DNA of 64,000 bases from Actinomyces oricola (lineage in GTDB: Bacteria; Actinomycetota; Actinomycetes; Actinomycetales; Actinomycetaceae), in contig NZ_RYFV01000010.1 in NCBI RefSeq assembly GCF_004104015.1, positions 1 through 64,000 on the forward strand, read 5' to 3'. Numbering within the stretch: the first letter of the stretch is position 1; each line of letters begins with the position of its first letter. A program made the translations under genes and the position numbers. Below are positions 1 to 64,000 of the stretch, piece by piece. Below the pieces are notes generated by a model. The model saw only the letters and a program-made list of their open reading frames with translations. It was not told where the DNA came from and did not search any database.

Positions 1-2
1 TC

Positions 3-116
3 GCCAATATCAAGACTTGGAGAATCCTCCACAACGACTACCGAAGACCCCTGAACACATTCAACACAACAATCACCGCAGTACTAGCCCTCATATTCAC
101 CTACAACACCCCATGA
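3..116 (+). pseudogene. 3' end of a DDE transposase (IS fragment cut by the window edge)
   Basis: The reading frame from base 3 to a TGA at 114-116 encodes the last 37 residues of a transposase. It contains the block KTWRILHNDYRRP, which is typical of the C-terminal end of IS5-like DDE transposases of actinobacteria. The rest lies outside the window, so it may belong to an intact element. The stretch is visibly more A+T-rich than the genes that follow. The family assignment rests on the motif recalled from related transposases. Confidence 0.6.
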
Positions 117-450
117 ATAACCCTCATGGTCGGCTGGCTCATCTGTTGGTTGGTCCTGCTTTTCTACAGGAGGTCCTTCATTGAGGCAACTTCAGATTCG
201 TGACCCCGGGACCGCGGAGTTCCTTAGCTGCGTCAGGGATGCGAGTTCCTAAGAAGAGGTGTGCCGTGGAGGGCGGATGGAGGGCTACATGCGTGTGTCT
301 CCTCCGCTGCTATCTTCGGCCGGCGTGCGAGGCGATGGACCGGCGCAATCCGCGCCCGATTTCCGTGCAGTTGGGGGAGCGCGCGGGCGCCGCTCTCCCA
401 GCAGGCGGACGCCAGGGGAATGCCGGCGGTGGACGGCGCACAATGACGGC
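117..450. other. Intergenic region between the transposase fragment and leuB
   Basis: These 334 bases hold no convincing gene. The short open frames here lack a ribosome binding site and recognisable residues, and one merely extends leuB upstream of its conserved start. The left part, with an AGGAGG at about 168-174, may be the outer end of the insertion sequence. The leuB promoter should lie here, but I cannot place it. Confidence 0.4.
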
Positions 451-1497
451 ATGACGCAGACCGTGAAGCTCGCAGTGATCCCCGGTGACGGCATTGGCAA
501 GGAGGTTGTGCCCGAGGGGCTCAAGGTCCTCCAGGCGGCCCTGGCCGGCACCGGCGTCACCATTGAGCCCACCACCTTTGACCTGGGTGCAGAGCGCTGG
601 CACCGCACCGGGGACGCCCTCACCGACGAGGACTTGGAGGCCATTAAGGGCCAGGACGCCATCCTCCTGGGCGCCGTCGGCGACCCCACCGTCCCCTCCG
701 GCGTCCTGGAACGGGGCCTACTGCTGCGCCTGCGCTTCGCCCTGGACCACTATGTGAACCTGCGTCCCTCCAAGTACTACCCGGGCGTGCCCACCCCCCT
801 GGGGGACCCCGGAGACATCGACTTCGTGGTTGTGCGCGAGGGCACTGAGGGCCTGTACTGCGGCAATGGCGGTGCTGTGCGCGTGGGCACTCCCCACGAG
901 ATCGCCACCGAGGTCTCCATCAATACCGCCTACGGTGTTGAGCGCGTCGTTCGCTACGCCTTCGAGGTGGCCGCTTCCCGCAGCGCCAAGCATCTGACTC
1001 TGGTGCATAAGCACAATGTGCTGGTTCACGCCGGCCACCTGTGGCGCCGTACCGTCGAGGCGGTGGCCGCCGAGCACCCCGAGGTCAGGGTCGACTACTG
1101 CCACGTGGACGCCGCCACCATCTATATGGTCACCGACCCCGGCCGCTTCGACGTCATTGTCACGGACAACCTTTTCGGGGACATCCTCACCGATGAGGCC
1201 GGTGCCATTACCGGGGGCATCGGCCTGTCCGCCTCGGGCAACATTAATCCTGACGGGACCTATCCCTCTATGTTCGAGCCCGTCCACGGCTCAGCCCCGG
1301 ACATTGCCGGACAGGGCATAGCAGACCCCACCGCCACGATCTCCGCTGTTGCGCTCATGCTGGACCACCTTGGCCACAAGGAGGCGGCCGAGCGGGTGAA
1401 GGCGGCCGTTGAGGCGGACATGCTCATCCGCTCCTCGGATGCGGTGCGCTCCACCAGCCAGATCGGGGATGCGATCGCCGCCGCGCTGACGTCCTAA
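451..1497 (+). CDS. leuB: 3-isopropylmalate dehydrogenase
   Basis: LeuB oxidises and decarboxylates 3-isopropylmalate to 2-oxoisocaproate in cytosolic leucine synthesis, using NAD+. The 348-residue product has the usual length. It opens with [18 protein letters not shown], the conserved N-terminus of beta-decarboxylating dehydrogenases. It also carries the substrate-binding arginine region [22 protein letters not shown], the metal-binding block [18 protein letters not shown] and the cofactor region [19 protein letters not shown]. The ATG at 451 is chosen because an earlier start would add about 64 low-complexity residues. Shine-Dalgarno pairing before it is weak. ilvE follows 87 bp downstream and then cimA, so the three genes form one branched-chain amino acid cluster. 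Related tartrate and isocitrate dehydrogenases are less likely given this neighbourhood. Confidence 0.93.
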
Positions 1498-1584
1498 GCG
1501 GCTCTCCCGCCAACCTCCCGCCATCCCCGGGTCAGCAGATGAGAAAGCCCCGTTCAAGGTGTGGTCCAGGGGTAGGCTGCCGCC

Positions 1585-2754
1585 ATGCCTGACACAACCG
1601 CTGCCGCATCCATGCTCGATGGTCTTCAAACCCCTCTGGCTCGCGCCGCCGCGGTCCCCGTTCCCGCGGCCGACGAGCTCGCCGGCCGCTTCCCGCTGAC
1701 ACCCAACCCGGCGCCCGCCACCGACGCTGAGCGCACCCAATCCCTGACGGGCCTGCACTTCGGCACTGTTTTCACCGACCACATGGCCTACGCCCGCTGG
1801 ACGCGCGGCACCGGGTGGGGAGACCACGGCGTCATCCCCTTCGCCAACCTGTCCCTGTCCCCCGGGGCGGCCGTGCTGCACTACAGCCAGGAGGTCTTCG
1901 AGGGGATTAAGGCCTACCGTCACGCCGACGGGTCGGTGTGGACCTTCCGGCCCCGCTACAACGCCGCCCGCTTTAACGCCTCAGCGCGGCGCCTGGCCCT
2001 GCCCGAGCTCCCCGAGGAGGACTTCATCGCCTCCCTGGTGGATCTCGTGCGCGCCGACGCCACTTGGGTCCCCAGCGGACAGGGGGAGTCCCTGTACCTG
2101 AGGCCCTTCGCCTTCGCCTCCGAGCCCTTCCTGGGCGTTCACGCCTCCGACGTCGTCGACTACTACGTCATCGCCTCCCCGGCTGGGGCCTACTTCCCTG
2201 ATGGCCTCAAGCCCATTAGCATCTGGGTGTCCTCGGAGTATCACCGCGCCGGCCGCGGCGGTACCGGCGCGGCCAAGACCGGTGGTAACTACGCCGCCTC
2301 GCTGCTGCCTCAGATCGAGGCCGAAGCCCGAGAATGCCAGCAGGTCTGCTTCCTCGACGACGTCACGGAGCAGAATATTGAGGAGCTCGGCGGGATGAAC
2401 ATTATGGTCGTCGACGCCGATGGCACCGTGCGCACCCCGCGCCTGACCGGCACCATTCTGGAGGGCAGCACCCGCAGCGCCATTATTCGCATGCTGTGCG
2501 ACGCCGGGCGCGCCGTGGTGGAGGAGACCATTAGCCTGAAGGGCCTGCTCGCGGACATTGCGGCGGGTAGGGTCACCGAGGTCTTCGCCTGCGGGACCGC
2601 AGCCGTCGTGGTGCCCCTGGGGCGCCTCAGGGGCGAAGGGTTCGATGTGTACCTGGAGGGCAGCGAGGTCACCCGCCAGGTCTACGATCGTCTCACCGAC
2701 ATCCAGTACGGCCGCCAGGAGGACCCCTACAACTGGATGTACCGCCTGGCCTGA
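1585..2754 (+). CDS. ilvE: Branched-chain amino acid aminotransferase
   Basis: IlvE transfers the amino group between glutamate and the keto acids of valine, leucine and isoleucine, using pyridoxal phosphate. The 389-residue product is of the longer class II BCAT type common in actinobacteria and eukaryotes. Visible signatures are QEVFEGIKAYR near residue 95, the PLP-lysine region GAAKTGGNYAASL near residue 230, FLDDVTEQNIEELGGMNI and GTAAVVVPLG. The lysine before TGGNY is the expected Schiff-base residue by analogy with mammalian BCATs. It lies between leuB and cimA on the same strand, consistent with one transcription unit for leucine and isoleucine synthesis. Confidence 0.93.
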   Translation: MPDTTAAASMLDGLQTPLARAAAVPVPAADELAGRFPLTPNPAPATDAERTQSLTGLHFGTVFTDHMAYARWTRGTGWGDHGVIPFANLSLSPGAAVLHYSQEVFEGIKAYRHADGSVWTFRPRYNAARFNASARRLALPELPEEDFIASLVDLVRADATWVPSGQGESLYLRPFAFASEPFLGVHASDVVDYYVIASPAGAYFPDGLKPISIWVSSEYHRAGRGGTGAAKTGGNYAASLLPQIEAEARECQQVCFLDDVTEQNIEELGGMNIMVVDADGTVRTPRLTGTILEGSTRSAIIRMLCDAGRAVVEETISLKGLLADIAAGRVTEVFACGTAAVVVPLGRLRGEGFDVYLEGSEVTRQVYDRLTDIQYGRQEDPYNWMYRLA

Positions 2755-2829
2755 GATCTTCCCGCCTCACGGGGATCGGGCCGGGTTTCGCCGACGCCTC
2801 GAGCAGGCCGTTCAGCAAAGGGGGAGCAG

Positions 2830-4542
2830 ATGCACGCCGGCGTCCAGCACGTTCAGGCCTACGACACGACCTTGCGCGATGGCGCACAGCAGCAGTCGGT
2901 GTCCTTCACCGTGGCGGACAAGCTCGCCGTTGCCCGCCTCCTGGACGACCTGGGCGTGGCCTACATTGAGGCCGGTTGGCCCGGCGCCATCCCCAAGGAC
3001 ACGGAGTTCTTCGCCCGTGCCGCCACCGAGCTCACGCTGCGTACCGCCAAACTGGTTGCTTTCGGCGCCACCTGCCGGGCCGGGGTCAGGGCCGACGACG
3101 ACGCCCAGGTTCGCGCCCTCATAGACTCCGGTGCCCCGGTGGTCACCATCGTGGCCAAGTCCGACCCGGTCCACGTCGAGCGGGCCCTGCGCACTACTCG
3201 TGAGGAGAATCTGCGCATGGTGCGGGACACCGTCCAGGTGCTCCGGGGGGCCGGGCGCGAGGTCATGGTGGATCTGGAGCACTTCTTCGACGGGCTCCGG
3301 CATGCCGCCGACTCGGCCGCAGCGCGGGCCGACGCCCAGGCGGGCGACGCCGCCACCGAGCCCCCCTACCCCCTGGCGGTGGCCGCGGAGGCCGCCAGGG
3401 CCGGCGCCGTCGCCGTCGTCGCCTGCGACACCAACGGCGGCACCCTGCCTCCCGCCGTGGCCGCCGGTGTCACCGCATTGCGACAGGCCTTAGATGCCGC
3501 CGGGCTGGAGAAGTGCACGGTCGGCATCCACACCCATGACGACTCCGGGTGCGCTGTGGCCGCCGCCCTGTCCGCCGTGGAGGCCGGGGCTCGTCAGGTG
3601 CAGGGCTGCGTCAACGGTTTTGGCGAGCGCACCGGCAACGCCAACCTGCTGACCATGATCGCAAACTTGGAGATCAAGACCGACTGGACGGTCCTGCCCG
3701 GAGATGCCGGGGAGCGCGCCGAGCGCCTCACCGAACTCAGCGCCGTTTCACGCGCCATTGGGGCAATCGCCAATCGGGCGCCGTCGGGCCGCCAGCCTTA
3801 CGTGGGCACCAAGGCCTTCGCCCACAAGGCCGGCCTGCACGCCTCCGCCATCCGCGTCGACCCCGACCTTTACCAGCACATTGATCCGGCGCGCGTGGGC
3901 AACACCATGACCATGCTGGTCTCCGAGATGGCGGGGCGGGCCTCCATTGAACTCAAGGCCCGGGAGTTGGGCATTGACACGGGCGGTGACGGCGAGCTCC
4001 TGGGGCAGGTCACCGAGGCCGTTAAGGCCCGCGAGGCCCGCGGCTACGCCTACGACGCGGCTGACGGCTCCTTCGAGCTCCTTCTGCGCCAGGCGCGCGG
4101 GGACCTGCCCGAGTACTTCCGTGTGGAGTCCTGGCGCGCCTCCATCCAGGCCCGCCCCGTCCCCGGTGAACAGCTTCTGCCCGTGGACGGGGAGATCCCC
4201 ACAGAGGCCGAAGCCACCGTGCGCCTGTGGGCGGGGGGAAAGCGCTACGCGACCCTCGGCGAGGGCAACGGTCCGGTCAACGCCCTCGACCACGCCCTGT
4301 GCGGCGCCCTGGCGCAGGTCTACCCTGAGATCAGTTCTTTCGAACTGACCGACTACAAGGTGCGCATCTTGGACTCCGAGCGGGGAACGCGGGCCATTGT
4401 CCGCGTCCTCATTGACATCACCGACGGCGAGCGCACCTGGTCCACGGTGGGCGTGGGCACCGACATTATTGAGGCCTCCTGGGAGGCTCTCACTGACGGA
4501 CACACCGTGGGGCTCATCCGACAGGGCGTCCACCCCCGCTGA
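2830..4542 (+). CDS. cimA: (R)-citramalate synthase
   Basis: CimA condenses pyruvate with acetyl-CoA to citramalate, the threonine-independent entry to isoleucine. The 570-residue protein has the DRE-TIM metallolyase motif YDTTLRDGAQQQ at its N-terminus, the metal-binding HTHDDSG block near residue 237, and QGCVNGFGERTGNANL. A C-terminal LeuA-type regulatory domain follows (from about residue 430). The length, and the form of the metallolyase motif, fit the cimA branch better than leuA (2-isopropylmalate synthase) or nifV. GGGGGAG lies 4-5 bases before the ATG. leuB just upstream can act on the methylmalate intermediate of the same route, so the clustering is coherent. Confidence 0.88.
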   Translation: MHAGVQHVQAYDTTLRDGAQQQSVSFTVADKLAVARLLDDLGVAYIEAGWPGAIPKDTEFFARAATELTLRTAKLVAFGATCRAGVRADDDAQVRALIDSGAPVVTIVAKSDPVHVERALRTTREENLRMVRDTVQVLRGAGREVMVDLEHFFDGLRHAADSAAARADAQAGDAATEPPYPLAVAAEAARAGAVAVVACDTNGGTLPPAVAAGVTALRQALDAAGLEKCTVGIHTHDDSGCAVAAALSAVEAGARQVQGCVNGFGERTGNANLLTMIANLEIKTDWTVLPGDAGERAERLTELSAVSRAIGAIANRAPSGRQPYVGTKAFAHKAGLHASAIRVDPDLYQHIDPARVGNTMTMLVSEMAGRASIELKARELGIDTGGDGELLGQVTEAVKAREARGYAYDAADGSFELLLRQARGDLPEYFRVESWRASIQARPVPGEQLLPVDGEIPTEAEATVRLWAGGKRYATLGEGNGPVNALDHALCGALAQVYPEISSFELTDYKVRILDSERGTRAIVRVLIDITDGERTWSTVGVGTDIIEASWEALTDGHTVGLIRQGVHPR

Positions 4543-4621
4543 GAGTCCACACCGCTCTTCTTGTGCGCCACAGTCCTTTCTCTTCGCTTCTCTTCGCGTG
4601 GGCGACGGCCTTTGCCGCCCC

Positions 4622-4638
4622 AGCGGGTGAAACCCGCT
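4622..4638. terminator. Hairpin between convergent cimA and deacetylase genes
   Basis: A perfect 7-bp inverted repeat, AGCGGGT and ACCCGCT with a GAA loop, lies between the stop codons of two convergent genes. There is no clear T-tract, so it is a probable bidirectional transcription end rather than a textbook intrinsic terminator. Confidence 0.5.
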
Positions 4639-4648
4639 CGCGGGCGCG

Positions 4649-5524
4649 TTAAATGTGGCGGTCGTGGCCGGGGCCGAAGTAGACGTCGTCAAGCGTGACT
4701 GTCAGCAGCTGGCGCTCACGCAGAATGTCGATGATCTGCCCGTACAGCTGGGTGACCGTCGGGAAGTTCGCGTGACCAATGACAATGTGCTGCGCCAGAA
4801 GCCACTTCTGGGCCTCGCCCAAAAGCACGTCCTCCGTCAGCAGCCCCGAATCCCCGAAGGAGCCGTACCACATGGTGGAGGTCGTGTAGCCGAGCCGGGA
4901 GCACACCGAGTCCGTCCACTCGCTGCGGTAACCGTAAGGGGGCCTCACGAAGGGGACCCCGGTGACCCCGTAGACATTATTGAGAAGTTGCTCGCACTGG
5001 GTGAGCTCGGAGACGATGTCGGACTCGGAGATCTCAGTCAGGCCCGGGTGTGTCCAGGTGTGGTTGCCCAGCTGGACCTGCCCGGACTCCACCAGAGGCA
5101 TCATCTTGTCCTTGAGGTCCGTCCAGCCGGGGTACTGCCCGGTGACGAAGAACGTGAGGCGCACCCCTGAGTCATTGGCGAAGTCCAAGTAGGCCTCAAT
5201 CACAGAGGCGTCCGCGCCGTCGTCAATGGTGAGCGCCACCGTATTGCCGACGTTCTCTGGCAGGGCGGTGATCACCGTGTCAGGGGGCGTGGGATCCGGT
5301 AAGGACGGTGGTCCGTCCTGAAGCCAGAGCGGGCCGTGAGAGGGGCTCGGTGTGGGGGAGGGAGTCGGCGAGGGCGTGGAAGGGGGAACTGCCGACGAAG
5401 CCGCAGTAGGGCCCGCTGAGGGGGTAACGGTTGCGGAGCCGGAGGAGCTGCGGAGAAGAGAGCAGCCGCCGGTCGCCGCAGCGGCGCCCAGAGCAAGCAT
5501 GAGCAAGAAGTCGCGACGATACAT
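4649..5524 (-). CDS. Lipoprotein polysaccharide deacetylase (NodB-like, CE4)
   Basis: This is a secreted, lipid-anchored carbohydrate esterase that probably removes N-acetyl groups from peptidoglycan or another cell-surface glycan. The 291-residue product begins MYRRDFLLMLALGAAAATGGC, a twin-arginine-type signal ending in a lipobox with Cys21. A Ser/Thr/Pro-rich linker follows (about residues 25-75). The NodB domain has TIDDGAD (metal and catalytic aspartates), GNHTWTHP, VRPPYGYRS and a late histidine in VIGHAN, which match CE4 motifs 1-3 and 5. The start at 5524 is fixed by the signal peptide; the longer open frame upstream is only repeat DNA. The left end of the ICE lies about 340 bp upstream of its start. 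Confidence 0.85.
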   Translation of the reverse strand: MYRRDFLLMLALGAAAATGGCSLLRSSSGSATVTPSAGPTAASSAVPPSTPSPTPSPTPSPSHGPLWLQDGPPSLPDPTPPDTVITALPENVGNTVALTIDDGADASVIEAYLDFANDSGVRLTFFVTGQYPGWTDLKDKMMPLVESGQVQLGNHTWTHPGLTEISESDIVSELTQCEQLLNNVYGVTGVPFVRPPYGYRSEWTDSVCSRLGYTTSTMWYGSFGDSGLLTEDVLLGEAQKWLLAQHIVIGHANFPTVTQLYGQIIDILRERQLLTVTLDDVYFGPGHDRHI

Positions 5525-5583
5525 GCGCGTGTCCCTGTCTGTGCGTAGGGAAGGAAGATGCTGTGAGCATGGCACAGAGCGAG

Positions 5584-5643
5584 CGGAACTGTTCTCCTTC
5601 TTCAGGAGGATCACGGAACTGATCTCCTTCTTCGGGAGGATCA
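5584..5643. repeat. Tandem pair of 30-bp direct repeats upstream of the deacetylase gene
   Basis: Two adjacent 30-bp units (5584-5613 and 5614-5643) agree at 28 of 30 positions. Each reads CGGAACTG, then A or T, then TCTCCTTCTTC, A or G, and GGAGGATCA. Each contains a short internal inverted repeat, TCCT and AGGA. They sit 60-120 bp upstream of the minus-strand deacetylase start, where an operator or a decayed mobile-element end could lie. Confidence 0.7.
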
Positions 5644-5745
5644 CAACCCGATGTCCCTCCATGGGCCTGATCGTCAGGGAGGCGCCGGGGCCCACGCGCC
5701 CGTGCCGAGGACCCAGAGGACCTCTCCAGTTGACGGGGACCAAGG

Positions 5746-5889
5746 CTCGACCTCCAGATTGACGTCCTCGCGCGGGCCGACCAAGCCCGCGCACAAGCTA
5801 CTGGGGCGGACGACAAGGGCCAGGTTGGAGCCTCCTCCAAGGGTGAGCCCTCGATCAGAAGTTCAAACCCGACCCATCTGGGGTGCCTA
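5746..5889 (+). pseudogene. Decayed 3' tail of a second serine integrase at the left boundary
   Basis: In the frame after the TGA at 5731, the translation contains LQIDVLARADQAR, then SSKGEPSIRSSNPTHLGCL. The integrase at the right end of the element finishes with LQADALTWAAEAR, then STKGGPLVESSNLTHLGWL. The order, spacing and many residues agree, so these are homologous C-terminal tails. The DNA identity outside the 28-bp att core is clearly lower, so this is not a simple duplication. No catalytic domain lies upstream. The frame stays open into the following HTH gene, probably by chance. Confidence 0.65.
5861..5888. repeat. attL: Left attachment core (attL)
   Basis: The bases from GTTCAAACC to GGGGTGCCT match the sequence at 54113-54140 in 25 of 28 positions. 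The right copy includes the 3' end of tRNA-His, so these are the ends of the element. The left copy keeps only the last few tRNA bases (TGGGGTG on this strand, CACCCCA of the tRNA). Confidence 0.75.
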
Positions 5890-6012
5890 AGTAGCACGTT
5901 CGGCAACTCCGCCCCGAAGACAAAAACCCTGGTCAACCGCCTGTTGCGAGGTGTCTACAAGGTATCCGCACGACCCCAGAGTAGCGCTCCGAGGGACGAT
6001 CGGGGGCCCGTT

Positions 6013-6366
6013 GTGAGGACTATCGAGACGGCTCAAACTTTTCTCACTGCCTCCGAGGTGGACCAGCTTGTCGGTGACTACCTGGCCGGGATGAGTGTCA
6101 AGTCCCTGGCCGAACGGTATGGCATCCACCGCGCCACGGTGTTCTCCCACCTCCGTCGTCGCAACGTGCCGAGCCGCCGTCCAGGGCTGTGCCTCGACGA
6201 GAAGGCCGAAGCCGTGCGCCTCGCCCGAGCGGGTGTCTCGATGAGAGCGATCAGTCGTCGTATGGGCGTTGACCGCAAGGGCGTTCGCCTGGCTCTCGTC
6301 GAGGCTGGGGTCATCGTGGACGGCGCCAACGGTGCGCGCCTGCCCGACTCGTCGGACCCGATCTGA
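6013..6366 (+). CDS. Small protein with two helix-turn-helix segments
   Basis: The 117-residue product is basic and consists mainly of two HTH-like units: DYLAGMSVKSLAERYGIHRATVFSHLRRR and, later, LARAGVSMRAISRRMGVDRKGVRLALVEAG. Both resemble the DNA-binding helices of Hin-type resolvases and of small regulators found beside serine integrases. I chose the GTG at 6013 because the residues before it are not conserved-looking; a TTG at 5944 in the same frame would add 23 residues. It is the first gene inside attL. By position it could be a recombination directionality factor or a regulator of the element, but nothing in the sequence decides this. Confidence 0.6.
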   Translation: MRTIETAQTFLTASEVDQLVGDYLAGMSVKSLAERYGIHRATVFSHLRRRNVPSRRPGLCLDEKAEAVRLARAGVSMRAISRRMGVDRKGVRLALVEAGVIVDGANGARLPDSSDPI

Positions 6367-6437
6367 CAGACTTGTGGCGTTGAACCGAGCGAAGAATGAC
6401 CGTGGCGGCACTCAGACATGGAGCAACCCTGACGAAA

Positions 6438-6490
6438 TCACGCGTGAGACTAAAGTCATGTGCTAGAGTCCTTCGTGACGACGAAGGAGG
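6438..6490 (+). promoter_or_regulatory. Putative promoter and operator of the 6.5-11.9 kb cassette
   Basis: TGCTAGAGT at 6461-6469 fits an extended -10 element. A perfect 10-bp palindrome, TCACGCGTGA, lies at 6438-6447, about where a -35 would be. Just downstream, TCCTTCGT (6469-6476) and ACGAAGGA (6481-6488) form an 8-bp inverted repeat. It overlaps the expected transcription start and the Shine-Dalgarno sequence GAAGGAGG of the GTG start at 6497. The XRE-type protein encoded two genes downstream is a natural candidate to bind it. Confidence 0.45.
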
Positions 6491-6496
6491 GCCCCA

Positions 6497-7243
6497 GTGG
6501 CTCAGCAACACGACAGCGAAGACTGGCGCAGCGAGTTCCAGCCAACAGAGCTTGCGGCACTCCGCGAACGAATCCCGACCGCGATCCAGCGCAGCCAGGA
6601 TCGCTCGGCCCGCGCTCAGGCAGCGTATGACGATCCTGATGGGGATCAGGATGTGTATGGCGCGGGAATGGCCCGTGGCGTGCAGAAGGAGCTCCGCGCA
6701 CTTTTGTCCGACCTGCCCTCCTATCGAGAGGCCAAGGTCCCGACTACCCGGCGGATGCTGACCTTCGTCGGCAACACGCTCATCTTCGCGCAACGTGTCG
6801 GCAAGCAGATGCCGCGCAATTTTCGCCGAGTTCGACTCAGTTACTTGCCCGACTCGCGCCGTGAACTCCTCGCGAAGACGAGCAATGTCAAGTACTCGGA
6901 CCCCGGGCTCTTTGACATCAGTGACGTTCTCGAAGGGGATCAGCCTGCATCGCTTGAGGATGCGCTCAGCCACGTCGAGCTGGCTGTGCCTCGCACGACC
7001 CTCTTCGTTCCGTACTACAGCAGTACGCCGCAGGGTGTGGGAACCATCTACTTCGCACCCGCGCGACTGAACGGTCGGTACCTGGAGTTTGCAGACCCCG
7101 AGCGACTCACCTACGAGCGCACTCCTTCTTTCGTCGATGCTCCGCGCACCATGTTGAAGCCTGTGGCTGGGTTCAACAGCGGCGACCGCCCGCGTACCTC
7201 GGTGAAGCTGCGCCAGCGGACGTCCGAGCAGGAAGGCAGCTGA
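6497..7243 (+). CDS. Unknown protein, first gene of the helicase cassette
   Basis: I do not recognise this 248-residue protein. It is soluble, with a charged helical N-terminal part (residues 1-95) and a C-terminal part containing VELAVPRTTLFVPYYSSTPQGVG, followed by a beta-rich segment (IYFAPARLNGRYLEFADPE). It has no signal peptide, membrane segment or known catalytic motif that I can see. The GTG start at 6497 has GAAGGAGG seven bases upstream, overlapped by the inverted repeat described separately. The XRE-ImmA gene starts 2 bp after its stop codon, so the two are translationally linked. The context suggests a sensor, regulator or partner in a defence-type cassette. Confidence 0.7.
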   Translation: MAQQHDSEDWRSEFQPTELAALRERIPTAIQRSQDRSARAQAAYDDPDGDQDVYGAGMARGVQKELRALLSDLPSYREAKVPTTRRMLTFVGNTLIFAQRVGKQMPRNFRRVRLSYLPDSRRELLAKTSNVKYSDPGLFDISDVLEGDQPASLEDALSHVELAVPRTTLFVPYYSSTPQGVGTIYFAPARLNGRYLEFADPERLTYERTPSFVDAPRTMLKPVAGFNSGDRPRTSVKLRQRTSEQEGS

Positions 7244-7245
7244 TC

Positions 7246-8403
7246 ATGCCGATGGCACACGAAGGCAACGTTGACCTTGCCGGAGTCGCCAGGATGTTTG
7301 ACCCAGCGCGGCTAGCCCAGGCTCGCCGGATCAGCAAGATGTCCAAGGCTGACCTTCATCGCAAGGTCGGCGTGTCTGCTGCCGCTATCGGTCAATATGA
7401 GCGCGGAGAAGTGCGTCCCCGTGCAGAGACGGTCGCTGCCTTGGCCACAGCGCTTGGCGTCCCCCCGGGCTTCTTCGCACTTGGGCGTCCACGCGTTCAA
7501 GTGGACATCGCCGAAGCATCGTTCCGACGCCTCCGTTCAACCACCGTTACGCAACAGCAGCAAGCGACTGCGTATGTCGAACAAGCCTGGGAACTCAGCT
7601 GCTACCTCGAAGAAAGCGTGGAGTTCCCGGAACTGGACCTTCCTGCCTGGGCGCACGCCGACTCACTAGATGTGCCGGACCCCGCGACCGCAGCGCGAGC
7701 CATGCGCCAACACTGGCTGCTCGGAACTGGACCGATAGAACACCTCGTGTACCAACTCGAACAGCACGGCATCTTGACGGTCTTTTTCTCCATGAAGGAG
7801 GATGCTGCTCTCGATGAGAAGAGCCGTATCGACGCCTTCTCGACCATCGCACTGCCGCGTCCCATGATCGTGCTGACCCCGGACAAGGCCAATGATGTGA
7901 TGCGGCATCGGTTCTCCGCGGCGCATGAGTTGGGGCACGTCGTCCTCCACCACGGTCGGCAGGGAACAGACAGCCAACTGGAGCGGCAAGCGGACATGTT
8001 CGCTGCGGAGTTCCTCACGCCACGAGAGGTGATCCGTGATCAGTTGCCTCGGCGGATCAACTTCAACCGGTACGAGGAACTTAGCCAGCTGTGGGGAGTC
8101 TCCATCAACTCACTGATCTTCCGGTCGCGAGAACTTGACCTCATCTCAGAATCCACAGCCCGACGCGCGTACATCACGCTGAATGGGATCGCACGGAGAC
8201 CCATGCCAGTTCACGACTATCCCGGCGAGCGGCCCGAACTCCTCAAGTCCGCGCTTGAACTGCTCGACGATGCAGGGGTTCCACTGACTCAGGTCGCAGA
8301 GGACCTCCAGATGACACCACGTCATATACGACGGCTAGCTGACATCGATGATCCCCAGCCCAAGCTGACGCTGGTGAAAGACCACCCAGACAACTGGAAG
8401 TAG
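7246..8403 (+). CDS. XRE-family HTH with ImmA/IrrE metalloprotease domain
   Basis: The 385-residue product has an N-terminal HTH (residues 24-80, with KADLHRKVGVSAAAIGQYERGEVRP). An ImmA/IrrE-type zinc peptidase domain follows, with the motif FSAAHELGHVVLHHG near residue 228 and the downstream glutamate helix ERQADMFAAEFLTP. In this family the HTH represses nearby promoters and the peptidase cleaves a repressor on stress, as IrrE does in Deinococcus and ImmA in ICEBs1. A further C-terminal helical part ends in a second HTH-like stretch (LTQVAEDLQMTPRHIRRLAD). It lies between an unknown protein and a DUF2188 gene in one plus-strand unit. It probably controls the cassette, perhaps through the palindrome before 6497. 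Confidence 0.85.
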   Translation: MPMAHEGNVDLAGVARMFDPARLAQARRISKMSKADLHRKVGVSAAAIGQYERGEVRPRAETVAALATALGVPPGFFALGRPRVQVDIAEASFRRLRSTTVTQQQQATAYVEQAWELSCYLEESVEFPELDLPAWAHADSLDVPDPATAARAMRQHWLLGTGPIEHLVYQLEQHGILTVFFSMKEDAALDEKSRIDAFSTIALPRPMIVLTPDKANDVMRHRFSAAHELGHVVLHHGRQGTDSQLERQADMFAAEFLTPREVIRDQLPRRINFNRYEELSQLWGVSINSLIFRSRELDLISESTARRAYITLNGIARRPMPVHDYPGERPELLKSALELLDDAGVPLTQVAEDLQMTPRHIRRLADIDDPQPKLTLVKDHPDNWK

Positions 8404-8436
8404 TTGGGACGCAATCCCATCGAGAAAGGAAAAATC

Positions 8437-8676
8437 ATGACAGAGCCCAACAAGCGAGTAGTACAGCGCCGAAGCGATGGCGACTGGGAGGTACGGAAGC
8501 CAGGAGCCGATCGCGCCAGCGCCGTCACCTCGACACAGGTCGAAGGAATCCAGCGCGCCCGCACCATCCTCGGCAACGACGGGGGCGGCGAGTTGCAGGT
8601 CCGTTCACTCAAGGGGACGATCCGCGCACAAGACACGGTTGCGCCGGGGAACGACCCAAGGTCATCCAAGGGGTGA
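8437..8676 (+). CDS. DUF2188-like small protein
   Basis: The 79-residue product has the DUF2188 pattern: RRSDGDWEVRKPGADRAS, then IQRARTILGNDGGGELQVRS, then GTIRAQDTVAPGNDP. Members of this family are short, appear beside many phage and defence genes, and have no established biochemical role. The ATG at 8437 has AAAGGA about seven bases upstream; an upstream TTG in the same frame is less likely. The stop at 8676 is 60 bp before the helicase start, so it appears co-transcribed with both neighbours. Confidence 0.7.
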   Translation: MTEPNKRVVQRRSDGDWEVRKPGADRASAVTSTQVEGIQRARTILGNDGGGELQVRSLKGTIRAQDTVAPGNDPRSSKG

Positions 8677-8736
8677 CCTCGGCGCGCATGTTGGTAATGG
8701 AGTTCCTTGCATAGGCGAAGGCGAAAGAGGCTCGAC

Positions 8737-11700
8737 GTGGGATACCGGACCGAGGATGTTTGGGCGACGCCGCACGTCGCGGGCAAGAACGTAGTCCGTC
8801 AGCTGCTGGTCCCGGCGTACGACAACGTCGAAGTACTTGAGACTGAATCGGGCCTCGAAGTGGTGAACACCCCATTCGGGCACTGGTCCGTAACCCGCGC
8901 CGATGAACTCCCAACCGAGGGGCCGCCTGCAGCGAGGCTTCCGGCCCGCCGATCAAAGAACTCCCAGATCAGATGGGCAGGTGGTCGAGAGGCGGTTCAA
9001 GCGAGCGACGTTATCCGATCCTTCGACGGTGCCATCGGATTCACCGCGCATGACCAGCCTCACAGCCTGCGGCGCCCGCAGATCGCGGCACTTCACTCCA
9101 TTGTTGGCTATCAGTCCTCCGGCCTGTCCGAGCCTGGGATCGTCGTCATGCCAACCGGCACCGGCAAGACGGAGACCATGCTGGCATGGCTGGTCGCGCA
9201 GCAGCCCGAACGCGTTCTCGTGGTCGTCCCCTCAACCGCGCTTCGCGATCAGATCGCAACCAAGTTTGAGACCTTGGGAATCCTTCAACTCGAAGGCATT
9301 GTCGACCGCTCTGCACTACGCCCCAGGATCGGACGGCTAGAAGGACGGTTCGTCGATGAAGCCGAAGCGAGATCCTTTGTCGAAGTGGCGAACGTTGTCG
9401 TGGCGACCCCCAACGCGATCCACGCCAACGATCCGGAAGTGCGCGAAGTCTTCTTCCAAGGCTTCACGCACCTACTCGTTGACGAAGCGCACCACGCTCC
9501 TGCTCGAACATGGACAGAGATCATCCGTGAATTTGCGAACAGGCCAACGCTTCTGTTCACCGCAACGCCATTCCGTCGCGACGGACTGACCCTGCCCGGC
9601 CGCGTCATCTTCCGCTTCCCACTGCGCGAAGCTCAGAAGGAGGGGTACTTCAGCACCATCGACTTCAGTGCGGTGCTCGATCTGGATGACGACGACGAGG
9701 CATTGGCGATGGCCGCTGTCTCGCGGCTTCGAGAAGACTTGGCCGCCGGTCACGAGCACCTGCTCCTGGCACGGGTGGGATCGAAGGCGCGGGCGGATGA
9801 AGTCCACGCGCTCTACTCGCGCATTGCCCCCGAACTGACGCCGAAGGTCATCTACGACTCGATGTCGGCCCGCCGCAGAGCAGAGACGCTGAAGGCGATG
9901 CGAGACCGGACCAGCCGCGTGATCGTCTGCGTTGACATGCTCGGCGAAGGGTTCGATCTACCAACTCTGAAAGTAGGGGCATTCCACGACGCGCACCGAT
10001 CGCTGAGCCCAATGGTGCAACTCATCGGCCGTCTTGCCAGAACAGCCTCTCCACTACCGATTGGCAGAGCGAGCGTCTTCGTACGCCAAGACCCACGCCA
10101 AGCACTCTCACCGATGCGGTTCCTTCTTCGAGAAGACCCGGACTGGGACAAGGTGCTCAGCGATATCACCGAACGCGCTACAGAGCGTGCGAACGAGGTC
10201 AGCGAGTTCGAGGCGTCATTCGTCGACAACCCTCCGGATGTACCCGTTGGACTCCTGGAACCCAAGATGAGCGCCAAGGCCTTCGCGACATCCACGATCG
10301 ACTGGAACCCGCTCGCGGCACGCGACATCTACGGGGATGCTGTGCTGGACGACCTCATCAGTCTCAACGCAGAGAACACCATCGCCTGGTTCGTGATCGA
10401 GACCATTGCGGACCTGCGATGGGGAGACATCCCGTCACTTCGTGCCACTGACTACACACTCCTTGCGATGTACCTCGATCGTGGTCAAGGCATCCTCTAC
10501 ATCCACTGCTCTGACACGAAGCACAGTCTGGACGACCTCGTCGAGGCAGTACTCGGTCACGAGCCGAGACCAGTCAACGGATACGACACCTTCAAAGTCT
10601 TCTCGAAGCTGGACAGGCTCATTCCCACCAACATCGGCCTTCTCGACGCCCGAGATCGCGACAAGCGATTCTCCATGCACGTCGGCAGCGACGTAGAAAC
10701 AGCACTCACGGAGGCTGAGCGCACGCACAAGTCCAACACTCATGTCGCAGCGAAAGCCTTCGAGGAAGGCGAGCGTGTCACCATCGCGGCGTCGCTCTCG
10801 GGAAGGTTCTGGTCCATGCGGACAGCGCCAAACCTCGCAGAGTGGCGCACCTGGTGCCGTCAGCAAGGTGCGAAGCTGAGCGACGGCAACATCGACGTTC
10901 ACTCGCTCTTCCGATCCATGATCATCCCGATCGATGTAAGAGAACGACCAGTATTTCCAATCCTCGCGATGGAGTGGCCCTGGGACCTGTACCTGGGGAA
11001 CGGCACATCGTCCAGACTCAGCTACCAGGACTCAAGCGTCCTTCTGACCGATGCAGAGTTCAGGATCGACGACTATGGCACCAGCGGTCCACTCTGCTTC
11101 TCGATCATGACTCCCACCTGGGAACTCGCGTATGAGGGACACTTTGGCTCGCAGGGCTTGCACTACCGTCCGAAGGGCGACGACGCCGAAGTTGTCGGCT
11201 GGCGAGACGTGAGAACGCCCTTCTCGACCTGGCTCAACAACCATAAGCCGACCATCTTCCTATCGGGAGATCGAATGGTGACCGGAGACGATCGGCTCCT
11301 GGCACCACGGACGGAGTTGGCTCCGTACCCGCGCGAGCAACTCCGAGCGCTCGACTGGACGGGCGAAGGCGTTGACATCACAGTGGAGTCGCAAGGGACA
11401 GAACGCAAGACGAACTCCATTCAGGCATATATGGCCCGGTACCTATCGCAAGACCAGACGTTCGACATCCTCATCGATGATGACCGCGCTGGCGAAGCCG
11501 CCGACCTCGTAGGTATCCGCGTGGACAAGGGCGATCTTCACGTCACGCTGGTGCACTGCAAGTACTCATCCAAGCCCACCGCCGGCTCACGCCTCAGCGA
11601 CCTGTACGAAGTATGTGGCCAAGCAATGCGAGGAGCGCGATGGCGCGACAACGGGGCTCTTCCGCTACTGGAGCACCTTGATCGCCGAGCGAAGGCCTAC

Positions 11701-11925
11701 ACGAGGAGGACTGGCCTCAGCCCCTTCGAGATCGGCGACCGAGAAACCCTATTCCGAATCCGGCAGCAAGCTCCCCAATTGTTCCCGCGCATCTCGACCG
11801 TCATTGCCCAACCAGGCCTCAGCATCAAGGCCTCTTCGGACGAACAGCTCAGGTTGATCGCAGGTGCGGCATCCTATGTGCAGAGCGTCACCAAAGGCAC
11901 CTTCGATGTCTACGCTTCCGCGTAG
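8737..11925 (+). CDS. Large DEAH-type SF2 helicase with C-terminal nuclease-like domain
   Basis: The 1062-residue protein is an SF2 helicase. It has a Walker A motif PTGTGKT (residues 139-145), DEAH (249-252), TATP (275-278) and motif VI QLIGRLAR. A long middle region of about 450 residues has no motif I know. Near the C-terminus, FDILIDDDRAGEAADLVGI followed by VTLVHCKYSS (about residues 908-942) has the spaced acidic residues and lysine of a PD-(D/E)xK nuclease. DLYEVCGQAMRGARW follows. The GTG start at 8737 has AAAGAGG in front. It is the last gene of the cassette with the XRE-ImmA and DUF2188 genes. A role in restricting incoming DNA is inferred from this domain pair, not shown. Its end overlaps the convergent small membrane gene by 16 bp. 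Confidence 0.85.
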   Translation: MGYRTEDVWATPHVAGKNVVRQLLVPAYDNVEVLETESGLEVVNTPFGHWSVTRADELPTEGPPAARLPARRSKNSQIRWAGGREAVQASDVIRSFDGAIGFTAHDQPHSLRRPQIAALHSIVGYQSSGLSEPGIVVMPTGTGKTETMLAWLVAQQPERVLVVVPSTALRDQIATKFETLGILQLEGIVDRSALRPRIGRLEGRFVDEAEARSFVEVANVVVATPNAIHANDPEVREVFFQGFTHLLVDEAHHAPARTWTEIIREFANRPTLLFTATPFRRDGLTLPGRVIFRFPLREAQKEGYFSTIDFSAVLDLDDDDEALAMAAVSRLREDLAAGHEHLLLARVGSKARADEVHALYSRIAPELTPKVIYDSMSARRRAETLKAMRDRTSRVIVCVDMLGEGFDLPTLKVGAFHDAHRSLSPMVQLIGRLARTASPLPIGRASVFVRQDPRQALSPMRFLLREDPDWDKVLSDITERATERANEVSEFEASFVDNPPDVPVGLLEPKMSAKAFATSTIDWNPLAARDIYGDAVLDDLISLNAENTIAWFVIETIADLRWGDIPSLRATDYTLLAMYLDRGQGILYIHCSDTKHSLDDLVEAVLGHEPRPVNGYDTFKVFSKLDRLIPTNIGLLDARDRDKRFSMHVGSDVETALTEAERTHKSNTHVAAKAFEEGERVTIAASLSGRFWSMRTAPNLAEWRTWCRQQGAKLSDGNIDVHSLFRSMIIPIDVRERPVFPILAMEWPWDLYLGNGTSSRLSYQDSSVLLTDAEFRIDDYGTSGPLCFSIMTPTWELAYEGHFGSQGLHYRPKGDDAEVVGWRDVRTPFSTWLNNHKPTIFLSGDRMVTGDDRLLAPRTELAPYPREQLRALDWTGEGVDITVESQGTERKTNSIQAYMARYLSQDQTFDILIDDDRAGEAADLVGIRVDKGDLHVTLVHCKYSSKPTAGSRLSDLYEVCGQAMRGARWRDNGALPLLEHLDRRAKAYTRRTGLSPFEIGDRETLFRIRQQAPQLFPRISTVIAQPGLSIKASSDEQLRLIAGAASYVQSVTKGTFDVYASA

Positions 11926-12254
11926 CTGGCGAGGCGTGGCTTCCGTCTCGATTGACGCTCTCGTGCACGAGCCTTGACGAGCAGCACGACACTCACGGGA
12001 CCGAAGAGCACCATCTTGAAGGAGCTCCACAGGCAGACCAGGACCACGAGGTGAAGCCACCCGGGACCGCCGTCGCCGATGATGGTGGTGCACCAGTGGG
12101 CGACAGCCACGTAGGGAACAGCCAGGAGCATCGCGGGGAGGCCCCACTTGAGTCCCTGCCTTGTGCGGAGCAGATCAAGGACGATGTTGCTCGGCATGTA
12201 GCGTCGGAGGAAGTATCGGACCTCGACGCTCGCAGTCCACAGTAAGCGGATCAT
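11910..12254 (-). CDS. Small two-helix membrane protein of actinobacterial ICEs
   Basis: The 114-residue product has an N-terminal basic amphipathic part with SVEVRYFLRRYMPSNIVLDL, then two membrane segments: LPAMLLAVPYVAVAHWCTTI (about 50-69) and LHLVVLVCLWSSFKMVLFGPVSVVLLV (about 76-102), with a basic tail. Close relatives next to MobF relaxases in other actinobacteria are often labelled 'sulfate permease', for which I see no support. The ATG at 12254 has AGGAG upstream; the longer open frame to 12521 overlaps relaxase coding sequence. It follows the relaxase gene by 142 bp on the same strand. A role at the membrane during transfer is plausible but unproven. Confidence 0.7.
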   Translation of the reverse strand: MIRLLWTASVEVRYFLRRYMPSNIVLDLLRTRQGLKWGLPAMLLAVPYVAVAHWCTTIIGDGGPGWLHLVVLVCLWSSFKMVLFGPVSVVLLVKARARERQSRRKPRLASYAEA

Positions 12255-12396
12255 GATGGGCTCCTCTCGACACGCGCCTGTCTCGTCGAGACGGTGCGTG
12301 GAGAGCGACCCGAAGGTCTGCCGCGAACGGCCCAAAGGTAAGGAGAAATCCGCCTCACCTTCAAGGCTACGCCTGCGGGCCGACATTGGGAAGGCG

Positions 12397-15300
12397 TCAG
12401 ATGGTTCGCCCTGGCTGCGACTGTGTGCGCGTCGGTCCGTGGGTGCTGAACCCCTCCGACCAATCCACCTCGGTGGTTGAGGACAACGCGTGATCCAGGC
12501 ATACCTTGGCTCGCGCGGCATCGATCTTCTGCGCCTCGGACACGGGCGGTGCTCCGAGAGGGGTGTCGTCGGTTATGCGGTAGCGGTCTCGGTAGGCGGC
12601 GACCACTCGCGCGGCCCTCCGCCATTCTGCTGCTCGCCGCGCACCGTTGGGTCGCGTGCCGAGCGCTTTCGTCCAGGAGGCGTTGTCAGTGAGAGCGGTG
12701 TCCAGGACGGCGTCGGCGCGGGCTTCGATGAGTGCTTCTCGCTGATCGAGCGCGGCTCGCATCTCGCTATCGCGCACTTCTCTCGCGTGCGGGATGAGTC
12801 CCGCGATGAGTCGCGGTGCTTTGCGGGCTCGGCCCGATCCCGCGGGCCGCGCAGTGGCTCGGGAGACTCGGTAGTGGAGGACAGCGGCGATGTCGTCGGC
12901 GTCATTGAAGCCGCGTGCCGCGATGAGGCGTGGGAGCAGGGCCGCAATGTTGTGGTGGTTGGCTTCGGCGCGGCGGAGCTCTGCGGTAAGTGCTCCGAAG
13001 GCTTCGGACTCGACGGTGGCCTGTGCTTGCTCACCGGTGAGGCCGGATGTGCGAATGAGGGATGCCCAACGGTCGTGCTGCGCCGCGGCCGCGATGGTCT
13101 CGTACTCGGCGGCGAGCTGCGCGATCGAACCCCACTGTTCCTGTTCGGCGGTGATCGTCTCGTGCGCCGAGAGTTCCGCGCCGACGTGCTGGAGCACTCC
13201 GGTCAGGACGCTGCGGCTGGACGCGTTCGGGTCGTCGCCGGGGTGTGGCTGTTGGTGATCGTCGGCGAGGTCGCGGACCACGTAGGCGTGGTTCGCGGCT
13301 CGGCCTCGGGTCATGGAGACGTAGAAGTTCTCCCTCGTCGCGGTCGGTTCGACCAGGACGTGCGCGGTGTCGGTGGTGACGCCTTGGGCTCGGTGCGCGG
13401 TGACGGCGTATCCGAGATCGACATGCGCGGCGACGTAAGCGGCGGGCAGCACGATCGCACCGCCGTAGGCGCGGCCTGGTCTGCGGATGGTGAGGCTTCC
13501 GTCGTCCCGTACGTCGGTGATGGTCCAGATGTCGCCGTTGCGCACCCAGTCGTTGCCGTTGCTGGCAGTGATCTTCCGGTCGTTGTGCCGGGTGACGACG
13601 GTGTCCCCGATACCCGCATGGGTTCCGTCGCGCAGCTCTGCTTCCCGATCCTGGGTGAGGGTCCCGTCGATAAGGAGGTCAGCGCGGGCGCGCTCATTGA
13701 GCGCGGTCACTTGTTCGCGGGTCTCTGCGATCAGGACGGTGATGTGTCCGGCGTCTCGGTCGGCCCGCCAGGCGGTGTAGGCGGCGTCGGTCATGGTCTC
13801 GGTGTCGCCGTCTTGAATGCGGCCGTGGGCGAGGTAGGTGTCGATCACGGAGGTGTGGCCGTGGCGCAGGTCGAGTGAGGCGAGCTTCTCCCACGGATTG
13901 TGGAAGCGGTGGATGTCGATGAGTTCGACGGTGTCGGTGCGGTCGTGGGCGAGCATCGAGAACGCGCCCCCGGCATCGACCGATTGAAGCTGTGCGTAGT
14001 CACCGACCAGCAGCACCTTCGCACCCGCCTGTTGAGCGAGGCCGGTGATCCGGTCCAGGGAGAGGGTGCCGGCGAGGGAGGCTTCGTCGACGATGACCAA
14101 CTGGCCGGCCGTGAAGTTGTGTCCTTTGGTGAGGTGGTTCTGCCACCACATCGCGGTGTTCTCGGTGGCGATCCCGAGGTCGTCGGCGAGGACCTGTGCG
14201 GCCACCGCGGACGGGGCGAGCCCGACCACGGAGCCTGTGCCGTGTTCGGCTTCCCATGATCGGCGGAGCGCGTTCAGGGCGGTGGTCTTGCCCGCCCCGG
14301 CGGGACCGACGAGCACGTCGAGCGCTCGCCCCGAGACCGCGATCCGTGTCAACGCTTCGGTCTGATCTTCACCCAGCACCAGGCCGTCGGCGTCGGGCTT
14401 GCGGATGATCTTCTCGATGGTGGCGAGGGTGACGGTTGGGCCGGTGAGGTCGCGGGAGCGTTCGAGAAGCCGGTCTTCGGCAGCGAGTTGGACCTCGGAG
14501 GTGAAGATCGCGGAGTTGCCCGGACGGAACACCGACGTGCCGTCGTCGCGGCGGAACACCAGGGGCGAGAGGGAGAGCTCGGGCGGGGTGAGTCGGAGGG
14601 ATGCGAGCTGGGCGGCATCGGTGACCATCGCGAGGATTGCTTCGCGGTCGTTCATGGTGGCGAAGCGCCACCCCATCGTCTGCCGGGCTGCTTCGGCCAT
14701 GAGGTTCCACCGGCGCCAGGTCGAACGCTTCTCACCGACGGTCTCGACGACGGAGCGGCCGACGTCGCGGATCACGTCGAGCGGGATGTCATCGGCCCGC
14801 AGCAGCAACGGCCGATCATTATCGGTCGCGTCCATCGCCCAACGGGTCGCGTTGCGGCCGAGGATTGCGGTGGCTCGAGTTCGCCATTCCTCGGTCAGAT
14901 CGCCCAAGGATCGGACCTGCTTGTCGGGCCGGGTTGAGAGCGTCGCCTGCGCGCGGAGCTTCATCAACGCTGCTGGTGTCGGGCGACGGCCGTGTGCGGC
15001 GACGTACTCGTCGATGAGGCGGTCGGTCTCGATGTCGATGTGGCGGGCGCGGCTGGAGAACTCCGTCACCAGTGCCTCGGGGACGGCGGTGATGGCCCAG
15101 GCGGGGTTGCGGTCGCGGCCCATGTCGCGGGCTTCCCATTCGACGCCGAAGATGCGGGTCATGTGGTCGGCGAACACTGCCTCGTGTAACTCCGAAAGTG
15201 CGACGACGGCGGCGTGCATCGGCCTACCGTCCAGTGAGCGCCACTTCCCGTCGAGCTTCGTCTTGGCCTTGTTGCTGATGACGACATGGGTGTGAAGGTG

Positions 15301-15966
15301 GGGGTCGCCTGCGCGGGAGTCGAAGTGATCGAACGCCGTCGCGATCAGCCCCTCGACATCGACCTGCGCAACGGCCCCGTCGCCTGCGGCTGCGCCGGTA
15401 CGGGTGGCCGCAACCCCTCGTTCCATGAACGCAACCACCTCCGCAACCGCCCGGTGATGCGCGGCCCCGATCATCGCCTGCACCCCGGCGTCGGCAACCG
15501 CCCACAACACGGACGCGGACTTCGGAATCGAGAACGTGAAGTCGAACCCCGCCACCGCCCGACGCCCAGCCCGCGCGTTCTCCTCGGCCACGATCAGAGC
15601 GACCGCCTCACCCTTCGCGCCCGGCGTCAGGGCGGCGTCGAGCGCCGCGATTCGGGCCTCAATGCGTTTCGGCGGATCTTTGTAGGCGGGAAACGCACGG
15701 CCCAGCGGTGCGTTGGTGATCGGGTCGTGCCCCATGCCCAGGAGGAGCTGGAGCTGGGCCTCAGAGACCTGATCGCCGACGACCAGTTCACCCTTGCCAA
15801 GTGACGCGACTCCCTTGCCGAGCCAACGGCCCGGCGGGGTGCCTTCCTCGATGAAGTAGCGGGTCAGCGGCGTCGAGAGAGGCCGGTCTCCGTCGGCGGC
15901 CGCGACCGTCTTCAACAAGTACTTGTAGCCATCGCCCGCGCTCATCACGCGCATCGAAACCGTCAT
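12397..15966 (-). CDS. MobF-family conjugative relaxase-helicase (TraA/TrwC-like)
   Basis: The relaxase nicks the transfer origin, stays bound to the 5' end and unwinds DNA for transfer. The 1189-residue protein has the N-terminal TrwC relaxase domain (about 1-330), with a catalytic tyrosine region near the start (SAGDGYKYLL). The three-histidine metal site is in GDPHLHTHVV (H223, H225, H227). A RecD/TraI-type helicase follows, with Walker A VGPAGAGKTTAL near residue 557, VIVDEASLAG, and a UvrD-like C-terminal motif GYAVTAHRAQGVTTDTAHV. The ATG at 15966 has GGGAGG upstream. It is separated from the other transfer genes by about 18 kb of cargo, so it may have its own promoter in the divergent region to its right. 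Confidence 0.92.
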   Translation of the reverse strand: MTVSMRVMSAGDGYKYLLKTVAAADGDRPLSTPLTRYFIEEGTPPGRWLGKGVASLGKGELVVGDQVSEAQLQLLLGMGHDPITNAPLGRAFPAYKDPPKRIEARIAALDAALTPGAKGEAVALIVAEENARAGRRAVAGFDFTFSIPKSASVLWAVADAGVQAMIGAAHHRAVAEVVAFMERGVAATRTGAAAGDGAVAQVDVEGLIATAFDHFDSRAGDPHLHTHVVISNKAKTKLDGKWRSLDGRPMHAAVVALSELHEAVFADHMTRIFGVEWEARDMGRDRNPAWAITAVPEALVTEFSSRARHIDIETDRLIDEYVAAHGRRPTPAALMKLRAQATLSTRPDKQVRSLGDLTEEWRTRATAILGRNATRWAMDATDNDRPLLLRADDIPLDVIRDVGRSVVETVGEKRSTWRRWNLMAEAARQTMGWRFATMNDREAILAMVTDAAQLASLRLTPPELSLSPLVFRRDDGTSVFRPGNSAIFTSEVQLAAEDRLLERSRDLTGPTVTLATIEKIIRKPDADGLVLGEDQTEALTRIAVSGRALDVLVGPAGAGKTTALNALRRSWEAEHGTGSVVGLAPSAVAAQVLADDLGIATENTAMWWQNHLTKGHNFTAGQLVIVDEASLAGTLSLDRITGLAQQAGAKVLLVGDYAQLQSVDAGGAFSMLAHDRTDTVELIDIHRFHNPWEKLASLDLRHGHTSVIDTYLAHGRIQDGDTETMTDAAYTAWRADRDAGHITVLIAETREQVTALNERARADLLIDGTLTQDREAELRDGTHAGIGDTVVTRHNDRKITASNGNDWVRNGDIWTITDVRDDGSLTIRRPGRAYGGAIVLPAAYVAAHVDLGYAVTAHRAQGVTTDTAHVLVEPTATRENFYVSMTRGRAANHAYVVRDLADDHQQPHPGDDPNASSRSVLTGVLQHVGAELSAHETITAEQEQWGSIAQLAAEYETIAAAAQHDRWASLIRTSGLTGEQAQATVESEAFGALTAELRRAEANHHNIAALLPRLIAARGFNDADDIAAVLHYRVSRATARPAGSGRARKAPRLIAGLIPHAREVRDSEMRAALDQREALIEARADAVLDTALTDNASWTKALGTRPNGARRAAEWRRAARVVAAYRDRYRITDDTPLGAPPVSEAQKIDAARAKVCLDHALSSTTEVDWSEGFSTHGPTRTQSQPGRTI

Positions 15967-16253
15967 CACTGCCTCCCGTCCTGACGAGCAGGTGAGCACC
16001 GACGACCGGTGACATCTGCGGCGATAGAGCTCGGTCTACCTCGATCTGCAAGAGGCGTGTCCTCTCAGTGGGTGGGTCGGCGAGACGAGCGAGCTGGGTG
16101 GTCGGCAGCGGTGAGGCGGACCAGTCGAGTTGCAGCGAAGTGCAGGGCGATGACAGCGGCGGAGCGTGGCGTGGTCGTGCACCTGACAGGTGACCAGCCC
16201 GGCATCAGAACGAGGAGAACTGGGGCCGGGGTCGCCCGTCACTCGGAGTCCTC
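15967..16253. promoter_or_regulatory. Divergent region between relaxase and cytosine methyltransferase genes; possible oriT
   Basis: These 287 bp hold no gene. They must contain promoters for the two divergent genes. In MobF systems oriT usually lies next to the relaxase gene, so this is the best candidate site, but I do not see a decisive nic sequence. A short inverted repeat, CACCT-GAC-AGGTG, lies at 16180-16192. It is preceded by GTG so that it reads GTGCACCTGACAGG, which matches 13 of 14 bases of a motif at 39870. Confidence 0.4.
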
Positions 16254-17387
16254 ATGCACGATCAGGAAGACCAGCTGCCCAGACTCAAGATCGGGTCGCT
16301 GTTCAGCGGTTACGGCGGCCTAGACCTCGCCGTCGAACACGTCTTCAACGCCGAAACCGTGTGGTTCTCCGAACTCAACGAACCCGTCGCCACCGTCTTC
16401 TCGCGCCACTGGCCGGGCGTCCCGAACCTCGGCGACATCACCACCATCAACTGGCACGAGGTCGAGCCCGTGGACATCCTCATCGGAGGCTTCCCCTGCC
16501 AAGACGTATCGACCGTCGGCAAGCGTGCTGGCCTCGCACCCGGCACCCGATCCGGCCTCTGGGCGCACATGGCCGAAGCCATCGACGCACTCCAACCCGA
16601 ATGGGTCGTCATCGAGAACGTCCGCGGGCTGCTGTCCTCCCCAGCGACGCGGCCACCAGTAGAAGGAGACCGACATGTCCCACGCAACCCCGGCGACGCA
16701 ACCCCCGACGGTGCAGCCCTTCGCAAGCTGGAACCCGACCCGTGGCATCTGGGAGACAACGCAGCTCGACCTCTACGGGCTCTCGGCTCCGTTCTCGGCG
16801 ATCTGGCCGACCTGCGGCTGGATGCACGATGGATCGGTCTACCGGCTTCCCTTGTCGGCGCTCCTCACCACCGCCTCCGCATCTTTATCCTCGCCCACCG
16901 CACGCTTCCGCACACCACTCGCGACCGACTCATCACGAGGCGGCGAGACACTCGATCAGGTGCGAGCAAGACGCGGGACGATCGCGCTGTCGCACCAGAT
17001 CATCGACTTCGCTCTCCACGGACCAGCTGGCTCGCCGAACAAGAGACGCGAGTCGGAGACGCTGTGGTCGCTGATCGACGGACTGTTCAACGCTGGGGAC
17101 GCTACGCCGACGCCATCACCCGCTGGGAACACATCACGGGACGACTAGCACCCGCCCCCGCACTCCTGAACGACGCCGACGGACCCCGCCCAGCACCCGC
17201 GTTCGTCGAATGGCTCATGGGCCTGCCGACCGGATGGGTCACCGACACTGGCGAGCTGACGCCCAACCAGCAGATCACCGCACTCGGAAACGGCGTTCTC
17301 CCTATCCAAGCGGTGCGCGCGCTCGGACCCTTGCTCGTGCCTTCACGAGTCGGTTTTGCTCTTCGGAGCGGGCGCGTGCCCGAGTAG
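16254..17387 (+). CDS. C5-cytosine DNA methyltransferase
   Basis: The enzyme transfers a methyl group from S-adenosylmethionine to C5 of cytosine in DNA. The 377-residue product shows motif I GSLFSGYGGLDLA (residues 14-26), the catalytic motif IV GGFPCQDVS (Cys82), motif VI ENVRGLL (121-127), motif VIII near LVGAPHHRLRIFILAH (about residue 205) and motif X ITALGNGVLPIQAVRAL. A late segment, WGRYADAITRWEHITGRLAPAP with VEWLMGLPTGWV, is typical of actinophage and ICE enzymes. GGAGT lies before the ATG at 16254. No cognate restriction endonuclease is next to it, so it could protect the element or pair with the neighbouring operon. Its 3' end overlaps the convergent DUF3644 gene by 45 bp, and a second ORF is nested inside it. 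Confidence 0.9.
   Translation: MHDQEDQLPRLKIGSLFSGYGGLDLAVEHVFNAETVWFSELNEPVATVFSRHWPGVPNLGDITTINWHEVEPVDILIGGFPCQDVSTVGKRAGLAPGTRSGLWAHMAEAIDALQPEWVVIENVRGLLSSPATRPPVEGDRHVPRNPGDATPDGAALRKLEPDPWHLGDNAARPLRALGSVLGDLADLRLDARWIGLPASLVGAPHHRLRIFILAHRTLPHTTRDRLITRRRDTRSGASKTRDDRAVAPDHRLRSPRTSWLAEQETRVGDAVVADRRTVQRWGRYADAITRWEHITGRLAPAPALLNDADGPRPAPAFVEWLMGLPTGWVTDTGELTPNQQITALGNGVLPIQAVRALGPLLVPSRVGFALRSGRVPE
16675..17148 (+). CDS. Possible nested gene in another frame of the methyltransferase gene
   Basis: This ORF of 157 residues lies wholly inside the methyltransferase gene, one base out of frame. GAAGGAG at 16662-16668, six bases before its ATG, is a better ribosome binding site than the host gene has. 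The product starts with a Thr/Pro/Gln-rich stretch, then WNPTRGIWET, FSAIWPTCGWMHDGSVYRLP and TPLATDSSRGG. From memory this pattern also occurs in actinophage proteins encoded by or near cytosine methyltransferase genes. Part of that likeness could arise only because the methyltransferase frame is conserved, and a third frame is also open here at this G+C content. It is therefore a candidate, not a certain gene. Confidence 0.4.
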   Translation: MSHATPATQPPTVQPFASWNPTRGIWETTQLDLYGLSAPFSAIWPTCGWMHDGSVYRLPLSALLTTASASLSSPTARFRTPLATDSSRGGETLDQVRARRGTIALSHQIIDFALHGPAGSPNKRRESETLWSLIDGLFNAGDATPTPSPAGNTSRDD

Positions 17388-18407
17388 CGCCTGGTACTTT
17401 TCTGCCGTGTCAACGGCCTCGGCCATTCGCTCCACAAGCTTGGGCCGGTAGACGAACTGCTTGAAGGCTGGCGAGTAGAGGCAGTATCCGTCGGACTTGG
17501 GCAACTGCTCCTTGTCGCCGCTCTTGGCTGGCCCGATCTGCCACTCCTTGCGGATACGCGTGAAGTCGTTGACGCTGAACTTGAAGGCGATGCGCGCCTC
17601 GACTGCGGCGGCAGCCGCCTTGGGGAGCATCTCATCACCATGGATCGCCTCACGGTACTTCTCCGCGACGATGACGCTGCCTTCCTGGCCGAGAAGAGCC
17701 TGAAGCTCCTCTTCGCTGAGTTCGTCCTGCCGTACGAAGTTCAGCGCGAGGTCTGCTTCCGTCTTGGGACCCTTCATGGGAAGCAACAAGAGCCGGTAGG
17801 CGTAGCGCTCATCGCTTCGCACGGTATCCGGTAGGCGGCCCTGGAACTCAGTGATGAACGTGGAGACGGAAGTTGGCAGACCTCGGCGGAGATTGCGTTG
17901 TTCCTCGTATCTTGTCGGACTCAGCGACTGCACGAAGACCGGAAACTTCAGCTCCGAACCCAATGTCTCGTTTGTGCCGAACCTCCGGACCAGTTCTGCT
18001 TCGAAGTTGATGATGCAGGCATGGGCCTCTGCGGCTGTTGCTACCAGGACTGAGTCTTGGAAGCGGTGCTCCACGTGGTTCCGAAGCCCGACGAAGAACT
18101 CGATGTTCGCTCTGACCGGGTCGTTGTCCTTGAACTCGTGCTTCAGGCACTGGCTCAGGTCCCAGGTCTTCTTGGAGCCGTCCGGGTTCCTCCTGAAGAG
18201 GCGTCGGCCGCCCGACTCGCGGTAGAAGATTTCCGCCTTGCGGCGCATTCGGTCGGCGTGAAGCAGGTTCTGCCAGGCGAGGTGGATGTGGACGATGAAG
18301 TCGCTGAAGCTCCGCCGATCGCCGGGACGGTTGTAGAAGTCGATCGCGACGAGGGCCTGTCGCCGAGCCTCGTCGAGCGTGTGCCTCCACGCGGGTGGAC
18401 GTGCCAT
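17343..18407 (-). CDS. DUF3644-like protein with a HEPN-type motif
   Basis: The 354-residue protein opens with LDEARRQALVAIDFYNRPGDRRSFSDFIVHIHLAWQNLLHA, the helical start typical of DUF3644. It then has LRNHVEHRF, in which R109 and H114 form the R-x4-H signature of HEPN ribonucleases. The C-terminal half includes a segment (about 270-340) that may be a winged-helix-like domain (FSVNDFTRIRKEWQIG). There is no membrane segment. It is the last gene of the minus-strand operon, starting 5 bp after the Shedu-like stop. Its 3' end overlaps the convergent methyltransferase gene by 45 bp. HEPN proteins commonly act as toxins or RNases in defence; activity here is inferred from the motif only. Confidence 0.75.
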   Translation of the reverse strand: MARPPAWRHTLDEARRQALVAIDFYNRPGDRRSFSDFIVHIHLAWQNLLHADRMRRKAEIFYRESGGRRLFRRNPDGSKKTWDLSQCLKHEFKDNDPVRANIEFFVGLRNHVEHRFQDSVLVATAAEAHACIINFEAELVRRFGTNETLGSELKFPVFVQSLSPTRYEEQRNLRRGLPTSVSTFITEFQGRLPDTVRSDERYAYRLLLLPMKGPKTEADLALNFVRQDELSEEELQALLGQEGSVIVAEKYREAIHGDEMLPKAAAAAVEARIAFKFSVNDFTRIRKEWQIGPAKSGDKEQLPKSDGYCLYSPAFKQFVYRPKLVERMAEAVDTAEKYQALLGHAPAPKSKTDS

Positions 18408-18412
18408 CTCGA

Positions 18413-19801
18413 TCAGACCGCCTCGGCCTCGGGGGCCGGTGTGAGGAAGTCACGGAGGAGTCTCAGTCGCTCAAGAATCTCGTCGTAGGTCACGATGGTC
18501 ACGCTGCGGGAGTTCGCGCGATACAGCTCGAACGACTTTTGTCTTGACGGATCGCTGGCAGAGGGTGTGCGTCCGGCGACCACGAAGCAGGAGATTGCGT
18601 AGGACTCCAAGTCCCACTGACGCGAGCTCTCCTTCAGCCCGGTGAGGTTCTTCGTCAGGTTGTACGCCTGATCGAGCACCTGGGAGACCGCACCGTTGAG
18701 TTCCTTTGACGGACCGAACACACCCTGACGGTACTCACGGGGCTCCAGCAGCTGCGTGGTTGGCTTCTTGATCTCCACCAGAGCGACGTTGTTCGTGAGC
18801 GAGTTCTTGAACAAGTAGTCCGCGATCTTGTCGCCGCTTCCCGACAAGCCGCGACCGCCTACCGTCGCTCCGGAGCGCACACTGACCATCGGGGCTCCGA
18901 AGACCTGTTGCAGCGCGAAGGCGTTGTCGTCGAAAAAAGCCTGCCAGTACGGCTCGGCCTTGCCCTGTTCCAAGGCCTCTGCGTACGTCTCGATGAGGCG
19001 GTCAAGGCTGACGAGCTCGATGTCTCGCTTGAGTTGCTGAAACTTCTGTGGTGATCCCGCCGCTATTGCTGCCGACTCGGACGAAACCGCTTCGACCAAA
19101 GCATCACGTTCAACGCTACTGAGTTCCTCGATTCCGTTGGCGGCCTTCGCGATCACGCGCGAGTCCGGGTGTCGCCCAAGCGAGAAGTCTGCGTTGGCGA
19201 GACCAAGTGTCGCAGCGAGGTTGTTGTGTACGAAGACGTCCTTGACTCGACCCGCCGCACGATTTCCTCGGTCGTTGATTCGACCGATCTCGGCCCAGAT
19301 CGCAGCGAAGCGCGATAGGCCGAGGTGGAACTCTGTCCCGTCGATGGCGGCACTGTTGCCGTCGGTGAAGATGATCTCTGTGCAAGGAGTGTTGGCTTCG
19401 ATCAACCGAATCAGCCGGTTGCAATCCTTGAGCAACCCGAGGCCGTAGGCGAAGTCCTTGACGAATCCGGGCGGTAGCGTCTCAAAGATTGACTCCAAGT
19501 CGGAGCCCTCGTAGTACTCATCCAGCAACGGCGTTTCCAAGGAGAGCGTCTGTACCTGCTCGTACTTCGGACCGAGGTAGTCGTTGTGGTTTGAGAGTGT
19601 GTTGATGGGGTGAATCTTCAGGATTCGCGCCCCAGCGTCGAACTCAACGAGCTTCACACCATCAGCCAGACGCCGGTACGCCGAGGACTCTTCATGCGGT
19701 AGCTCGGTCGGAACGAAGTAGGCCTCAACCCGGCCATCCCCATTCGCGGTGCGAACGTCGAGGCGACCGATGTTCGCCTGATCATTTCCGAATCGAGCCA
19801 C
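18413..19801 (-). CDS. Shedu-like nuclease (SduA, DUF4263 domain)
   Basis: The C-terminal domain (about residues 280-440) matches the Shedu DUF4263 nuclease: WQAFFDDNAFALQQVFG, GSGDKIADYLF (D328), VALVEIKKPTTQLL (E343, K345), then YRQGVFGPSKELNGAVSQVLDQA. These are the D, ExK and downstream glutamine positions of a PD-(D/E)xK fold. Shedu proteins protect against phage by cutting DNA. The N-terminal 270 residues vary between Shedu proteins and probably sense the trigger; here I recognise no domain. The start is 8 bp from the DUF499 stop and the stop is 5 bp before the DUF3644 start. It is therefore embedded in a longer operon, whereas Shedu is usually described as a single-gene system. Confidence 0.82.
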   Translation of the reverse strand: MARFGNDQANIGRLDVRTANGDGRVEAYFVPTELPHEESSAYRRLADGVKLVEFDAGARILKIHPINTLSNHNDYLGPKYEQVQTLSLETPLLDEYYEGSDLESIFETLPPGFVKDFAYGLGLLKDCNRLIRLIEANTPCTEIIFTDGNSAAIDGTEFHLGLSRFAAIWAEIGRINDRGNRAAGRVKDVFVHNNLAATLGLANADFSLGRHPDSRVIAKAANGIEELSSVERDALVEAVSSESAAIAAGSPQKFQQLKRDIELVSLDRLIETYAEALEQGKAEPYWQAFFDDNAFALQQVFGAPMVSVRSGATVGGRGLSGSGDKIADYLFKNSLTNNVALVEIKKPTTQLLEPREYRQGVFGPSKELNGAVSQVLDQAYNLTKNLTGLKESSRQWDLESYAISCFVVAGRTPSASDPSRQKSFELYRANSRSVTIVTYDEILERLRLLRDFLTPAPEAEAV

Positions 19802-19809
19802 CGCCGACC

Positions 19810-22800
19810 TCAGCTCTTCTCGAAGCCCGAGCTCGGGTCGAACTTCAGGACGCGGGCGTTCTCGCTGATGGTGCGGACCTCTGCCTCGTCAAAGCCTTCG
19901 GGCTTGGTGGCTTGGATGTCGATGGTGATCTCCAAGCGTGCACCCGCTCCGGAGAGGCGGTCGATGACCTCACGGGTGACGTTGCCGATGTCGCGGGAGT
20001 AGCGGTCGGGGTCGATCCTGACCGAGCCGAAGAATCGCGCAAGCGCTGCTTCGAGCGCAGACTCGGCCGGAGACAGCGCGTCGCTGTCGGAAGCAGGGTC
20101 ATGGGTTCCAGTCCATGCGAAGTCCACCGGGCCGACACCCTCGGCACCGTCTTCTGTCTGCCGGGCAGCGGCTTCTCGGGCTGCTGCCCGGTCTGCGTCG
20201 AGCTGTTCCTGGGCCTTGTCGGCGTCGATGAGCAGGGTGCTGTTCGTGACCTGGATGCTGGCGTTCGGGTCGGGCGGCACGAGGAGTCCGCGGTAGCGGC
20301 CGGTGTCGGTGTCCTTGCCTGCCGCGATGCCGAAACGTTCGCTGTCTACAAGCACGGTGGTCAGCGCCTGCTGGATCGCACCGTCGAGCACTTCGCGTCG
20401 GACGAGGCGGGGTAGATAGGTGTAGCGGGTGAAGTACCCCCACAGCTCACCAACACTGATTTCTCCTGCGTCGTGCCAGAGTGCACCGAGTTCGTTGTGC
20501 AGGGTGGCGCCGAGGATCGGCGCGCCGAAGTCGGTGACGAGTTGGTCTTCACGTCCGAGCTTGGTGCCGACCCGTTCCGCGAGGGAACGGCCGCCGGAGT
20601 CGGGCACGCGGTCAGCAACGAGCTCGAAGGGCTTGGTTGGGTCGAACTGTTCGGGGTAGACGGCCCAGACGAAGGTGTCGCGGATTCGGTCTGAGACGGT
20701 CTGGTCGAGGCGTCCCACCCAGTCGTCGGTCTGCTTGCGCTGCTGTGCGGAGAGGTTGAGGCTGTCGCTGGTGGCCTGCACACGCTTCCAGCCGAGGTAG
20801 CTGCGGGTGGCGGCTTCGAGGCTTTCCAGTTCGCTCTTGTCTGCGAGCAGGAAGATCAGCGTGTTGCGGTGGATGCGCTGGCTCGCGCCCTTCCTCTCGA
20901 TAGCGTCGCGGACCCATGCGTGCGCCGCCGAGTCGGCTCCGTCCTGCTTGCGGCGGGCATGCCGCGGATGAGCGATTACCAGGCGCGTGTCCTCAAGATC
21001 GGGAATGTCCGCGGAGGACGACGGGGCGATGTGTACGCGGTCGAACACGCCGCGTGCCTTCTCTTCTCCTTGGAGGCGGCGGCTGATCTCGTTCCACACC
21101 GTCTCGACATCCTCGCGGAGTCGCTCGGCGTAGTCGTTCGCGGTCTTCGTGACCGACGGTTGGGTGTCGAACCAGTAGTGGCCCTGTTCCTCGTAGAAGT
21201 ACGTCGACCGCTGGGCGAGCAGCTCAACGGCGCTGCCGAAGTTCCCGAGCGTGTCGCCAGGGATCGCGGTGCCGAGCCAGAGGTACTGCTTGTCGAGTCC
21301 CTTGCGGCTGCTCTTGATCCGGGGGGCCGCGCCCATGAAGATCGAGCGGGCGATGCGCTGGGTGACGAACCGCTGGCCCAGGTTCGGTCGGTCGAGGTCG
21401 ATCTGCTGCGCGGTCGATCCGGGCCCGTCGATGTCAGAGTCGATGATCGGCTTCCACTGATCTTCGAGGTACTGCGTCAGGTCCGTGTTCACGGTCGTCG
21501 CATCGAGCGGAACGTTGCCGGGCAGGATCAGCGGCGAGGTGTCATTGGACGCCCACAGCTCGTGCACGATCGACGAGACGAGCTTCAGCACACCGCGGGT
21601 GCGCTGGAACCGCTCCAACGTCGACCAGTCCTCATACAGCCGGTCGAGCAGTTCGGGGTGCAGCGGGTATGAGGCGCGGATGCGCTTCTCGTAGTCGTCG
21701 TTCGGCGACGCCGCGTCGCGAGGGAACAGTGCGGTGTTGTTCCGGTACAGGTTGGCGAAGCTGCGCGCCACCGCCGAGATGGTGGTGAGTCCCTCGGCGT
21801 TTGGTGCCTGGAACAGGCGGCGGCGAACGATCTCGAACGACTCGTCCTTGCTCGATGGGCGCCACTGGTCCGCGACACGACGAATCACGTTCTGAAGACG
21901 CTCCAGCGCGAGTTGACCGTTCGCGCCACCGATCTCGATGTCACTGCCGCGGCCCTCGGTGCCGGTATCGGAGGCCGGGATCGACACCACGAGCATCACA
22001 CCCGGCACAGACCGCACGATCTCGGTCAGTGACTGGGCGAAAGTGAACTGTGTTTCGAACGACCCCGACGGGAGCTCCTTGTCGGTGACGAGCTGCCGCG
22101 CGTACGCGACCCATTCGTCGATCAGGATCAGCGACGGCGAGTACCGCACGATCAGGGTGCGAAGCGCCTCGCCAGGGTTGGTGCCGGCGCGATCGTCCTC
22201 GGCGATCAGGTCGTAGGCCTCGCGGCCACCCAACTGCCATGCCAGCTCGCCCCACAGCGTCCGGACCTCGGTGCCGTCATCCTTGATGATCGGCGAGCCG
22301 GCCTTCAGATAGGTGCCGACCAGAGCGACACGCTTGACATCAAGCGCGCCAAGGTCGGGGTTGCCGTTCGCCGCGATCAGTTCTTGAAGTTCCTGCGGGA
22401 AGTCCTTCGCAGATGTACCACTGAACAGGTGATACAGCGCGAGCATCGAGTGGGTCTTCCCGCCACCGAAGTTGGTCTGAAGGTTCACCACCGGGCTCGC
22501 CCCAGCCTCACCATTCACCCTCCGCAGCGCACGCGACAGCAGATCACGCAGACCCTCGGTGAGATAGGTGCGGGTGAAGAACTCGACAGGATCGCCATAC
22601 TCCGGGCTGGTCGCCTGCCCAGTGTGGACCAGGTGCAGATCGGCCGCGAACTCCGAAGCAGTGAACGCGCCACGAGCCACGTCATCGTGAGGCCGGATCA
22701 CCTCACGCCACGGCCGCAGCCCAGAGCCCGGATCGAGGGACACCTTGGTGCGCTTGACCTGCTTACGGGTCTGATCCTCGAACACCGTGCGCTGCAGATC

Positions 22801-23208
22801 GACGCGCAACTTTCGCACGTCCTCAGCGGAATCGACCGCGCCGACGGCGTGGAGCAGCCGCTCAATCGTGTCCAGCGCGCGGGCGGCATCATCCGAGCTG
22901 AAGGGCTCGTTGTGCGCCCACAGGTTCCGGGTCTCCCGCAGCTCGGACGCGAAGCCCTGCTGGGCGCGGGAGAGCACGTCCTTGAAGTGGTAGCCCTGCT
23001 CCGTGATGGCGCGAAGCTGCACCTGAACGTCGTGTTTCGTCATCGTGCGCAGCGGGCCGCCCCGGCGCTGGGCGTCTTCCTTCGCCCACGCGGCAGGCCA
23101 GTCAGGGGTCTTGTAGGCGCGCGTCATGACCTCATCGACCTCGTCGAGCAGCCCTTCGGAGAGCAGGTCGAACGCTTTGCCCACTCGATCTCGGTTGTTC
23201 ATCGCCAT
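19810..23208 (-). CDS. Swt1-type HEPN plus DUF499 ATPase
   Basis: The 1132-residue protein has an N-terminal helical domain with RNLWAH (R94 to H99). This is the R-x4-H signature of Swt1-family HEPN domains. The DUF499 P-loop domain follows, with NFGGGKTHSM (Walker A, K251) and LILIDEW (Walker B, D364 and E365). A long C-terminal part follows, including charged helices (AQEQLDADRAAAREAAARQ). DUF499 proteins occur with DUF1156 methyltransferases and helicases in predicted archaeal and bacterial defence clusters. The ATPase probably couples sensing to the partners' action. The start (ATG 23208 or the in-frame ATG 6 bp later) has AGGAG upstream. It lies 64 bp after the YhcG-type gene and 8 bp before the Shedu-like gene. 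Confidence 0.88.
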   Translation of the reverse strand: MAMNNRDRVGKAFDLLSEGLLDEVDEVMTRAYKTPDWPAAWAKEDAQRRGGPLRTMTKHDVQVQLRAITEQGYHFKDVLSRAQQGFASELRETRNLWAHNEPFSSDDAARALDTIERLLHAVGAVDSAEDVRKLRVDLQRTVFEDQTRKQVKRTKVSLDPGSGLRPWREVIRPHDDVARGAFTASEFAADLHLVHTGQATSPEYGDPVEFFTRTYLTEGLRDLLSRALRRVNGEAGASPVVNLQTNFGGGKTHSMLALYHLFSGTSAKDFPQELQELIAANGNPDLGALDVKRVALVGTYLKAGSPIIKDDGTEVRTLWGELAWQLGGREAYDLIAEDDRAGTNPGEALRTLIVRYSPSLILIDEWVAYARQLVTDKELPSGSFETQFTFAQSLTEIVRSVPGVMLVVSIPASDTGTEGRGSDIEIGGANGQLALERLQNVIRRVADQWRPSSKDESFEIVRRRLFQAPNAEGLTTISAVARSFANLYRNNTALFPRDAASPNDDYEKRIRASYPLHPELLDRLYEDWSTLERFQRTRGVLKLVSSIVHELWASNDTSPLILPGNVPLDATTVNTDLTQYLEDQWKPIIDSDIDGPGSTAQQIDLDRPNLGQRFVTQRIARSIFMGAAPRIKSSRKGLDKQYLWLGTAIPGDTLGNFGSAVELLAQRSTYFYEEQGHYWFDTQPSVTKTANDYAERLREDVETVWNEISRRLQGEEKARGVFDRVHIAPSSSADIPDLEDTRLVIAHPRHARRKQDGADSAAHAWVRDAIERKGASQRIHRNTLIFLLADKSELESLEAATRSYLGWKRVQATSDSLNLSAQQRKQTDDWVGRLDQTVSDRIRDTFVWAVYPEQFDPTKPFELVADRVPDSGGRSLAERVGTKLGREDQLVTDFGAPILGATLHNELGALWHDAGEISVGELWGYFTRYTYLPRLVRREVLDGAIQQALTTVLVDSERFGIAAGKDTDTGRYRGLLVPPDPNASIQVTNSTLLIDADKAQEQLDADRAAAREAAARQTEDGAEGVGPVDFAWTGTHDPASDSDALSPAESALEAALARFFGSVRIDPDRYSRDIGNVTREVIDRLSGAGARLEITIDIQATKPEGFDEAEVRTISENARVLKFDPSSGFEKS

Positions 23209-23272
23209 CGCTGTCTCCTATCACCTACTACCTACGACTGTCGTGGGCACGCCCCACAGCGGCCAATCCCTG

Positions 23273-24391
23273 CTACTCATCACCGTTGTCGTCTCCGCCT
23301 GCTGCGAGCTGTCTACGAGCGAGCCGTTCTTGGGCCTCTCGGTAGATTTCCCTGATCTTGGCCTCAAGCTCGGCCTTTGGCGGCAGTGCCGTCCAGTACT
23401 CCGCGACGACGATCCCGTCCTTGTGCATCTCCAGCAGCTCGATCTGGTCGCGGCTCGCCGCGGTACACAGGATCAGACCGATCGGTGGGTTCTCATCCGC
23501 CTGACGCTCGTGCCGATCCAGCCACTTGAGATAGAAGTTCATCTGCCCCTGGTAGCTCGGCTTGAACTTGCCGACCTTCAACTCCACGGCGATCAACCGG
23601 CGCAGCGGTCGCGAGTAGAACAGCAAGTCGAGGTAGTAGTCATCGCCGTCGAACGTCATGCGCTTCTGCCGTCCAACGAACGCCCACCCGCGCCCCACCT
23701 CTAGCAGGAAGGACTCCATGTCACGGCGGAGCGCGGCTTCGAGGTCCCGCTCCAAGAAGGTGTCGGCAAGCCCCAGCATGTCCAACAGCATCGGATCGCG
23801 GAAGGCATCGAGTGGCACCGCCGATCCCTCTGGAATCTGCGAGTCAGCGATCTCCCGACGCTCGAAGGCTTTGCGCTCGATGGCCCGGCGCAGATCGCGA
23901 ACACCGAGTCGGCGCTCGATGGTCTCCTTCACATAGAACGCTCTCGCCTCGGGACTCGACACTGGCAACAGTGTCTTGAAGTGGGTCCAGCTAACTTGTC
24001 GCCCCAGTGAGGCGACAAGTTCGGCGTCCGGGAAGGCCTGCGAGAACTGAACCATCCGGTAGAGGTTGGCCCGCTCGAAACCTCGACCGTACCGAGCGGT
24101 CAGTTGTCGCCCCAGTGAGGCGATAACTTCCTGGTCGTGCCCGGCACGGTCTTCGTGAAGCACGGCCACGTCGATCACCCGCCCGATGTACCAGTTCCGC
24201 AGTGTCAGGGTCGCGTTCACCTGCGCGGCCGCGAAGGACTGCGCTTGATCGATCAGCGCAGACACCCGCTCCACGAGATCGCCACCTTCGGCGCTGACGG
24301 ACTCCGCGATGGCACGGAACGGAGAAAGACCATCGTCAGATTGGTGCCTCACCGTGGCACCAATCTGGGCTTCGTCCGGGTTATGAGCCAT
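23273..24391 (-). CDS. YhcG-family nuclease (DUF1016, PD-(D/E)xK)
   Basis: The 372-residue protein has the DUF1016 N-terminal domain: RNWYIGRVIDV, SLGRQLTARYGRGFERANLYRM and SLGRQVSWTHFKTLLPV. The C-terminal nuclease domain has YYLDLLFYSRPLRRLIAVELKVGKFKP, giving catalytic D255, E270 and K272, followed by QMNFYLKWLD. YhcG proteins are found as accessory genes in type I restriction loci and other defence clusters. The gene starts 3 bp after the stop of the DUF1156 methyltransferase gene, so the two are certainly co-transcribed. In this operon it is a candidate for the DNA-cutting partner of the methyltransferase. Confidence 0.88.
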   Translation of the reverse strand: MAHNPDEAQIGATVRHQSDDGLSPFRAIAESVSAEGGDLVERVSALIDQAQSFAAAQVNATLTLRNWYIGRVIDVAVLHEDRAGHDQEVIASLGRQLTARYGRGFERANLYRMVQFSQAFPDAELVASLGRQVSWTHFKTLLPVSSPEARAFYVKETIERRLGVRDLRRAIERKAFERREIADSQIPEGSAVPLDAFRDPMLLDMLGLADTFLERDLEAALRRDMESFLLEVGRGWAFVGRQKRMTFDGDDYYLDLLFYSRPLRRLIAVELKVGKFKPSYQGQMNFYLKWLDRHERQADENPPIGLILCTAASRDQIELLEMHKDGIVVAEYWTALPPKAELEAKIREIYREAQERLARRQLAAGGDDNGDE

Positions 24392-24394
24392 GCC

Positions 24395-27223
24395 CTAATC
24401 CTCGTCCTCGTCGAAGTCGAACTCCTGCTGCGACGAACGCGGCGTCGCGGCGAACTTGCGTGCCTGCTCGTTCACGTCGCCCCAGGCGCTCACCAGACCG
24501 TTGAAGAGGATCGCGTCCTTCGTGTCCTTCTTCTTCTCTGCCTCGTGGAACAGCAGGAAGCCCAGCTCCTTGACCGCATCCAGGTTCACGCGCGTCTGCA
24601 CCGACGGCAGCAACTCCGCCACCTTGTCGGCACCATCCTTCGCCATCACCGCAGCCAGACGAACAGTGGCTTCCCAGACGCTGACGCGTTCGTCGGCTGC
24701 AACGTCCCACCGGTCTTCCATCTGGGACGGCGAGAGCAGGCGGGCCTTTCCTCCCTTTGCCTCAAAGATGCCGCCGCGTTCAAGAGCACCAATGGACGTG
24801 TCTGAAGAACGGGCGAGTTGGTCGGCTACCCCGGAACTCTCCTGATCCCAACCGAACTGCCGATACCACTTGACAGCGAACCGCGTATCAGGATCGAAGT
24901 CAGACTCTTGCTCTCCAAGCACTTCGTCCAGGGTGGCGTTGATAAGCAGAAGTGCGTCCCGCACGCTCATGTCGGACCCATCTGCCTCCCGCACGCGGGC
25001 ATAGCGGGAGAACACGGAGATGCCAGGGCCGATTGCTGCCTGTGCAAGATCAACCGGAGCGATGGTTCCTTGCATGAGTTTCCGCAACGCGTCGGGAAGC
25101 TCGGCCTTGAGTGTGCTGACGAATGCGCGACGGGAGATCGCTTCTGCGTTCGTGGGTCGTGGCCGACAGGCCAGCAGGATTGACGACGCCAGTGCATTGC
25201 TGCGTTGCGATCGGGGTCTATTGGCAAGTTCGCTCCGCATCGGCCAGGTCGCGGAAATCTCCCATCCTGCCTCGATGAGGCCCGTAAGCACCGTGTGCCA
25301 GCCGGTCGAAGTCGCGCCGTCTGCCTTCGCGTCCTGTTGCTTATAGGCGTAGTAGACGGTCATCGGTGCCGAAGTGTCGGCCGTCTCGCGAATCCGAGAG
25401 AATACCCCGTTGAACCCGTGGACGAAGAACTTCTCGGCACCTTCCTTTCCCCCGTGTCGATGCGGGTTAGCGACTAGCTCTTGGGACTTAGGAGCGAGCA
25501 TTGTTCCAAACGTCGACGGGAGAACATCGCCCACACTCCTGCGCAGCCAAACATAGAAGTAGTCGGCCAGATCGGCATATCCGATGTAGTCGTAGTACGG
25601 CGGATCCGTTGAGACTACAGAGCCGGTATAGTCGCGCGTCGCCGCGTCGGCTATACGCGCCTCCCCTGATCCTGAAGCAGGAAGTCGCTCAAGCGCCTTC
25701 GCGACCCACTCCAGTTGACCAAGGAAGTTACCCGAAGACGAAGAAAAAGGGTTCACCTCGACGTACGACCAGATCATCGAAATTGCCTGACGCGTAAACA
25801 AATGCGTGGCGGAGTCGCGCGAGGAATCCCACGTTGCGAACGAGTTCGAGTAGTCAGTGAAACGGCTGATGCCCAAAGCCAGATAGATTGCCACAGCGTC
25901 CGCGTACGCGACCGCCCCGTGGCCCCCAGATTCGAGAGTTGAACCCTCGTCCATGCCCCGCGCCAGCGCATCGTTCAAGACTCGTTCGCGCACCACAGCA
26001 ACGAGATCACTCAGAGTGAGGAGCGTCCTCAACTGACGATTCGTGAAGAGGTCCGACCAGTTCTGAAAGCCGTACGGTCCGATCCTGAAACCAAGAGCCT
26101 TGTCCGGCAGTGGCACAGCACAAGCTGGATCGTCGGGACGCTCCACTTGCGCCGCAGCCTCATGGGCCTCGGTGGGGCTCAGGTACAGCCTGCCTCTCTT
26201 GGCTTCCGCCACGATGGCAACGAGTGCAGCACCCATCCGGCCCGCTGACGCTTCCCTTCGAATATAAGGAAACTCGATCGCTGTCCCATCGCCGACCGAC
26301 GTGGCTCCAGTACTAGTTATGGTGCCGTCTGGGCTGGACTCATGCGGCTTTCCACTGACGACTTCATAGTGGACCGAACCGTTCTCGACCGACGCCCTTA
26401 CGAAGAACTCCGCTCCCTTCTTCTTGCTGAGCCACCATGTGTTGATGAGAGGCGTCTCAATAGGGTTCGCGGGATTGGGGTTTGCGACGGTGCGAGCCCA
26501 CTTCCAGGCCAATACAGTGTGCTGAGTACCGCCCGGAGCGGTTACCGTGGGGTACAGGTCACCCACCTGCTTGAAAGCCTCATCTCGCAGCCACTCGCCG
26601 TAGCGGCGGACGTCCTCAGCAAGGCCTTCCGCCCCGTTCCATCCCGTCATTTGATTCTTAGCTTGCGGGTTGACTGGAGACAGACCGCTAAATCTCGGCG
26701 GGATGTCAACTAGCGCCTTGTTGAGGAGGACGGCCACCGGGTTGAGGTCGGAAGCCTCGGCAGACAGACCCAACCGCTGAGCTTCCAGAGGTATCGAGCC
26801 ACCACCCGCGAACGGATCCAGGATGGTCGGTAGAACCCCGCCGTTCGAGGCCCGGATTTCCTTCCGCGCTGCGTCGAGTAGTTCTCGATCGTTCGAGTTC
26901 TCCCACGAGACGAGCTGGGACAACAGTCCGTGAAGGCGAGCGCGTTCAAGGTCTTGGTCGGCAACGGAAGGGAACAAGTCAGGCCGCGAGGACGGGTCAT
27001 CGACGAGTTGCGCGAACAGCACAGCCCGCGCTGTTGCCAGCGGCTTGCGCGACCACCAAAGGTGCAGAGTCGATGGGTGCCCATGTCGGATGGACTTTTC
27101 ACGTGCAGAAGCACCGTTGATTGTTTCGAGTGGCAGCGAGACTTCGATGAGCTTCTTCTTGGGTGCGTCGGTCACGGTACTTCTCTCGCTAGCGCTGGTC
27201 TGGTTGTCGGTGGTGTGGGTCAT
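24395..27223 (-). CDS. DUF1156 adenine-type DNA methyltransferase
   Basis: The 942-residue protein begins with the DUF1156 signature: KKKLIEVSLPLETINGASAREKSIRHGHPS and HLWWSRKPLATARAVLF. It has the SAM-binding motif LDPFAGGGSIPLEA (residues 135-148) and the catalytic motif STDPPYYDYIGYADLADYFY (DPPYYD from residue 540). DPPY is typical of N6-adenine or N4-cytosine methyltransferases. No separate specificity subunit is nearby, so target recognition is probably built in. Its ATG overlaps the helicase stop in ATGA, indicating translational coupling. It is likely to mark host and element DNA as self for the helicase and nucleases of the same operon; this is inferred from the family's neighbours elsewhere. 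Confidence 0.9.
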   Translation of the reverse strand: MTHTTDNQTSASERSTVTDAPKKKLIEVSLPLETINGASAREKSIRHGHPSTLHLWWSRKPLATARAVLFAQLVDDPSSRPDLFPSVADQDLERARLHGLLSQLVSWENSNDRELLDAARKEIRASNGGVLPTILDPFAGGGSIPLEAQRLGLSAEASDLNPVAVLLNKALVDIPPRFSGLSPVNPQAKNQMTGWNGAEGLAEDVRRYGEWLRDEAFKQVGDLYPTVTAPGGTQHTVLAWKWARTVANPNPANPIETPLINTWWLSKKKGAEFFVRASVENGSVHYEVVSGKPHESSPDGTITSTGATSVGDGTAIEFPYIRREASAGRMGAALVAIVAEAKRGRLYLSPTEAHEAAAQVERPDDPACAVPLPDKALGFRIGPYGFQNWSDLFTNRQLRTLLTLSDLVAVVRERVLNDALARGMDEGSTLESGGHGAVAYADAVAIYLALGISRFTDYSNSFATWDSSRDSATHLFTRQAISMIWSYVEVNPFSSSSGNFLGQLEWVAKALERLPASGSGEARIADAATRDYTGSVVSTDPPYYDYIGYADLADYFYVWLRRSVGDVLPSTFGTMLAPKSQELVANPHRHGGKEGAEKFFVHGFNGVFSRIRETADTSAPMTVYYAYKQQDAKADGATSTGWHTVLTGLIEAGWEISATWPMRSELANRPRSQRSNALASSILLACRPRPTNAEAISRRAFVSTLKAELPDALRKLMQGTIAPVDLAQAAIGPGISVFSRYARVREADGSDMSVRDALLLINATLDEVLGEQESDFDPDTRFAVKWYRQFGWDQESSGVADQLARSSDTSIGALERGGIFEAKGGKARLLSPSQMEDRWDVAADERVSVWEATVRLAAVMAKDGADKVAELLPSVQTRVNLDAVKELGFLLFHEAEKKKDTKDAILFNGLVSAWGDVNEQARKFAATPRSSQQEFDFDEDED

Positions 27224-30200
27224 CGCGGTGGTCCTCCGCGTTCCCAGTAGTCGCGCCAGACCTCGTTGTAGGAACGAGTGGTGGCGGATGGTTCGAGGTG
27301 GGTGAAGGCGTCGCTGACGTAGCGCAGCTGATCTTGCTCCGGGCCGCTGGTGGATACTTCGACCAGGGCTAGCCGGTGTCTGTCTCCCTGGGTCTGGGCG
27401 AAGGTGATTTCGTTGGTGGTGATCGTGAAGGTGTCGGAGCCTTCGATCCGGCCTTTGACCTCGATGTAGTGGACGAAGCCTTGGCTGTCGGTGGACTGGA
27501 TGTCGTAGCCGGGGTTGTTGCGCGGCATCTCGACCGGCTCTCGTCCGAGCGCACGTTCAGCGGCGAGCACGGCGTCGACGGCGCGGCGTTCGACTTCCTC
27601 GGTCTGCCGAGCGAAGGTCTGCGGCGCGGGGGCTTCGTCTGTGGCGAGGATGTCGCTGGGGATGACGAGTGCGGCACCACGGATCACGGCAGGTACGGCA
27701 ACAAGGTTGGTGGCCTCGTCGAGTTGTTCGAGCCGGTGGTTCAGTCGTTCGTCGAGCTGGCGTGCGCGGACGAGTGCGGTCTCGGCGCGGAGTCTGCCGA
27801 CGGTTCCTGCGCGTTCGAGTGCTTCGAGTCGGTTGTGTTCGCGGTCCCAGTGGTTGATTTCGGCCAGCAGCCGATCCTTCACCTGCGCCCGAGTTCGCGC
27901 CGTTTCGATGTCGAGTCGGGTTTTGATCTCGTCCATGCGGGGCTGGAGCCCTTCACGGTAGGCCCAGGCGCGCACGATCTTCTCGTGGTGCTGCCGCGCC
28001 CAGTCACTGCTGACGATTTCGGTGATCGTTTCTGCCTCCCCGGGTTCGGGGCGGTCGTAGTCGAGATAGGGCGGGGCGGCGGAGACGGTGACGGTGCCGT
28101 CTTGTTCGAGGAGGGGGTAGTCGAAGTGGTGGGAGACGGTATCGGCGTCGGCTGCGGTGTTCTCGATGCGCTGCTCGACGCTGAACATCAGCATTGGCGC
28201 GTTGGTCTGCTTGGTGCGGCGGTCAACGAGCACCGTGCCTTGCTTGAGGGTGGGGCCGAGGTCATCGATGGTCGCTTCGATCACGGCATGCAGTAGCGGG
28301 TGCCCGGGTGCGATGAGGGAGGCGTCGGCGAGCCCGTCGGGGTGCATGCGCGCGAGCTCGAAGGTGATGCGCTCGTACTGCTCGGCGACGGGTGCCCACC
28401 GATTGAGGCGACGCGCGGTGTCGATCACGCGGGCGGGGACGCGGGTGATCTCGTAGCGGCCCTTCTCGCGCTTGCGGATGCGTCCGCCGAGTCGTGTGAG
28501 CGCGGGGATGAAGAAGGCGGCGATGTAGCCGGGTTGGAGTCGACGTTCGCGCGCTTTCTCCATTCGTGCCCGGACCTCGTCGAGGTTGAGTGCGCTGAAC
28601 ATTTCGGGGTGGAGTGCTCGTTCGGCGAGCATCTCATCGAGTCCGTGGGAGACTCCGGCGTCGATGATGCGGTCGAGTTTGGCCTTGACTTGGGGCTGGT
28701 CGCCGTAGCGGATTGCCTCGATCAGCAGGTCGCGCAGTGAGCGTTCTTGGAAGGCGTCGGCGTCGCCGAGCACGTTGAACAGGTTGCCGTTGTAGGCGAT
28801 CGACATCTGGTCGATCTTCGCCAGCAGCCGGGTGAACACGTCGCCCTCGCGGGTGTCTCGGGCGACCATGTTCCACAGGTGGCAGACTTCGCGCTGGCCG
28901 ATGCGGTGGATGCGTCCGAAGCGCTGCTCGATGCGGTTTGGGTTCCACGGCAGGTCGTAGTTCACCATCAGGTGCGCGCGTTGAAGGTTCAGTCCTTCAC
29001 CGGCGGCGTCGGTGGCGAGCAGGACCACGGTGTCGGGGTTGTGGGTGAAGCGTTCGCGGGCGAGCTTGCGATCCTCGCGGCGGGTGCCGCCGTGGATCGT
29101 GATGACCGAGTCCGCGCGCCCGAACTGAGCGGTGATCTTGGCGTGCAGGTAGTCGAGCGTGTCGCGGTGCTCGGTGAAGATGATGATCTTGCGCGCGTCG
29201 CCGGAACCGTCGTGGGTGAGGAGCTGCTCGTCGAGGATGGTGCGGAGCTGCACCCACTTCTTGTCGTCGTCTTGCAGCCGGACGCGGCGGGCGACCTTGA
29301 TGAGGTCTTCGAGGATCGCGATCTCCGCCCGCAGCTCGGGGATCGTCTGCGCCGCGGTCGCGAGATCGACAACCTGGTCGGCTTGTTCCTCCCACTGGGC
29401 GCGTTCTTCGTCGGTGGTCTCCTCGTCGAAGTCCTCGAAGTCTTCAATCGAGAAGGCCGGGAGCGCGGCATCATCAACTGGCAGGTGGGCGATGGTCCCG
29501 GTCAGGCGGGCCGTCTCGGTGACGCGCTGCATGTCGCGCAGTTTCGTGTCGAGGCGCTGTTGGCGTCGTTCCAGTGACCGCAGGATTGCTTCGGGGCTGG
29601 ATGCCAGGCGTCGCTGGAGCACGGTGAGCGCGAAGCCGACGTTGTTGCCGCGCTTCTTGTCGCCCGCCTGAGCGATCCGCTCGGCTCGTCCCATCTCGGT
29701 GCGGACGTAGTCGGTGACCAGTTCATAGAGTTCCCGCTCGGCAGGGCTGAGCTCGTATTCGACGGTGTAGGCCTTGCGTTCGGGGAACAGTGGCTTGCCC
29801 TCGAAGGTGAGCAGGTCTTCCTTCACCATGCGGCGCATCAGGCCGTGGGTGTCGGTGCGGTGCACGCCTTGGCGGTACTGGCCCTCGAAGCGGTCGCGGT
29901 CCAGCAGCGACATGAACAGTTGGAAGTCCTCTTCCTTACCCGCGTGCGGGGTCGCGGTCATCAACAGGAAGTTGTGCGCAGTCTCGGCCAGCAGGCGTCC
30001 GAGTTTGAACCGTCTGGTCTCATCGACCTCGCCCGCCCACGACGAGTAGTGCGCCGACATGCGATGCGCTTCGTCCACGACGGCGACATCCCAGGTGACC
30101 TCGCTGAGCTGCTCGATCAGGTCTTCGCTGCGCGAGAGCTGGTCCATGCGGGCGATTAGGAACGGGTGCTCGGCGAAGACGTTGCGGCCCTGGGCGTCAT

Positions 30201-30789
30201 CGACCATCTGGCGGCTGAACACCTCGAAGCGCAGGTCGAACTTCTGCGACAGTTCTTCCCGCCACTGTTCGACCAGCCCACCGGGAGCGACGATGATCGC
30301 GCGCTCGCAGTCCGAGCGCAGGATCAGCTCCTTCAGGTACAGGCCGGCCATGATCGTCTTGCCCGCGCCGGGATCGTCCGCGAGCAGGAACCGCAGCGGG
30401 ATGCGCGGCAGCAGCTCCTCGTAGACCGCGCGAATCTGGTGCGGCAGCGGGTCAACGTCGGAGCTGTTGACCGCGACCATCGGGTCGTACAGGGCTGCGT
30501 ACTTGATGCGCAGGGCCTCGGCCGCGAGCCGGAACTCGTCCGGGTCTGCGTCGTAGGCCGGAGCAGAGTCGAAGTCGCCCGCGATCTCGAAGCGCGCCGC
30601 GTCGGCATCGGTGATTGCGCGGGCTCCACTGCGGCCGGAATCGTCTCGGTAGAAGACCTCGAACAGTCCGGCGTCGATGGGGTCGATGGCGATCAGCGTG
30701 ACGGTCTGGCCCGGCACCAGGCCTCGGAGGCGCTGGCCCGCGCGCAGGGTTGCGAGCGTCAACGTCTCGTCGGTTGTTGCTTCTGTCAC
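27220..30789 (-). CDS. SNF2-like helicase with C-terminal DUF3883 domain
   Basis: The 1189-residue protein has DDPGAGKTIMAG (GAGKT at about 141-145), VAVVDEAHRMS (DEAH 239-242), LLMTATPHAGKEEDFQLFMSL and the C-terminal helicase block LNLQRAHLMVNYDLPWNPNRIEQRFGRIHRIGQ. It is a SNF2/DISARM-like translocase. The last 100 residues form a DUF3883 domain, NPGYDIQSTDSQGFVHYIEVKG, which has PD-(D/E)xK-like spacing (D, E-x-K). The GTG at 30789 is chosen over an ATG 57 bp upstream because AAGGAGG precedes it at the right distance. It is the first large gene of the operon after a small HTH gene. It probably moves along DNA lacking the right methylation, but this is inference. Confidence 0.88.
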   Translation of the reverse strand: MTEATTDETLTLATLRAGQRLRGLVPGQTVTLIAIDPIDAGLFEVFYRDDSGRSGARAITDADAARFEIAGDFDSAPAYDADPDEFRLAAEALRIKYAALYDPMVAVNSSDVDPLPHQIRAVYEELLPRIPLRFLLADDPGAGKTIMAGLYLKELILRSDCERAIIVAPGGLVEQWREELSQKFDLRFEVFSRQMVDDAQGRNVFAEHPFLIARMDQLSRSEDLIEQLSEVTWDVAVVDEAHRMSAHYSSWAGEVDETRRFKLGRLLAETAHNFLLMTATPHAGKEEDFQLFMSLLDRDRFEGQYRQGVHRTDTHGLMRRMVKEDLLTFEGKPLFPERKAYTVEYELSPAERELYELVTDYVRTEMGRAERIAQAGDKKRGNNVGFALTVLQRRLASSPEAILRSLERRQQRLDTKLRDMQRVTETARLTGTIAHLPVDDAALPAFSIEDFEDFDEETTDEERAQWEEQADQVVDLATAAQTIPELRAEIAILEDLIKVARRVRLQDDDKKWVQLRTILDEQLLTHDGSGDARKIIIFTEHRDTLDYLHAKITAQFGRADSVITIHGGTRREDRKLARERFTHNPDTVVLLATDAAGEGLNLQRAHLMVNYDLPWNPNRIEQRFGRIHRIGQREVCHLWNMVARDTREGDVFTRLLAKIDQMSIAYNGNLFNVLGDADAFQERSLRDLLIEAIRYGDQPQVKAKLDRIIDAGVSHGLDEMLAERALHPEMFSALNLDEVRARMEKARERRLQPGYIAAFFIPALTRLGGRIRKREKGRYEITRVPARVIDTARRLNRWAPVAEQYERITFELARMHPDGLADASLIAPGHPLLHAVIEATIDDLGPTLKQGTVLVDRRTKQTNAPMLMFSVEQRIENTAADADTVSHHFDYPLLEQDGTVTVSAAPPYLDYDRPEPGEAETITEIVSSDWARQHHEKIVRAWAYREGLQPRMDEIKTRLDIETARTRAQVKDRLLAEINHWDREHNRLEALERAGTVGRLRAETALVRARQLDERLNHRLEQLDEATNLVAVPAVIRGAALVIPSDILATDEAPAPQTFARQTEEVERRAVDAVLAAERALGREPVEMPRNNPGYDIQSTDSQGFVHYIEVKGRIEGSDTFTITTNEITFAQTQGDRHRLALVEVSTSGPEQDQLRYVSDAFTHLEPSATTRSYNEVWRDYWERGGPPR

Positions 30790-30879
30790 GGGATGCCTCC
30801 TTCCGGGTTTTGGGCAGTGGATCAGGATATGGGGTGCCACCGACAAAGTGTCAGCAGCGGCTCAAGTCGAGCGGAACGA

Positions 30880-31080
30880 TCACCCTGGCGGGGATGGGTC
30901 GGAATCGGCGGCTGCGCCGCCTCGGCGTACCCAGTCGTCGATCTCGCTGGCTTGGAACTTCCAGAGGCGGCCGACCTTGTGGGCGGGCATGGCCTTCTCG
31001 GCGATCCAGGTGTAGACGGTGTCTTTGGTGACCCCGAGGTGGGCGGCGATGTCGTCTGCGGACAGCCACGGCTCAGCCAC
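30880..31080 (-). CDS. Excisionase-type HTH protein
   Basis: The 66-residue product is a single winged HTH of the MerR/excisionase kind: WLSADDIAAHLGVTKDTVYTWI, then MPAHKVGRLWKFQASEIDDWVRRG. The GTG at 31080 has GGGAGG upstream. The helicase gene begins 90 bp downstream on the same strand. Genes like this often precede restriction and DISARM-like operons as regulators; the same fold is used by excisionases. Distance from the att sites makes a regulatory job more likely than excision. Confidence 0.78.
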   Translation of the reverse strand: MAEPWLSADDIAAHLGVTKDTVYTWIAEKAMPAHKVGRLWKFQASEIDDWVRRGGAAADSDPSPPG

Positions 31081-31206
31081 GTTGGTCCTCCCTCGCACTC
31101 CGTGACCCGGGCGGGCCAACATCTTCCATCGTATCGGGAGTTGTGCCGCTTGAACTGGGTTTGTCCGGGCGTGGCCGAAGGAGACAGGTGCCGCGAGTCA
31201 AAGCGA

Positions 31207-32343
31207 TCAGGGTGAGGGTCGGCCACGGAGCCAGGCTGTCACTGCGGAGCGCCACCGCTCGGGATCAGAGTTCCATGCGAGCGTGTGGTCGGCATCGAAG
31301 GTCTCCAGTGTCACGAGGTCGGGCCGTCGGTCGCGGAGTGCTTGCGAGAGCCGGATGGGTGCGGAGCTGTCCCTCGTGCCGTGAAGGATGAGAGTCGGGA
31401 TCGCGAGGTCGGCGGCGCGAGTGATCCAGTCGAACTGGCGGAGCGGGACAGGCTCGGGCAGCCCGACCATGCGCGCGAGCGGGCCGGTGGTGAGCCAGGG
31501 GGTGGCGAAGTGGCTAGCTGCGGTTGGGAGTCCGCTGCGGGCGCAGTTGGCCTTGATGGTCTCGGTCCAGTCGAGGACGGGTGAGTCGAGGACGAGTGCG
31601 GTGATGAGGCCGTCGTGGCGAGGTCGGGCGGCGAGTTGGAGGGCGATGGCGGCTCCCATTGACCAGCCGAAGAGGACGATCCGTTGGGCTCCTCGTCGGA
31701 CGGTGTATCCGATGGCTTCGTCTACGTCTGCGGTCTCGGTGTGGCCGAGGGTTGATCGGCCGGTGCCGACGCGGGGGCCTTCGGTGGTGTTTCGGTAGGT
31801 GACGACGAGGGAGGTGTAGCCGAGTTCGGTGGCGACTTGGGCGCCGCGGAGGGTTCCGGCGCGGGTGCTGCCGAGTCCGTGGATGTGGATGGCCCATATG
31901 GAGGGGTCGCCGTCGATGCGCCAGGCCGGGCACGGGCCGGTGGGGGTGGTGATGGTGATGTCGCGTGCGTTGAGTCCGGCGTCGGGTGGGGTGGCGTAGT
32001 AGATGCCGCTCCACGAGGCACGGTGACCGGTCGCGAGTTTCAGCTCCAGCGAGGTGCCGGCGACGGTGCGGGCGATCCGGTGCGGCCCGCGGTCGGTCGC
32101 TTCTGCGGAGAGTCGTGCCCAGCCGCCGCGTTCGATCCAGAGGTTGTAGATGCCGTCGGTGGTGGTCTGCGGCGTGCGGTCGAGAACGATCTGCTGAGTC
32201 TCGTCGTCGTGTTCGATGTCGCGGATGGTGAGGTCGAAGATGCGCGGCTCGGCGGGTGCTGTGAGGCGTCGTGCGATGGCCCACCCAGCACCGAGTGCGC
32301 TGGCGGCGATGAGTCCGACTCCAAGAGTGACGGTGCGTTTCAT
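31207..32343 (-). CDS. Membrane-anchored alpha/beta hydrolase
   Basis: The 378-residue protein starts with a membrane anchor or signal segment (VTLGVGLIAASALGAGWAIA, residues 4-23), so the enzyme domain should lie outside the membrane. The hydrolase domain has the nucleophile elbow GWSMGAAIAL, an acidic residue in LILHGTRDSSAP and the late histidine in FDADHTLAWN, a complete Ser-Asp-His set of the S33/serine aminopeptidase type. Its start overlaps the stop of the seven-TM gene in ATGA, so the two are coupled. The substrate is unknown. In this module it might process a peptide or ester signal. Confidence 0.8.
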   Translation of the reverse strand: MKRTVTLGVGLIAASALGAGWAIARRLTAPAEPRIFDLTIRDIEHDDETQQIVLDRTPQTTTDGIYNLWIERGGWARLSAEATDRGPHRIARTVAGTSLELKLATGHRASWSGIYYATPPDAGLNARDITITTPTGPCPAWRIDGDPSIWAIHIHGLGSTRAGTLRGAQVATELGYTSLVVTYRNTTEGPRVGTGRSTLGHTETADVDEAIGYTVRRGAQRIVLFGWSMGAAIALQLAARPRHDGLITALVLDSPVLDWTETIKANCARSGLPTAASHFATPWLTTGPLARMVGLPEPVPLRQFDWITRAADLAIPTLILHGTRDSSAPIRLSQALRDRRPDLVTLETFDADHTLAWNSDPERWRSAVTAWLRGRPSP

Positions 32344-33377
32344 GGAGCACGCTCCCTACTGGCCTCAGCGGCGCGTTCTCCCACGATCGGGTCGCTCGGC
32401 CGAGTGGGGGTGGCGGCTGCCTGGACATGGCCGAGGAGGTGCTGTTCGGCGGCTTGGAGTAGTGCGCGCTCGTCGTCGGTGATGGTGAAGGCGACGCGTC
32501 CGTCGATGATGGCGTCGCGGATTTCGACGATCCTGCGGTGGAGACGTGCTTCTGGCTCGTCGCTGGCCGCGAGTGGTTCGACGTGGCTGAGGCCTGGACG
32601 TTCTCGGGTGGCTCGTTCCCAGAGCGGCTCGATCTCGGCGGAGAGCCCCGCGGTACGGCGACGGCGTGTGTATTGGCGGCCGCGTCGAATCGCTGGTTGT
32701 GCGGTGAAGCCTGCGCACAGGAATAGGAAGGTCATCAGCGACAAAGGTGAGTAGGTGGGCTGGACTGTCCGCAGCAGGGTGAGCTGACCTGTCACGTGGG
32801 CGATGTCCATGACGATGACGGCGAGGCAGAGCAGCACCCCGAAGGCCGAGCCGATGGTCAGGAGCGCGGCGGGGAGGCGCTGGATGCCGTGGTTGCTCCG
32901 GTACTGGCGGGCGGCGAGGATCAGCATTGCGGCGATCACGATGCCGCAGTAGGTGAAGTTGATGATCGAGTAGACCGCCGTCGCGGGCTGTGCGCCGAGG
33001 TCGACCATGAACCTGGTGGTGGTCGGGCCGCGGTCGATGAACGCGAACGCGGCGATGATCGCGGCCAGTGACAGCAGCAGGATGGGCAGGCTCAGGGCGG
33101 CGCGTACGACGCGGGGGCGGTGTTCGCCGGTGTGCATGACGGCGCGGCCGAGGAAGAACAGCCCGATCATCAGCACCGCGTCGGCAATCAGGGTGGCGAT
33201 GTTTGTGCTGCCCAGGAGCGGATCGACGGACTCGTAGACAGCATCGACGTTGGCCGTCATCGCGATCGCGATGGCGATAGCGGCGTAGGTGACGCTGCGG
33301 TCTGCGCGTTTCCGACGGATGATGAGCAGGCTCGCCACGAGCACCCACATCAGGGCTGCGACGAGGGTCTGGGTCAT
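32340..33377 (-). CDS. Seven-TM membrane protein (MAB_1171c-like)
   Basis: The 345-residue protein has seven hydrophobic segments (about 3-20, 29-45, 59-80, 90-113, 133-155, 171-194 and 210-228). A 115-residue cytosolic C-terminus follows, rich in Arg/Glu and containing ARLHRRIVEIRDAIIDGR and LLQAAEQHLLGH. It resembles the MAB_1171c family, annotated as putative transporters without evidence of transport. It is coupled by ATGA overlaps to the ImmA-like gene before it and the hydrolase gene after it. This suggests that the four genes from 34331 to 31207 work together, perhaps as a membrane sensor feeding the protease and regulator. Confidence 0.75.
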   Translation of the reverse strand: MTQTLVAALMWVLVASLLIIRRKRADRSVTYAAIAIAIAMTANVDAVYESVDPLLGSTNIATLIADAVLMIGLFFLGRAVMHTGEHRPRVVRAALSLPILLLSLAAIIAAFAFIDRGPTTTRFMVDLGAQPATAVYSIINFTYCGIVIAAMLILAARQYRSNHGIQRLPAALLTIGSAFGVLLCLAVIVMDIAHVTGQLTLLRTVQPTYSPLSLMTFLFLCAGFTAQPAIRRGRQYTRRRRTAGLSAEIEPLWERATRERPGLSHVEPLAASDEPEARLHRRIVEIRDAIIDGRVAFTITDDERALLQAAEQHLLGHVQAAATPTRPSDPIVGERAAEASRERAP

Positions 33378-33838
33378 CCGAAGACCTCCCAGTAGCGGGA
33401 CTCGGCGAAGGCGTGTCCGCGGATGCCTGCGGCGAGGCGGTCGGCGAGGGTTTCGGCGGCGATCTCGGTTTCGCAGTCGAGGTCTTGCCGTCTGAGGAGA
33501 CGGGCGACGGTGTCCGGTGGGATGTCGGGTAGCAGCATGTCCACGGCGGCGCAGTCTTCCCCGTCGCAGTGGCCGAGGATGAGGTGCGCGAGCTCGTGGA
33601 GCACGAACTGCTGGCGGTGGAGCGTCGAGTCGGTTCGCGCCAGGAGGATCACGTCGGCCTCCTCGATGGCGAACCAGAGCGCGCAGATGCCGTCGCTGGT
33701 GTCGAGGTCATCGCGTTCGTAGACCTTCAATGGTCGCCCTCGTCGGGCCTGGATAGCCTGGATGAGATCGTCGAGGGTGAAGGTCTGGCCGAGCTGGAGG
33801 TCCGCGACGGCCGCCGATACGGTCTGCTCGATATTCAC
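33374..33838 (-). CDS. ImmA/IrrE-type metalloprotease
   Basis: The 154-residue protein has the zinc motif FVLHELAHLILGH near residue 79 and a helical C-terminus with ETEIAAETLADRLA, as in ImmA proteins of ICEs and phages. In ICEBs1 the equivalent protein cleaves the repressor ImmR to switch on transfer. Here the regulator gene lies just upstream on the same strand (61 bp away), and the membrane-protein gene overlaps it downstream. It is therefore the likely anti-repressor of this element. Whether it cleaves the EspR-like protein cannot be read from the sequence. Confidence 0.82.
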   Translation of the reverse strand: MNIEQTVSAAVADLQLGQTFTLDDLIQAIQARRGRPLKVYERDDLDTSDGICALWFAIEEADVILLARTDSTLHRQQFVLHELAHLILGHCDGEDCAAVDMLLPDIPPDTVARLLRRQDLDCETEIAAETLADRLAAGIRGHAFAESRYWEVFG

Positions 33839-33899
33839 GGTGCACCCCTCTCGGTGGAGAGCACGTGGCCGGTATCGGCGTCGCGTTACGCGATACCTG

Positions 33900-34331
33900 T
33901 CAGTGCTCAGGCATGTGTGTCATTTCCTCATCCAGGAACTTGGTGATGGCGTGGAGTGCTTTCGGTGAGATGTCACCGAGGGTACGGGCGGCGTAGGACT
34001 TCACCTTCGCCGCACGCATGGAACGAACGAGGTCGAGTTGGGCGGTGACCTTCTCGGGCGTGGTAGCGCCGTCGGCTCCCATGAGGAAGTCGGTATCGAC
34101 ATCGAAGTAGGCGGCGAGCCCCTCGAAGACGGCGGGGTCTTGGACGTAGCGGTGGCCGTTGAACATATACGTCCAGCGCGAGCGCGACAGGTTGATGCCG
34201 CGTTCTTTGAGGAAGTCCGCGATCTGCGAGTAGGTCGGCTCTGCGCCGGACTCGGCCTCGACAACGTCCATCAGGAGCCGCAAGCGGTTGGCGAGATCGA
34301 CTGCCGCAGCCTGGCTCTCTTCTTCGGTCAT
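33900..34331 (-). CDS. EspR-like HTH regulator, probable master repressor of the ICE
   Basis: The 143-residue protein has an N-terminal HTH of the EspR kind: LANRLRLLMDVVEAESGAEPTYSQIADFLKERG, then SRSRWTYMFNGHRYVQDPAVFEGLAAYFDVDTDFLM. A helical C-terminal domain follows (about 95-143) with VRSMRAAKVKSYAARTLGDISPKALHAI. In mycobacteria EspR binds DNA as a dimer of dimers through widely spaced sites. The ATG at 34331 has AAAGGAGG upstream. It faces the plus-strand transfer operon across a leader with three palindromes spaced 45 bp apart, the arrangement expected of a repressor that controls both directions. Confidence 0.8.
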   Translation of the reverse strand: MTEEESQAAAVDLANRLRLLMDVVEAESGAEPTYSQIADFLKERGINLSRSRWTYMFNGHRYVQDPAVFEGLAAYFDVDTDFLMGADGATTPEKVTAQLDLVRSMRAAKVKSYAARTLGDISPKALHAITKFLDEEMTHMPEH

Positions 34332-34394
34332 GGCCGCTGACCTCCTTTCCCTCGTGACGGGCAAGGCATCGCTGTTGTCCACCCGAAAGGGCGG

Positions 34395-34498
34395 TTGTGC
34401 ATGCTCAACGCTACTCGTTGGGCATGGACAAATCAAGGCTTGCGCATGCTCAACGGTCGTGCTCCAATGGGAACTCCGACCTGTTTGAGCATGCTCAA
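34395..34498. promoter_or_regulatory. Three 14-bp operator-like palindromes at 45-bp spacing
   Basis: TTGNGCATGCTCAA occurs at 34395-34408 (N = T), 34440-34453 (N = C) and 34485-34498 (N = A, which makes a perfect palindrome). The starts are exactly 45 bp apart. A weaker half-match, TTGGGCATGGACAA, lies at 34418-34431 between the first two. The sites are between the EspR-like gene and the first transfer gene, so they are likely binding sites for that regulator. Confidence 0.75.
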
Positions 34499-34595
34499 CA
34501 GGTTGCTCGGGTGGGTCGCTCTCGCCAGAGAGGAGGCGAACGATGCTGTCTCCCGCGCCGTTCCCGCGCGGCTCCTCACGGAGGCGCGCCGCTAT

Positions 34596-34696
34596 GCCGG
34601 GCCGTCCAGTAGGGCTGGCCCGGCAGGTTCCCTCTCGCCGTGGCGGGAGGGGTTGCCTACCTCCAAGGTGTACCGCCGCGCCCACGAGTGTCGTGG
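34596..34696 (+). promoter_or_regulatory. Structured leader of the transfer operon (two hairpins)
   Basis: GCCGGGCC (34596-34603) and GGCCCGGC (34617-34624) form a perfect 8-bp stem with a 13-nt loop. CCACGA-GTG-TCGTGG at 34682-34696 forms a second hairpin ending a few bases before the ribosome binding site GAGAGGAG of the gene at 34720. They could be an attenuator or control access to the start. With the palindromes they fill the 388-bp gap between the divergent genes. Confidence 0.5.
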
Positions 34697-34719
34697 CGGT
34701 CGCGAGAGGAGACCCGGTC

Positions 34720-35796
34720 ATGGCATCGACACCGGAGCAGCGGGCGGCGCGTGAGGCGAAGCTCGACGACCTGCACGAGAAGCTGACGGACGCGGTTGAG
34801 CAGCTCGTCTCCGGCGACGACTGGCGCAACGCGCTCGCATTCGCGGCGAGGTTCCGTTCGCGCTCGTTCAACAACACGCTGTTGATCTGGGTACAGCACC
34901 AGGTCGCGTTCGAGGCCGGTCGTGTGCCCGAGCCGTTCCCCACTCTCGTCGCGGGGTATCGGCAGTGGCAGGCGCTGGGGCGTCAGGTGATGAAAGGCCA
35001 GCCCGGCTACATGATCTTCGCTCCGGTCACGGGCAGGTTCGCCACCTCTACGCCGTCGGATTCTGGTTCGTGGCGGCGGCTGGGGCCGCGGGCGAAACCG
35101 AAGCCCGGTGAGGTGGTGCGCTCCCGCATGGTCGGCGCCCGACCGGCGTACGTGTGGGACGTCTCCCAGACCGACGGCGAACCCCTCCCCACCACACCTG
35201 CGCCGGTGCTGTTGGAGGGCGAAGCCCCCGCTGGGCTCTGGGACGGGCTCACCGGGCAGATACAGGCAGCAGGGTTCGAGGTCGTCTCCGTGCCGGACGA
35301 GATGGCGATCATGGGCGCGAACGGCATCACCGACTACGAAGCGCGCACGGTGTCGGTGCGGGAGAACATGTCTCCTGCTGCGCGAGTGAAGACGCTGGCG
35401 CACGAGCTTGCGCATGTGCGGATGCACGACCCCGACGACGTGGAGGCGCGGCAGCATCGCGGTATCCGCGAGGTCGAAGCCGAGTCCGTCGCCCTGATGA
35501 TCGGTGCAGCGCACGGCATGACGACCGACGGCTACACGATCCCGTACGTCTCGACCTGGGCCGCCCGCGCCAATGACAAAGAGCCTGCCCAGATCGTGCA
35601 GGCCACCGGCGAACGGGCGCGTAAGACGGCGCTGGCGATCCTCGACCAGCTCGACACCCCGCAGCTCGGTGACGGCACCCCACCCGGCCTCGAACGCGAC
35701 ACCCCAACGACGGAGAAGCCGACCCGCACGTCCTCTCGGCAGGTTGAGCCTGACCGTCCACATTCCGCGCCAGCGCTGGCAGGGCGGGGGCTGTGA
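34720..35796 (+). CDS. ArdC-like antirestriction protein with zinc-peptidase domain
   Basis: The 358-residue product has an ArdC-type N-terminal ssDNA-binding domain (about 15-140): LHEKLTDAVEQLVSGDDW, FAARFRSRSFNNTLLIW and WQALGRQVMKGQPGYMIFAPV. A peptidase domain follows with VKTLAHELAHVRMH and the helix VEAESVALMIGAAHGM. ArdC-like proteins shield incoming plasmid DNA from restriction and are commonly expressed first during transfer. The ATG at 34720 has GAGAGGAG upstream; the open frame before it reads through the leader hairpins. As the first gene of the transfer operon it fits early expression in the recipient. Its stop overlaps the next start in TGATG. Confidence 0.85.
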   Translation: MASTPEQRAAREAKLDDLHEKLTDAVEQLVSGDDWRNALAFAARFRSRSFNNTLLIWVQHQVAFEAGRVPEPFPTLVAGYRQWQALGRQVMKGQPGYMIFAPVTGRFATSTPSDSGSWRRLGPRAKPKPGEVVRSRMVGARPAYVWDVSQTDGEPLPTTPAPVLLEGEAPAGLWDGLTGQIQAAGFEVVSVPDEMAIMGANGITDYEARTVSVRENMSPAARVKTLAHELAHVRMHDPDDVEARQHRGIREVEAESVALMIGAAHGMTTDGYTIPYVSTWAARANDKEPAQIVQATGERARKTALAILDQLDTPQLGDGTPPGLERDTPTTEKPTRTSSRQVEPDRPHSAPALAGRGL

Positions 35797-36731
35797 TGCC
35801 CGACCCCTTCGACGTTCTCGCCGCACTCATTCGCGTAGACCGGACACCGGACCTCGCCGCGGCGGCGCGCATTCTCGCAGCGGCTGGAGTTCCGGTGTTC
35901 CCATGCGAGCCGGATGGGAAGCGACCGCTCACCCGCCGGGGGTTCGTCGACGCGACCAGCGCGCTCGCGCAAGTTGCCGCGTGGTGGTCGCGCACCCCGG
36001 ACGCGAACATCGGCCTCCCCACCGGCGCGGCGTCGGGTGTCGTCGTGGTGGATGTCGATGTTCACGGCCCTATCGACGGCCGCGCTGCCTGGCGTCGTGC
36101 CTCCGAGGCGGGGCTGGCGGATGGGGCTGCTCTGCTGGTGCGGACCCCGACCGGCGGTGCGCACGCCTACTTCCCAGCCACATCGGGCGCTGAGCAGCGG
36201 TCGTGGCAGGCCGCCAATGCCGGGGTCGATTTCCGGGGCGACGGCGGCTACATCATCGCCCCGCCCTCCCGCCGCACCATCGACGGCACCCTGCGACGCT
36301 ACGAGATCGCCGACATCGCCGCCCACTCCGTCGGACCCGTCGATGCCGCACACCTCCGCGACTTCCTCGACCCCCGACCAACCCCACCGACGCGAAACGA
36401 CGGTGGCACGGTCGCGGTGGACGCCGAACGGCTCGCGGCCTGGGTCGCCGGACGCGGTGAGGGCGATCGAAACCGAGGCCTGTTCTGGGCCGCTTGCCGC
36501 CTCGCCGAGAACGACACCCCACCCGCCGACACGCTCGACGCACTCGGCCCAGCCGCAGCGCAGGCCGGACTCAGCGAGCGCGAGATCACCGCGACCGTGC
36601 GCTCGGCCTACCGCGCCACCCAGCCCGCACCCGAGGCCAACCCCTCGGCCAATGCGTGGCGCGGGGCTGATCGCTGGTGCAGCCGCTCCGCAACATCGCC
36701 AGTGGCCTCACCGGGGAGGGGCAGCCTGTGA
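35796..36731 (+). CDS. Primase-polymerase (prim-pol) domain protein
   Basis: The product is about 311 residues. It has the archaeo-eukaryotic prim-pol fold of mobile elements: AARILAAAGVPVFPCEPDGKRPL, then the metal-binding VVVVDVDVHGP (near residue 80), VRTPTGGAHAYF and FRGDGGYIIAPPSR. A helical C-terminal part follows (RNRGLFWAACRLAEND, LSEREITATVRSAYRATQPAP). Such proteins prime or copy the transferred single strand. The start is the ATG at 35796, or the GTG 3 bp before; both overlap the previous stop codon. The stop overlaps the next start in GTGA, so the row is translationally coupled. Confidence 0.87.
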   Translation: MPDPFDVLAALIRVDRTPDLAAAARILAAAGVPVFPCEPDGKRPLTRRGFVDATSALAQVAAWWSRTPDANIGLPTGAASGVVVVDVDVHGPIDGRAAWRRASEAGLADGAALLVRTPTGGAHAYFPATSGAEQRSWQAANAGVDFRGDGGYIIAPPSRRTIDGTLRRYEIADIAAHSVGPVDAAHLRDFLDPRPTPPTRNDGGTVAVDAERLAAWVAGRGEGDRNRGLFWAACRLAENDTPPADTLDALGPAAAQAGLSEREITATVRSAYRATQPAPEANPSANAWRGADRWCSRSATSPVASPGRGSL

Positions 36732-37462
36732 CGAACAAGACGAGTCCGCGCCGTTGGGCAGCGGGGACGGCGGTGGCGGGGACGGTGTTCATCGCCGCCG
36801 GGGCGTTCTGGCTGTCGTTCACCTCGCTGGCCGATCTCGCTGCGCGTTCGGGGATCGGGGCGGGGCAAGCTTGGGCGTGGCCGCTGATCGTGGACGGCAT
36901 CATCGTCGTCGCGACCGTCGCCGTCGTCGCTCTCGCCGGGCAACGCTCCGCCTGGTACCCCTGGGCACTCCTGACCGGTGGCGCGCTCGTCTCGGTCACC
37001 GCGAACGCGATCCACGCCGTCGTCGCCGCCGACGCCGACGTGCCCAGCATCCTCGCCGCCTCCGTCGCCGCCGTGCCCCCGGTCGTGCTGCTGGCGATCA
37101 CGCACCTCACCGTCATCCTCACCCGCACCCCAAGCCCCGCGCCGGAACCGGAGACGCCTGGCCGACCTCCGGTTGCCGTGCTCGCTACCGCTTCAGCGGA
37201 CCCAGCGCCGGATGAGCTGGACGCGGTACCCGCGTTACTGGGTGTCCCTGTGCTGGCGTCCGCTCCTGCCGGGCCCGAGTCGCTCGATCCGGCGGATCGT
37301 CGGGCGTTGGGGTGGGAGCTGCGTGAGGCGGGGTGGTCGAACAAGCGGATCGCCCGCGAGCTCGGCGTGCATCCCTCGACCGTGGGCCGCTGGTTCGCCC
37401 CCGCACACCTTCCTACTGACATCACCGAGTCCGCCGACGAGCGGGAGGAGACAACCCCATGA
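36728..37462 (+). CDS. DUF2637 membrane protein with C-terminal HTH
   Basis: The 244-residue protein has four membrane segments in its first 125 residues (AAGTAVAGTVFIAAGAFWLSF, PLIVDGIIVVATVAVVAL, WALLTGGALVSVTANAIHAV and AAVPPVVLLAITHLTVIL). A Pro/Ala linker follows, then an HTH (LGWELREAGWSNKRIARELGVHPSTVGRWF, about 195-225). This is the DUF2637/Spd-like layout of actinobacterial conjugative elements, where related proteins assist plasmid spread. The GTG at 36728 overlaps the prim-pol stop. It is a membrane protein with a DNA-binding tail and may tether the element to the transfer site. Confidence 0.82.
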   Translation: MTNKTSPRRWAAGTAVAGTVFIAAGAFWLSFTSLADLAARSGIGAGQAWAWPLIVDGIIVVATVAVVALAGQRSAWYPWALLTGGALVSVTANAIHAVVAADADVPSILAASVAAVPPVVLLAITHLTVILTRTPSPAPEPETPGRPPVAVLATASADPAPDELDAVPALLGVPVLASAPAGPESLDPADRRALGWELREAGWSNKRIARELGVHPSTVGRWFAPAHLPTDITESADEREETTP

Positions 37463-37884
37463 ACACCGACAACCCGCAGCACACCGACCCCCGCCACGAT
37501 CCGCAGCGCCTCATGACGACCCCAGCCGACGAGGCACTCTCGGTGCCGCGCGAACACCGCGACCCTGCCGTTGAAGCCTCGACAATGCCGGAAGCGGTGC
37601 GCGCGGCTCAGGTCGCCCGCACCGAGAAGCAGCACGCCGCCGTGGTTCGTGGCCGGGGCGTGGAGTGGGTGCGACCGACCGATCTGATGGCGCGGCATTC
37701 GGCGAACATCGCCGGGCGCGGCCTGGACTTCCAAGCCGAGCTCGCCCGCCGCACCCGCACACCCTTGCGGGTCGGGATGCAGGCCGCGCGAAACCGGGCA
37801 CGTCGCCTGCCGCCGATCACGGCGTTCGGGCGGCGCACCGTCACCACCTCGGCCCCGACACGGCCCGGGGTCGGGATGGGATGA
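37459..37884 (+). CDS. Unknown basic protein of the transfer operon
   Basis: I do not recognise this 141-residue protein beyond its occurrence in such operons. The N-terminal half is acidic and polar (NTDNPQHTDPRHDPQR, AVEASTMPEAVRAAQVARTEKQ). The middle has VEWVRPTDLMARHSANIAGRGLDFQAELARRTRTP, and the C-terminus is strongly basic (GMQAARNRARRLPP). There is no membrane segment. Its start overlaps the DUF2637 stop in ATGA. A DNA- or partner-binding role is possible. Confidence 0.65.
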   Translation: MNTDNPQHTDPRHDPQRLMTTPADEALSVPREHRDPAVEASTMPEAVRAAQVARTEKQHAAVVRGRGVEWVRPTDLMARHSANIAGRGLDFQAELARRTRTPLRVGMQAARNRARRLPPITAFGRRTVTTSAPTRPGVGMG

Positions 37885-37971
37885 CAGGTCATGGTCCAGA
37901 CGGCAACCACAGAGGAAGGGGCGCGTTCGTGGGAGCGGGCGCGCACCTACCTGCCAGGAGGTGCCGACACC

Positions 37972-38850
37972 ATGACCACAACCACCAACCCCCACACCGA
38001 GTCCTCGCGTGAGGACTTCACGACCGGCGAGGGCCTGCGGGCTCTGCTGCACCGGCTCCACACAGGTGGTGAGGATGCCTGGGTCAATGATCCAGTCGCG
38101 CGCGATCTGATGGAGTTCGCCGCCGAGAAGTACAAGGCGCTGGCGCGCAAGCACCGCCTCGATACCTGGGAGGCGGTCGCGGCGGCGTTCGACGCGATGC
38201 AGAACCGCTCCACCCTCGAAGCCCGCGATCCATGGGCGATCATCACCCACGCCGTGCGGATCACCTGCATCTACGAAGAACGCGCCCAAGGCCTCCTCTG
38301 CTCCGTGCATCAAGCGCGCCGCTCCCACGTCTCGGCGTTCCACGACCCCGAACGGTTCTCCGACCGCGACACCGCCCTGACCGACTACCACCCCGCCTTC
38401 CACGTCACCGACGACCTGCCCAGCGACACCGAGCCCGATCCGCACGATCTGTTGGGCTCGGCGCAAGCCTGCATGTCAGCCACCTCGGCTGCCGAGGACG
38501 CGATCGCGCTGCTGTGCCTGCTCAACTGGCCTGCTGATGTTGCGCGGGCGTCGGTCGAGCACGTCTGCGGAGCCCTCACCAAAGCCGGAACCCGCCAGTC
38601 CGCCTACGAGGCGCTGCGGCGGGACCGGACCGCCCGCGCGCTCCTCGACCTGCCCCGCCGCACCTGGACCGCGCTGCTGCGGGCGCTGCTCGGGAACCCG
38701 CACCCCGCCTACGCAGCCACCAGCGCGGGGCGCGGGGTACTGCTGCGGCTTCTCCTCGGCGAGACCCTGGAACTGCTGCTACGCGACGACGACCTGATCC
38801 TCGCCCTCGCCATCGCGGCACCCAGAGCCCGGGGCGGTGAGCAGACATGA
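37972..38850 (+). CDS. Unknown helical protein of the transfer operon
   Basis: The 292-residue protein is mainly helical and soluble. Its features are LRALLHRLHTGGEDAWVNDPVARDLMEFAAEKY, WAIITHAVRITCIYEERAQGLLCS, and a second half with IALLCLLNWPADVARASVEHVCGALTKAG, resembling a sigma-factor-like HTH. It ends in a Leu-rich stretch. ORFs like it in other actinobacterial ICEs are unnamed. The ATG at 37972 has CCAGGAGG in front; the open frame before it covers the GCGCACCT motif site. The stop overlaps the ParB-like start in ATGA. Confidence 0.68.
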   Translation: MTTTTNPHTESSREDFTTGEGLRALLHRLHTGGEDAWVNDPVARDLMEFAAEKYKALARKHRLDTWEAVAAAFDAMQNRSTLEARDPWAIITHAVRITCIYEERAQGLLCSVHQARRSHVSAFHDPERFSDRDTALTDYHPAFHVTDDLPSDTEPDPHDLLGSAQACMSATSAAEDAIALLCLLNWPADVARASVEHVCGALTKAGTRQSAYEALRRDRTARALLDLPRRTWTALLRALLGNPHPAYAATSAGRGVLLRLLLGETLELLLRDDDLILALAIAAPRARGGEQT

Positions 38851-39842
38851 CCGACCCGCAGACCGGTATCCAGCTCGACCGGGCCGTCGACTCCCTAATC
38901 GTCGGCAAGCGCCACCGCACCGACCTCGGCGACATCGAAACCCTCGCCGCGTCCATCGACCGCGATGGCCTGCTTCAGCCGTTGACGATCACCATCGACG
39001 GCGTGCTCGTCTGCGGGGCACGACGCTTGGCCGCGATCAAGATGCTCGGCTGGCGCACCGTCAGCGTGTGGGTACGCGGCGGACTATCGGATCGCCTCGG
39101 GAAGCTCCTGGCTGAGCAGGACGACAACATGCTCCACAAGCCCTACAACCAGCTCGAAGCGGCCGGCCTGTATCGCGAGATCAAGGAAGTCATGGCCGAA
39201 GACGCCGCCCGCCGGAAGTCCGCCACCCAGTTCAGCGCCGAGAACCAGCCCAGAAATGACGGTCCCGGAAAATTTCCGGGACCGTCAGGTGCGCTCGGAG
39301 ACGCACGCGAACTGGCAGCGGCGATGATCCCCGGGGGCGGGTCTTACAAGACATTGGAGAAGGTTGGCTACATCGAAGAGATCGCCGCCAACCCCGCCCA
39401 GCCTGAGGCGCTCCGCTCGGAAGCGGCGGCGGCGTTGGAGCGGATCGAGGCAGGCGACGCGGTGCATCCCCTCTACCTGGCGATCCGCGAATCGGCAGAG
39501 GTTGCGCGTGAGGTGCGGGAGGCGACGATGCACGCCCTCGCCGAGGATGCCGTCGCCCGCGCCAACACGATGAAGAAGGGCAAGAAGCCCAAGCCCCGCC
39601 TCAGGCCACTCGTGCCCGACGACGCACCACCGGTGCGGTACCCCGTTCGGGCGTTCGTCCAGACCTGGAGCGAACTCGCAGGCTGGTGGACCCACTACGA
39701 CCTCGACGTGCTCGCCGTCGAACTGACCGATGAACAGTACGAGAACTTCCTCACCGTCGCCGAAGCCACCTCACGCTTCGCCGACGACCTCCGCACCACA
39801 CGCGAGGCACACGGAGCAAAGCCGATCCTGCGCGCACTCTGA
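38847..39842 (+). CDS. ParB-like nuclease/partition domain protein
   Basis: The 331-residue protein has an N-terminal ParB/Sulfiredoxin domain: DSLIVGKRHRTDLGDIETLAASIDRDGLLQPLTITIDG, then VCGARRLAAIKMLGWRTVSVWV. A helical middle resembles phage and ICE ParB-like proteins (LAEQDDNMLHKPYNQLEAAGLY), and a C-terminal domain of about 80 residues follows. There is no ParA gene nearby, so the role may be gene control or DNA processing instead of partition. A 31-bp near-perfect palindrome lies within the coding sequence at 39258-39288, encoding the Gly/Pro-rich DGPGKFPGP stretch. Confidence 0.82.
   Translation: MTDPQTGIQLDRAVDSLIVGKRHRTDLGDIETLAASIDRDGLLQPLTITIDGVLVCGARRLAAIKMLGWRTVSVWVRGGLSDRLGKLLAEQDDNMLHKPYNQLEAAGLYREIKEVMAEDAARRKSATQFSAENQPRNDGPGKFPGPSGALGDARELAAAMIPGGGSYKTLEKVGYIEEIAANPAQPEALRSEAAAALERIEAGDAVHPLYLAIRESAEVAREVREATMHALAEDAVARANTMKKGKKPKPRLRPLVPDDAPPVRYPVRAFVQTWSELAGWWTHYDLDVLAVELTDEQYENFLTVAEATSRFADDLRTTREAHGAKPILRAL
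39258..39288. repeat. 31-bp palindrome inside the ParB-like gene
   Basis: TGACGGTCCCGGAAA and TTTCCGGGACCGTCA are perfect reverse complements separated by one A. The encoded residues are in a variable linker, so the DNA seems selected rather than the protein. It could be a binding site for the ParB-like product or an inserted small palindromic repeat. Confidence 0.8.
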
Positions 39843-39884
39843 GGTCTCACCGCTCTGCCGGTGGCGGGCGTGCACCTGCCAGGC

Positions 39885-40577
39885 ATGAGCCCTGCACCCA
39901 CTGATCCCAAGAGTCGACGCCGACTCGTCGTCCTCATCGCCGCTGGCATCGTCCTGCTGCTCCTGGCCGGGGTCGGCGTCTACGGACTCCTCACCGGACC
40001 CCGTAACCCGAGCACTGACGATCCGCGCCCCGAGCCGTCGCCGACCGTGACCACGCCCCCGTCGCCAGGGCCGTCAACGCCGCCGCGGCCGCAGGTTCCA
40101 TCGGTGCCGCGCTCGACCGATCCGGTCGCCTTCGCCGAAGGCGTCGCCACGACCTTGTTCGCCTGGGATACCACGCTGGGGTTGTGGCCGCTGGACTACA
40201 CCTCGGCGATCCTCGCCGTCGGTGACCCCTCCGGGGACGAGCAAGCGGGCCTGGCCTCCGACATCGCCACCTACCTGCCGAACCGGGACGCCTGGATCAA
40301 ACTACGCCAGTACGCCACCACCCAGCACCTCGTCATCAACACCTCGTTCGTCCCTGACGCGTGGGCCGACGCGGTCGAGCAGGCGCAGCCCGGGCAGATC
40401 GCTCCCGGCACGACCGCGGTCACGATCGAGGGCACCCGCCACCGCTCCGGCGTCTGGAACGGCCAGCCCGTCACCTCCGAGCATCCCGTCTCCTTCACCG
40501 TCTTCGTGGTCTGCGCCCCGACGTACCCGACCTGCCACTTGCTGCGGCTGTCCCAGCTCGACAACCCCCTGCGCTGA
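39885..40577 (+). CDS. Single-pass membrane protein, VirB8/TcpC-like by position
   Basis: The 230-residue protein has a basic N-terminus, one membrane helix (VVLIAAGIVLLLLAGVGVYGLL, about 16-37), a Pro/Thr/Ser-rich linker and a folded C-terminal domain (about 85-230) with FAEGVATTLFAWDT, RDAWIKLRQYATT and HPVSFTVFVVCAP. This layout is that of TcpC/VirB8 proteins of Gram-positive transfer channels, which link the membrane complex to the wall. Primary sequence similarity is not obvious to me, so the assignment rests on topology and position. The start could be the ATG at 39885 or a GTG at 39861. Confidence 0.65.
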   Translation: MSPAPTDPKSRRRLVVLIAAGIVLLLLAGVGVYGLLTGPRNPSTDDPRPEPSPTVTTPPSPGPSTPPRPQVPSVPRSTDPVAFAEGVATTLFAWDTTLGLWPLDYTSAILAVGDPSGDEQAGLASDIATYLPNRDAWIKLRQYATTQHLVINTSFVPDAWADAVEQAQPGQIAPGTTAVTIEGTRHRSGVWNGQPVTSEHPVSFTVFVVCAPTYPTCHLLRLSQLDNPLR

Positions 40578-40586
40578 GGTGCCGCC

Positions 40587-42200
40587 GTGTTCCGCAAAGC
40601 CGCCATCGCAGCCATCGCGCTCATGTTCCTCGCCCCATCCGTCATCCTGCTCGGGATCGGGGCACTGATGAACCCCGCCGCCGCCAACTGCGCCACCACC
40701 ACAGGCGTGGTCAACGTTGGGCCTGTGCCGGATTCGCTGACCGTGACGACGGCGAACGGTGAGACGTTCACGCTGAACCGGCAGCAGCTCACCCATGCAG
40801 CCACGATCATCGCCATCGGCAACAGCACCGACGGCGTGGGCAGGCCGGGGATCAAGGTCGCGCTCATGGCAGCGCTCACCGAGTCCACCCTGCGGATGCT
40901 GTCGAACACCGGCACCTACCCCGAGAGCGCGAACTACCCCAACGACGGCGACGGCTCAGACCATGACTCCCTGGGTCTGTTCCAGATGCGGCCGCAGTCG
41001 GGTTGGGGCACTGTCGCCGAGCTCATGGACCCGACCTATCAGGCGCGGGCGTTCTTCGGCGGGCCGACCGGCCCGAACTATCCGTCGCCGCGTGGTCTGC
41101 TCGACATTCCCGGCTGGCAGCAGATGGACCCCGGCGAAGCTGCCCAAGCCGTCGAGGTCTCTGCCTATCCGGACCGCTACCGCAACTACTCGCCGGTGGC
41201 CGACGCCATCCTCGCCGCCCTCACCACCAGCGGCACGGGTGCGATGCCCGCAGGTGGTCCGGTGGTGTCCTCGTCGCGGGTGGTGTTCCCGCTTCCCGAG
41301 GGGACCTGGGTGGCGACCTCGCCGTTCGGGATGCGCGTGCACCCGATCACCGGCGAGTACAAGCTGCACACCGGCGCGGACTTCGGAGCCGCCGATGGAA
41401 CCTCGATCCTCGCCGCCGCCGACGGAACCGTGGCTGTCGCCGAGTTCACTGGCGGCTACGGCGGACTCATCGTCATCGAGCACACCATCGACGGCCACAA
41501 GATCGCAACCGCGTACGCCCACATGTGGCAGCACGGCATCCACGTAAAGAACGGCGACCAGGTACGGGCAGGGCAGCACATCGGCGACGTTGGGAGCTCG
41601 GGCTACTCGACCGGCGCGCACCTGCACTTCGAGGCCCGCCAAGGCGGCACCAACGGCGACTTCATTGACCCCGCCGCCTGGCTCAACCAGCACGGAGCCG
41701 CAAACCTCCCCGAAGCCACCGTTGGATCGCCAGCCGCGTGCCGTACGGCGGGCACCGCGGGACCGCCCACCGGCGTCGATGGTGACCCCGACCGGCTCGT
41801 CGACGATCCCACCACCGGTGGGAAGATCACCGCCCGGCTGCTGCACCTCTACCAGCAGACCCTCGCGGCGTTCCCTGACACCGGCTGGGGCTGCTACTCA
41901 CCCCGCCCCGGCACCAAGTCCGAGCACCCGCTCGGGCGGGCGTGCGACATCACCTTCGGCAACCGGATCGGCCAGCGACCCAGCCCCGCCCAGCTCGACG
42001 CCGGATGGGCCGTGACGAACTGGATGAAAGACAACGCCGCGATCCTCGGCGTCGAATACCTCATCTGGCAAGGCCAAATCTGGTCCGTCAGTCGCGATGC
42101 CGACGGCTGGAGACCCTACAACGGCGGCGGCATGCACGACCCGAATGACGTGACCGGAGGCCACTGGGACCACCTCCACGTCACCGTGAAAGCAGGGTGA
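40587..42200 (+). CDS. Secreted cell-wall hydrolase with M23 endopeptidase domain (VirB1-like)
   Basis: The 537-residue protein opens peptidoglycan for the transfer channel. It has an N-terminal membrane anchor (AAIAAIALMFLAPSVILLGIGAL). A helical domain resembles lytic transglycosylases of such elements (IKVALMAALTESTLRML, DSLGLFQMRPQSGWG). The M23 domain (about 225-370) has HTGADFG and HLHFEARQ as the metal site. A C-terminal domain ends in GHWDHLHV, as in ARB_07466-type proteins. The GTG at 40587 is 9 bp after the preceding stop. Its own stop overlaps the next start in GTGA. Confidence 0.87.
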   Translation: MFRKAAIAAIALMFLAPSVILLGIGALMNPAAANCATTTGVVNVGPVPDSLTVTTANGETFTLNRQQLTHAATIIAIGNSTDGVGRPGIKVALMAALTESTLRMLSNTGTYPESANYPNDGDGSDHDSLGLFQMRPQSGWGTVAELMDPTYQARAFFGGPTGPNYPSPRGLLDIPGWQQMDPGEAAQAVEVSAYPDRYRNYSPVADAILAALTTSGTGAMPAGGPVVSSSRVVFPLPEGTWVATSPFGMRVHPITGEYKLHTGADFGAADGTSILAAADGTVAVAEFTGGYGGLIVIEHTIDGHKIATAYAHMWQHGIHVKNGDQVRAGQHIGDVGSSGYSTGAHLHFEARQGGTNGDFIDPAAWLNQHGAANLPEATVGSPAACRTAGTAGPPTGVDGDPDRLVDDPTTGGKITARLLHLYQQTLAAFPDTGWGCYSPRPGTKSEHPLGRACDITFGNRIGQRPSPAQLDAGWAVTNWMKDNAAILGVEYLIWQGQIWSVSRDADGWRPYNGGGMHDPNDVTGGHWDHLHVTVKAG

Positions 42201-42472
42201 CCACGATGGGCGTCTTTCCCGACTTCGACAGCCTCGGCGGCATAGGAGACCTCCGAGCCGTCGTCGGCGCACTCCTCACGTTCGTGCTCATCATCGCCGT
42301 GCTCATGCTGATCGTCTCAGCGATCGTGTGGGCCATCGCATCCGCCCACGGCAACTACTCCACCGCAAGCAAAGGCCGCGTCGGAGTCCTCGTCTCGGTC
42401 GGTGCTGCTGCCCTCGCCGGAGCGGGAGTGGCGTGGATGAACTGGCTCATCAACCTCGGCCAACAACTCTGA
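42197..42472 (+). CDS. DUF6112 two-helix membrane protein, first copy
   Basis: The 91-residue protein has two membrane segments: VVGALLTFVLIIAVLMLIVSAIVWAIA and VGVLVSVGAAALAGAGVAWMNWLI. It closely resembles the product of the next gene, so the two are tandem paralogues. Short two-TM proteins at this place, before TrbL, suggest a VirB2/VirB3-like part of the channel; this is inference. The GTG at 42197 overlaps the hydrolase stop, with an ATG 9 bp further in frame as an alternative start. Confidence 0.78.
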   Translation: MTTMGVFPDFDSLGGIGDLRAVVGALLTFVLIIAVLMLIVSAIVWAIASAHGNYSTASKGRVGVLVSVGAAALAGAGVAWMNWLINLGQQL

Positions 42473-42614
42473 TTCGCCGTCTCGACGATGCCCGCGCCCG
42501 CCATGGCGTGGGCATCGCTATCTCTCGGTTCGGGTGTTCCAGCGCACCTGTGGCGTGTACCCCGTCTGTGCATCCGCGCTGGCGGGCCGACCGCCCGCGT
42601 CAAGGAGACCTACC

Positions 42615-42938
42615 GTGTTCGATCTGCTCACCACTACCGTTCTGCCCGCCGTCGGCCTGGTGCCGATGGACATCAACATCGACCCCAACACCAACGGGCT
42701 GCCGGGGATCAACCAGCTGCGCACCATCGTCGGCGCGGTGATGACCATCGGCCTGATCCTCTCCGTCCTCGCGCTGATCGTCTCGGCGATCGTGTGGGGC
42801 TTCGGCGCGAACTCCAGCAACCCGCATCTCGCGTCGCGGGGGAAGATCGGCGTCCTCGTCTCCTGCGGTGCGGCGGTGATCTGCGGCGCGAGCGTGACGC
42901 TCATCAACTTCTTCTGGAACGTCGGCCAGCAAGTCTGA
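42615..42938 (+). CDS. DUF6112 two-helix membrane protein, second copy
   Basis: The 107-residue protein repeats the plan of its neighbour: LRTIVGAVMTIGLILSVLALIVSAIVWGFG and IGVLVSCGAAVICGASVTLINFFW, ending GQQV where the first copy ends GQQL. An N-terminal segment (LLTTTVLPAVGLVPMDINIDPN) is extra. The GTG at 42615 has AAGGAG upstream. The 142-bp gap before it contains a GCGCACCT motif at 42542. The pair could form a hetero-oligomer in the channel. Confidence 0.78.
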   Translation: MFDLLTTTVLPAVGLVPMDINIDPNTNGLPGINQLRTIVGAVMTIGLILSVLALIVSAIVWGFGANSSNPHLASRGKIGVLVSCGAAVICGASVTLINFFWNVGQQV

Positions 42939-42970
42939 CCCGCACCGTCGAGAGGGCTTGGTGGTTCGTA

Positions 42971-44395
42971 ATGAGCGTCTGCGACATCCCCGTGATCTCA
43001 TCGGTCTGCGATGCCGTCGGCGAAGGGGCCGCCACGCTGGTCGCGGCCCCGTTCGACTGGCTCGCCCAAGCGATGGGAGCTGCCGCGGGCTGGTTGTTCG
43101 AGGCGGTCTGGTCGGTGTTCGACACCACCACCCTCGTCGATGTCACACGGCCCGGCTACGTCAGCGTCTACAACCTGCTGTTCGGTGTCGCGGTGTTCGT
43201 GATGCTGATCTTCTTCTGCCTCCAACTCATCACCGGCCTGATCCGCCGCGACCCCACCGCCCTGACCTGCGCCGCCCTCGGCCTCGCCAAGTCCGTGCTC
43301 GGGTCGTTCGTCGTCATCACCTTGACCGCTCTCCTCTTGGAGGTGGTGGATCAGCTGTGTATCGGGATCGTCCAAGCCGCCGGGGAGACCACCGAGTCGA
43401 TGGGCGACAAGATCGCTCTGCTCGCGACCGGCCTGGTCGGGATCAATATCGCTGCCCCCGGTGTCGGGGCGATCATCACGATCTTCATGGCCGGCCTCGC
43501 GATCACCGCCGCCGCCATCGTCTGGCTCTCGCTTCTCGTGCGGAAGGCGCTGCTGCTGGTCGCGATCGTGTTCGCCCCGCTCGCGTTCTCTGGTGCGTCG
43601 TGGGATGCCTCGCGGGGGTGGATTGGGAAGTGGGCGATGTTCGTCGTCGCGCTGATCTGCTCCAAGCTTGTGCTCGTCGTGATGTTCCTGGTCGCTATTA
43701 CCCAGGTCTCGGCACCCATCGACGCTGACCTCGCGTCGATCAGCGACCCCATCGCCGGGATCGTGCTGATGGCGATGGCCGCGTTCGCCCCGTACCTGAC
43801 GTACAAGTTCATCGCGTTCGTCGGGTTCGACATGTACCACGCAATCGGCTCCGAGCAAGACGCCAAGCACGCCCTCAACAGGCCCGTCCCCGTCCCCGGA
43901 CGCGGCGCGGGCGGAGCGGAGCCGAAGACGGTGCTCGACGGTGCAAGCAACACCGGGGGTTCCGGTGGTGGCGCTGGCCGAGAGGGCGGCAGGAGCGCGC
44001 CGCCCGCGCCGAGACCCACGCCCGCATCCTCGGCCGGAAGCAGGGCGGTTGCGTCGGGTGGAGGTGCGGCCGCATCCGGTGGCGGCGCAGCCGCAGGCGG
44101 TAGTGCTGCGGCTGCTGGACCTGCCGCTGCCGTGGTCGTCGGGGCGCAGGTCGCCAAGGGAGCCGCCACTGCCGGACCGAAAGCAGGGACCGCGCTCGGC
44201 GCCCAGGGCGAGCGTGCCGCGGATGCCGCCGCCCAGACCCCGCCGCCACCGCCTACCGCTCAGACCCCAGCTGCGCCTGCACAGGTCGCGCCGCCGTCGT
44301 CGAGCACGGCACCGCCCGCGCCGAGGAGCGAGCCCACACCGCCGCCACGGGCACCGAAACCCGCACCGCCTGCGCCACGAGCGCCGAAGGAGTAG
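42971..44395 (+). CDS. TrbL/VirB6-like polytopic transfer protein
   Basis: The 474-residue protein has an N-terminal amphipathic region (DIPVISSVCDAVGEGAATLVAAPFDWLAQAMG) and five to six membrane segments between about residues 65 and 290, including FGVAVFVMLIFFCLQLITGLI and KALLLVAIVFAPLAFSG. The C-terminal 170 residues are Gly/Ala/Pro-rich and probably disordered. This is the TrbL/VirB6 plan, forming the inner-membrane channel base. The ATG at 42971 is the first start giving the conserved N-terminus; an open frame extends far upstream through the DUF6112 gene. Confidence 0.85.
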   Translation: MSVCDIPVISSVCDAVGEGAATLVAAPFDWLAQAMGAAAGWLFEAVWSVFDTTTLVDVTRPGYVSVYNLLFGVAVFVMLIFFCLQLITGLIRRDPTALTCAALGLAKSVLGSFVVITLTALLLEVVDQLCIGIVQAAGETTESMGDKIALLATGLVGINIAAPGVGAIITIFMAGLAITAAAIVWLSLLVRKALLLVAIVFAPLAFSGASWDASRGWIGKWAMFVVALICSKLVLVVMFLVAITQVSAPIDADLASISDPIAGIVLMAMAAFAPYLTYKFIAFVGFDMYHAIGSEQDAKHALNRPVPVPGRGAGGAEPKTVLDGASNTGGSGGGAGREGGRSAPPAPRPTPASSAGSRAVASGGGAAASGGGAAAGGSAAAAGPAAAVVVGAQVAKGAATAGPKAGTALGAQGERAADAAAQTPPPPPTAQTPAAPAQVAPPSSSTAPPAPRSEPTPPPRAPKPAPPAPRAPKE

Positions 44396-44401
44396 TAGAT
44401 C

Positions 44402-45868
44402 GTGTCCACGAACCAGAACCCTCGCAGCACGGGCGATCTCGTGCCGGTGAAGTTCTCCCGCCTCACCCGCCGCGGCATCCTCCTCGGCCTCTCCCTAACC
44501 CAGCTCATCACCCTCGCCATCGGCGGAGCCACCCTGATCGTCGCGTTTTACGCCGGAGGCGGGATGCTGCTCGCCTACACCGCACCTGTCTGGGTGCTCT
44601 CGGCCGCGCTGACCTGGATACCCATTGCAGGCCGACCCATCGTCGAATGGCTGCCGGTGACGTGCTGGTGGCTATGGCGCACCACCGGCGGGCAACTGCT
44701 CTACCGGCGCAGAATCGTTGTCCCGCGTCCTGTCGGGACCCTCGCGTTGCCCGGCGACATGGCACGACTGCGGGAGTTCGACGACCCCGACACCGGTGCC
44801 GGGATGATCCACGACCCCCACGCCGCCACGTTGACCGTGGTGTGCGAAGTCACCCATCCCGCGTTCGTGCTCCTCGACCCCGGTGAACAGGAACGCCGCG
44901 TCACCTCCTGGGGCCGCGTCCTCGCCACCGTGTGCCGATCCGGCCGCGTCGCCACGCTTCAGGTGTTGGAGCGGACTCTGCCGGACTCCGGTACCGGGCT
45001 TGCCGAGTGGTGGGCCGCCCACGGCACCCCCGACGGGTCATGGGCCGCTGACACCTACGCCGAGCTGATCGAACGCGCCGGACCCGCAGGCGAACGCCAC
45101 GCCACCACGCTGTCTCTCTCCTTGGATATGAAGGCGGCGGCACGGCAGATCAGAACGGCCGGCGGCGGCATCCGAGGTGCGGCGAACGTGCTGCGTCAGG
45201 AGATGAACACGCTCGTCGCCGCGCTCCGCTCCGCCGACCTCGCACCCTCGGGCTGGCTCACCCCAGGACAGATCGCGGTCATGCTGCGCTCGGCCTACGA
45301 CCCCGCCATCGCCGCCACGCTGGAACGCCATGGCCAGCTCGGCCAGTCGCTGGCCACAGCGGGACCGGTTGCGGTCACCGAAACCTGGGGACGGTTGCGC
45401 ACCGACTCCGCCCACCACGCGGTGCTGTGGGTAAGCGAATGGCCCCGGTCGCTGGTGTATCCGGGGTTCTTGTCGCCAGTGCTGCTGTCCACCGGTATCC
45501 AGCGGTCGTTCTCGCTGATCTGCACCCCGATGCGCTCTGACCAAGCCGCCCGGGATATCCGCAAGAAGAAGGTCGAGCACATCTCCGACCAAGCCCAACG
45601 GGCGAGGATCGGCCAGATCGAGGACGCCTCGCAAACAGCCGAGTACCACGACGTTCTCCAACAAGAAGCCGACCTCACCGCCGGCCACGGCATCCTCCGC
45701 TACACCGGCCTGATCGCCGTCTCAGCACCGAACGCCGAGGAACTCGACGCCGGCGTCGCCGCGATCGAGCAAGCCGCGATCCAAGCGTCGTGCGAAACCC
45801 GCCTCCTCGTTGGACAGCAGGCCGCCGCGTTCACGGCTGCTGCGTTGCCGCTATGTCGCAAGGTGTAG
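44402..45868 (+). CDS. SCO6880-type transfer protein
   Basis: The 488-residue protein has two membrane segments near the N-terminus (LGLSLTQLITLAIGGATLIVAFYAG and LLAYTAPVWVLSAALTWIPIAG). A long soluble part follows, corresponding to the N-terminal half of VirB4-type proteins (GLAEWWAAHGTPDGSWAADTYAEL, RRSFSLICTPM-like segments, EDASQTAEYHDVLQQEADLTAGHG). It has no P-loop. The ATPase half is encoded separately at 47166, so the VirB4 function appears split between two genes, as in other actinobacterial ICEs. The GTG at 44402 is 6 bp after the trbL-like stop. Confidence 0.8.
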   Translation: MSTNQNPRSTGDLVPVKFSRLTRRGILLGLSLTQLITLAIGGATLIVAFYAGGGMLLAYTAPVWVLSAALTWIPIAGRPIVEWLPVTCWWLWRTTGGQLLYRRRIVVPRPVGTLALPGDMARLREFDDPDTGAGMIHDPHAATLTVVCEVTHPAFVLLDPGEQERRVTSWGRVLATVCRSGRVATLQVLERTLPDSGTGLAEWWAAHGTPDGSWAADTYAELIERAGPAGERHATTLSLSLDMKAAARQIRTAGGGIRGAANVLRQEMNTLVAALRSADLAPSGWLTPGQIAVMLRSAYDPAIAATLERHGQLGQSLATAGPVAVTETWGRLRTDSAHHAVLWVSEWPRSLVYPGFLSPVLLSTGIQRSFSLICTPMRSDQAARDIRKKKVEHISDQAQRARIGQIEDASQTAEYHDVLQQEADLTAGHGILRYTGLIAVSAPNAEELDAGVAAIEQAAIQASCETRLLVGQQAAAFTAAALPLCRKV

Positions 45869-45915
45869 ATCCGCCCCGGAACCAGTGCTCGCAGGAAGGC
45901 GAGTACTCGCAGCTG

Positions 45916-46182
45916 TCAGTCGCCGTAGGTCTTCCGCCAGTAGTCCGCCAAGTTCCGCTCAATCTTGGACTTGATGGCATACAACTCGGTTCGCATGACC
46001 TTCTCATCCGCCGAGAGGTTCTTGCCCGCGTCGACCTTCGCTTCGATTCGGTCGAGCACATCACTGAGAGCCTCCAAACTGATGCTCGCGGCTGCGTCGT
46101 ATCCTTCAAGAACAGTGCTTAGGTGCCGGTTCCGCCGTCCGGTCTCAATCGCGTCGATCATCGACTCGCCCCAGCTCGTCAT
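45916..46182 (-). CDS. Small unknown protein on the opposite strand of the transfer operon
   Basis: The 88-residue product is soluble and helical, with RNRHLSTVLEGYDAAASISLEALSDVLDRIEAK and NLSADEKVMRTELYAIKSKIERNLADYWRKTYGD. I do not recognise it. The ATG at 46182 has GGGAGG upstream, and the frame uses rarer codons than its neighbours. It lies against the direction of the transfer genes in the only large gap of that operon. It may be an independently expressed cargo or control gene. Confidence 0.55.
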   Translation of the reverse strand: MTSWGESMIDAIETGRRNRHLSTVLEGYDAAASISLEALSDVLDRIEAKVDAGKNLSADEKVMRTELYAIKSKIERNLADYWRKTYGD

Positions 46183-46347
46183 CTGGCACCTCCCTGTAGT
46201 CCTTCGCACCATCATCTCATTGCGCTTGTTGGGTGCAGTTTTCTGTAGTCGTGCTGCGAGGCGGCGTCAACCCGCTTTTGCAAGGCCACGAACCGGCGCG
46301 GGCCGGAGTGCGCACCTCCTTGGCACGAGATGCTCAGGAGGTCACTC

Positions 46348-46446
46348 ATGCCCACGTTCTTTGACTCGACTGCCGACGCTGCGGAGGCGTCCGAGGCGCT
46401 GCGGGGTCTCGCTCATGCGAGCCGCACGTTCGACCAGCCTGCTTAG
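46348..46446 (+). pseudogene. N-terminal part of a split transfer-operon gene
   Basis: AGGAGG lies five bases before the ATG at 46348, the best ribosome binding site in this stretch. The product is only 32 residues (DSTADAAEASEALRGLAHAS in the middle) and ends at TAG 46444-46446. The next codon is an in-frame ATG that opens the 240-residue ORF. The two parts read as one conserved N-terminus in relatives I recall, so the TAG looks like a nonsense change, with possible restart at TAGATG. Confidence 0.6.
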
Positions 46447-47169
46447 ATGTATGGGGTGATCGGTGACCTGTCTTCGGGGATGCGGTCGCTGCGCCAGGTG
46501 TTGGAACAGCTCGCCGACGTGCACGAGCGGAAGGCCGCGCACGCGTTCAACGACGACGGCGACCACGCAGCCGGAGTCCGGGACGCTCTCACCACGGCCG
46601 AGGAGCTGCGCCGGTCGGCGCGTGTGGTGGATCAGGCCTACGACCGACTCGCGGAAGGTTTCGTTGCGGCGGGGCGGATCGCCTGGCACCCCGAACCCGC
46701 CGTCGAAGAGACCGTGCCGTCGCGGTGGATCAACGTGGTGTTCCTTCAAGGCGACGAGGCCGACCGTCCGTTGCGCATCCTCGGCGAGCTGGGGCATGTC
46801 GATGCGGTGGACTACCTCGCGCAGTGGGACTACGGCGAGGAGACAACGCAGGCGTTGGAGAACGGGTACGTCTACGACGAGCCCGGCGAGGGCACCAACG
46901 ATCGGGTAATGATGTCCGGCGACTACGCCCTGGTCGTCAACCCGCACGTCGGGTACGTGTCCCTGTTGCGCCGTCACCCCGAACCCGACGCGAGCGTCGA
47001 AGCGATCGATGAGCCGTCGCCGACACGGGACGGGTCGGAGCTGCTGGTCTCGTACTCCTCGCCGGGTGCTCCGAAGCGACGTGACGTGCCGTCGCCGAAG
47101 CAGGGGCGGTCGTGGTTCGAGCCCGCCAAGATCACCGCGGTCCGGGAGTCGCGAGGGCTGGGATTGTGA
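46447..47169 (+). CDS. Unknown transfer-operon protein, main part of the split gene
   Basis: The 240-residue product has a helical first half (VIGDLSSGMRSLRQVLEQLADVHERK, DALTTAEELRRSARVVDQAYDRLAEGF). The second half, from about residue 95, is different: RWINVVFLQGDEADRPLRILGEL, YDYGEETTQ-like residues and VYDEPGEGTNDRVMMSGDYALVVNPHVGYVSLL. In other ICEs these two halves seem to occur in proteins of this operon with no known function. There is no ribosome binding site of its own; the ATG directly follows the stop of the 32-residue ORF. Its stop overlaps the VirB4-like start in GTGA. Confidence 0.65.
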   Translation: MYGVIGDLSSGMRSLRQVLEQLADVHERKAAHAFNDDGDHAAGVRDALTTAEELRRSARVVDQAYDRLAEGFVAAGRIAWHPEPAVEETVPSRWINVVFLQGDEADRPLRILGELGHVDAVDYLAQWDYGEETTQALENGYVYDEPGEGTNDRVMMSGDYALVVNPHVGYVSLLRRHPEPDASVEAIDEPSPTRDGSELLVSYSSPGAPKRRDVPSPKQGRSWFEPAKITAVRESRGLGL

Positions 47170-48650
47170 ACCAGGATCGCGAGCGGTTGCACACGGCCGT
47201 GCTGGTCGCGCCGTCGAAGGAACGCCGCAAGCTTCGCAAACAGCGCCGCCGCGCCGAAGCACGCCTCCACGCCGAGCAACGCAAGACCGAACTCGCCACC
47301 GCGAAAGCACGGGCCGAGGCGGAGCGGGCGGAGCGACGCGCCACGATCTACTTGCCAAAGAGCGGCGAGGCGCGTGCGGCGCAGCTCAGGACGCCGGGTC
47401 GGTTCCGGCTCCCGCGTCACCAGGACACCTCCGCGACCTTGGCGGGGGCGTATCCGTTCGTCGCCGAAGGCGGCCTCGGCGCGGATGGGGTGTTCGTCGG
47501 GCAAGACCTCTACTCCGGGGGCTCGTTCGTCTACGACCCGTGGGTGCTGTACGCGCGCGGCATCATCACCGCCCCGAACGTGGTGCTGGCCGGGATCGTC
47601 GGCTCCGGCAAGTCCGCTCTTGCGAAGTCCCTCTACACAAGGTCGTTGCCGTTCGGGCGGCGCGTGTATGTACCCGGTGATCCGAAGGGTGAGCACACCG
47701 CTGTCGCCAACGCTGTCGGTGGCCGGGCCATCGTCCTGGGCCATGGACTCAACACCCGACTGAACCCTCTCGACGAGGGTCATCGCCCGTCCGGGTTGTC
47801 GGATGAGCAGTGGGCCTCCACCGTCGCCGCACGACGCCGCGACCTGATCGGCGCGCTCGCTGAGACGGTGCTGGCGCGGGGGTTGTCGCCGTTGGAGCAC
47901 ACCGCGATCGACTTGGCGTTGACGCAGACGGTGCGGGAGAACGAGGTGCCGATCCTGCCGATGGTCGTTGACCGCATCCTCAACCCCAGCACCGACACCG
48001 ACGGACGCCTCGCAGAAGACGGCCGGCTCGTCGGCCACGCACTGCGGCGTCTCGTCGCAGGCGACCTCGCGGGACTGTTCGATGGCCCCTCGACGGTGAC
48101 GTTCGACCCCAGCCTGCCGATGATCTCCCTCGACCTGTCACGGGTGACGGAGAACTCGACGCTCATCAGCGTGTTGATGACGTGCTCGTCGGCGTGGATG
48201 GAATCGGCCCTGCTGGACCCGAATGGTGGGCAGCGGTGGGTGATCTACGACGAGGCCTGGCGGCTCATGTCCCACCCCGCGCTGCTGCGACGGATGGACG
48301 CGCACTGGCGACTGGCCCGGCATTACGGGATCGCGAACATGCTGATCTTTCACAAGCTCACCGACCTCGACAACGTCGGCGACCAAGGCTCCGCCATGCG
48401 CTCACTCGCCAACTCGTTGCTGGCGAATGCGGAGACGCGGATCGTGTACCGGCAGGAATCCGACCAGCTCGGACCCACCGCCCAAGCACTCGGCCTGACC
48501 GGCACCGAGCAGCAACTCTTGCCGAACCTCGGCGTCGGCCAAGGCTTGTGGCGGATAAAGGCCAGGAGCTTCGTGACCCAGCACCAGCTCCACCCCGCCG
48601 AGCTCGCGCTGTTCGATACCAGCTCTCGCGCGGCTGGGGGTCACCGATGA
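47166..48650 (+). CDS. VirB4-like ATPase of the transfer system
   Basis: The 494-residue protein powers assembly of the channel. After a charged coiled-coil-like N-terminus (KERRKLRKQRRRAEARLHAEQRK) it has Walker A GIVGSGKSALAKSL (about 143-156), KGEHTAVANAVGG, Walker B QRWVIYDEAWRLM and the C-terminal motif LLANAETRIVYRQ. It lacks the N-terminal VirB4 half, which is supplied by the SCO6880-type gene two genes upstream. The GTG at 47166 overlaps the previous stop and is preferred to an upstream in-frame start inside that gene. Confidence 0.88.
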   Translation: MNQDRERLHTAVLVAPSKERRKLRKQRRRAEARLHAEQRKTELATAKARAEAERAERRATIYLPKSGEARAAQLRTPGRFRLPRHQDTSATLAGAYPFVAEGGLGADGVFVGQDLYSGGSFVYDPWVLYARGIITAPNVVLAGIVGSGKSALAKSLYTRSLPFGRRVYVPGDPKGEHTAVANAVGGRAIVLGHGLNTRLNPLDEGHRPSGLSDEQWASTVAARRRDLIGALAETVLARGLSPLEHTAIDLALTQTVRENEVPILPMVVDRILNPSTDTDGRLAEDGRLVGHALRRLVAGDLAGLFDGPSTVTFDPSLPMISLDLSRVTENSTLISVLMTCSSAWMESALLDPNGGQRWVIYDEAWRLMSHPALLRRMDAHWRLARHYGIANMLIFHKLTDLDNVGDQGSAMRSLANSLLANAETRIVYRQESDQLGPTAQALGLTGTEQQLLPNLGVGQGLWRIKARSFVTQHQLHPAELALFDTSSRAAGGHR

Positions 48651-49201
48651 ACCTCTCACGCCCACACCACTCCGGCGACCGGGAACCTGAGGTGCCTGTC
48701 GATCTGCCGCATGTGGTCGTCACCGTCGCCGCGGACGGCACTCTCACCGCAGCCGTCGACGGCTACGCCCACCCGCAACCTGCTTCAGGGGTGTGGACTC
48801 GGGCGACGTTCGGACCGCTGATGGACGAGATCACGAAGGACCGCACCGTCTCGGTCAGGGTCGAGGTCCGCGAGTGCGACGGCGGCGTGTTCACCGACAT
48901 CATCCACGCCCGCAAACCAACCCCGCCCGCACGAGCGGCCGAGCAGGCACCGGTGCCGGGCACGCGGCGCGGTCGCCGAGCCGCCGCACCGCGAGCAGCG
49001 CGGCTCATGGAGGTTGAGGGCGAGGGTTTCGTGCCGGGTGAGGATGTCGCCGTCGCGGTCATCGTGAGCCACACCGACGCCGCCGGAACCGGCACCGCTC
49101 GGGCGCTGGTCGATCTCGACGACCTCACGCCCGACGCGACGGGCGAGGTAATCCTGTTCGGGCGCATCTCGGGCATGACCGCGATTCGGCGGCTGCAATG
49201 A
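48647..49201 (+). CDS. Unknown protein between the VirB4-like and coupling-protein genes
   Basis: The 184-residue protein is soluble. The N-terminal part is beta-rich (VVVTVAADGTLTAAVDGYAH, RTVSVRVEVRECDGGVFTDIIHA). A basic linker follows (GTRRGRRAAAPRAARL), then a second beta-rich part (FVPGEDVAVAVIVSHTDAAG, LVDLDDLTPDATGEVILFG). I do not recognise a family. It is joined to both neighbours by ATGA overlaps, so it is certainly expressed with the VirB4-like ATPase and coupling protein and may be an adaptor. Confidence 0.68.
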   Translation: MNLSRPHHSGDREPEVPVDLPHVVVTVAADGTLTAAVDGYAHPQPASGVWTRATFGPLMDEITKDRTVSVRVEVRECDGGVFTDIIHARKPTPPARAAEQAPVPGTRRGRRAAAPRAARLMEVEGEGFVPGEDVAVAVIVSHTDAAGTGTARALVDLDDLTPDATGEVILFGRISGMTAIRRLQ

Positions 49202-50973
49202 ACCCGAGACAGGGCGGGAGCATGGGTGACGAACTCACCAACGCCGCCCTCATCGCGCTGATCGGAGCCTTCGGCCTCGCGCTCATCCTGCGCGGTGCCG
49301 GATCGGTCGCCGCGTTCCTCTCCGGCACACCCCAACCAATCGCGGGACCGGCGTCGGGGCTTGGCGTGTTGTTCAACCCCGCTGACCCCGCTGGGGCGCT
49401 CGGCGCGGAAGGTCTCAGCCCGGTCGTCTACTGGATCGTCACGACCCTGTTGCTCGCTGCGCTCGTCGTCGGGGCTGCGTGGGTGTGGATGCTGCTGCGC
49501 CGCCACAGCCGGAAGATCGGGACCGACCCGCACCGCCTCGCCGGGATCGCTACCACGCACGAGGTCAAGACCACGGCATCCGCGAAGGCACTCCTGCGCC
49601 GCGCTGGAACGCTCCGCCCGACCTTGACCACGCCGACCCCGGCAGATGTCGGCTACCTGCTCGGTTCGAGCCGTGGCACGGGGGTGTGGGCGTCGGTGGA
49701 GGACTCGATCCTGCTGATCGGCCCGCCCCGCTCGGGCAAGACCTTGCATGTCGTCGTCAACGCGATCCTCGACGCACCCGGCGCGGTCGTCACCACCTCA
49801 ACCAGACCGGAGAACCTCACCGCCACGCTACGCGCTCGTCGTCGCACGGGTGGGCCGGTCGCGGTGTTCGACCCGCAACACCTGGCTGAGGGCATCCCCG
49901 CCGGGCTGCGCTGGTCGCCCGTGCGCGGGTGCGAGGACCCGCTCACCGCGATGATCCGCGCCAACGGACTCGCCGCCGCCACCGGCCTCTCCTCGGGAGG
50001 TGTCGAGTCCGGCGGGTTCTGGGAAGGCAAAACCCGCACCGCGCTCCAAGCACTGCTCCACGCCGCCGCCCTCGACGGCAGACCACCCGCTGAGCTGTTC
50101 CGGTGGACCCTCGACCCCAGCGCCGCCGCCGAAGCCGTCGCCATCCTGAACTCCAGCCCGAGCGCCGCGATGGGGTGGGGCGACTCCCTCGGCGCGATGA
50201 TCGACGCCGACCCCAAGACCCGCGACAGCATCTGGCAAGGCGTCTCCCTCGCCCTCGCAGCCCTCGCCGACCCCCGCGTACTCGATGCCGTCACACCCGG
50301 CCCGCATGAACAGTTCGACCCCGAAACCTTCCTCACCCAACGAGGCACCCTCTACCTGCTCGCCACCGGAGCCGGGGCCGGCGCATCCGCAGCGCTTGTC
50401 GCGGCGTTCATGGAAGACCTCATCGAAACCGCCCGCCGCCTCGCCGCCTGCTCACCCGGAGCCCGACTCGACCCGCCGTTACTGCTGGCGCTCGACGAGA
50501 TCGGCAACCTCGCACCCCTACCGTCGTTGCCGATGCTGATGGCCGAAGGCGGCGGCACCGGGATCACGACCATGCCCGTCTTGCAGTCCCTCGCCCAAGC
50601 CCGAGACCGGTGGAGCGAGAACCAGGCCAGCGCGATCTGGGACGCCAGCATCGTCAAGATCATCCTCGGCGGCGCATCCAGCAGCCGCGACCTCCAAGAC
50701 CTCTCCACCCTGATCGGCGAACGCGACGAATACACAGACTCGGTGACCCTCGGCGACCGCGGCACCCGCTCGAACCAGCGCTCTGTGCGGCGGGTTCCAA
50801 TCCTGCCGCCCGACCGCATCCGCACCCTGCCCTTCGGCACCGGGATCACACTGCTGCGCTCCGCACCACCCATCGTCACCGACCTACGAGCCTGGCCCAG
50901 CCGCCCCGACGCTGCCCAGCTCCGCAGCGACCGCACCGAACTCGAAGCCCTCCTGCGCCGCCCCGCACCCTGA
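49198..50973 (+). CDS. Type IV coupling protein (TraG/VirD4-like)
   Basis: The coupling protein brings the relaxase-DNA complex to the channel. The 591-residue protein has two N-terminal membrane segments (about 15-40 and 78-100). It then has Walker A GPPRSGKT (175-182) and Walker B LLLALDEIGNLAPLPSLP (D at about 431), with GGGTGITTMPVLQSLAQARDRW and the late block GGASSSRDLQDLSTLIG. These are all typical of TraG/VirD4 ATPases. The ATG at 49198 overlaps the previous stop. A second in-frame ATG at residue 9 is possible. Confidence 0.9.
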   Translation: MNPRQGGSMGDELTNAALIALIGAFGLALILRGAGSVAAFLSGTPQPIAGPASGLGVLFNPADPAGALGAEGLSPVVYWIVTTLLLAALVVGAAWVWMLLRRHSRKIGTDPHRLAGIATTHEVKTTASAKALLRRAGTLRPTLTTPTPADVGYLLGSSRGTGVWASVEDSILLIGPPRSGKTLHVVVNAILDAPGAVVTTSTRPENLTATLRARRRTGGPVAVFDPQHLAEGIPAGLRWSPVRGCEDPLTAMIRANGLAAATGLSSGGVESGGFWEGKTRTALQALLHAAALDGRPPAELFRWTLDPSAAAEAVAILNSSPSAAMGWGDSLGAMIDADPKTRDSIWQGVSLALAALADPRVLDAVTPGPHEQFDPETFLTQRGTLYLLATGAGAGASAALVAAFMEDLIETARRLAACSPGARLDPPLLLALDEIGNLAPLPSLPMLMAEGGGTGITTMPVLQSLAQARDRWSENQASAIWDASIVKIILGGASSSRDLQDLSTLIGERDEYTDSVTLGDRGTRSNQRSVRRVPILPPDRIRTLPFGTGITLLRSAPPIVTDLRAWPSRPDAAQLRSDRTELEALLRRPAP

Positions 50974-51013
50974 CGCCACGGTCTGGGCGCCGGAAGCGCA
51001 CCTGCCTGATACA

Positions 51014-51035
51014 GCGGCCACAACGAGCTGGCCGC
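51014..51035 (+). promoter_or_regulatory. Hairpin in the leader of the ssb gene
   Basis: GCGGCCA (51014-51020) and TGGCCGC (51029-51035) pair perfectly around an 8-nt loop. They lie between the coupling-protein stop and the ssb ribosome binding site AGGAGG. With no T-tract it could be a processing or attenuation site that sets ssb expression apart from the operon. Confidence 0.45.
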
Positions 51036-51057
51036 CTGAGATCAGGAGGAAAGGCTC

Positions 51058-51495
51058 ATGGCCATTCGCACTCATCAGTCCATTTCAGGCTTCGTCGCCT
51101 CGGAGCCGCAGCTGAGCTACACCGAACGCGGGGATGCGCGGCTCTACATGAAGGTCGGCATCGAGCACTACCGCAAGGAGCCCGACAACACCTTTACGCA
51201 GTTGGAGACCACCTTCCACGACCTCATCGCATATCGCGGGGCCGCCGAGCAGGGGGCCGAGCGGATCGCCAAGGGCGACAACATCATCGCCGACGGCCGT
51301 GTGAGGGAGTACTCCTACGAGCGCAACGGACAGCGCTACGAAGGTGAAGAGTTCATCGCAACTCGCATCGGCCACGACCTGGCGCGCACGCGCTACGAGG
51401 TAGATCGAACCGAGCGCAGCTCTGGCCGAGATGGCGCAGCATTCGCCGCGCCACAGCGTCCCGCACCGTCGAACGCCGCGACCATCGGAATGTGA
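51058..51495 (+). CDS. ssb: Single-stranded DNA-binding protein of the ICE
   Basis: The 145-residue protein has an SSB OB-fold: ISGFVASEPQLSYTERGDARLYMKVGIE, FHDLIAYRGAAEQGAERIAKGDNIIADGRVREYSYERNGQRYEGEEFIATRIG. The C-terminus is short and lacks the acidic DDDIPF-type tip that recruits chromosomal partners. It would coat the transferred strand in the recipient. AGGAGGAAAGG precedes the ATG. The stop overlaps the next GTG in GTGA. Confidence 0.87.
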   Translation: MAIRTHQSISGFVASEPQLSYTERGDARLYMKVGIEHYRKEPDNTFTQLETTFHDLIAYRGAAEQGAERIAKGDNIIADGRVREYSYERNGQRYEGEEFIATRIGHDLARTRYEVDRTERSSGRDGAAFAAPQRPAPSNAATIGM

Positions 51496-52070
51496 GCGGC
51501 GAAGCCATGACTGACTCGTTCGGCCCCGAACACGATGACCTGCCGCCTGAGGCAGAACCGCGGTCGCCTCGGTTCGATACTCCTGAGCCGCCGCACCCGG
51601 TCAACTGGAATCTGCTCACGGCCAATGATCTCGAAGCGGAGCTGCTCGAACTCAACCGCTGGGTGGATTGGCTTCGCCACACCTACGGCCTTCCGGCCAG
51701 TGTCGTGCCGCCGTACTGGCATCGGCACCCCGAACTCCTCTGGGAGCTGTCCGCCCTGCACCTGCACTGGTTGTCCGCCTACGACCCCGAGCAGGACGGC
51801 TCAGCACCCCTCGGGTGGCACCGCGACTTCGCAGACGCACGCGCCCGACTTCGAGACTGGGTCGCGGCGTGCGGCACACGCCTCGACAGGGACCGCCCAA
51901 CCCGCCAGACGAGCTGGCCCGGCGAAGACCCTGCTGCGCCCGTCGAGGACTCACCCATCACGGATCGCGACGAAGACTTCGTACGGTTCGTTCTCGATCA
52001 GGTCGTAGCGCGCCAGGAGGCCGAAGACGCCTTCTTCGCGGCCTTCGACCCGGACACCGGCGAGGTGTAA
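51492..52070 (+). CDS. DUF4913-like protein
   Basis: The 192-residue protein has the DUF4913 core: LNRWVDWLRHTYGL, VVPPYWHRHPELLWELSALHLHWLSAYD, GWHRDFADARARLRDWVAACG. Acidic ends flank it. The family is common at the ends of actinobacterial transfer operons and has no assigned function. It starts at the GTG at 51492 overlapping the ssb stop, or at an ATG 15 bp further. Confidence 0.72.
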   Translation: MSGEAMTDSFGPEHDDLPPEAEPRSPRFDTPEPPHPVNWNLLTANDLEAELLELNRWVDWLRHTYGLPASVVPPYWHRHPELLWELSALHLHWLSAYDPEQDGSAPLGWHRDFADARARLRDWVAACGTRLDRDRPTRQTSWPGEDPAAPVEDSPITDRDEDFVRFVLDQVVARQEAEDAFFAAFDPDTGEV

Positions 52071-52073
52071 GTC

Positions 52074-52280
52074 ATGGCGCGGCGGTACACGCGAAAGACG
52101 GGCCAGCGCCAGCAGAGCGAGCGCGAGCTGACGATCCGCGCCGACTTCCACGAACCGCCCGACCTCGACAAGCTGAGCGAGCTGCTCATCCGTATCGCGC
52201 TCCAGCGGTCGGGGTCGTGGCACTCGGGCGGATCGACCACACCGAAGCGTCCCCGTGCCTCGGTGGAGCCTTCGTCGTAG
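52074..52280 (+). CDS. Small basic protein at the end of the transfer operon
   Basis: The 68-residue protein is basic at both ends (ARRYTRKTGQRQQSERELTI, TTPKRPRAS) with a central LDKLSELLIRIALQRSG helix. It starts 3 bp after the DUF4913 stop. Its family is unknown to me. Because it is the last gene before the integrase and small and basic, it could be a recombination directionality factor, but equally an unrelated operon protein. Confidence 0.55.
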   Translation: MARRYTRKTGQRQQSERELTIRADFHEPPDLDKLSELLIRIALQRSGSWHSGGSTTPKRPRASVEPSS

Positions 52281-52458
52281 AATGTATGTATCCGTCGCGG
52301 ATGGCGGATGTTGTGGTCCTAGTGCTTCGTCCTTGCGGCGAGGCAAAGCGAACGTGGCCGACTCGGCCTAGTCCTACAGCCTTCGGGCTCTTCTCACGAT
52401 CAACATCCGCCGTCACATCAGTCCGCGTCGGCAGGACCAGTGACTGTGGAGAAGAGCC
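52281..52458 (+). promoter_or_regulatory. Structured region upstream of the integrase gene
   Basis: An 11-bp inverted repeat, GGCGGATGTTG (52303-52313) and CAACATCCGCC (52401-52411), encloses 87 nt. Inside it is a perfect small palindrome GGCCGA-C-TCGGCC (52356-52368). An A+T-rich TAGAATGTATGTAT (52279-52292) just before could be a -10 region. The whole looks like the promoter and a folded leader of the integrase gene, whose ATG follows a GGAGAAGAG at 52459. Confidence 0.5.
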
Positions 52459-54195
52459 ATGACGACCACCAACGCGAGCCGCGCCGCGATAGACAGCCTC
52501 GTTGCCCCGACCCCCTTCGTTGGGGCGATCGCCGTGTCGTACCTGCGAGTCTCAACGAAGGAGCAGGCGGAGAAGGGCGGCAACGCTGAGGGCTTCTCGA
52601 TTCCGGCCCAGCGGGAGGCGAACCAGCGCAAGGCCGACCAGCTCGGCGCGACCATTGTCGAGGAGTTCGTCGACGCGGGCGAATCCGCTCGCAAGGCCGA
52701 CCGGCCAGAGCTGATGCGGATGATTCAGTACGTCACGAAGTACAAGACGAACTACTGCATTGTCCACAAGGTTGACCGGCTGGCTCGCAACCGCGCCGAC
52801 GACGTGACCATCCACCTGGCACTCAAGGACGCCGGGGTGACGCTGGTGTCGGCGACCGAAAACATCGACGAGACGCCCTCGGGGATGCTGCTGCACGGCA
52901 TCATGTCGTCGATCGCCGAGTTCTACTCGCGCAACCTGGCCACCGAGGTCGTCAAAGGCCTGTCCCAGAAGGCCGCCCAGGGCGGGACTGTGTCGAAGGC
53001 ACCCATCGGCTACCGCAACATTGGGGTGCGCGACGAGTTCGGTCGCGAGGTTCGCACCGTCGAACTGGACGAGGAGCGGGCACCGCTGGTTCGGTGGGCC
53101 TTCCAGCGGTTCGCGTCAGGCGACTGGACGACGAGCCAACTCCACCACGAGCTGGTGGCACGCGGCCTGACGACCGCACCTTCGCCGCGCCGTCCTTCTC
53201 GGCCAATCGGCAAGTCGTCGGTGCATCGGATGCTCACGAACCCGTACTACAAGGGCTGCGTCCGCTATCAAGGGGTCACCTTCGCCGGAGCACACGAAGC
53301 ACTCGTCCCGAACGAGGTGTGGGATCAAGTGCAGACCGTGCTCGGCACTCACCGATCAGCGGCGGACGCGACGCAGGTACACGAGCACTACCTCAAAGGA
53401 ACGGTGTTCTGCGGGCAGTGCGGCTCCCGACTGATCGTCTGCAACGCGAAGAGCAGCCAGGGCACGATCTATCCGTACTTCGTCTGCGGCAGCAGGCACG
53501 GCGGCAGAGGCGACTGCACCCGCCAAGCGATGCTCATCGAGCACGTCGAGCGGCTCGTCGAGCAGTTCTACGATCACGTCCAGATCAGCGCGGAGACCAA
53601 GCTCGCGCTCTCGTCCATGCTGCACGCACGGTTCGACGAGATGATGTCCGAGGGTGCCGCGGAACTCGCGGCCCTCGCCACGCGTCGGACCCAGCTCGAA
53701 GACGAGCAGGAAAAGCTGCTCCGTGCTCACTACGCGGGAGCGGTCCCGTTGGAGCTGCTCAAGCGGGAGCAGGATCGGATCACGGCATCGCTGGAGACGA
53801 TCCAGAACCGGATCGACGCCCACCACGGCGAGTACGCCTTCGCCCGCGCGAACCTCGATGACTCGCTGACCCTGCTGTCGAACGCGGCCGACATCTACAA
53901 GACAGCCGACGACGCGAACCGCCGGCTGTGCGACCAGGCGCTGTTCAAGGCGATCTACGTCGATGAGGACAACGACGTTCGGGTCGGCTACAAGACGCCG
54001 TACGACGGGCTGAGCATCGAAGGCTTGCAGGCCGACGCCCTTACCTGGGCCGCCGAGGCAAGAAAGCTGGGCCAGGCCCGAACCTCGACCAAGGGCGGTC
54101 CCTTGGTCGAAAGTTCAAACCTGACCCATTTGGGGTGGCTGACGGGGATTGAACCCGCGACCTCTTGGACCACAACCAAGCGCTCTGCCGACTGA
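52459..54195 (+). CDS. int: Large serine recombinase, ICE integrase
   Basis: The enzyme integrates and excises the element. The 578-residue protein has the resolvase catalytic domain with VSYLRVSTKEQ (catalytic Ser32) and DRLARNRAD. The recombinase domain follows (GYRNIGVRDEFGREV, GKSSVHRMLTNPYYKG). A zinc ribbon (FCGQCGSRLIVC to CGSRHGGRGDC, about 315-357) and a coiled coil (LATRRTQLEDEQEKLLRAHY) come next. The last residues, from SSNLTHLGWLTGIEP to SAD, are read through the att core and the antisense of tRNA-His. The gene's 3' end is thus fixed by the integration site and would change on excision. Confidence 0.92.
   Translation: MTTTNASRAAIDSLVAPTPFVGAIAVSYLRVSTKEQAEKGGNAEGFSIPAQREANQRKADQLGATIVEEFVDAGESARKADRPELMRMIQYVTKYKTNYCIVHKVDRLARNRADDVTIHLALKDAGVTLVSATENIDETPSGMLLHGIMSSIAEFYSRNLATEVVKGLSQKAAQGGTVSKAPIGYRNIGVRDEFGREVRTVELDEERAPLVRWAFQRFASGDWTTSQLHHELVARGLTTAPSPRRPSRPIGKSSVHRMLTNPYYKGCVRYQGVTFAGAHEALVPNEVWDQVQTVLGTHRSAADATQVHEHYLKGTVFCGQCGSRLIVCNAKSSQGTIYPYFVCGSRHGGRGDCTRQAMLIEHVERLVEQFYDHVQISAETKLALSSMLHARFDEMMSEGAAELAALATRRTQLEDEQEKLLRAHYAGAVPLELLKREQDRITASLETIQNRIDAHHGEYAFARANLDDSLTLLSNAADIYKTADDANRRLCDQALFKAIYVDEDNDVRVGYKTPYDGLSIEGLQADALTWAAEARKLGQARTSTKGGPLVESSNLTHLGWLTGIEPATSWTTTKRSAD
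54113..54140. repeat. attR: Right attachment core (attR), overlapping tRNA-His
   Basis: The bases from GTTCAAACC to GGGGTGGCT match attL in 25 of 28 positions. The last 10 bases (54131-54140) are the 3' end of tRNA-His including the encoded CCA. The rest is integrase coding sequence. Identity with attL continues weakly to the left because both sides encode an integrase tail. Confidence 0.78.
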
Positions 54196-54207
54196 GCTAC
54201 AGCCACC
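54131..54207 (-). tRNA. tRNA-His(GUG)
   Basis: The minus strand reads GGTGGCTGTAGCTCAG, then an anticodon stem CTTGG-TTGTGGT-CCAAG with anticodon GTG, a T-arm with GGTTCAATC, and an acceptor end CAGCCAC-C-CCA. The extra 5' G opposite C73 is the histidine tRNA identity mark, and CCA is encoded. The 3' end lies inside attR, so the element supplies or preserves the end of the tRNA and leaves it intact. Confidence 0.95.
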
Positions 54208-54354
54208 ATGTGCGAGATGATCGCAACGAGTCGGTACTTTATCGGCTCGTGTGCGCGGGCACCAATCCACGCCCCGTGCACTCGGTCACGTCTCCGGCTG
54301 CTGCTGGTGCGGTGCGACCGACCCGCCTCGCCGGCCCCTGCGCTCCCGGCCCGT

Positions 54355-54993
54355 TCAGGCTTGAGCGGGGCGCCCAGTGGGGGAGGCCGCCACCACAGCA
54401 GCAGCTTCCTTGCACTCCAGTGAGCTTGGCCCCTCCCCGGCGGGGAAGAGCACCGAGCGGTAGTAGCGCAACTCGTCAATGGACTCCAGGATGTCTGCCA
54501 GGGCCCGGTGGCCCCCCTGCTTCTTAGGGGCGTGGAAGAAGGTGCGCGGATACCAATGCTTGGCCAACTCCTTGATTGAGGACACGTCCACCACCCGGTA
54601 GTGGAGGTAGTCGACCAGCTCGGGCATGTCCCGGGCCAGGAAGGCCTTGTCGGTGCCCACGGAGTTCCCAGCCAGCTGTGCGGTGTGCGCCTCAGGCACC
54701 AGCGAGGTCACGTACTCCATAACAGTCGCCTGAGCCTTCTCCATGGACAAACCAGCCTGGAGGTCGGCGAGCAGCCCGGAGGAGGTGTGCATCTGCCGCA
54801 CGAAGTCGCTCATGCGCTCCAGGGCTTCGGCGGGGGGCTTAATGAGCAGGTCAATGCCCTCGGCCAGGGGCTTGAGCTCGTAGTCGGTGATGACGATGGC
54901 GACCTCAATCAGTGCGTCAGCCCTCAGATCCAGGCCAGTCATCTCACAATCGATCCACACCAGAGGGTCAGTGGTTGTTATCTGTCTGCTCAC
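54355..54993 (-). CDS. orn: Oligoribonuclease
   Basis: Orn degrades 2-5 nucleotide RNA fragments to mononucleotides, finishing RNA and pGpG turnover. The 212-residue product has the DEDDh exonuclease motifs: LVWIDCEMTGLD at the N-terminus, AGNSVGTDKAFLARDMPEL in the middle and KKQGGHRALADILESI near the end (His and Asp). VVDVSSIKELAKHWYP is typical of Orn. It starts with GTG at 54993, or the in-frame GTG at 55002. In many actinobacteria tRNA-His lies directly downstream of orn, as here, so the tRNA and its att site are in their normal chromosomal place. Confidence 0.92.
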   Translation of the reverse strand: MSRQITTTDPLVWIDCEMTGLDLRADALIEVAIVITDYELKPLAEGIDLLIKPPAEALERMSDFVRQMHTSSGLLADLQAGLSMEKAQATVMEYVTSLVPEAHTAQLAGNSVGTDKAFLARDMPELVDYLHYRVVDVSSIKELAKHWYPRTFFHAPKKQGGHRALADILESIDELRYYRSVLFPAGEGPSSLECKEAAAVVAASPTGRPAQA

Positions 54994-55266
54994 GGTCGTC
55001 ACTGTAGTGCCCGAGCAGTCTCTCCGCCGTGAGCCCGACAGGTACCAGGCGCCTGGAGGACTAACGGCGGAGGTGAGGGTTTCCGCCACGGGGTCGGCGA
55101 GTCTAGGACGGTAAGGTGGAGGCGCATGGCTTGAGGGGCCGTTCTTGCCGCGGGGCCGGCGGGAACGGGGCAAAGTGCGCAAAGTGCGGCGACCGATTGG
55201 CGCTAGAGCTCCCGTGCGTCGTCTACGATCACAGGCAGCAGCCCGCTTTCCCACTCCTACTTCCCC

Positions 55267-56925
55267 TTGCGTGACGTGGTTGCCGAGGGCGACACTCTGG
55301 GCCTGGTCATGGACTATGTTGACGGAGGGGACCTGGCCGGGCTGATCCGCGAGCGCGGCGCCCATGAACCCGCCGGGGTGGCCTGGCTCGGCACCTGCAT
55401 CGCCTCAGGCCTTGAAGCCATCCACACCGCGGGCGTTGTCCACCGTGACATTAAGCCGGCCAACGTCCTCATTGATGCCTCGACCACCCCGGGCACCCCC
55501 AAGGTGGCGGACTTTGGTGTGGCCCGGATCTGCGACGCCACGGCGGCGACCCGTTCCGCCATTGGTGCGGGCACGCCCCTGTACATGGCCCCCGAGGTGG
55601 CCGACGGCGCGGCGGCGAGTCCGGCGATGGACGTCTATTCCCTTGGCGCGGTGCTCTACGAGCTGTCTTGTGGCGTCCCCCCGTTCGTGGGCGCGCCCAG
55701 CTACCTGCTCAAAGCCCACGCCCAGATGCAGCCCGGCCGGCCCGAAGGGATCCCCGGCCCGCTGTGGGCGCTCATTGCCGCCATGTTGGAGAAGAATCCC
55801 GCAGCTCGTCCCCAGATCAGCCAGGTCCGTGAGGCGCTTAGCGCCATGGTGCAGTCCCTTGGCGGTCTGCCGGCCGCCCCCACCCTGACCGACCCGCCCC
55901 CGGCGACCCCACTGGCGGCCTGGGCCAGTGGCGGGACCATTGTCGCCGGCGCAGGAGGCAGCCCGACGGCGGCCGTGAGCGCCGCCTCCGGTGCCACCGG
56001 CGGCTTTACGCCCATCGGTCCCGCCCAAGTCGATGCGGCGGCCAATGCGCCCGAAACTGGCAAGAAAGGAAAGAAGAAGAGCCGCAAGGGACTGGTGGCC
56101 GTGCTCGTCATCCTCCTTGTCGTGGCGCTGGCCGGCGGTGGCTTCGCCGTCTGGCACTACCTCGACCGCAATGAGCCGGCAACCCCGCCCCCTGTCGCGG
56201 GGGAGACCACGCCGCCGGCGGCGCCAACCCCAAGCGCCACCCCCACGCCCAGTGCGACACCAACACCCAGCACGACCCCCACGGCAATGACGAGCATGCC
56301 CAATTTGGTGGGCATGACCCAGGCCGAGGCGGAGAAGGCATTGCCCGACTCGGTTAAGGTCACCGTGGTCAAGCAGGCGGCCAAGAACGGTGAGAAGACG
56401 GGCACAGTGATCTCTACCGACCCGGCCGCCGGCTCCGCACTGCCGAGCGAGGTCACCCTCACCGTGGCCGCTGCAATGGCCACCATCTACCTCTCCGACC
56501 TCAAGACTGTGACGGGGCGCGAAGGCGAGACTGGTGCCGCCATGGTCAATGGCCAGAGTATGGCCCACTCCAACTCCTACCACTTGCGTTTTACCCCCTC
56601 GAAGAAGGACGAGTGGAACCTGGGGCGCCACTTCACCGAGCTGGTCGGTACTCTGGGGATGGGGGACAACAGTAAGGACGCCGACGCCACCTTCACCGTG
56701 GACTTCTACGCCGACCAGGTCCTGGTCCATACCGAGACCATCGCTTTTGGCGAGTTCAAGGACGTTAGCATTGACATGACCAATGTGCTGCGCCTCAAAA
56801 TCGTGGTCACCCGCACCGACGGCAATAGCGGAGATATGTCCAGCACCTTGGTTCTGGGTGACTTCGCCCTCCAGGGCGACCCCAACGAGGTGCCTGACAT
56901 CTCCAAGCTCAACAATGAGAATTGA
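55267..56925 (+). CDS. Ser/Thr kinase-like membrane protein lacking the N-lobe, with PASTA and NPCBM-like domains
   Basis: The reading frame starts inside a kinase domain, at LGLVMDYVDGGDLAGLI. The C-lobe is complete: VVHRDIKPANVLID, VADFGVARI, GTPLYMAPEV and DVYSLGAVLYEL. The glycine-rich loop and the ATP-binding lysine are absent. No start other than the TTG at 55267 is available, and upstream of it there is no kinase-like sequence in any frame I examined. After a linker come a membrane helix (about 280-300), a PASTA domain (MPNLVGMTQAEAEKALPDSV, DPAAGSALPSEV) and an NPCBM-like extracellular domain. The protein is either a 5'-truncated remnant or a pseudokinase. The intact kinase gene follows 115 bp downstream. 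Confidence 0.7.
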   Translation: MRDVVAEGDTLGLVMDYVDGGDLAGLIRERGAHEPAGVAWLGTCIASGLEAIHTAGVVHRDIKPANVLIDASTTPGTPKVADFGVARICDATAATRSAIGAGTPLYMAPEVADGAAASPAMDVYSLGAVLYELSCGVPPFVGAPSYLLKAHAQMQPGRPEGIPGPLWALIAAMLEKNPAARPQISQVREALSAMVQSLGGLPAAPTLTDPPPATPLAAWASGGTIVAGAGGSPTAAVSAASGATGGFTPIGPAQVDAAANAPETGKKGKKKSRKGLVAVLVILLVVALAGGGFAVWHYLDRNEPATPPPVAGETTPPAAPTPSATPTPSATPTPSTTPTAMTSMPNLVGMTQAEAEKALPDSVKVTVVKQAAKNGEKTGTVISTDPAAGSALPSEVTLTVAAAMATIYLSDLKTVTGREGETGAAMVNGQSMAHSNSYHLRFTPSKKDEWNLGRHFTELVGTLGMGDNSKDADATFTVDFYADQVLVHTETIAFGEFKDVSIDMTNVLRLKIVVTRTDGNSGDMSSTLVLGDFALQGDPNEVPDISKLNNEN

Positions 56926-56930
56926 GGCCC

Positions 56931-56968
56931 GCGGTGGCGGGGGCGGCGGCAGTCGCCCCCGCCACCGC
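56931..56968 (+). terminator. 15-bp hairpin after the truncated kinase gene
   Basis: GCGGTGGCGGGGGCG and CGCCCCCGCCACCGC are perfect reverse complements around an 8-nt loop, starting 5 bases after the stop codon. It is a strong G+C hairpin without T-tract, a likely transcription end or stabilising 3' structure before the next kinase gene. Confidence 0.65.
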
Positions 56969-57040
56969 CCTCTCCGGTAGATTGGCGGTGGCCGCGCCTC
57001 CTGGTGGGGCTTGTCCATAATCCCCACTGTCGGAGCAGCC

Positions 57041-59590
57041 ATGCCAGCCACGACCGGACCTCGCCCACTGGGCAGCAACTACATCCTCGATGAGTGCATT
57101 GGGGCCGGCGCCCAAGGGACCGTCTGGCGGGGCCGGCGCCTGGCCCACGGCCACCGGAGCGAGCAGGTCCTCGCCTTCAAACTCCTGCGCTCCGAACTCA
57201 TTGACGATCCGGGTGTGGTGGAGCGCTTCATTAAAGAGCGCTCCACCCTCATGCGGGTGCGTTCACCCCACGTGGTGGGGATCCAGGACCTCGTCATTGA
57301 GGGTGCCACCTTCGGGATTGTCATGGACTACGTCTCTGGTGGTGACCTGCGCGGGCTTCTGCGCGATGCCGGGGTCCTGGCGCCCGGCGACGTTGCCGGT
57401 ATAGGGGCCAAGGTGGCTGCCGGGCTGGCTGCCGTCCACGAGGCGGGCGTGGTTCACCGCGACGTCAAGCCCGCCAACGTCCTCCTGGAGGCCACCGCCC
57501 CCGGTGCCTTGGGGGAGCCCAGGCTCGCGGACTTCGGGGTGGCCCGCATTTGCGACACGGTCGCCACCCGCGCCACCGGCTCGGTGGGCACACCGGTCTA
57601 TATCGCCCCGGAGATCGTCGCCGGCCAGGAACCCACACCGGCGACCGACATCTACTCCCTGGGTATCGTCTTGTACGAGATGTCCTGTGGCACTCCTCCC
57701 TTCCTGGGGCAGATCGCCAGCTTGCTCAGCCAGCACATCCGCCGCGACCCGGGCCGCCCCACCGGCATTCCCGACCCCTTATGGGACCTGATTGCGCAGA
57801 TGCTCGCCAAGCAGCCCGACGCCAGGCCCAGCGCCCCCCAGGTCGCGGCAAGGCTGGGCGCCATGGCCCCCGCGCTCACCGGCATAGTGCCGGCTCCCGC
57901 GCTCACCTCCCCACCACGGTCACGGCCCGCCGCCCAGCCTTACACATGGGACGAGGACGAGGCGCCCGCCCCGCAGGACACCCCGCCCACCCCTGAGACC
58001 CAGGGCACGGCCCCCCTAGAGCCCGGCGGGGCGCCTGCGTCAGGGGCGCCCACCAGGACTGAGGCGATGAACGACAGGGCGGGTGAAGTCTCCGCCACCC
58101 GGGTCTACCAGGGTCCCGACGGTGCACAGGCTCCCAATCCGCCCATGTGGACCGTGGTTGACCCGCGGGCCGCCAACTCTCCCGCCCCGGATCCGGCTAC
58201 GGTCGCCTATGGCTCCATAGCCCCGCCAGGGCCTGGGTCGAGGGCCCACCACGCCTCGGTCCCCTCGCCGGTGACCCAGTACTCCGCCCCCGGTGGCTCA
58301 TCACCCGCCCACCCGGCCGCCCCTGGGCCCAGTGGCCCGGTGCGGCCGGCCGGCCGCGGGCGCCGGGGTCGCAGGCGCCGCTGGTGGGTTGTTGTCGTCG
58401 TCCTGGTCACTGTGGTCGCGGTCGCTGCGGCAGGCACCTGGTGGTGGCTGGGCCGCTCGGGGGCGCAGGCCTACCAGGGCTGGCCCGCGGCTCTTCCCAG
58501 TGGGAACTCGGTCAGGGAGGACCAGCGCTTCCCTGACGTCTCCGAGTTCGCCCTCTCCGAGGACGGCAGCCTGCTGGTCGTGAGCTCGTCGTCGACCATA
58601 TCCCTCTACGACCTCACCAATGTGGGCAGTGCGCCGGTATGGACTGGTGAATGCGACGACAGTGGGTTCTGGGACTCTTCAACCGTCCTGTGCACCGGCG
58701 ACACGGACCTGCTCATCTCCTCCACTGGCTCCACCTCCCGCCCTAACGGGCCAATTGACCTCAACCTCCAGGGCACGACCTCGGACATGAGCATCCTCAT
58801 TGACGACTCCTCCAGTGGTGCCCTGGTGGCTCTCGGCGGGCACCAGGAGGCCTGGCGCCTCTACGGCAAGTACAAGGCCGCCCGCGCCGCTAACGGCTTC
58901 GTCGTGGCCTACGAGGACGAGCGCGACGTCATCCAGGTGATCTCAGCGGCCAGTGGCGCCATCCTGGCCGAGCAGGACGGGTACACGGGCGACTTCAAGG
59001 ACGATCAGCACCCCGGGGGCTTCGGCATTGACGCGGGTACGGAGGCCTTCTACCAGGTCACCGGCTCCGGTGTGGTGGTCTACAACGCGGACGGCACCGA
59101 ATACGGACGCGCCGGGGCCCTGCCCGCCGGCACCGACATGTCGCACGCTTGGATCTCCGGGGCCCCCATGAGCGCAGAACGTCTCCTAGCCGCCTTCAAC
59201 GCGGTCGCCGACGGCCTGCAGGTCTACGGGGTCAAGGATTCCGCCATCGTCACCACCGACGCCACGGCGTGCACCATCGCCGTCGGCGGCGTCACCCTGG
59301 CTATTCCAAAGCGCTCCAAAGGCGAGGTCTGCCGTACCAATGCCCTGGGCCTGGTGGACAGGGACGACGCCGTACTGGTGCAGGTGGGCCAGTACAGCTC
59401 CTCCTCTGGAGCCACAGGGGACTCCGTGGGGGCCTACTCCCGCAAGGACGGCTCCGCACTGTGGCAGGCCACCGGTGAGTACGTCGGTGTTGTCGCCCCG
59501 GCCGCCGGTCAGAGGGACAGCAGGCTCCTGGTCCGCCAGGGCGGGGATGATGGCGACCTGGTGGTGCTGCGCGTGGTCAAGAGCGGTTGA
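57041..59590 (+). CDS. Transmembrane Ser/Thr protein kinase with extracellular propeller-like domain
   Basis: The 849-residue protein has a complete kinase domain: IGAGAQGTVWRG (about 20-31), LAFKLL with the ATP-binding Lys47, VVHRDVKPANVLLE, ADFGVARI, VGTPVYIAPEI and DIYSLGIVLYEM. A Pro/Ala-rich juxtamembrane region follows (about 290-440). One membrane helix (WWVVVVVLVTVVAVAAAGTWWWLG, about 447-470) comes next, then a 370-residue extracellular domain with WD/PQQ-propeller-like repeats (FALSEDGSLLVVSSSSTISLYDL). The ATG at 57041 has GGAG upstream. With the FHA-ABC gene converging on it, it may phosphorylate that transporter or its partners. Confidence 0.88.
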   Translation: MPATTGPRPLGSNYILDECIGAGAQGTVWRGRRLAHGHRSEQVLAFKLLRSELIDDPGVVERFIKERSTLMRVRSPHVVGIQDLVIEGATFGIVMDYVSGGDLRGLLRDAGVLAPGDVAGIGAKVAAGLAAVHEAGVVHRDVKPANVLLEATAPGALGEPRLADFGVARICDTVATRATGSVGTPVYIAPEIVAGQEPTPATDIYSLGIVLYEMSCGTPPFLGQIASLLSQHIRRDPGRPTGIPDPLWDLIAQMLAKQPDARPSAPQVAARLGAMAPALTGIVPAPALTSPPRSRPAAQPYTWDEDEAPAPQDTPPTPETQGTAPLEPGGAPASGAPTRTEAMNDRAGEVSATRVYQGPDGAQAPNPPMWTVVDPRAANSPAPDPATVAYGSIAPPGPGSRAHHASVPSPVTQYSAPGGSSPAHPAAPGPSGPVRPAGRGRRGRRRRWWVVVVVLVTVVAVAAAGTWWWLGRSGAQAYQGWPAALPSGNSVREDQRFPDVSEFALSEDGSLLVVSSSSTISLYDLTNVGSAPVWTGECDDSGFWDSSTVLCTGDTDLLISSTGSTSRPNGPIDLNLQGTTSDMSILIDDSSSGALVALGGHQEAWRLYGKYKAARAANGFVVAYEDERDVIQVISAASGAILAEQDGYTGDFKDDQHPGGFGIDAGTEAFYQVTGSGVVVYNADGTEYGRAGALPAGTDMSHAWISGAPMSAERLLAAFNAVADGLQVYGVKDSAIVTTDATACTIAVGGVTLAIPKRSKGEVCRTNALGLVDRDDAVLVQVGQYSSSSGATGDSVGAYSRKDGSALWQATGEYVGVVAPAAGQRDSRLLVRQGGDDGDLVVLRVVKSG

Positions 59591-59657
59591 GGCCGGGCAA
59601 CAGCCGCAACCCGCGCCGGTCGCCCCAGGCTGACATGTCATACGTCATATCACACTT

Positions 59658-59728
59658 CACGGGGCACATGTGGTGGGGGGCCGCGCAGGTATTTGATTTG
59701 CGCGGACCCCCACCACATGTGCCCCGTG
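59658..59728. terminator. 29-bp inverted repeat between convergent genes (bidirectional terminator)
   Basis: CACGGGGCACATGTGGTGGGGG and the matching right arm, extended by CCGCGC, form a 29-bp inverted repeat with one mismatch (59658-59686 and 59700-59728) around a 13-nt A+T-rich loop. It lies between the stop codons of the kinase and the ABC transporter gene and can act in both directions. Confidence 0.8.
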
Positions 59729-59733
59729 CCCGG

Positions 59734-62493
59734 TTAGCGGCGGCCGCGCTGTGCCAGACCCGCGTAGCACATGATCACGAAGAGCGCACCGAGCGCGATC
59801 AGGAAGCCCAGGTCGGTGAGCCACTGCCCACTGGTGTGCTTCCACAGGGCGTCATCACGAGTTGGCAGGATGTCGAGCATGGCAATGGTGGAGGAGGCCA
59901 TGGCATAGCCCCAGCGCGCCGGCATGAACCAGGAAAGCTGTTCGAAGACCGCACGCCCCGCAACGGGAATAATGCCGCCGGCCAGTACCAGCTGAGCCAT
60001 AATAGTGACCACCAGCACCGGCATGACCTGCTCGGAGGAGGACACGAAGGCGGAGATTGCCAGGCCCAGTAGACCCGAAACAAAAGCGGTGACCAGGCAG
60101 CACACCGCCAGTTCGAAGCCCGAATTCCCCAGGAGTACAGCCTCGGAGGGGGCGTCGTTGAGGGCCAGCGCAATCCCGACCATAATGGAGGTCTGGACAA
60201 TGCTAATGAGACTGAGCACCAGGACCTTCGACCACAGATAGGCCGAGGGCCGCAGCCCCACCGCTTTTTCACGCAGGAAGATATCCCGCTCCCCGACCAG
60301 CTCGCGGATCGTGGAGGCCATACCGGCGAAGGCCGCCCCGGTAATGAGAATGACCAGCAGCTCCAGGGACTGTGTCAAGCGCACGCCCTCGGCGGTCGGG
60401 TCCGTGATCTTCGCGAAACCGGTATTGCCTTCGATCGCCTTGGTGAGCAGTCCCATAATGATCGGCAGGAGCAACATGAACGCCAGATAGGAGCGGTCAG
60501 CGGCCACAATGCGCAGGTGGCGGCGCACTAGCGTTGAGACCTGCCTGGCGGCGGACTGTTTAGGCTTTTGCTGGGGGGTGGCTATGGGCGAACGCGTGGT
60601 CACCGTCTTGCCGCTGCCGCGCCGGGTCGACGGAACCGTGGCCTCCAGGTGCTGACGCAGCTCAGGGGTGTGGTTGCGGATGAGGGCGTAGACGTCGGCG
60701 AAGCCGTCAATGGCCGGCGGGTCGGGCAGGGTCCCCTTGGGGGCGTGCAGCAGGAGCTGGCCGCGGCCGGCGATCTCGGTCAGGCGCTCGCGGAAGTAGG
60801 GCAACACCTGACGCGGCGCCCCGTAGTAGACGGGCTTTCCGCCTGCCGCCAGGATGAGGACCTTGTCGGCTCGGTCAATATGGTTCTCATTGTGGGTGAC
60901 CACCACCACGGTGCGCCCCGTGTCCCCGGGGCGCGTGCCGTGCGCCAGGGAGGCCAGCAGATCCATAACGTCGCGGTCCAGCTGGGGGTCCAGGCCCGAG
61001 GTCGGCTCATCCAGGAAAAGAAGACTGGGACGGGTGAGCAGCTCAATGGCGGTGGACACGCGCTTGCGCTGGCCGCCGGAGAGCTTCTTGACGCGCTTGT
61101 CCACATGCTGGGTCAAGTCGAGATCCTCCAGGACCTCGGCAATGCGAGCCCGGCGCTCCTTCTTGGACACATCCTTGGCGAAGCGCAGCTCGGCGGCGTA
61201 TTCCAGTGTCTGGCGCACAGTTAGCGCCGAGTGGATGACGTCGTTCTGCGGGACCACGCCGATCTTGTTGCGCATGACCGGGTAGTGCTCGTAAACGTCG
61301 AGGCCGTCGAAAAGGACCTGGCCCTCCTGCGCCTTCTGCTCCCCGGTAAGGGCCTTGAGCAGAGTGGACTTTCCGGCGCCAGAGGGGCCCACGACGGCCA
61401 GCAGTTCATTGCCCGGCAGGGAGAAGGAGATGCCGTCCAGGAGCTTGAGCTTGCCATTGTTAACGGTAAAGGTCAGGTCCTTACCGACCAGTTCCCCGCC
61501 CGTGCCGGCGGAGACCTGGACCTCGCACAGGCCGTCCGGGCTGATCGCCACAAAGGTTGAACCCATGCCTACGACCACGGGCTGGGTGACCTGTACGCTG
61601 GGCACCCTTTGTCCGGCCAGGTAGATGCCGTTGGTTGATCCCAGGTCGGTGACCACAATGCCCTGGGGTGTCAGGTCAATGCGCGCGTGGTGCTTGGAAA
61701 TCAGCGGGTCGTCAATGACCAGGGCATTGTCGGGGGCGCGCCCGATTGTGCCCGAACTGGTAATGCGGAAGGCCTGGAGGGTTTGACGCACTGTTGCCAC
61801 AGACCCAGTGGGAGCCATGACCCGGTGCCCGCCCCCGCTGCCCGCAGCCGACATGGCTGACGGCCCCGAGGGCCCTGAGGGCCCGGAGGGGGAGCGGGGC
61901 TGGGGGCTGGGGGCCGCCGGGGGGCCTCCCGAGGCCTGCGGGCTCATGGCGCCGCGCCCCTGCGCGCCTGCTGGTGCGCCGTAACCGGCGGTCGTGGGGG
62001 AGGAGCCGACGATCCCGGCGTTGGCCGGCACTCCAGGTGTGGAGGGGGTGTAAGAGGCCGTGGTCGGGGAACTGCCCGAGGTGGCTGGCGGAGCGGGGGC
62101 CGGAGGGGAGGTCGGCGGGGGAGGAGAGGCCGGCGGGGGAGTGGAGGCTGGGGCGCCTGCGCCACCGGTGCCGTCGGCCGTCCCCTCGGAGGCAATGGGC
62201 GTGAGCCCCAGCGCCGGTCCTGAGGCGTCGCCCAACTGCACGCGAGTGCCATGAGTGACGAGAGTCTCACGAGCGGCGACGCCGTCAACGAGCATGCCAT
62301 TCCTGCCCACGCACTCCACCCGCCAGCCCTGGCGCGTGGGCGTCAAACGCAGGTGCCGTCGGGAGACCAGCGGGTGGCTGACTTGAACATCGCAGTCAGG
62401 GGCCCGACCAACCGTGAAGGTGTTGGTGAACGTCTTAGGTTCTGCAGAGGCATGCGAGGACAGTGAGCGGACGACGAGCGCTGAGGGAGTCAC
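59734..62493 (-). CDS. FHA-FHA-ABC transporter (ATPase fused to ABC-2 permease)
   Basis: The 919-residue protein has two phosphothreonine-binding FHA domains: VGRAPDCDVQVSHPLVSRRH and IGRAPDNALVIDDPLISKHH with DLGSTNGIYL. A Pro/Ala/Gly-rich linker of about 150 residues separates them. An ABCG-type ATPase follows (VGPSGAGKSTLLKAL, LSGGQRKRVSTAIELL, LLFLDEPTSGLD), then an ABC-2 permease with about six membrane segments (LAFMLLLPIIMGLLT, VLVVTIMAQLVLAGGIIPV). It is like Rv1747 of Mycobacterium tuberculosis, which is controlled by Ser/Thr kinases through its FHA domains. The GTG at 62493 has AAAGGA upstream and removes an unlikely 44-residue extension. Confidence 0.87.
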   Translation of the reverse strand: MTPSALVVRSLSSHASAEPKTFTNTFTVGRAPDCDVQVSHPLVSRRHLRLTPTRQGWRVECVGRNGMLVDGVAARETLVTHGTRVQLGDASGPALGLTPIASEGTADGTGGAGAPASTPPPASPPPPTSPPAPAPPATSGSSPTTASYTPSTPGVPANAGIVGSSPTTAGYGAPAGAQGRGAMSPQASGGPPAAPSPQPRSPSGPSGPSGPSAMSAAGSGGGHRVMAPTGSVATVRQTLQAFRITSSGTIGRAPDNALVIDDPLISKHHARIDLTPQGIVVTDLGSTNGIYLAGQRVPSVQVTQPVVVGMGSTFVAISPDGLCEVQVSAGTGGELVGKDLTFTVNNGKLKLLDGISFSLPGNELLAVVGPSGAGKSTLLKALTGEQKAQEGQVLFDGLDVYEHYPVMRNKIGVVPQNDVIHSALTVRQTLEYAAELRFAKDVSKKERRARIAEVLEDLDLTQHVDKRVKKLSGGQRKRVSTAIELLTRPSLLFLDEPTSGLDPQLDRDVMDLLASLAHGTRPGDTGRTVVVVTHNENHIDRADKVLILAAGGKPVYYGAPRQVLPYFRERLTEIAGRGQLLLHAPKGTLPDPPAIDGFADVYALIRNHTPELRQHLEATVPSTRRGSGKTVTTRSPIATPQQKPKQSAARQVSTLVRRHLRIVAADRSYLAFMLLLPIIMGLLTKAIEGNTGFAKITDPTAEGVRLTQSLELLVILITGAAFAGMASTIRELVGERDIFLREKAVGLRPSAYLWSKVLVLSLISIVQTSIMVGIALALNDAPSEAVLLGNSGFELAVCCLVTAFVSGLLGLAISAFVSSSEQVMPVLVVTIMAQLVLAGGIIPVAGRAVFEQLSWFMPARWGYAMASSTIAMLDILPTRDDALWKHTSGQWLTDLGFLIALGALFVIMCYAGLAQRGRR

Positions 62494-62669
62494 GTGAGTC
62501 CTTTCGAGACTGCGGGTGGCGTGCAGTGCACGCTGGATGCTCGCCGCCACGATACCGGCGCTCGCGGCGAGGCGACGAGTCACGGGGCACCTGATCATGG
62601 GGAGGGCGCCCCAGGGCCGATCCATGACATACTCTGGGCCCGCGCTCGTGGCTTCGGCCCGACGCGCGC

Positions 62670-62742
62670 GCCTCCGTAGCTCAATGGACAGAGCATCGGC
62701 CTTCTAATCCGCAGGTTCCCGGTTCGAGTCCGGGCGGGGGCA
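62670..62742 (+). tRNA. tRNA-Arg(UCU)
   Basis: The acceptor stem GCCTCCG pairs with CGGGGGC. The D-arm is GCTCAATGGACAGAGC, the anticodon loop is CTTCTAA with anticodon TCT, and the T-arm is CCCGG-TTCGAGT-CCGGG. A73 is followed by an encoded CCA to 62745. The outer pair of the anticodon stem is mismatched (T with C), which is slightly unusual; the rest is canonical. Confidence 0.92.
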
Positions 62743-62745
62743 CCA

Positions 62746-63130
62746 GCACAAAGTCCATATTCCGCGGGAGTCCTCCATTCCTCCGCTCGCGCCGGGCACG
62801 CCGGTTTCACTTGTTTCCGCTACGTTATGGTGGCCCGTGAGGCGGTGCTGGAGGGGCGAGCATGGCCGGCCAAGGTGAAGGCGAGAGGCTTGCCCGCGCC
62901 CGAGGTGTCCGGATTGTGGACCGAGATCATGCAGGAGTCCATGACGCGGTTCTCGTTACCTTTCGCAGGCAGGCGCCTACTCCTCCCGTTGTCGACCGCG
63001 CCGCGATGATCCTGGCGGGCGTCGCGCAGGCGCGCCTTCCTCGACGAGGACAGGCGCACAAGCGTGACAACGCGGATGACCATGGTGCTCTCTTCTCCTG
63101 TATAAGGGAGCCCGCTCGTCTGATGCTCAT
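62746..63130. other. Intergenic region after tRNA-Arg
   Basis: These 385 bases hold no gene I can support. An ORF from 62862 has GGAGGGG before its ATG, but its product is unlike any family I know and its second half is simply the antisense of the next gene. No clear terminator or tRNA is visible. The start of the region is followed by an A+T-richer stretch near 62,800-62,830 that may hold a promoter. Confidence 0.35.
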
Positions 63131-63988
63131 TCAGTCCTCATCATCCCAGCCGAAATCCGGGTGGGGCGCGACGACTGGCATTCTGTCGACGTTTGCTTCA
63201 GCGACTCCGTCCCCAAGGTCGTCGAGCCAGTCGTCATCAATGGTTTGTGCGTCTGCGCAGTTGAGGATGACATCAGCTTTGAGACGAGTGCCTTTGACTG
63301 TGGCTCTCACAACTGGTATGAGCCCACGCTGTTCAATGTGCCGCACAAGCGGGAGTAGTTTCTCCGACTGTCCTTTTGTCAGAACCCCTACGCGCTGCCC
63401 GTCGATCTCCACCTGGACGGCCTCATAGGAGGATCGTGGCCGGATCTCGTTAATGGATCGCAGCGTCGCAGCAACGTAGTTGTCGACACCGGAGCCGCGC
63501 CGCACGTAGTTGACAAGAACGTCCATGTGTTCATCCTCCTTGGTGACCTGGATCGTCCTGCCGCTAGGTATGACGACGTGTTCCTGCTCGGGCAGCTTAT
63601 TGGAGGGGACCATGCCAGACGGTTCGGGAAGCCAGAGCGTTACGCGGGCGTTGACGCCCCTTCCGCGGCCTCCCGGCTGGCTCGCCCAGACCCTTGCGTC
63701 AACCTGCGCCAGCGTCCTGCCGTGCCGCATCTCAGCCAGCACAGGAAAGTACCTATCAGCATCCATCTGGGCCAGATAACCGACATGCTCCCCACGGAAG
63801 TAGACGGCCACCGCGCGACCCTTCCCATACGGGTTGTTGGGATCCGGCACGAGAATGGCGTCTCCCCGTATCTCAACACCCTCGTATTGGTTGAAGCCCG
63901 GCTTGCTGCCCAGCAGCGTTACAAAGGCCCTCGGCTGGTAGCGCTCTCCGGCGACTTCCAACGGTTTCCCCTTCGCCCAAGGCGCCAC
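63131..63988 (-). CDS. Unknown protein with HIRAN-like N-terminal segment (start may lie beyond the window)
   Basis: The 285 residues visible contain VAGERYQPRAFVTLLGSKPGFNQYEGVEIRGDAILVPDPNNPYGKGRAVAVYFRGEHVGYL-like HIRAN features (a conserved fold with NPY.G and hVGYL elements). A second, similar unit comes later (SSYEAVQVEIDGQRVGVLTKGQSEKLLPLVRHI). A very acidic tail follows (DDDWLDDLGDG, FGWDDED). Two such units suggest an internal duplication. The first GTG is at 63988 and the frame is still open at the window edge, so the true start may lie outside. HIRAN domains bind DNA ends in other proteins; function here is unknown. Confidence 0.6.
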   Translation of the reverse strand: MAPWAKGKPLEVAGERYQPRAFVTLLGSKPGFNQYEGVEIRGDAILVPDPNNPYGKGRAVAVYFRGEHVGYLAQMDADRYFPVLAEMRHGRTLAQVDARVWASQPGGRGRGVNARVTLWLPEPSGMVPSNKLPEQEHVVIPSGRTIQVTKEDEHMDVLVNYVRRGSGVDNYVAATLRSINEIRPRSSYEAVQVEIDGQRVGVLTKGQSEKLLPLVRHIEQRGLIPVVRATVKGTRLKADVILNCADAQTIDDDWLDDLGDGVAEANVDRMPVVAPHPDFGWDDED

Positions 63989-64000
63989 GAGAGTGCCGAA

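Follow-up and report, generated by a model that had tools for sequence, protein, structure and literature searches.

A run of seven minus-strand genes at 17343..31080 of the 64,000-nucleotide stretch of Actinomyces oricola DNA analyzed here (the window) raises the question whether it encodes one new defense machine or a known system carrying exchangeable cargo. A sequence-only reading had proposed a new multi-component methylation-based system. All seven genes are indeed found at this place, in the order HTH_17, hmaA, hmaB, yhcG, hmaC, shedu and DUF3644 and with the first starting at position 31080 (Table 1), and Pfam and PADLOC agree with the proposed identities (helicase, DUF1156, YhcG, DUF499, Shedu and DUF3644). 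HTH_17 and hmaA are 33 bp apart, and the recomputed distances between the last six genes (-4, 3, 64, 8 and 5 bp) reproduce the operon-like spacing of -4 to 64 bp given before. Judged from this spacing, the seven genes would be co-transcribed; a scan for sigma-70 promoters yielded none, with 1.3 expected. The HTH_17 protein is probably the operon regulator, and several related operons have relatives of it ahead of hmaA. On the whole, we consider it fairly likely that the locus is an Hma R-M-like operon on a TrwC element, with YhcG and an interchangeable 3′ Shedu-DUF3644 cassette.

Table 1. Features of the operon and its surroundings in the window.
Feature	Position	Strand	Evidence
TrwC-type relaxase, mobile-element backbone	12397..15999	-	Pfam TrwC 1.4e-86
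C5-cytosine DNA methyltransferase, convergent	16254..17387	+	Pfam DNA_methylase 7.4e-31
3′ exchange slot, hmaC stop to 3′ end of convergent C5-methyltransferase gene	17343..19809	-	blastn breakpoints, slot contents
DUF3644 (PDC-S19), HEPN-family protein, 3′ cassette gene 2	17343..18407	-	Pfam, PADLOC PDC-S19
shedu (SduA) nuclease, 3′ cassette gene 1	18413..19801	-	Pfam SduA_C, PADLOC SduA
hmaC, HEPN_Swt1 fused to DUF499 AAA+ ATPase	19810..23208	-	Pfam, PADLOC HmaC
yhcG, DUF1016_N + PD-(D/E)XK nuclease	23273..24391	-	Pfam, PADLOC PDC-S02
hmaB, DUF1156 amino-methyltransferase	24395..27223	-	Pfam DUF1156, PADLOC HmaB, motifs, identity profiles
hmaA, SNF2/SWI2 helicase + C-terminal NOV_C nuclease domain	27220..30846	-	Pfam, PADLOC HmaA, motifs
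HTH_17 (excisionase-type) small DNA-binding protein	30880..31080	-	Pfam HTH_17 1.8e-14; GTG start at 31080
5′ backbone genes (alpha/beta hydrolase, 7TM protein, ImmA-like)	31207..33838	-	tblastn

The three core proteins are well defined by their domains. HmaA combines SNF2, Helicase_C and NOV_C (1.6e-19) matches in Pfam with an HmaA profile score of 1306 bits in PADLOC, contains the motifs GAGKT160, DEAH258 and D1115...EVK, and has RapA as its top solved-structure match. HmaB (DUF1156, 1e-27; HmaB profile, 1050 bits) exhibits the motifs DPFAGGG136 and DPPY540. HmaC (DUF499, 1.4e-31; HEPN_Swt1, 3.5e-31; HmaC profile, 876 bits) contains the HEPN motif R94NLWAH99 and the AAA+ motif GGGKT248-252, with residues that are invariant in eight sequences. 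YhcG was matched by DUF1016_N (1.9e-35) and YhcG_C (2.2e-45). Shedu was matched by SduA_C (4.8e-23) and the SduA profile (510 bits), and its D324...EIK345 motif is intact; the solved SduA structure 8ti8 covers residues 252-449 (7e-33), so that the C-terminal 200 residues resemble the solved protein, whereas the N-terminal region does not match it. Unlike in the known Shedu system, a DUF3644 gene follows 5 bp downstream. Its product (PDC-S19, 306 bits), for which the HEPN class is taken from PMC3710099, contains the Rx4-6H motif R109NHVEH114, with R109, N110, E113 and H114 invariant in six sequences, one of them at 31% identity; an AlphaFold model from this six-sequence alignment reached a pLDDT of 46. 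Searches of the PDB with HmaB, HmaC, YhcG and DUF3644 gave no match.

By these domains, the core of the operon is the published Hma system (PADLOC; PMC8565338), which equals the Type-1 BREX-related (BR) system of PMC12839542, as the earlier reading of the DUF499-DUF1156-helicase set as a known core had implied. The window genes show all three domain sets of HmaA, HmaB and HmaC, with HEPN fused to the DUF499 ATPase and the helicase fused to a nuclease. However, the published core comprises three genes, to which the window adds HTH_17, YhcG, Shedu and DUF3644. The BR core, which PMC12839542 derives as shared with Type-3 BREX, has the logic of a methyltransferase and a BrxC-like ATPase in common with BREX, but no match to the PglZ family, by which BREX is recognized, occurs among the Pfam and PADLOC matches listed for the operon proteins.

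Earlier work already describes defense genes within Hma operons, namely the Hma-embedded candidates (HEC) of the Payne 2024 preprint, which also has phage defense candidates (PDC), as far as it is presented in papers citing it (PMC12988326, PMC11411939, PMC10855318, PMC12255303). The PDC-S02 and PDC-S19 models match YhcG and DUF3644 of the window, and the genes are located accordingly, yhcG between hmaB and hmaC, and shedu and DUF3644 directly 3′ of hmaC. The descriptions in these citing papers do not, however, mention that exchange is fixed to the hmaC stop, nor breakpoints or a Shedu-DUF3644 pair. Similarly, the accounts of TgvAB (PMC11411939) and of DarTG2 with its regulator RptR (PMC12255303) that we drew on present foreign defense genes inserted into an R-M-like core, there of type I R-M operons, and the operon with RptR likewise begins with a small regulator gene; yet these insertions lie between core genes, whereas the window insertion lies behind the last core gene and has many alternative cargos. 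Within the paper collection searched, none names both Shedu and DUF3644. The sharp 3′ slot, the hmaC remnant and the HmaB allele pattern described below appear to be new detail.

The sequence-only reading had allowed that Shedu and DUF3644 might stand beside DUF499 in this strain only. This is not the case, as the full seven-gene order is also present in three further loci (L077, L123 and L141), from Tessaracoccus, a second Actinomycetaceae genus and an actinobacterial MAG, the latter being the source of both L141 and L143. Including the window, HmaC of the four loci is 84-100% identical to that of the window. A recent spread of one near-identical element was considered as the source of this recurrence and rejected, because L077 has the same order at 60-87% protein identity (HTH, 74%). 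Compared with the window copies, shedu, DUF3644 and yhcG are under purifying selection (dN/dS 0.04-0.25; yhcG 0.12-0.17, shedu 0.08-0.21; one DUF3644 pair, saturated at synonymous sites, gave no ratio), and so is hmaC. The recurrence of the order together with these low ratios places the gene set beyond chance.

What distinguishes the cassette from the core is its position in a slot that is filled differently in related operons. Of 41 related loci (the contig scan covered the best 80 of 356 relatives), 37 were evaluable, contigs of L116, L121, L135 and L146 ending less than 300 bp from hmaC. A defense-family module lies at most 150 bp from the hmaC stop in 26 of these 37, and 24 of the 26 start within 70 bp of it on the same strand. 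Counted as occupied are L117, through a GajA-like tblastn match (82%) for which no intact ORF is listed, L114, in which Shedu is cut by transposase genes, and L134, in which DUF3644 has an internal deletion; the OLD-like gene of L138 is split over two ORFs. By contrast, the nearest 5′ ORF had a PADLOC match in only five of 32 loci (L192, SduA; L136, AbiLii; L117, Cas6; L132, CorA-like; L134, PDC-S01, marginal), a contrast partly favored toward the slot reading because short upstream ORFs may be non-genes; for a further nine loci no upstream ORF could be used (that of L075 being hmaA itself). The cargo includes Shedu/DUF3644, Gabija, OLD, TIR-SLATT, KAP, Lmu, Ham and others, and the slot holds unrelated defense systems even among operons whose HmaC (residues 1-870) is up to 99% identical. 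The remaining 11 slots, without a recognized defense module, comprise L132 with a CstA gene, L075, L139 and L192, whose first ORF has no PADLOC match, and seven with no ORF of 100 aa on the same strand within 200 bp. Two occupants without a Pfam match were also observed, an 855-aa protein in the L124 slot with partial PADLOC matches only and, in L115, one of 381 aa that follows Shedu.

The borders of the exchange are sharp. In blastn comparisons, 86-93% identical DNA stops at the hmaC stop and restarts 1.9-3.5 kb further on; window/L143, L123/L143 and L138/L143 have both flanks in common and different slots, and L123/L115 share shedu and both flanks, with different sequence after shedu. The convergent C5-methyltransferase gene forms the right border in several relatives (L115, L123, L138, L141 and L143 contain relatives of it), and the TrwC relaxase has relatives in L077, L123, L125, L142 and L143, while the 5′ backbone genes are wholly or partly common to L115, L121, L123 and L125. 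Evidence for a recombination anchor at the hmaC end is mixed: fourfold sites show a recombination-like dip in one clade only (0.21 vs. 0.35-0.41), and none in the clade of the window (0.32). Mapped with hand-assigned labels on the HmaC tree (a quick tree with SH-aLRT as sole support measure), slot content exhibits weak or no phylogenetic signal, with 19 changes among 27 loci and 13 types against a shuffled mean of 19.8 (98 of 300 shuffles as low); this count includes L139, which has GmrSD 850 bp away and was not counted as occupied. With coarser labels including empty slots (36 loci, 12 groups), content is somewhat clustered (20 changes vs. 23.7; 2 of 200 shuffles as low), and Shedu alone gave four changes vs. 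5.7 (16 of 500).

The two cassette genes are also found apart from complete Hma operons. Searches not started from Hma (248, 221 and 60 genomes, partly overlapping and covering part of the order) yielded five close DUF3644 copies besides that of the window, all outside full Hma operons, although two have hmaC remnants, which further undercuts a new multi-component system. The shedu-DUF3644 pair without a full Hma operon occurs in L210 and in L094 (there on a contig of only 8.3 kb, with DUF3644 broken by a transposase gene), and the two shedu genes have diverged at a dN/dS of 0.20. As both loci keep a 36-nt remnant of the hmaC tail (27/36 identical to the window, 29/36 to L123), these pairs descend from Hma operons and are weak proof of lasting cassette autonomy. 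DUF3644 copies of 74-86% identity have type I R-M genes or a divergent Shedu in their neighborhood, or follow a type III R-M-like operon. Some preference for Hma may be hinted at by a 31% identical DUF3644 that follows HmaC in L156, a distant locus, and by Shedu, of which the 213 family genomes contain just two close copies (window and G015), both inside Hma operons. Screening 43 distant loci (L147-L189) with the window proteins, an approach that would miss divergent accessories and in which many loci are cut by contig ends, revealed one DUF3644 (L156), one YhcG (L162) and no Shedu. Viral contigs contained no relatives of Shedu or DUF3644; on plasmids, the nearest Shedu (57.5%) has an annotated neighborhood without an Hma gene, and the most similar DUF3644 by identity (57%, with 43% of the query aligned) is split around IS21 genes.

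YhcG alone looks like a lineage-stable fourth gene and long-standing companion of Hma, with five changes on the HmaC tree against a shuffled mean of 13.2 (0 of 300 shuffles as low). YhcG in the hmaB-hmaC gap of L132 and L140 is only 35-37% identical. A different kind of variability affects HmaB. Where HmaA is 93-98% and HmaC (residues 1-870) 93-99% identical, the main differences between operons lie in the HmaB core and the 3′ cassette. In every one of the 41 operon pairs that are otherwise near-identical (from 465 non-independent pairs of 31 loci), identity over HmaB residues 100-700 is no more than 48-75%. This suggests that HmaB residues about 100-700 probably set the DNA specificity. HmaC residues 900-1080 vary too, so that HmaC may contribute. 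No two loci have a near-identical HmaB core allele in common, the highest identity among the pairs listed being 78%, and thus the exchange donor for the HmaB core was not found.

These patterns bear on how the seven genes may work together. An integrated seven-component methylation-based machine, with YhcG, Shedu and DUF3644 as obligate subunits, would fit the tight spacing, the four loci with the full set and the purifying selection, but other cassettes sit on near-identical cores, DUF3644 occurs in R-M and divergent Shedu contexts, and the history of YhcG differs from that of the cassette; this reading is very improbable and was rejected. The identities, spacing, known core and recurrence in the earlier interpretation hold, while its new system resolves into Hma / Type-1 BR with Shedu and DUF3644 in an exchange slot. 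Plain clustering of independent systems on a mobile element without shared regulation is improbable as well: the backbone does carry other defense-like genes (the C5-methyltransferase and a ResIII helicase) and some 5′ neighbors match PADLOC, yet the same-strand starts close behind hmaC and the 3′ vs. 5′ asymmetry argue against it. Gabija, Hachiman-like and Lmu-like systems work alone elsewhere, and the presence of such systems among the cassettes, like the persistence of Shedu in L210 and L094, where the core is missing, makes it rather unlikely that the slot holds changing, Hma-dependent fail-safes, with Shedu and DUF3644 as backup effectors triggered when a phage inhibits the core. That idea is in line with a single operon having two HEPN motifs and three PD-(D/E)XK motifs, with defense genes being far commoner on the hmaC side, and with the auxiliary or backup nucleases argued for in BREX and BR systems (PMC12839542).

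Under the favored reading of an Hma operon with an interchangeable cassette, HmaB would methylate host sites and set sequence specificity, and HmaC and HmaA, working with whichever HmaB allele is present, would destroy unmodified incoming DNA, the HEPN domain of HmaC and the YhcG nuclease acting as built-in auxiliary effectors. Shedu, as putative DNA nuclease, and DUF3644, as putative HEPN RNase, would form a self-standing second defense unit, replaceable by Gabija, OLD, TIR-SLATT or others. Its docking 8 bp behind hmaC would make it part of the HTH-controlled operon for its expression. More tentatively, and with somewhat less than even confidence, the Hma operon may be regarded as a modular immunity chassis with an HTH-led promoter, specificity changed by segment swaps in HmaB (~100-700) and, at the hmaC stop, a docking site through which species exchange unrelated immune systems carried on TrwC elements. 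On this view, the core in L211 would have given way to a type III R-M-like system while HTH, DUF3644 and relaxase modules are kept; a 187-bp stretch within the HTH gene heading that operon is 88.8% identical to the window at the nucleotide level. Near-identical Hma operons are natural experiments on a widespread, little-studied defense system: as their main differences are confined to the HmaB core and the cassette, the roles of methyltransferase and cargo are testable by simple swaps, and the slot 3′ of hmaC is a place to look for new defense genes.

All seven genes of the operon, from the leading HTH_17 gene through hmaA, hmaB, yhcG, hmaC and shedu to the DUF3644 gene, lie on the minus strand with gaps of 33, -4, 3, 64, 8 and 5 bp. 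Every identity, including those of the six genes named in the sequence-only reading, was borne out by Pfam and PADLOC, with the core three scoring 1306 (HmaA), 1050 (HmaB) and 876 bits (HmaC). Nuclease domains of PD-(D/E)XK type occur three times among the operon's products (in HmaA as NOV_C, in YhcG and in Shedu), and one product is an amino-methyltransferase with DPPY; we take these motifs to be the respective catalytic signatures. The operon also encodes two R-x4-H HEPN domains (HmaC R94NLWAH99; DUF3644 R109NHVEH114), a motif whose catalytic meaning is covered in PMC3710099.

The same reading had suggested a new multi-component system, but the operon is a known system, Hma, carrying a new accessory set. 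In the defining paper (PMC8565338) HmaB is an m5C enzyme, and in PMC12839542, where Hma is renamed Type-1 BR, the enzyme is an N6-methyltransferase. The latter paper also describes the HEPN fusion in 1370 taxa, reports auxiliary nucleases at both BREX and BR loci, links Shedu to BREX and cites an experiment on HmaA. PMC7641849 and PMC3710099 record the core earlier, and PMC12988326, PMC11411939, PMC10855318 and PMC12255303 mention Hma-embedded candidates of Payne and colleagues or Septu in Hma. No published account of this gene set, including the Shedu-DUF3644 pair, was found in the limited library searched. Three things seem to be new here: the evidence that the exchange slot is fixed in place, the hmaC remnants and the pattern of HmaB alleles.

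Among the genomes sampled, the HmaC profile PDLC00662 had matches in 10 of 151 from the family, 22 of 248 from the order and 38 of 396 from the phylum; these counts include the window's own genome and weak or partial matches. A scan of genome contigs brought up 356 relatives, and the 80 best, which represent 76 distinct loci, were retained. Shedu and DUF3644 do not stand beside DUF499 in this strain only, as the full seven-gene order recurs in three loci from other genomes, L077 (genome G015), L123 (Tessaracoccus sp. SD287) and L141 (an actinobacterial MAG). The arrangement has lasted, since L077 is well diverged from the window (protein identities: HmaA 86, HmaB 60, YhcG 71, HmaC 84 and Shedu 75%; its DUF3644, split into two overlapping frames, 79 and 87%). 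Between the window and other loci dN/dS is low (Shedu 0.08-0.21, YhcG 0.12-0.17, DUF3644 0.04-0.25 with one pair giving no ratio; HmaC 0.02-0.08), and selection maintains the accessory genes as functional genes.

The position directly behind hmaC was surveyed in 41 related loci (HmaC 61-100% identical), 37 of them with at least 1 kb of sequence there. A same-strand defence-family module begins within 150 bp of hmaC in 26 of these 37 (within 70 bp in 24), and nothing was recognised in the remaining 11; on the 5' side, PADLOC matched the nearest gene in 5 of 32 loci. The contents are collected in the table. The 855-aa protein of L124, which had no match in a Pfam search, is a candidate new defence protein. 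In L134, L136, L145 and L146, hmaA and hmaB stand 0.85-1.3 kb apart, which suggests a further insertion site.

Contents of the slot behind hmaC and positions of further features
Feature	Locus	Position
Seven-gene operon, minus strand	window	17343-31080
Slot: Shedu + DUF3644	window, L077, L123, L141	
Slot: Shedu + PRAI and PRTase-CE genes	L115	
Slot: Shedu, interrupted by transposase genes	L114	
Slot: DUF3644 + Leo-like GTPase	L119, L145	
Slot: DUF3644 with internal deletion	L134	
Slot: Gabija-like	L143, L130, L140, L117	
Slot: OLD-like	L078, L138, L133, L144, L191	
Slot: ThsB TIR + SLATT	L118, L137	
Slot: KAP NTPase	L122, L142	
Slot: Lmu-like	L125	
Slot: HamA + helicase	L120	
Slot: 855-aa protein, partial HEC-07 and NsnC PADLOC matches	L124	13439-16006
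Slot: PycTM/2TM-like protein	L136	
Two different YhcG genes in one Hma operon, in the hmaA-hmaB (61%) and hmaB-hmaC (35%) gaps	L140	592-1608 and 4560-5384
Cas6-like gene directly upstream of Hma operon	L117	1491-2444
XRE/ImmA-IrrE protein, then 1072-aa ResIII-type helicase, plus strand	window	7246-11925
Second, divergent Shedu (E 6.5e-22), on the window's contig outside the window	G000 contig C78	80416-80967
Entire core differing between related ends (HTH; DUF3644 + TrwC relaxase gene)	L211	4890-15916
DUF3644 (31%) 91 bp behind HmaC, Candidatus Wirthbacteria	L156	13413-14399

The slot has sharp edges. Window and L143 are 86% homologous up to the hmaC stop, and homology returns at +2514/+3461 (77%), covering C5-methyltransferase and relaxase; before and after the slot, L143 matches L123 at 91 and 84% and L138 at 93 and 91%. 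L123 and L115 agree at 92% through shedu and are then unlike until +2476/+5006, while between the window and L119 or L145 homology stops at the hmaC stop and returns at DUF3644, the difference being shedu. Homologous recombination at the hmaC end is only half supported, because fourfold-site divergence there dips in the Microbacterium group (0.21 versus 0.35-0.41), whereas the group of the window itself shows no dip (0.32 versus 0.32-0.43).

On the HmaC tree, fine slot types (27 loci, the 26 occupied ones and L139) required 19 changes against a mean of 19.8 with shuffled labels (98 of 300 shuffles as low). Some clustering is seen for coarser groups including empty slots (36 loci; 20 versus 23.7 changes, 2 of 200 as low), and Shedu alone gave 4 versus 5.7 (16 of 500). 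YhcG presence (40 loci) needed 5 changes against 13.2 (0 of 300). These counts indicate that slot turnover is fast, though not wholly random, and that YhcG is without such turnover.

Among 465 pairs of loci, 41 are at least 93% identical over HmaC residues 1-870; in all 41, HmaB residues 100-700 are only 48-75% identical, compared with 93-98% for HmaA and 74-98% for HmaB 740-942. HmaC 900-1080 varies too (53-96% in pairs where measurable). As a helicase or ATPase that by itself read the methyltransferase's sites would have to change with that enzyme, HmaB most likely supplies the recognition for modification and restriction alike.

One flank of the operon holds XRE, ImmA-like, 7TM and hydrolase genes; the opposite flank holds a C5-methyltransferase gene, convergent with the operon, and a TrwC relaxase gene. 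These surroundings are most likely a mobile element, since backbone parts recur in nine other loci (L077, L115, L121, L123, L125, L138, L141, L142 and L143). The XRE/ImmA-IrrE and helicase gene pair may be a further defence unit on this element.

DUF3644 searches not seeded by Hma (248 order genomes, 221 of family f8 and 60 of family f6) returned, beyond the window, remote copies and five close ones (74-89%), none of the five within a full Hma operon. In two of them, L210 and L094, shedu and DUF3644 stand 5 bp apart as they do in the window, and a 36-nt remnant from the end of hmaC lies just ahead of shedu (27/36 identical to the window and 29/36 to L123, whereas the best match elsewhere in either locus is 19-23/36). 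A 231-bp piece resembling the hmaA start (66%) is also present in L210, and in L094 a transposase gene interrupts DUF3644; dN/dS between their shedu genes is 0.20, and core loss may predate or postdate their split. In L211, a type III R-M-like operon ends 44 bp ahead of DUF3644 and a TrwC relaxase gene follows DUF3644; the HTH gene heading that operon is 88.8% identical to the window's in nucleotide sequence over 187 bp. DUF3644 is divergent from type I hsdM, hsdS and hsdR in L209 and near a 44% Shedu on the opposite strand in L208. A Shedu query of 213 family genomes matched the window's own gene and one in G015 (75%), each within an Hma operon, and a third gene (40%) with no Hma gene detected nearby. 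The cargo is thus portable, yet often accompanies Hma, to which the DUF3644 gene behind HmaC in L156, far from the actinobacterial loci, points likewise.
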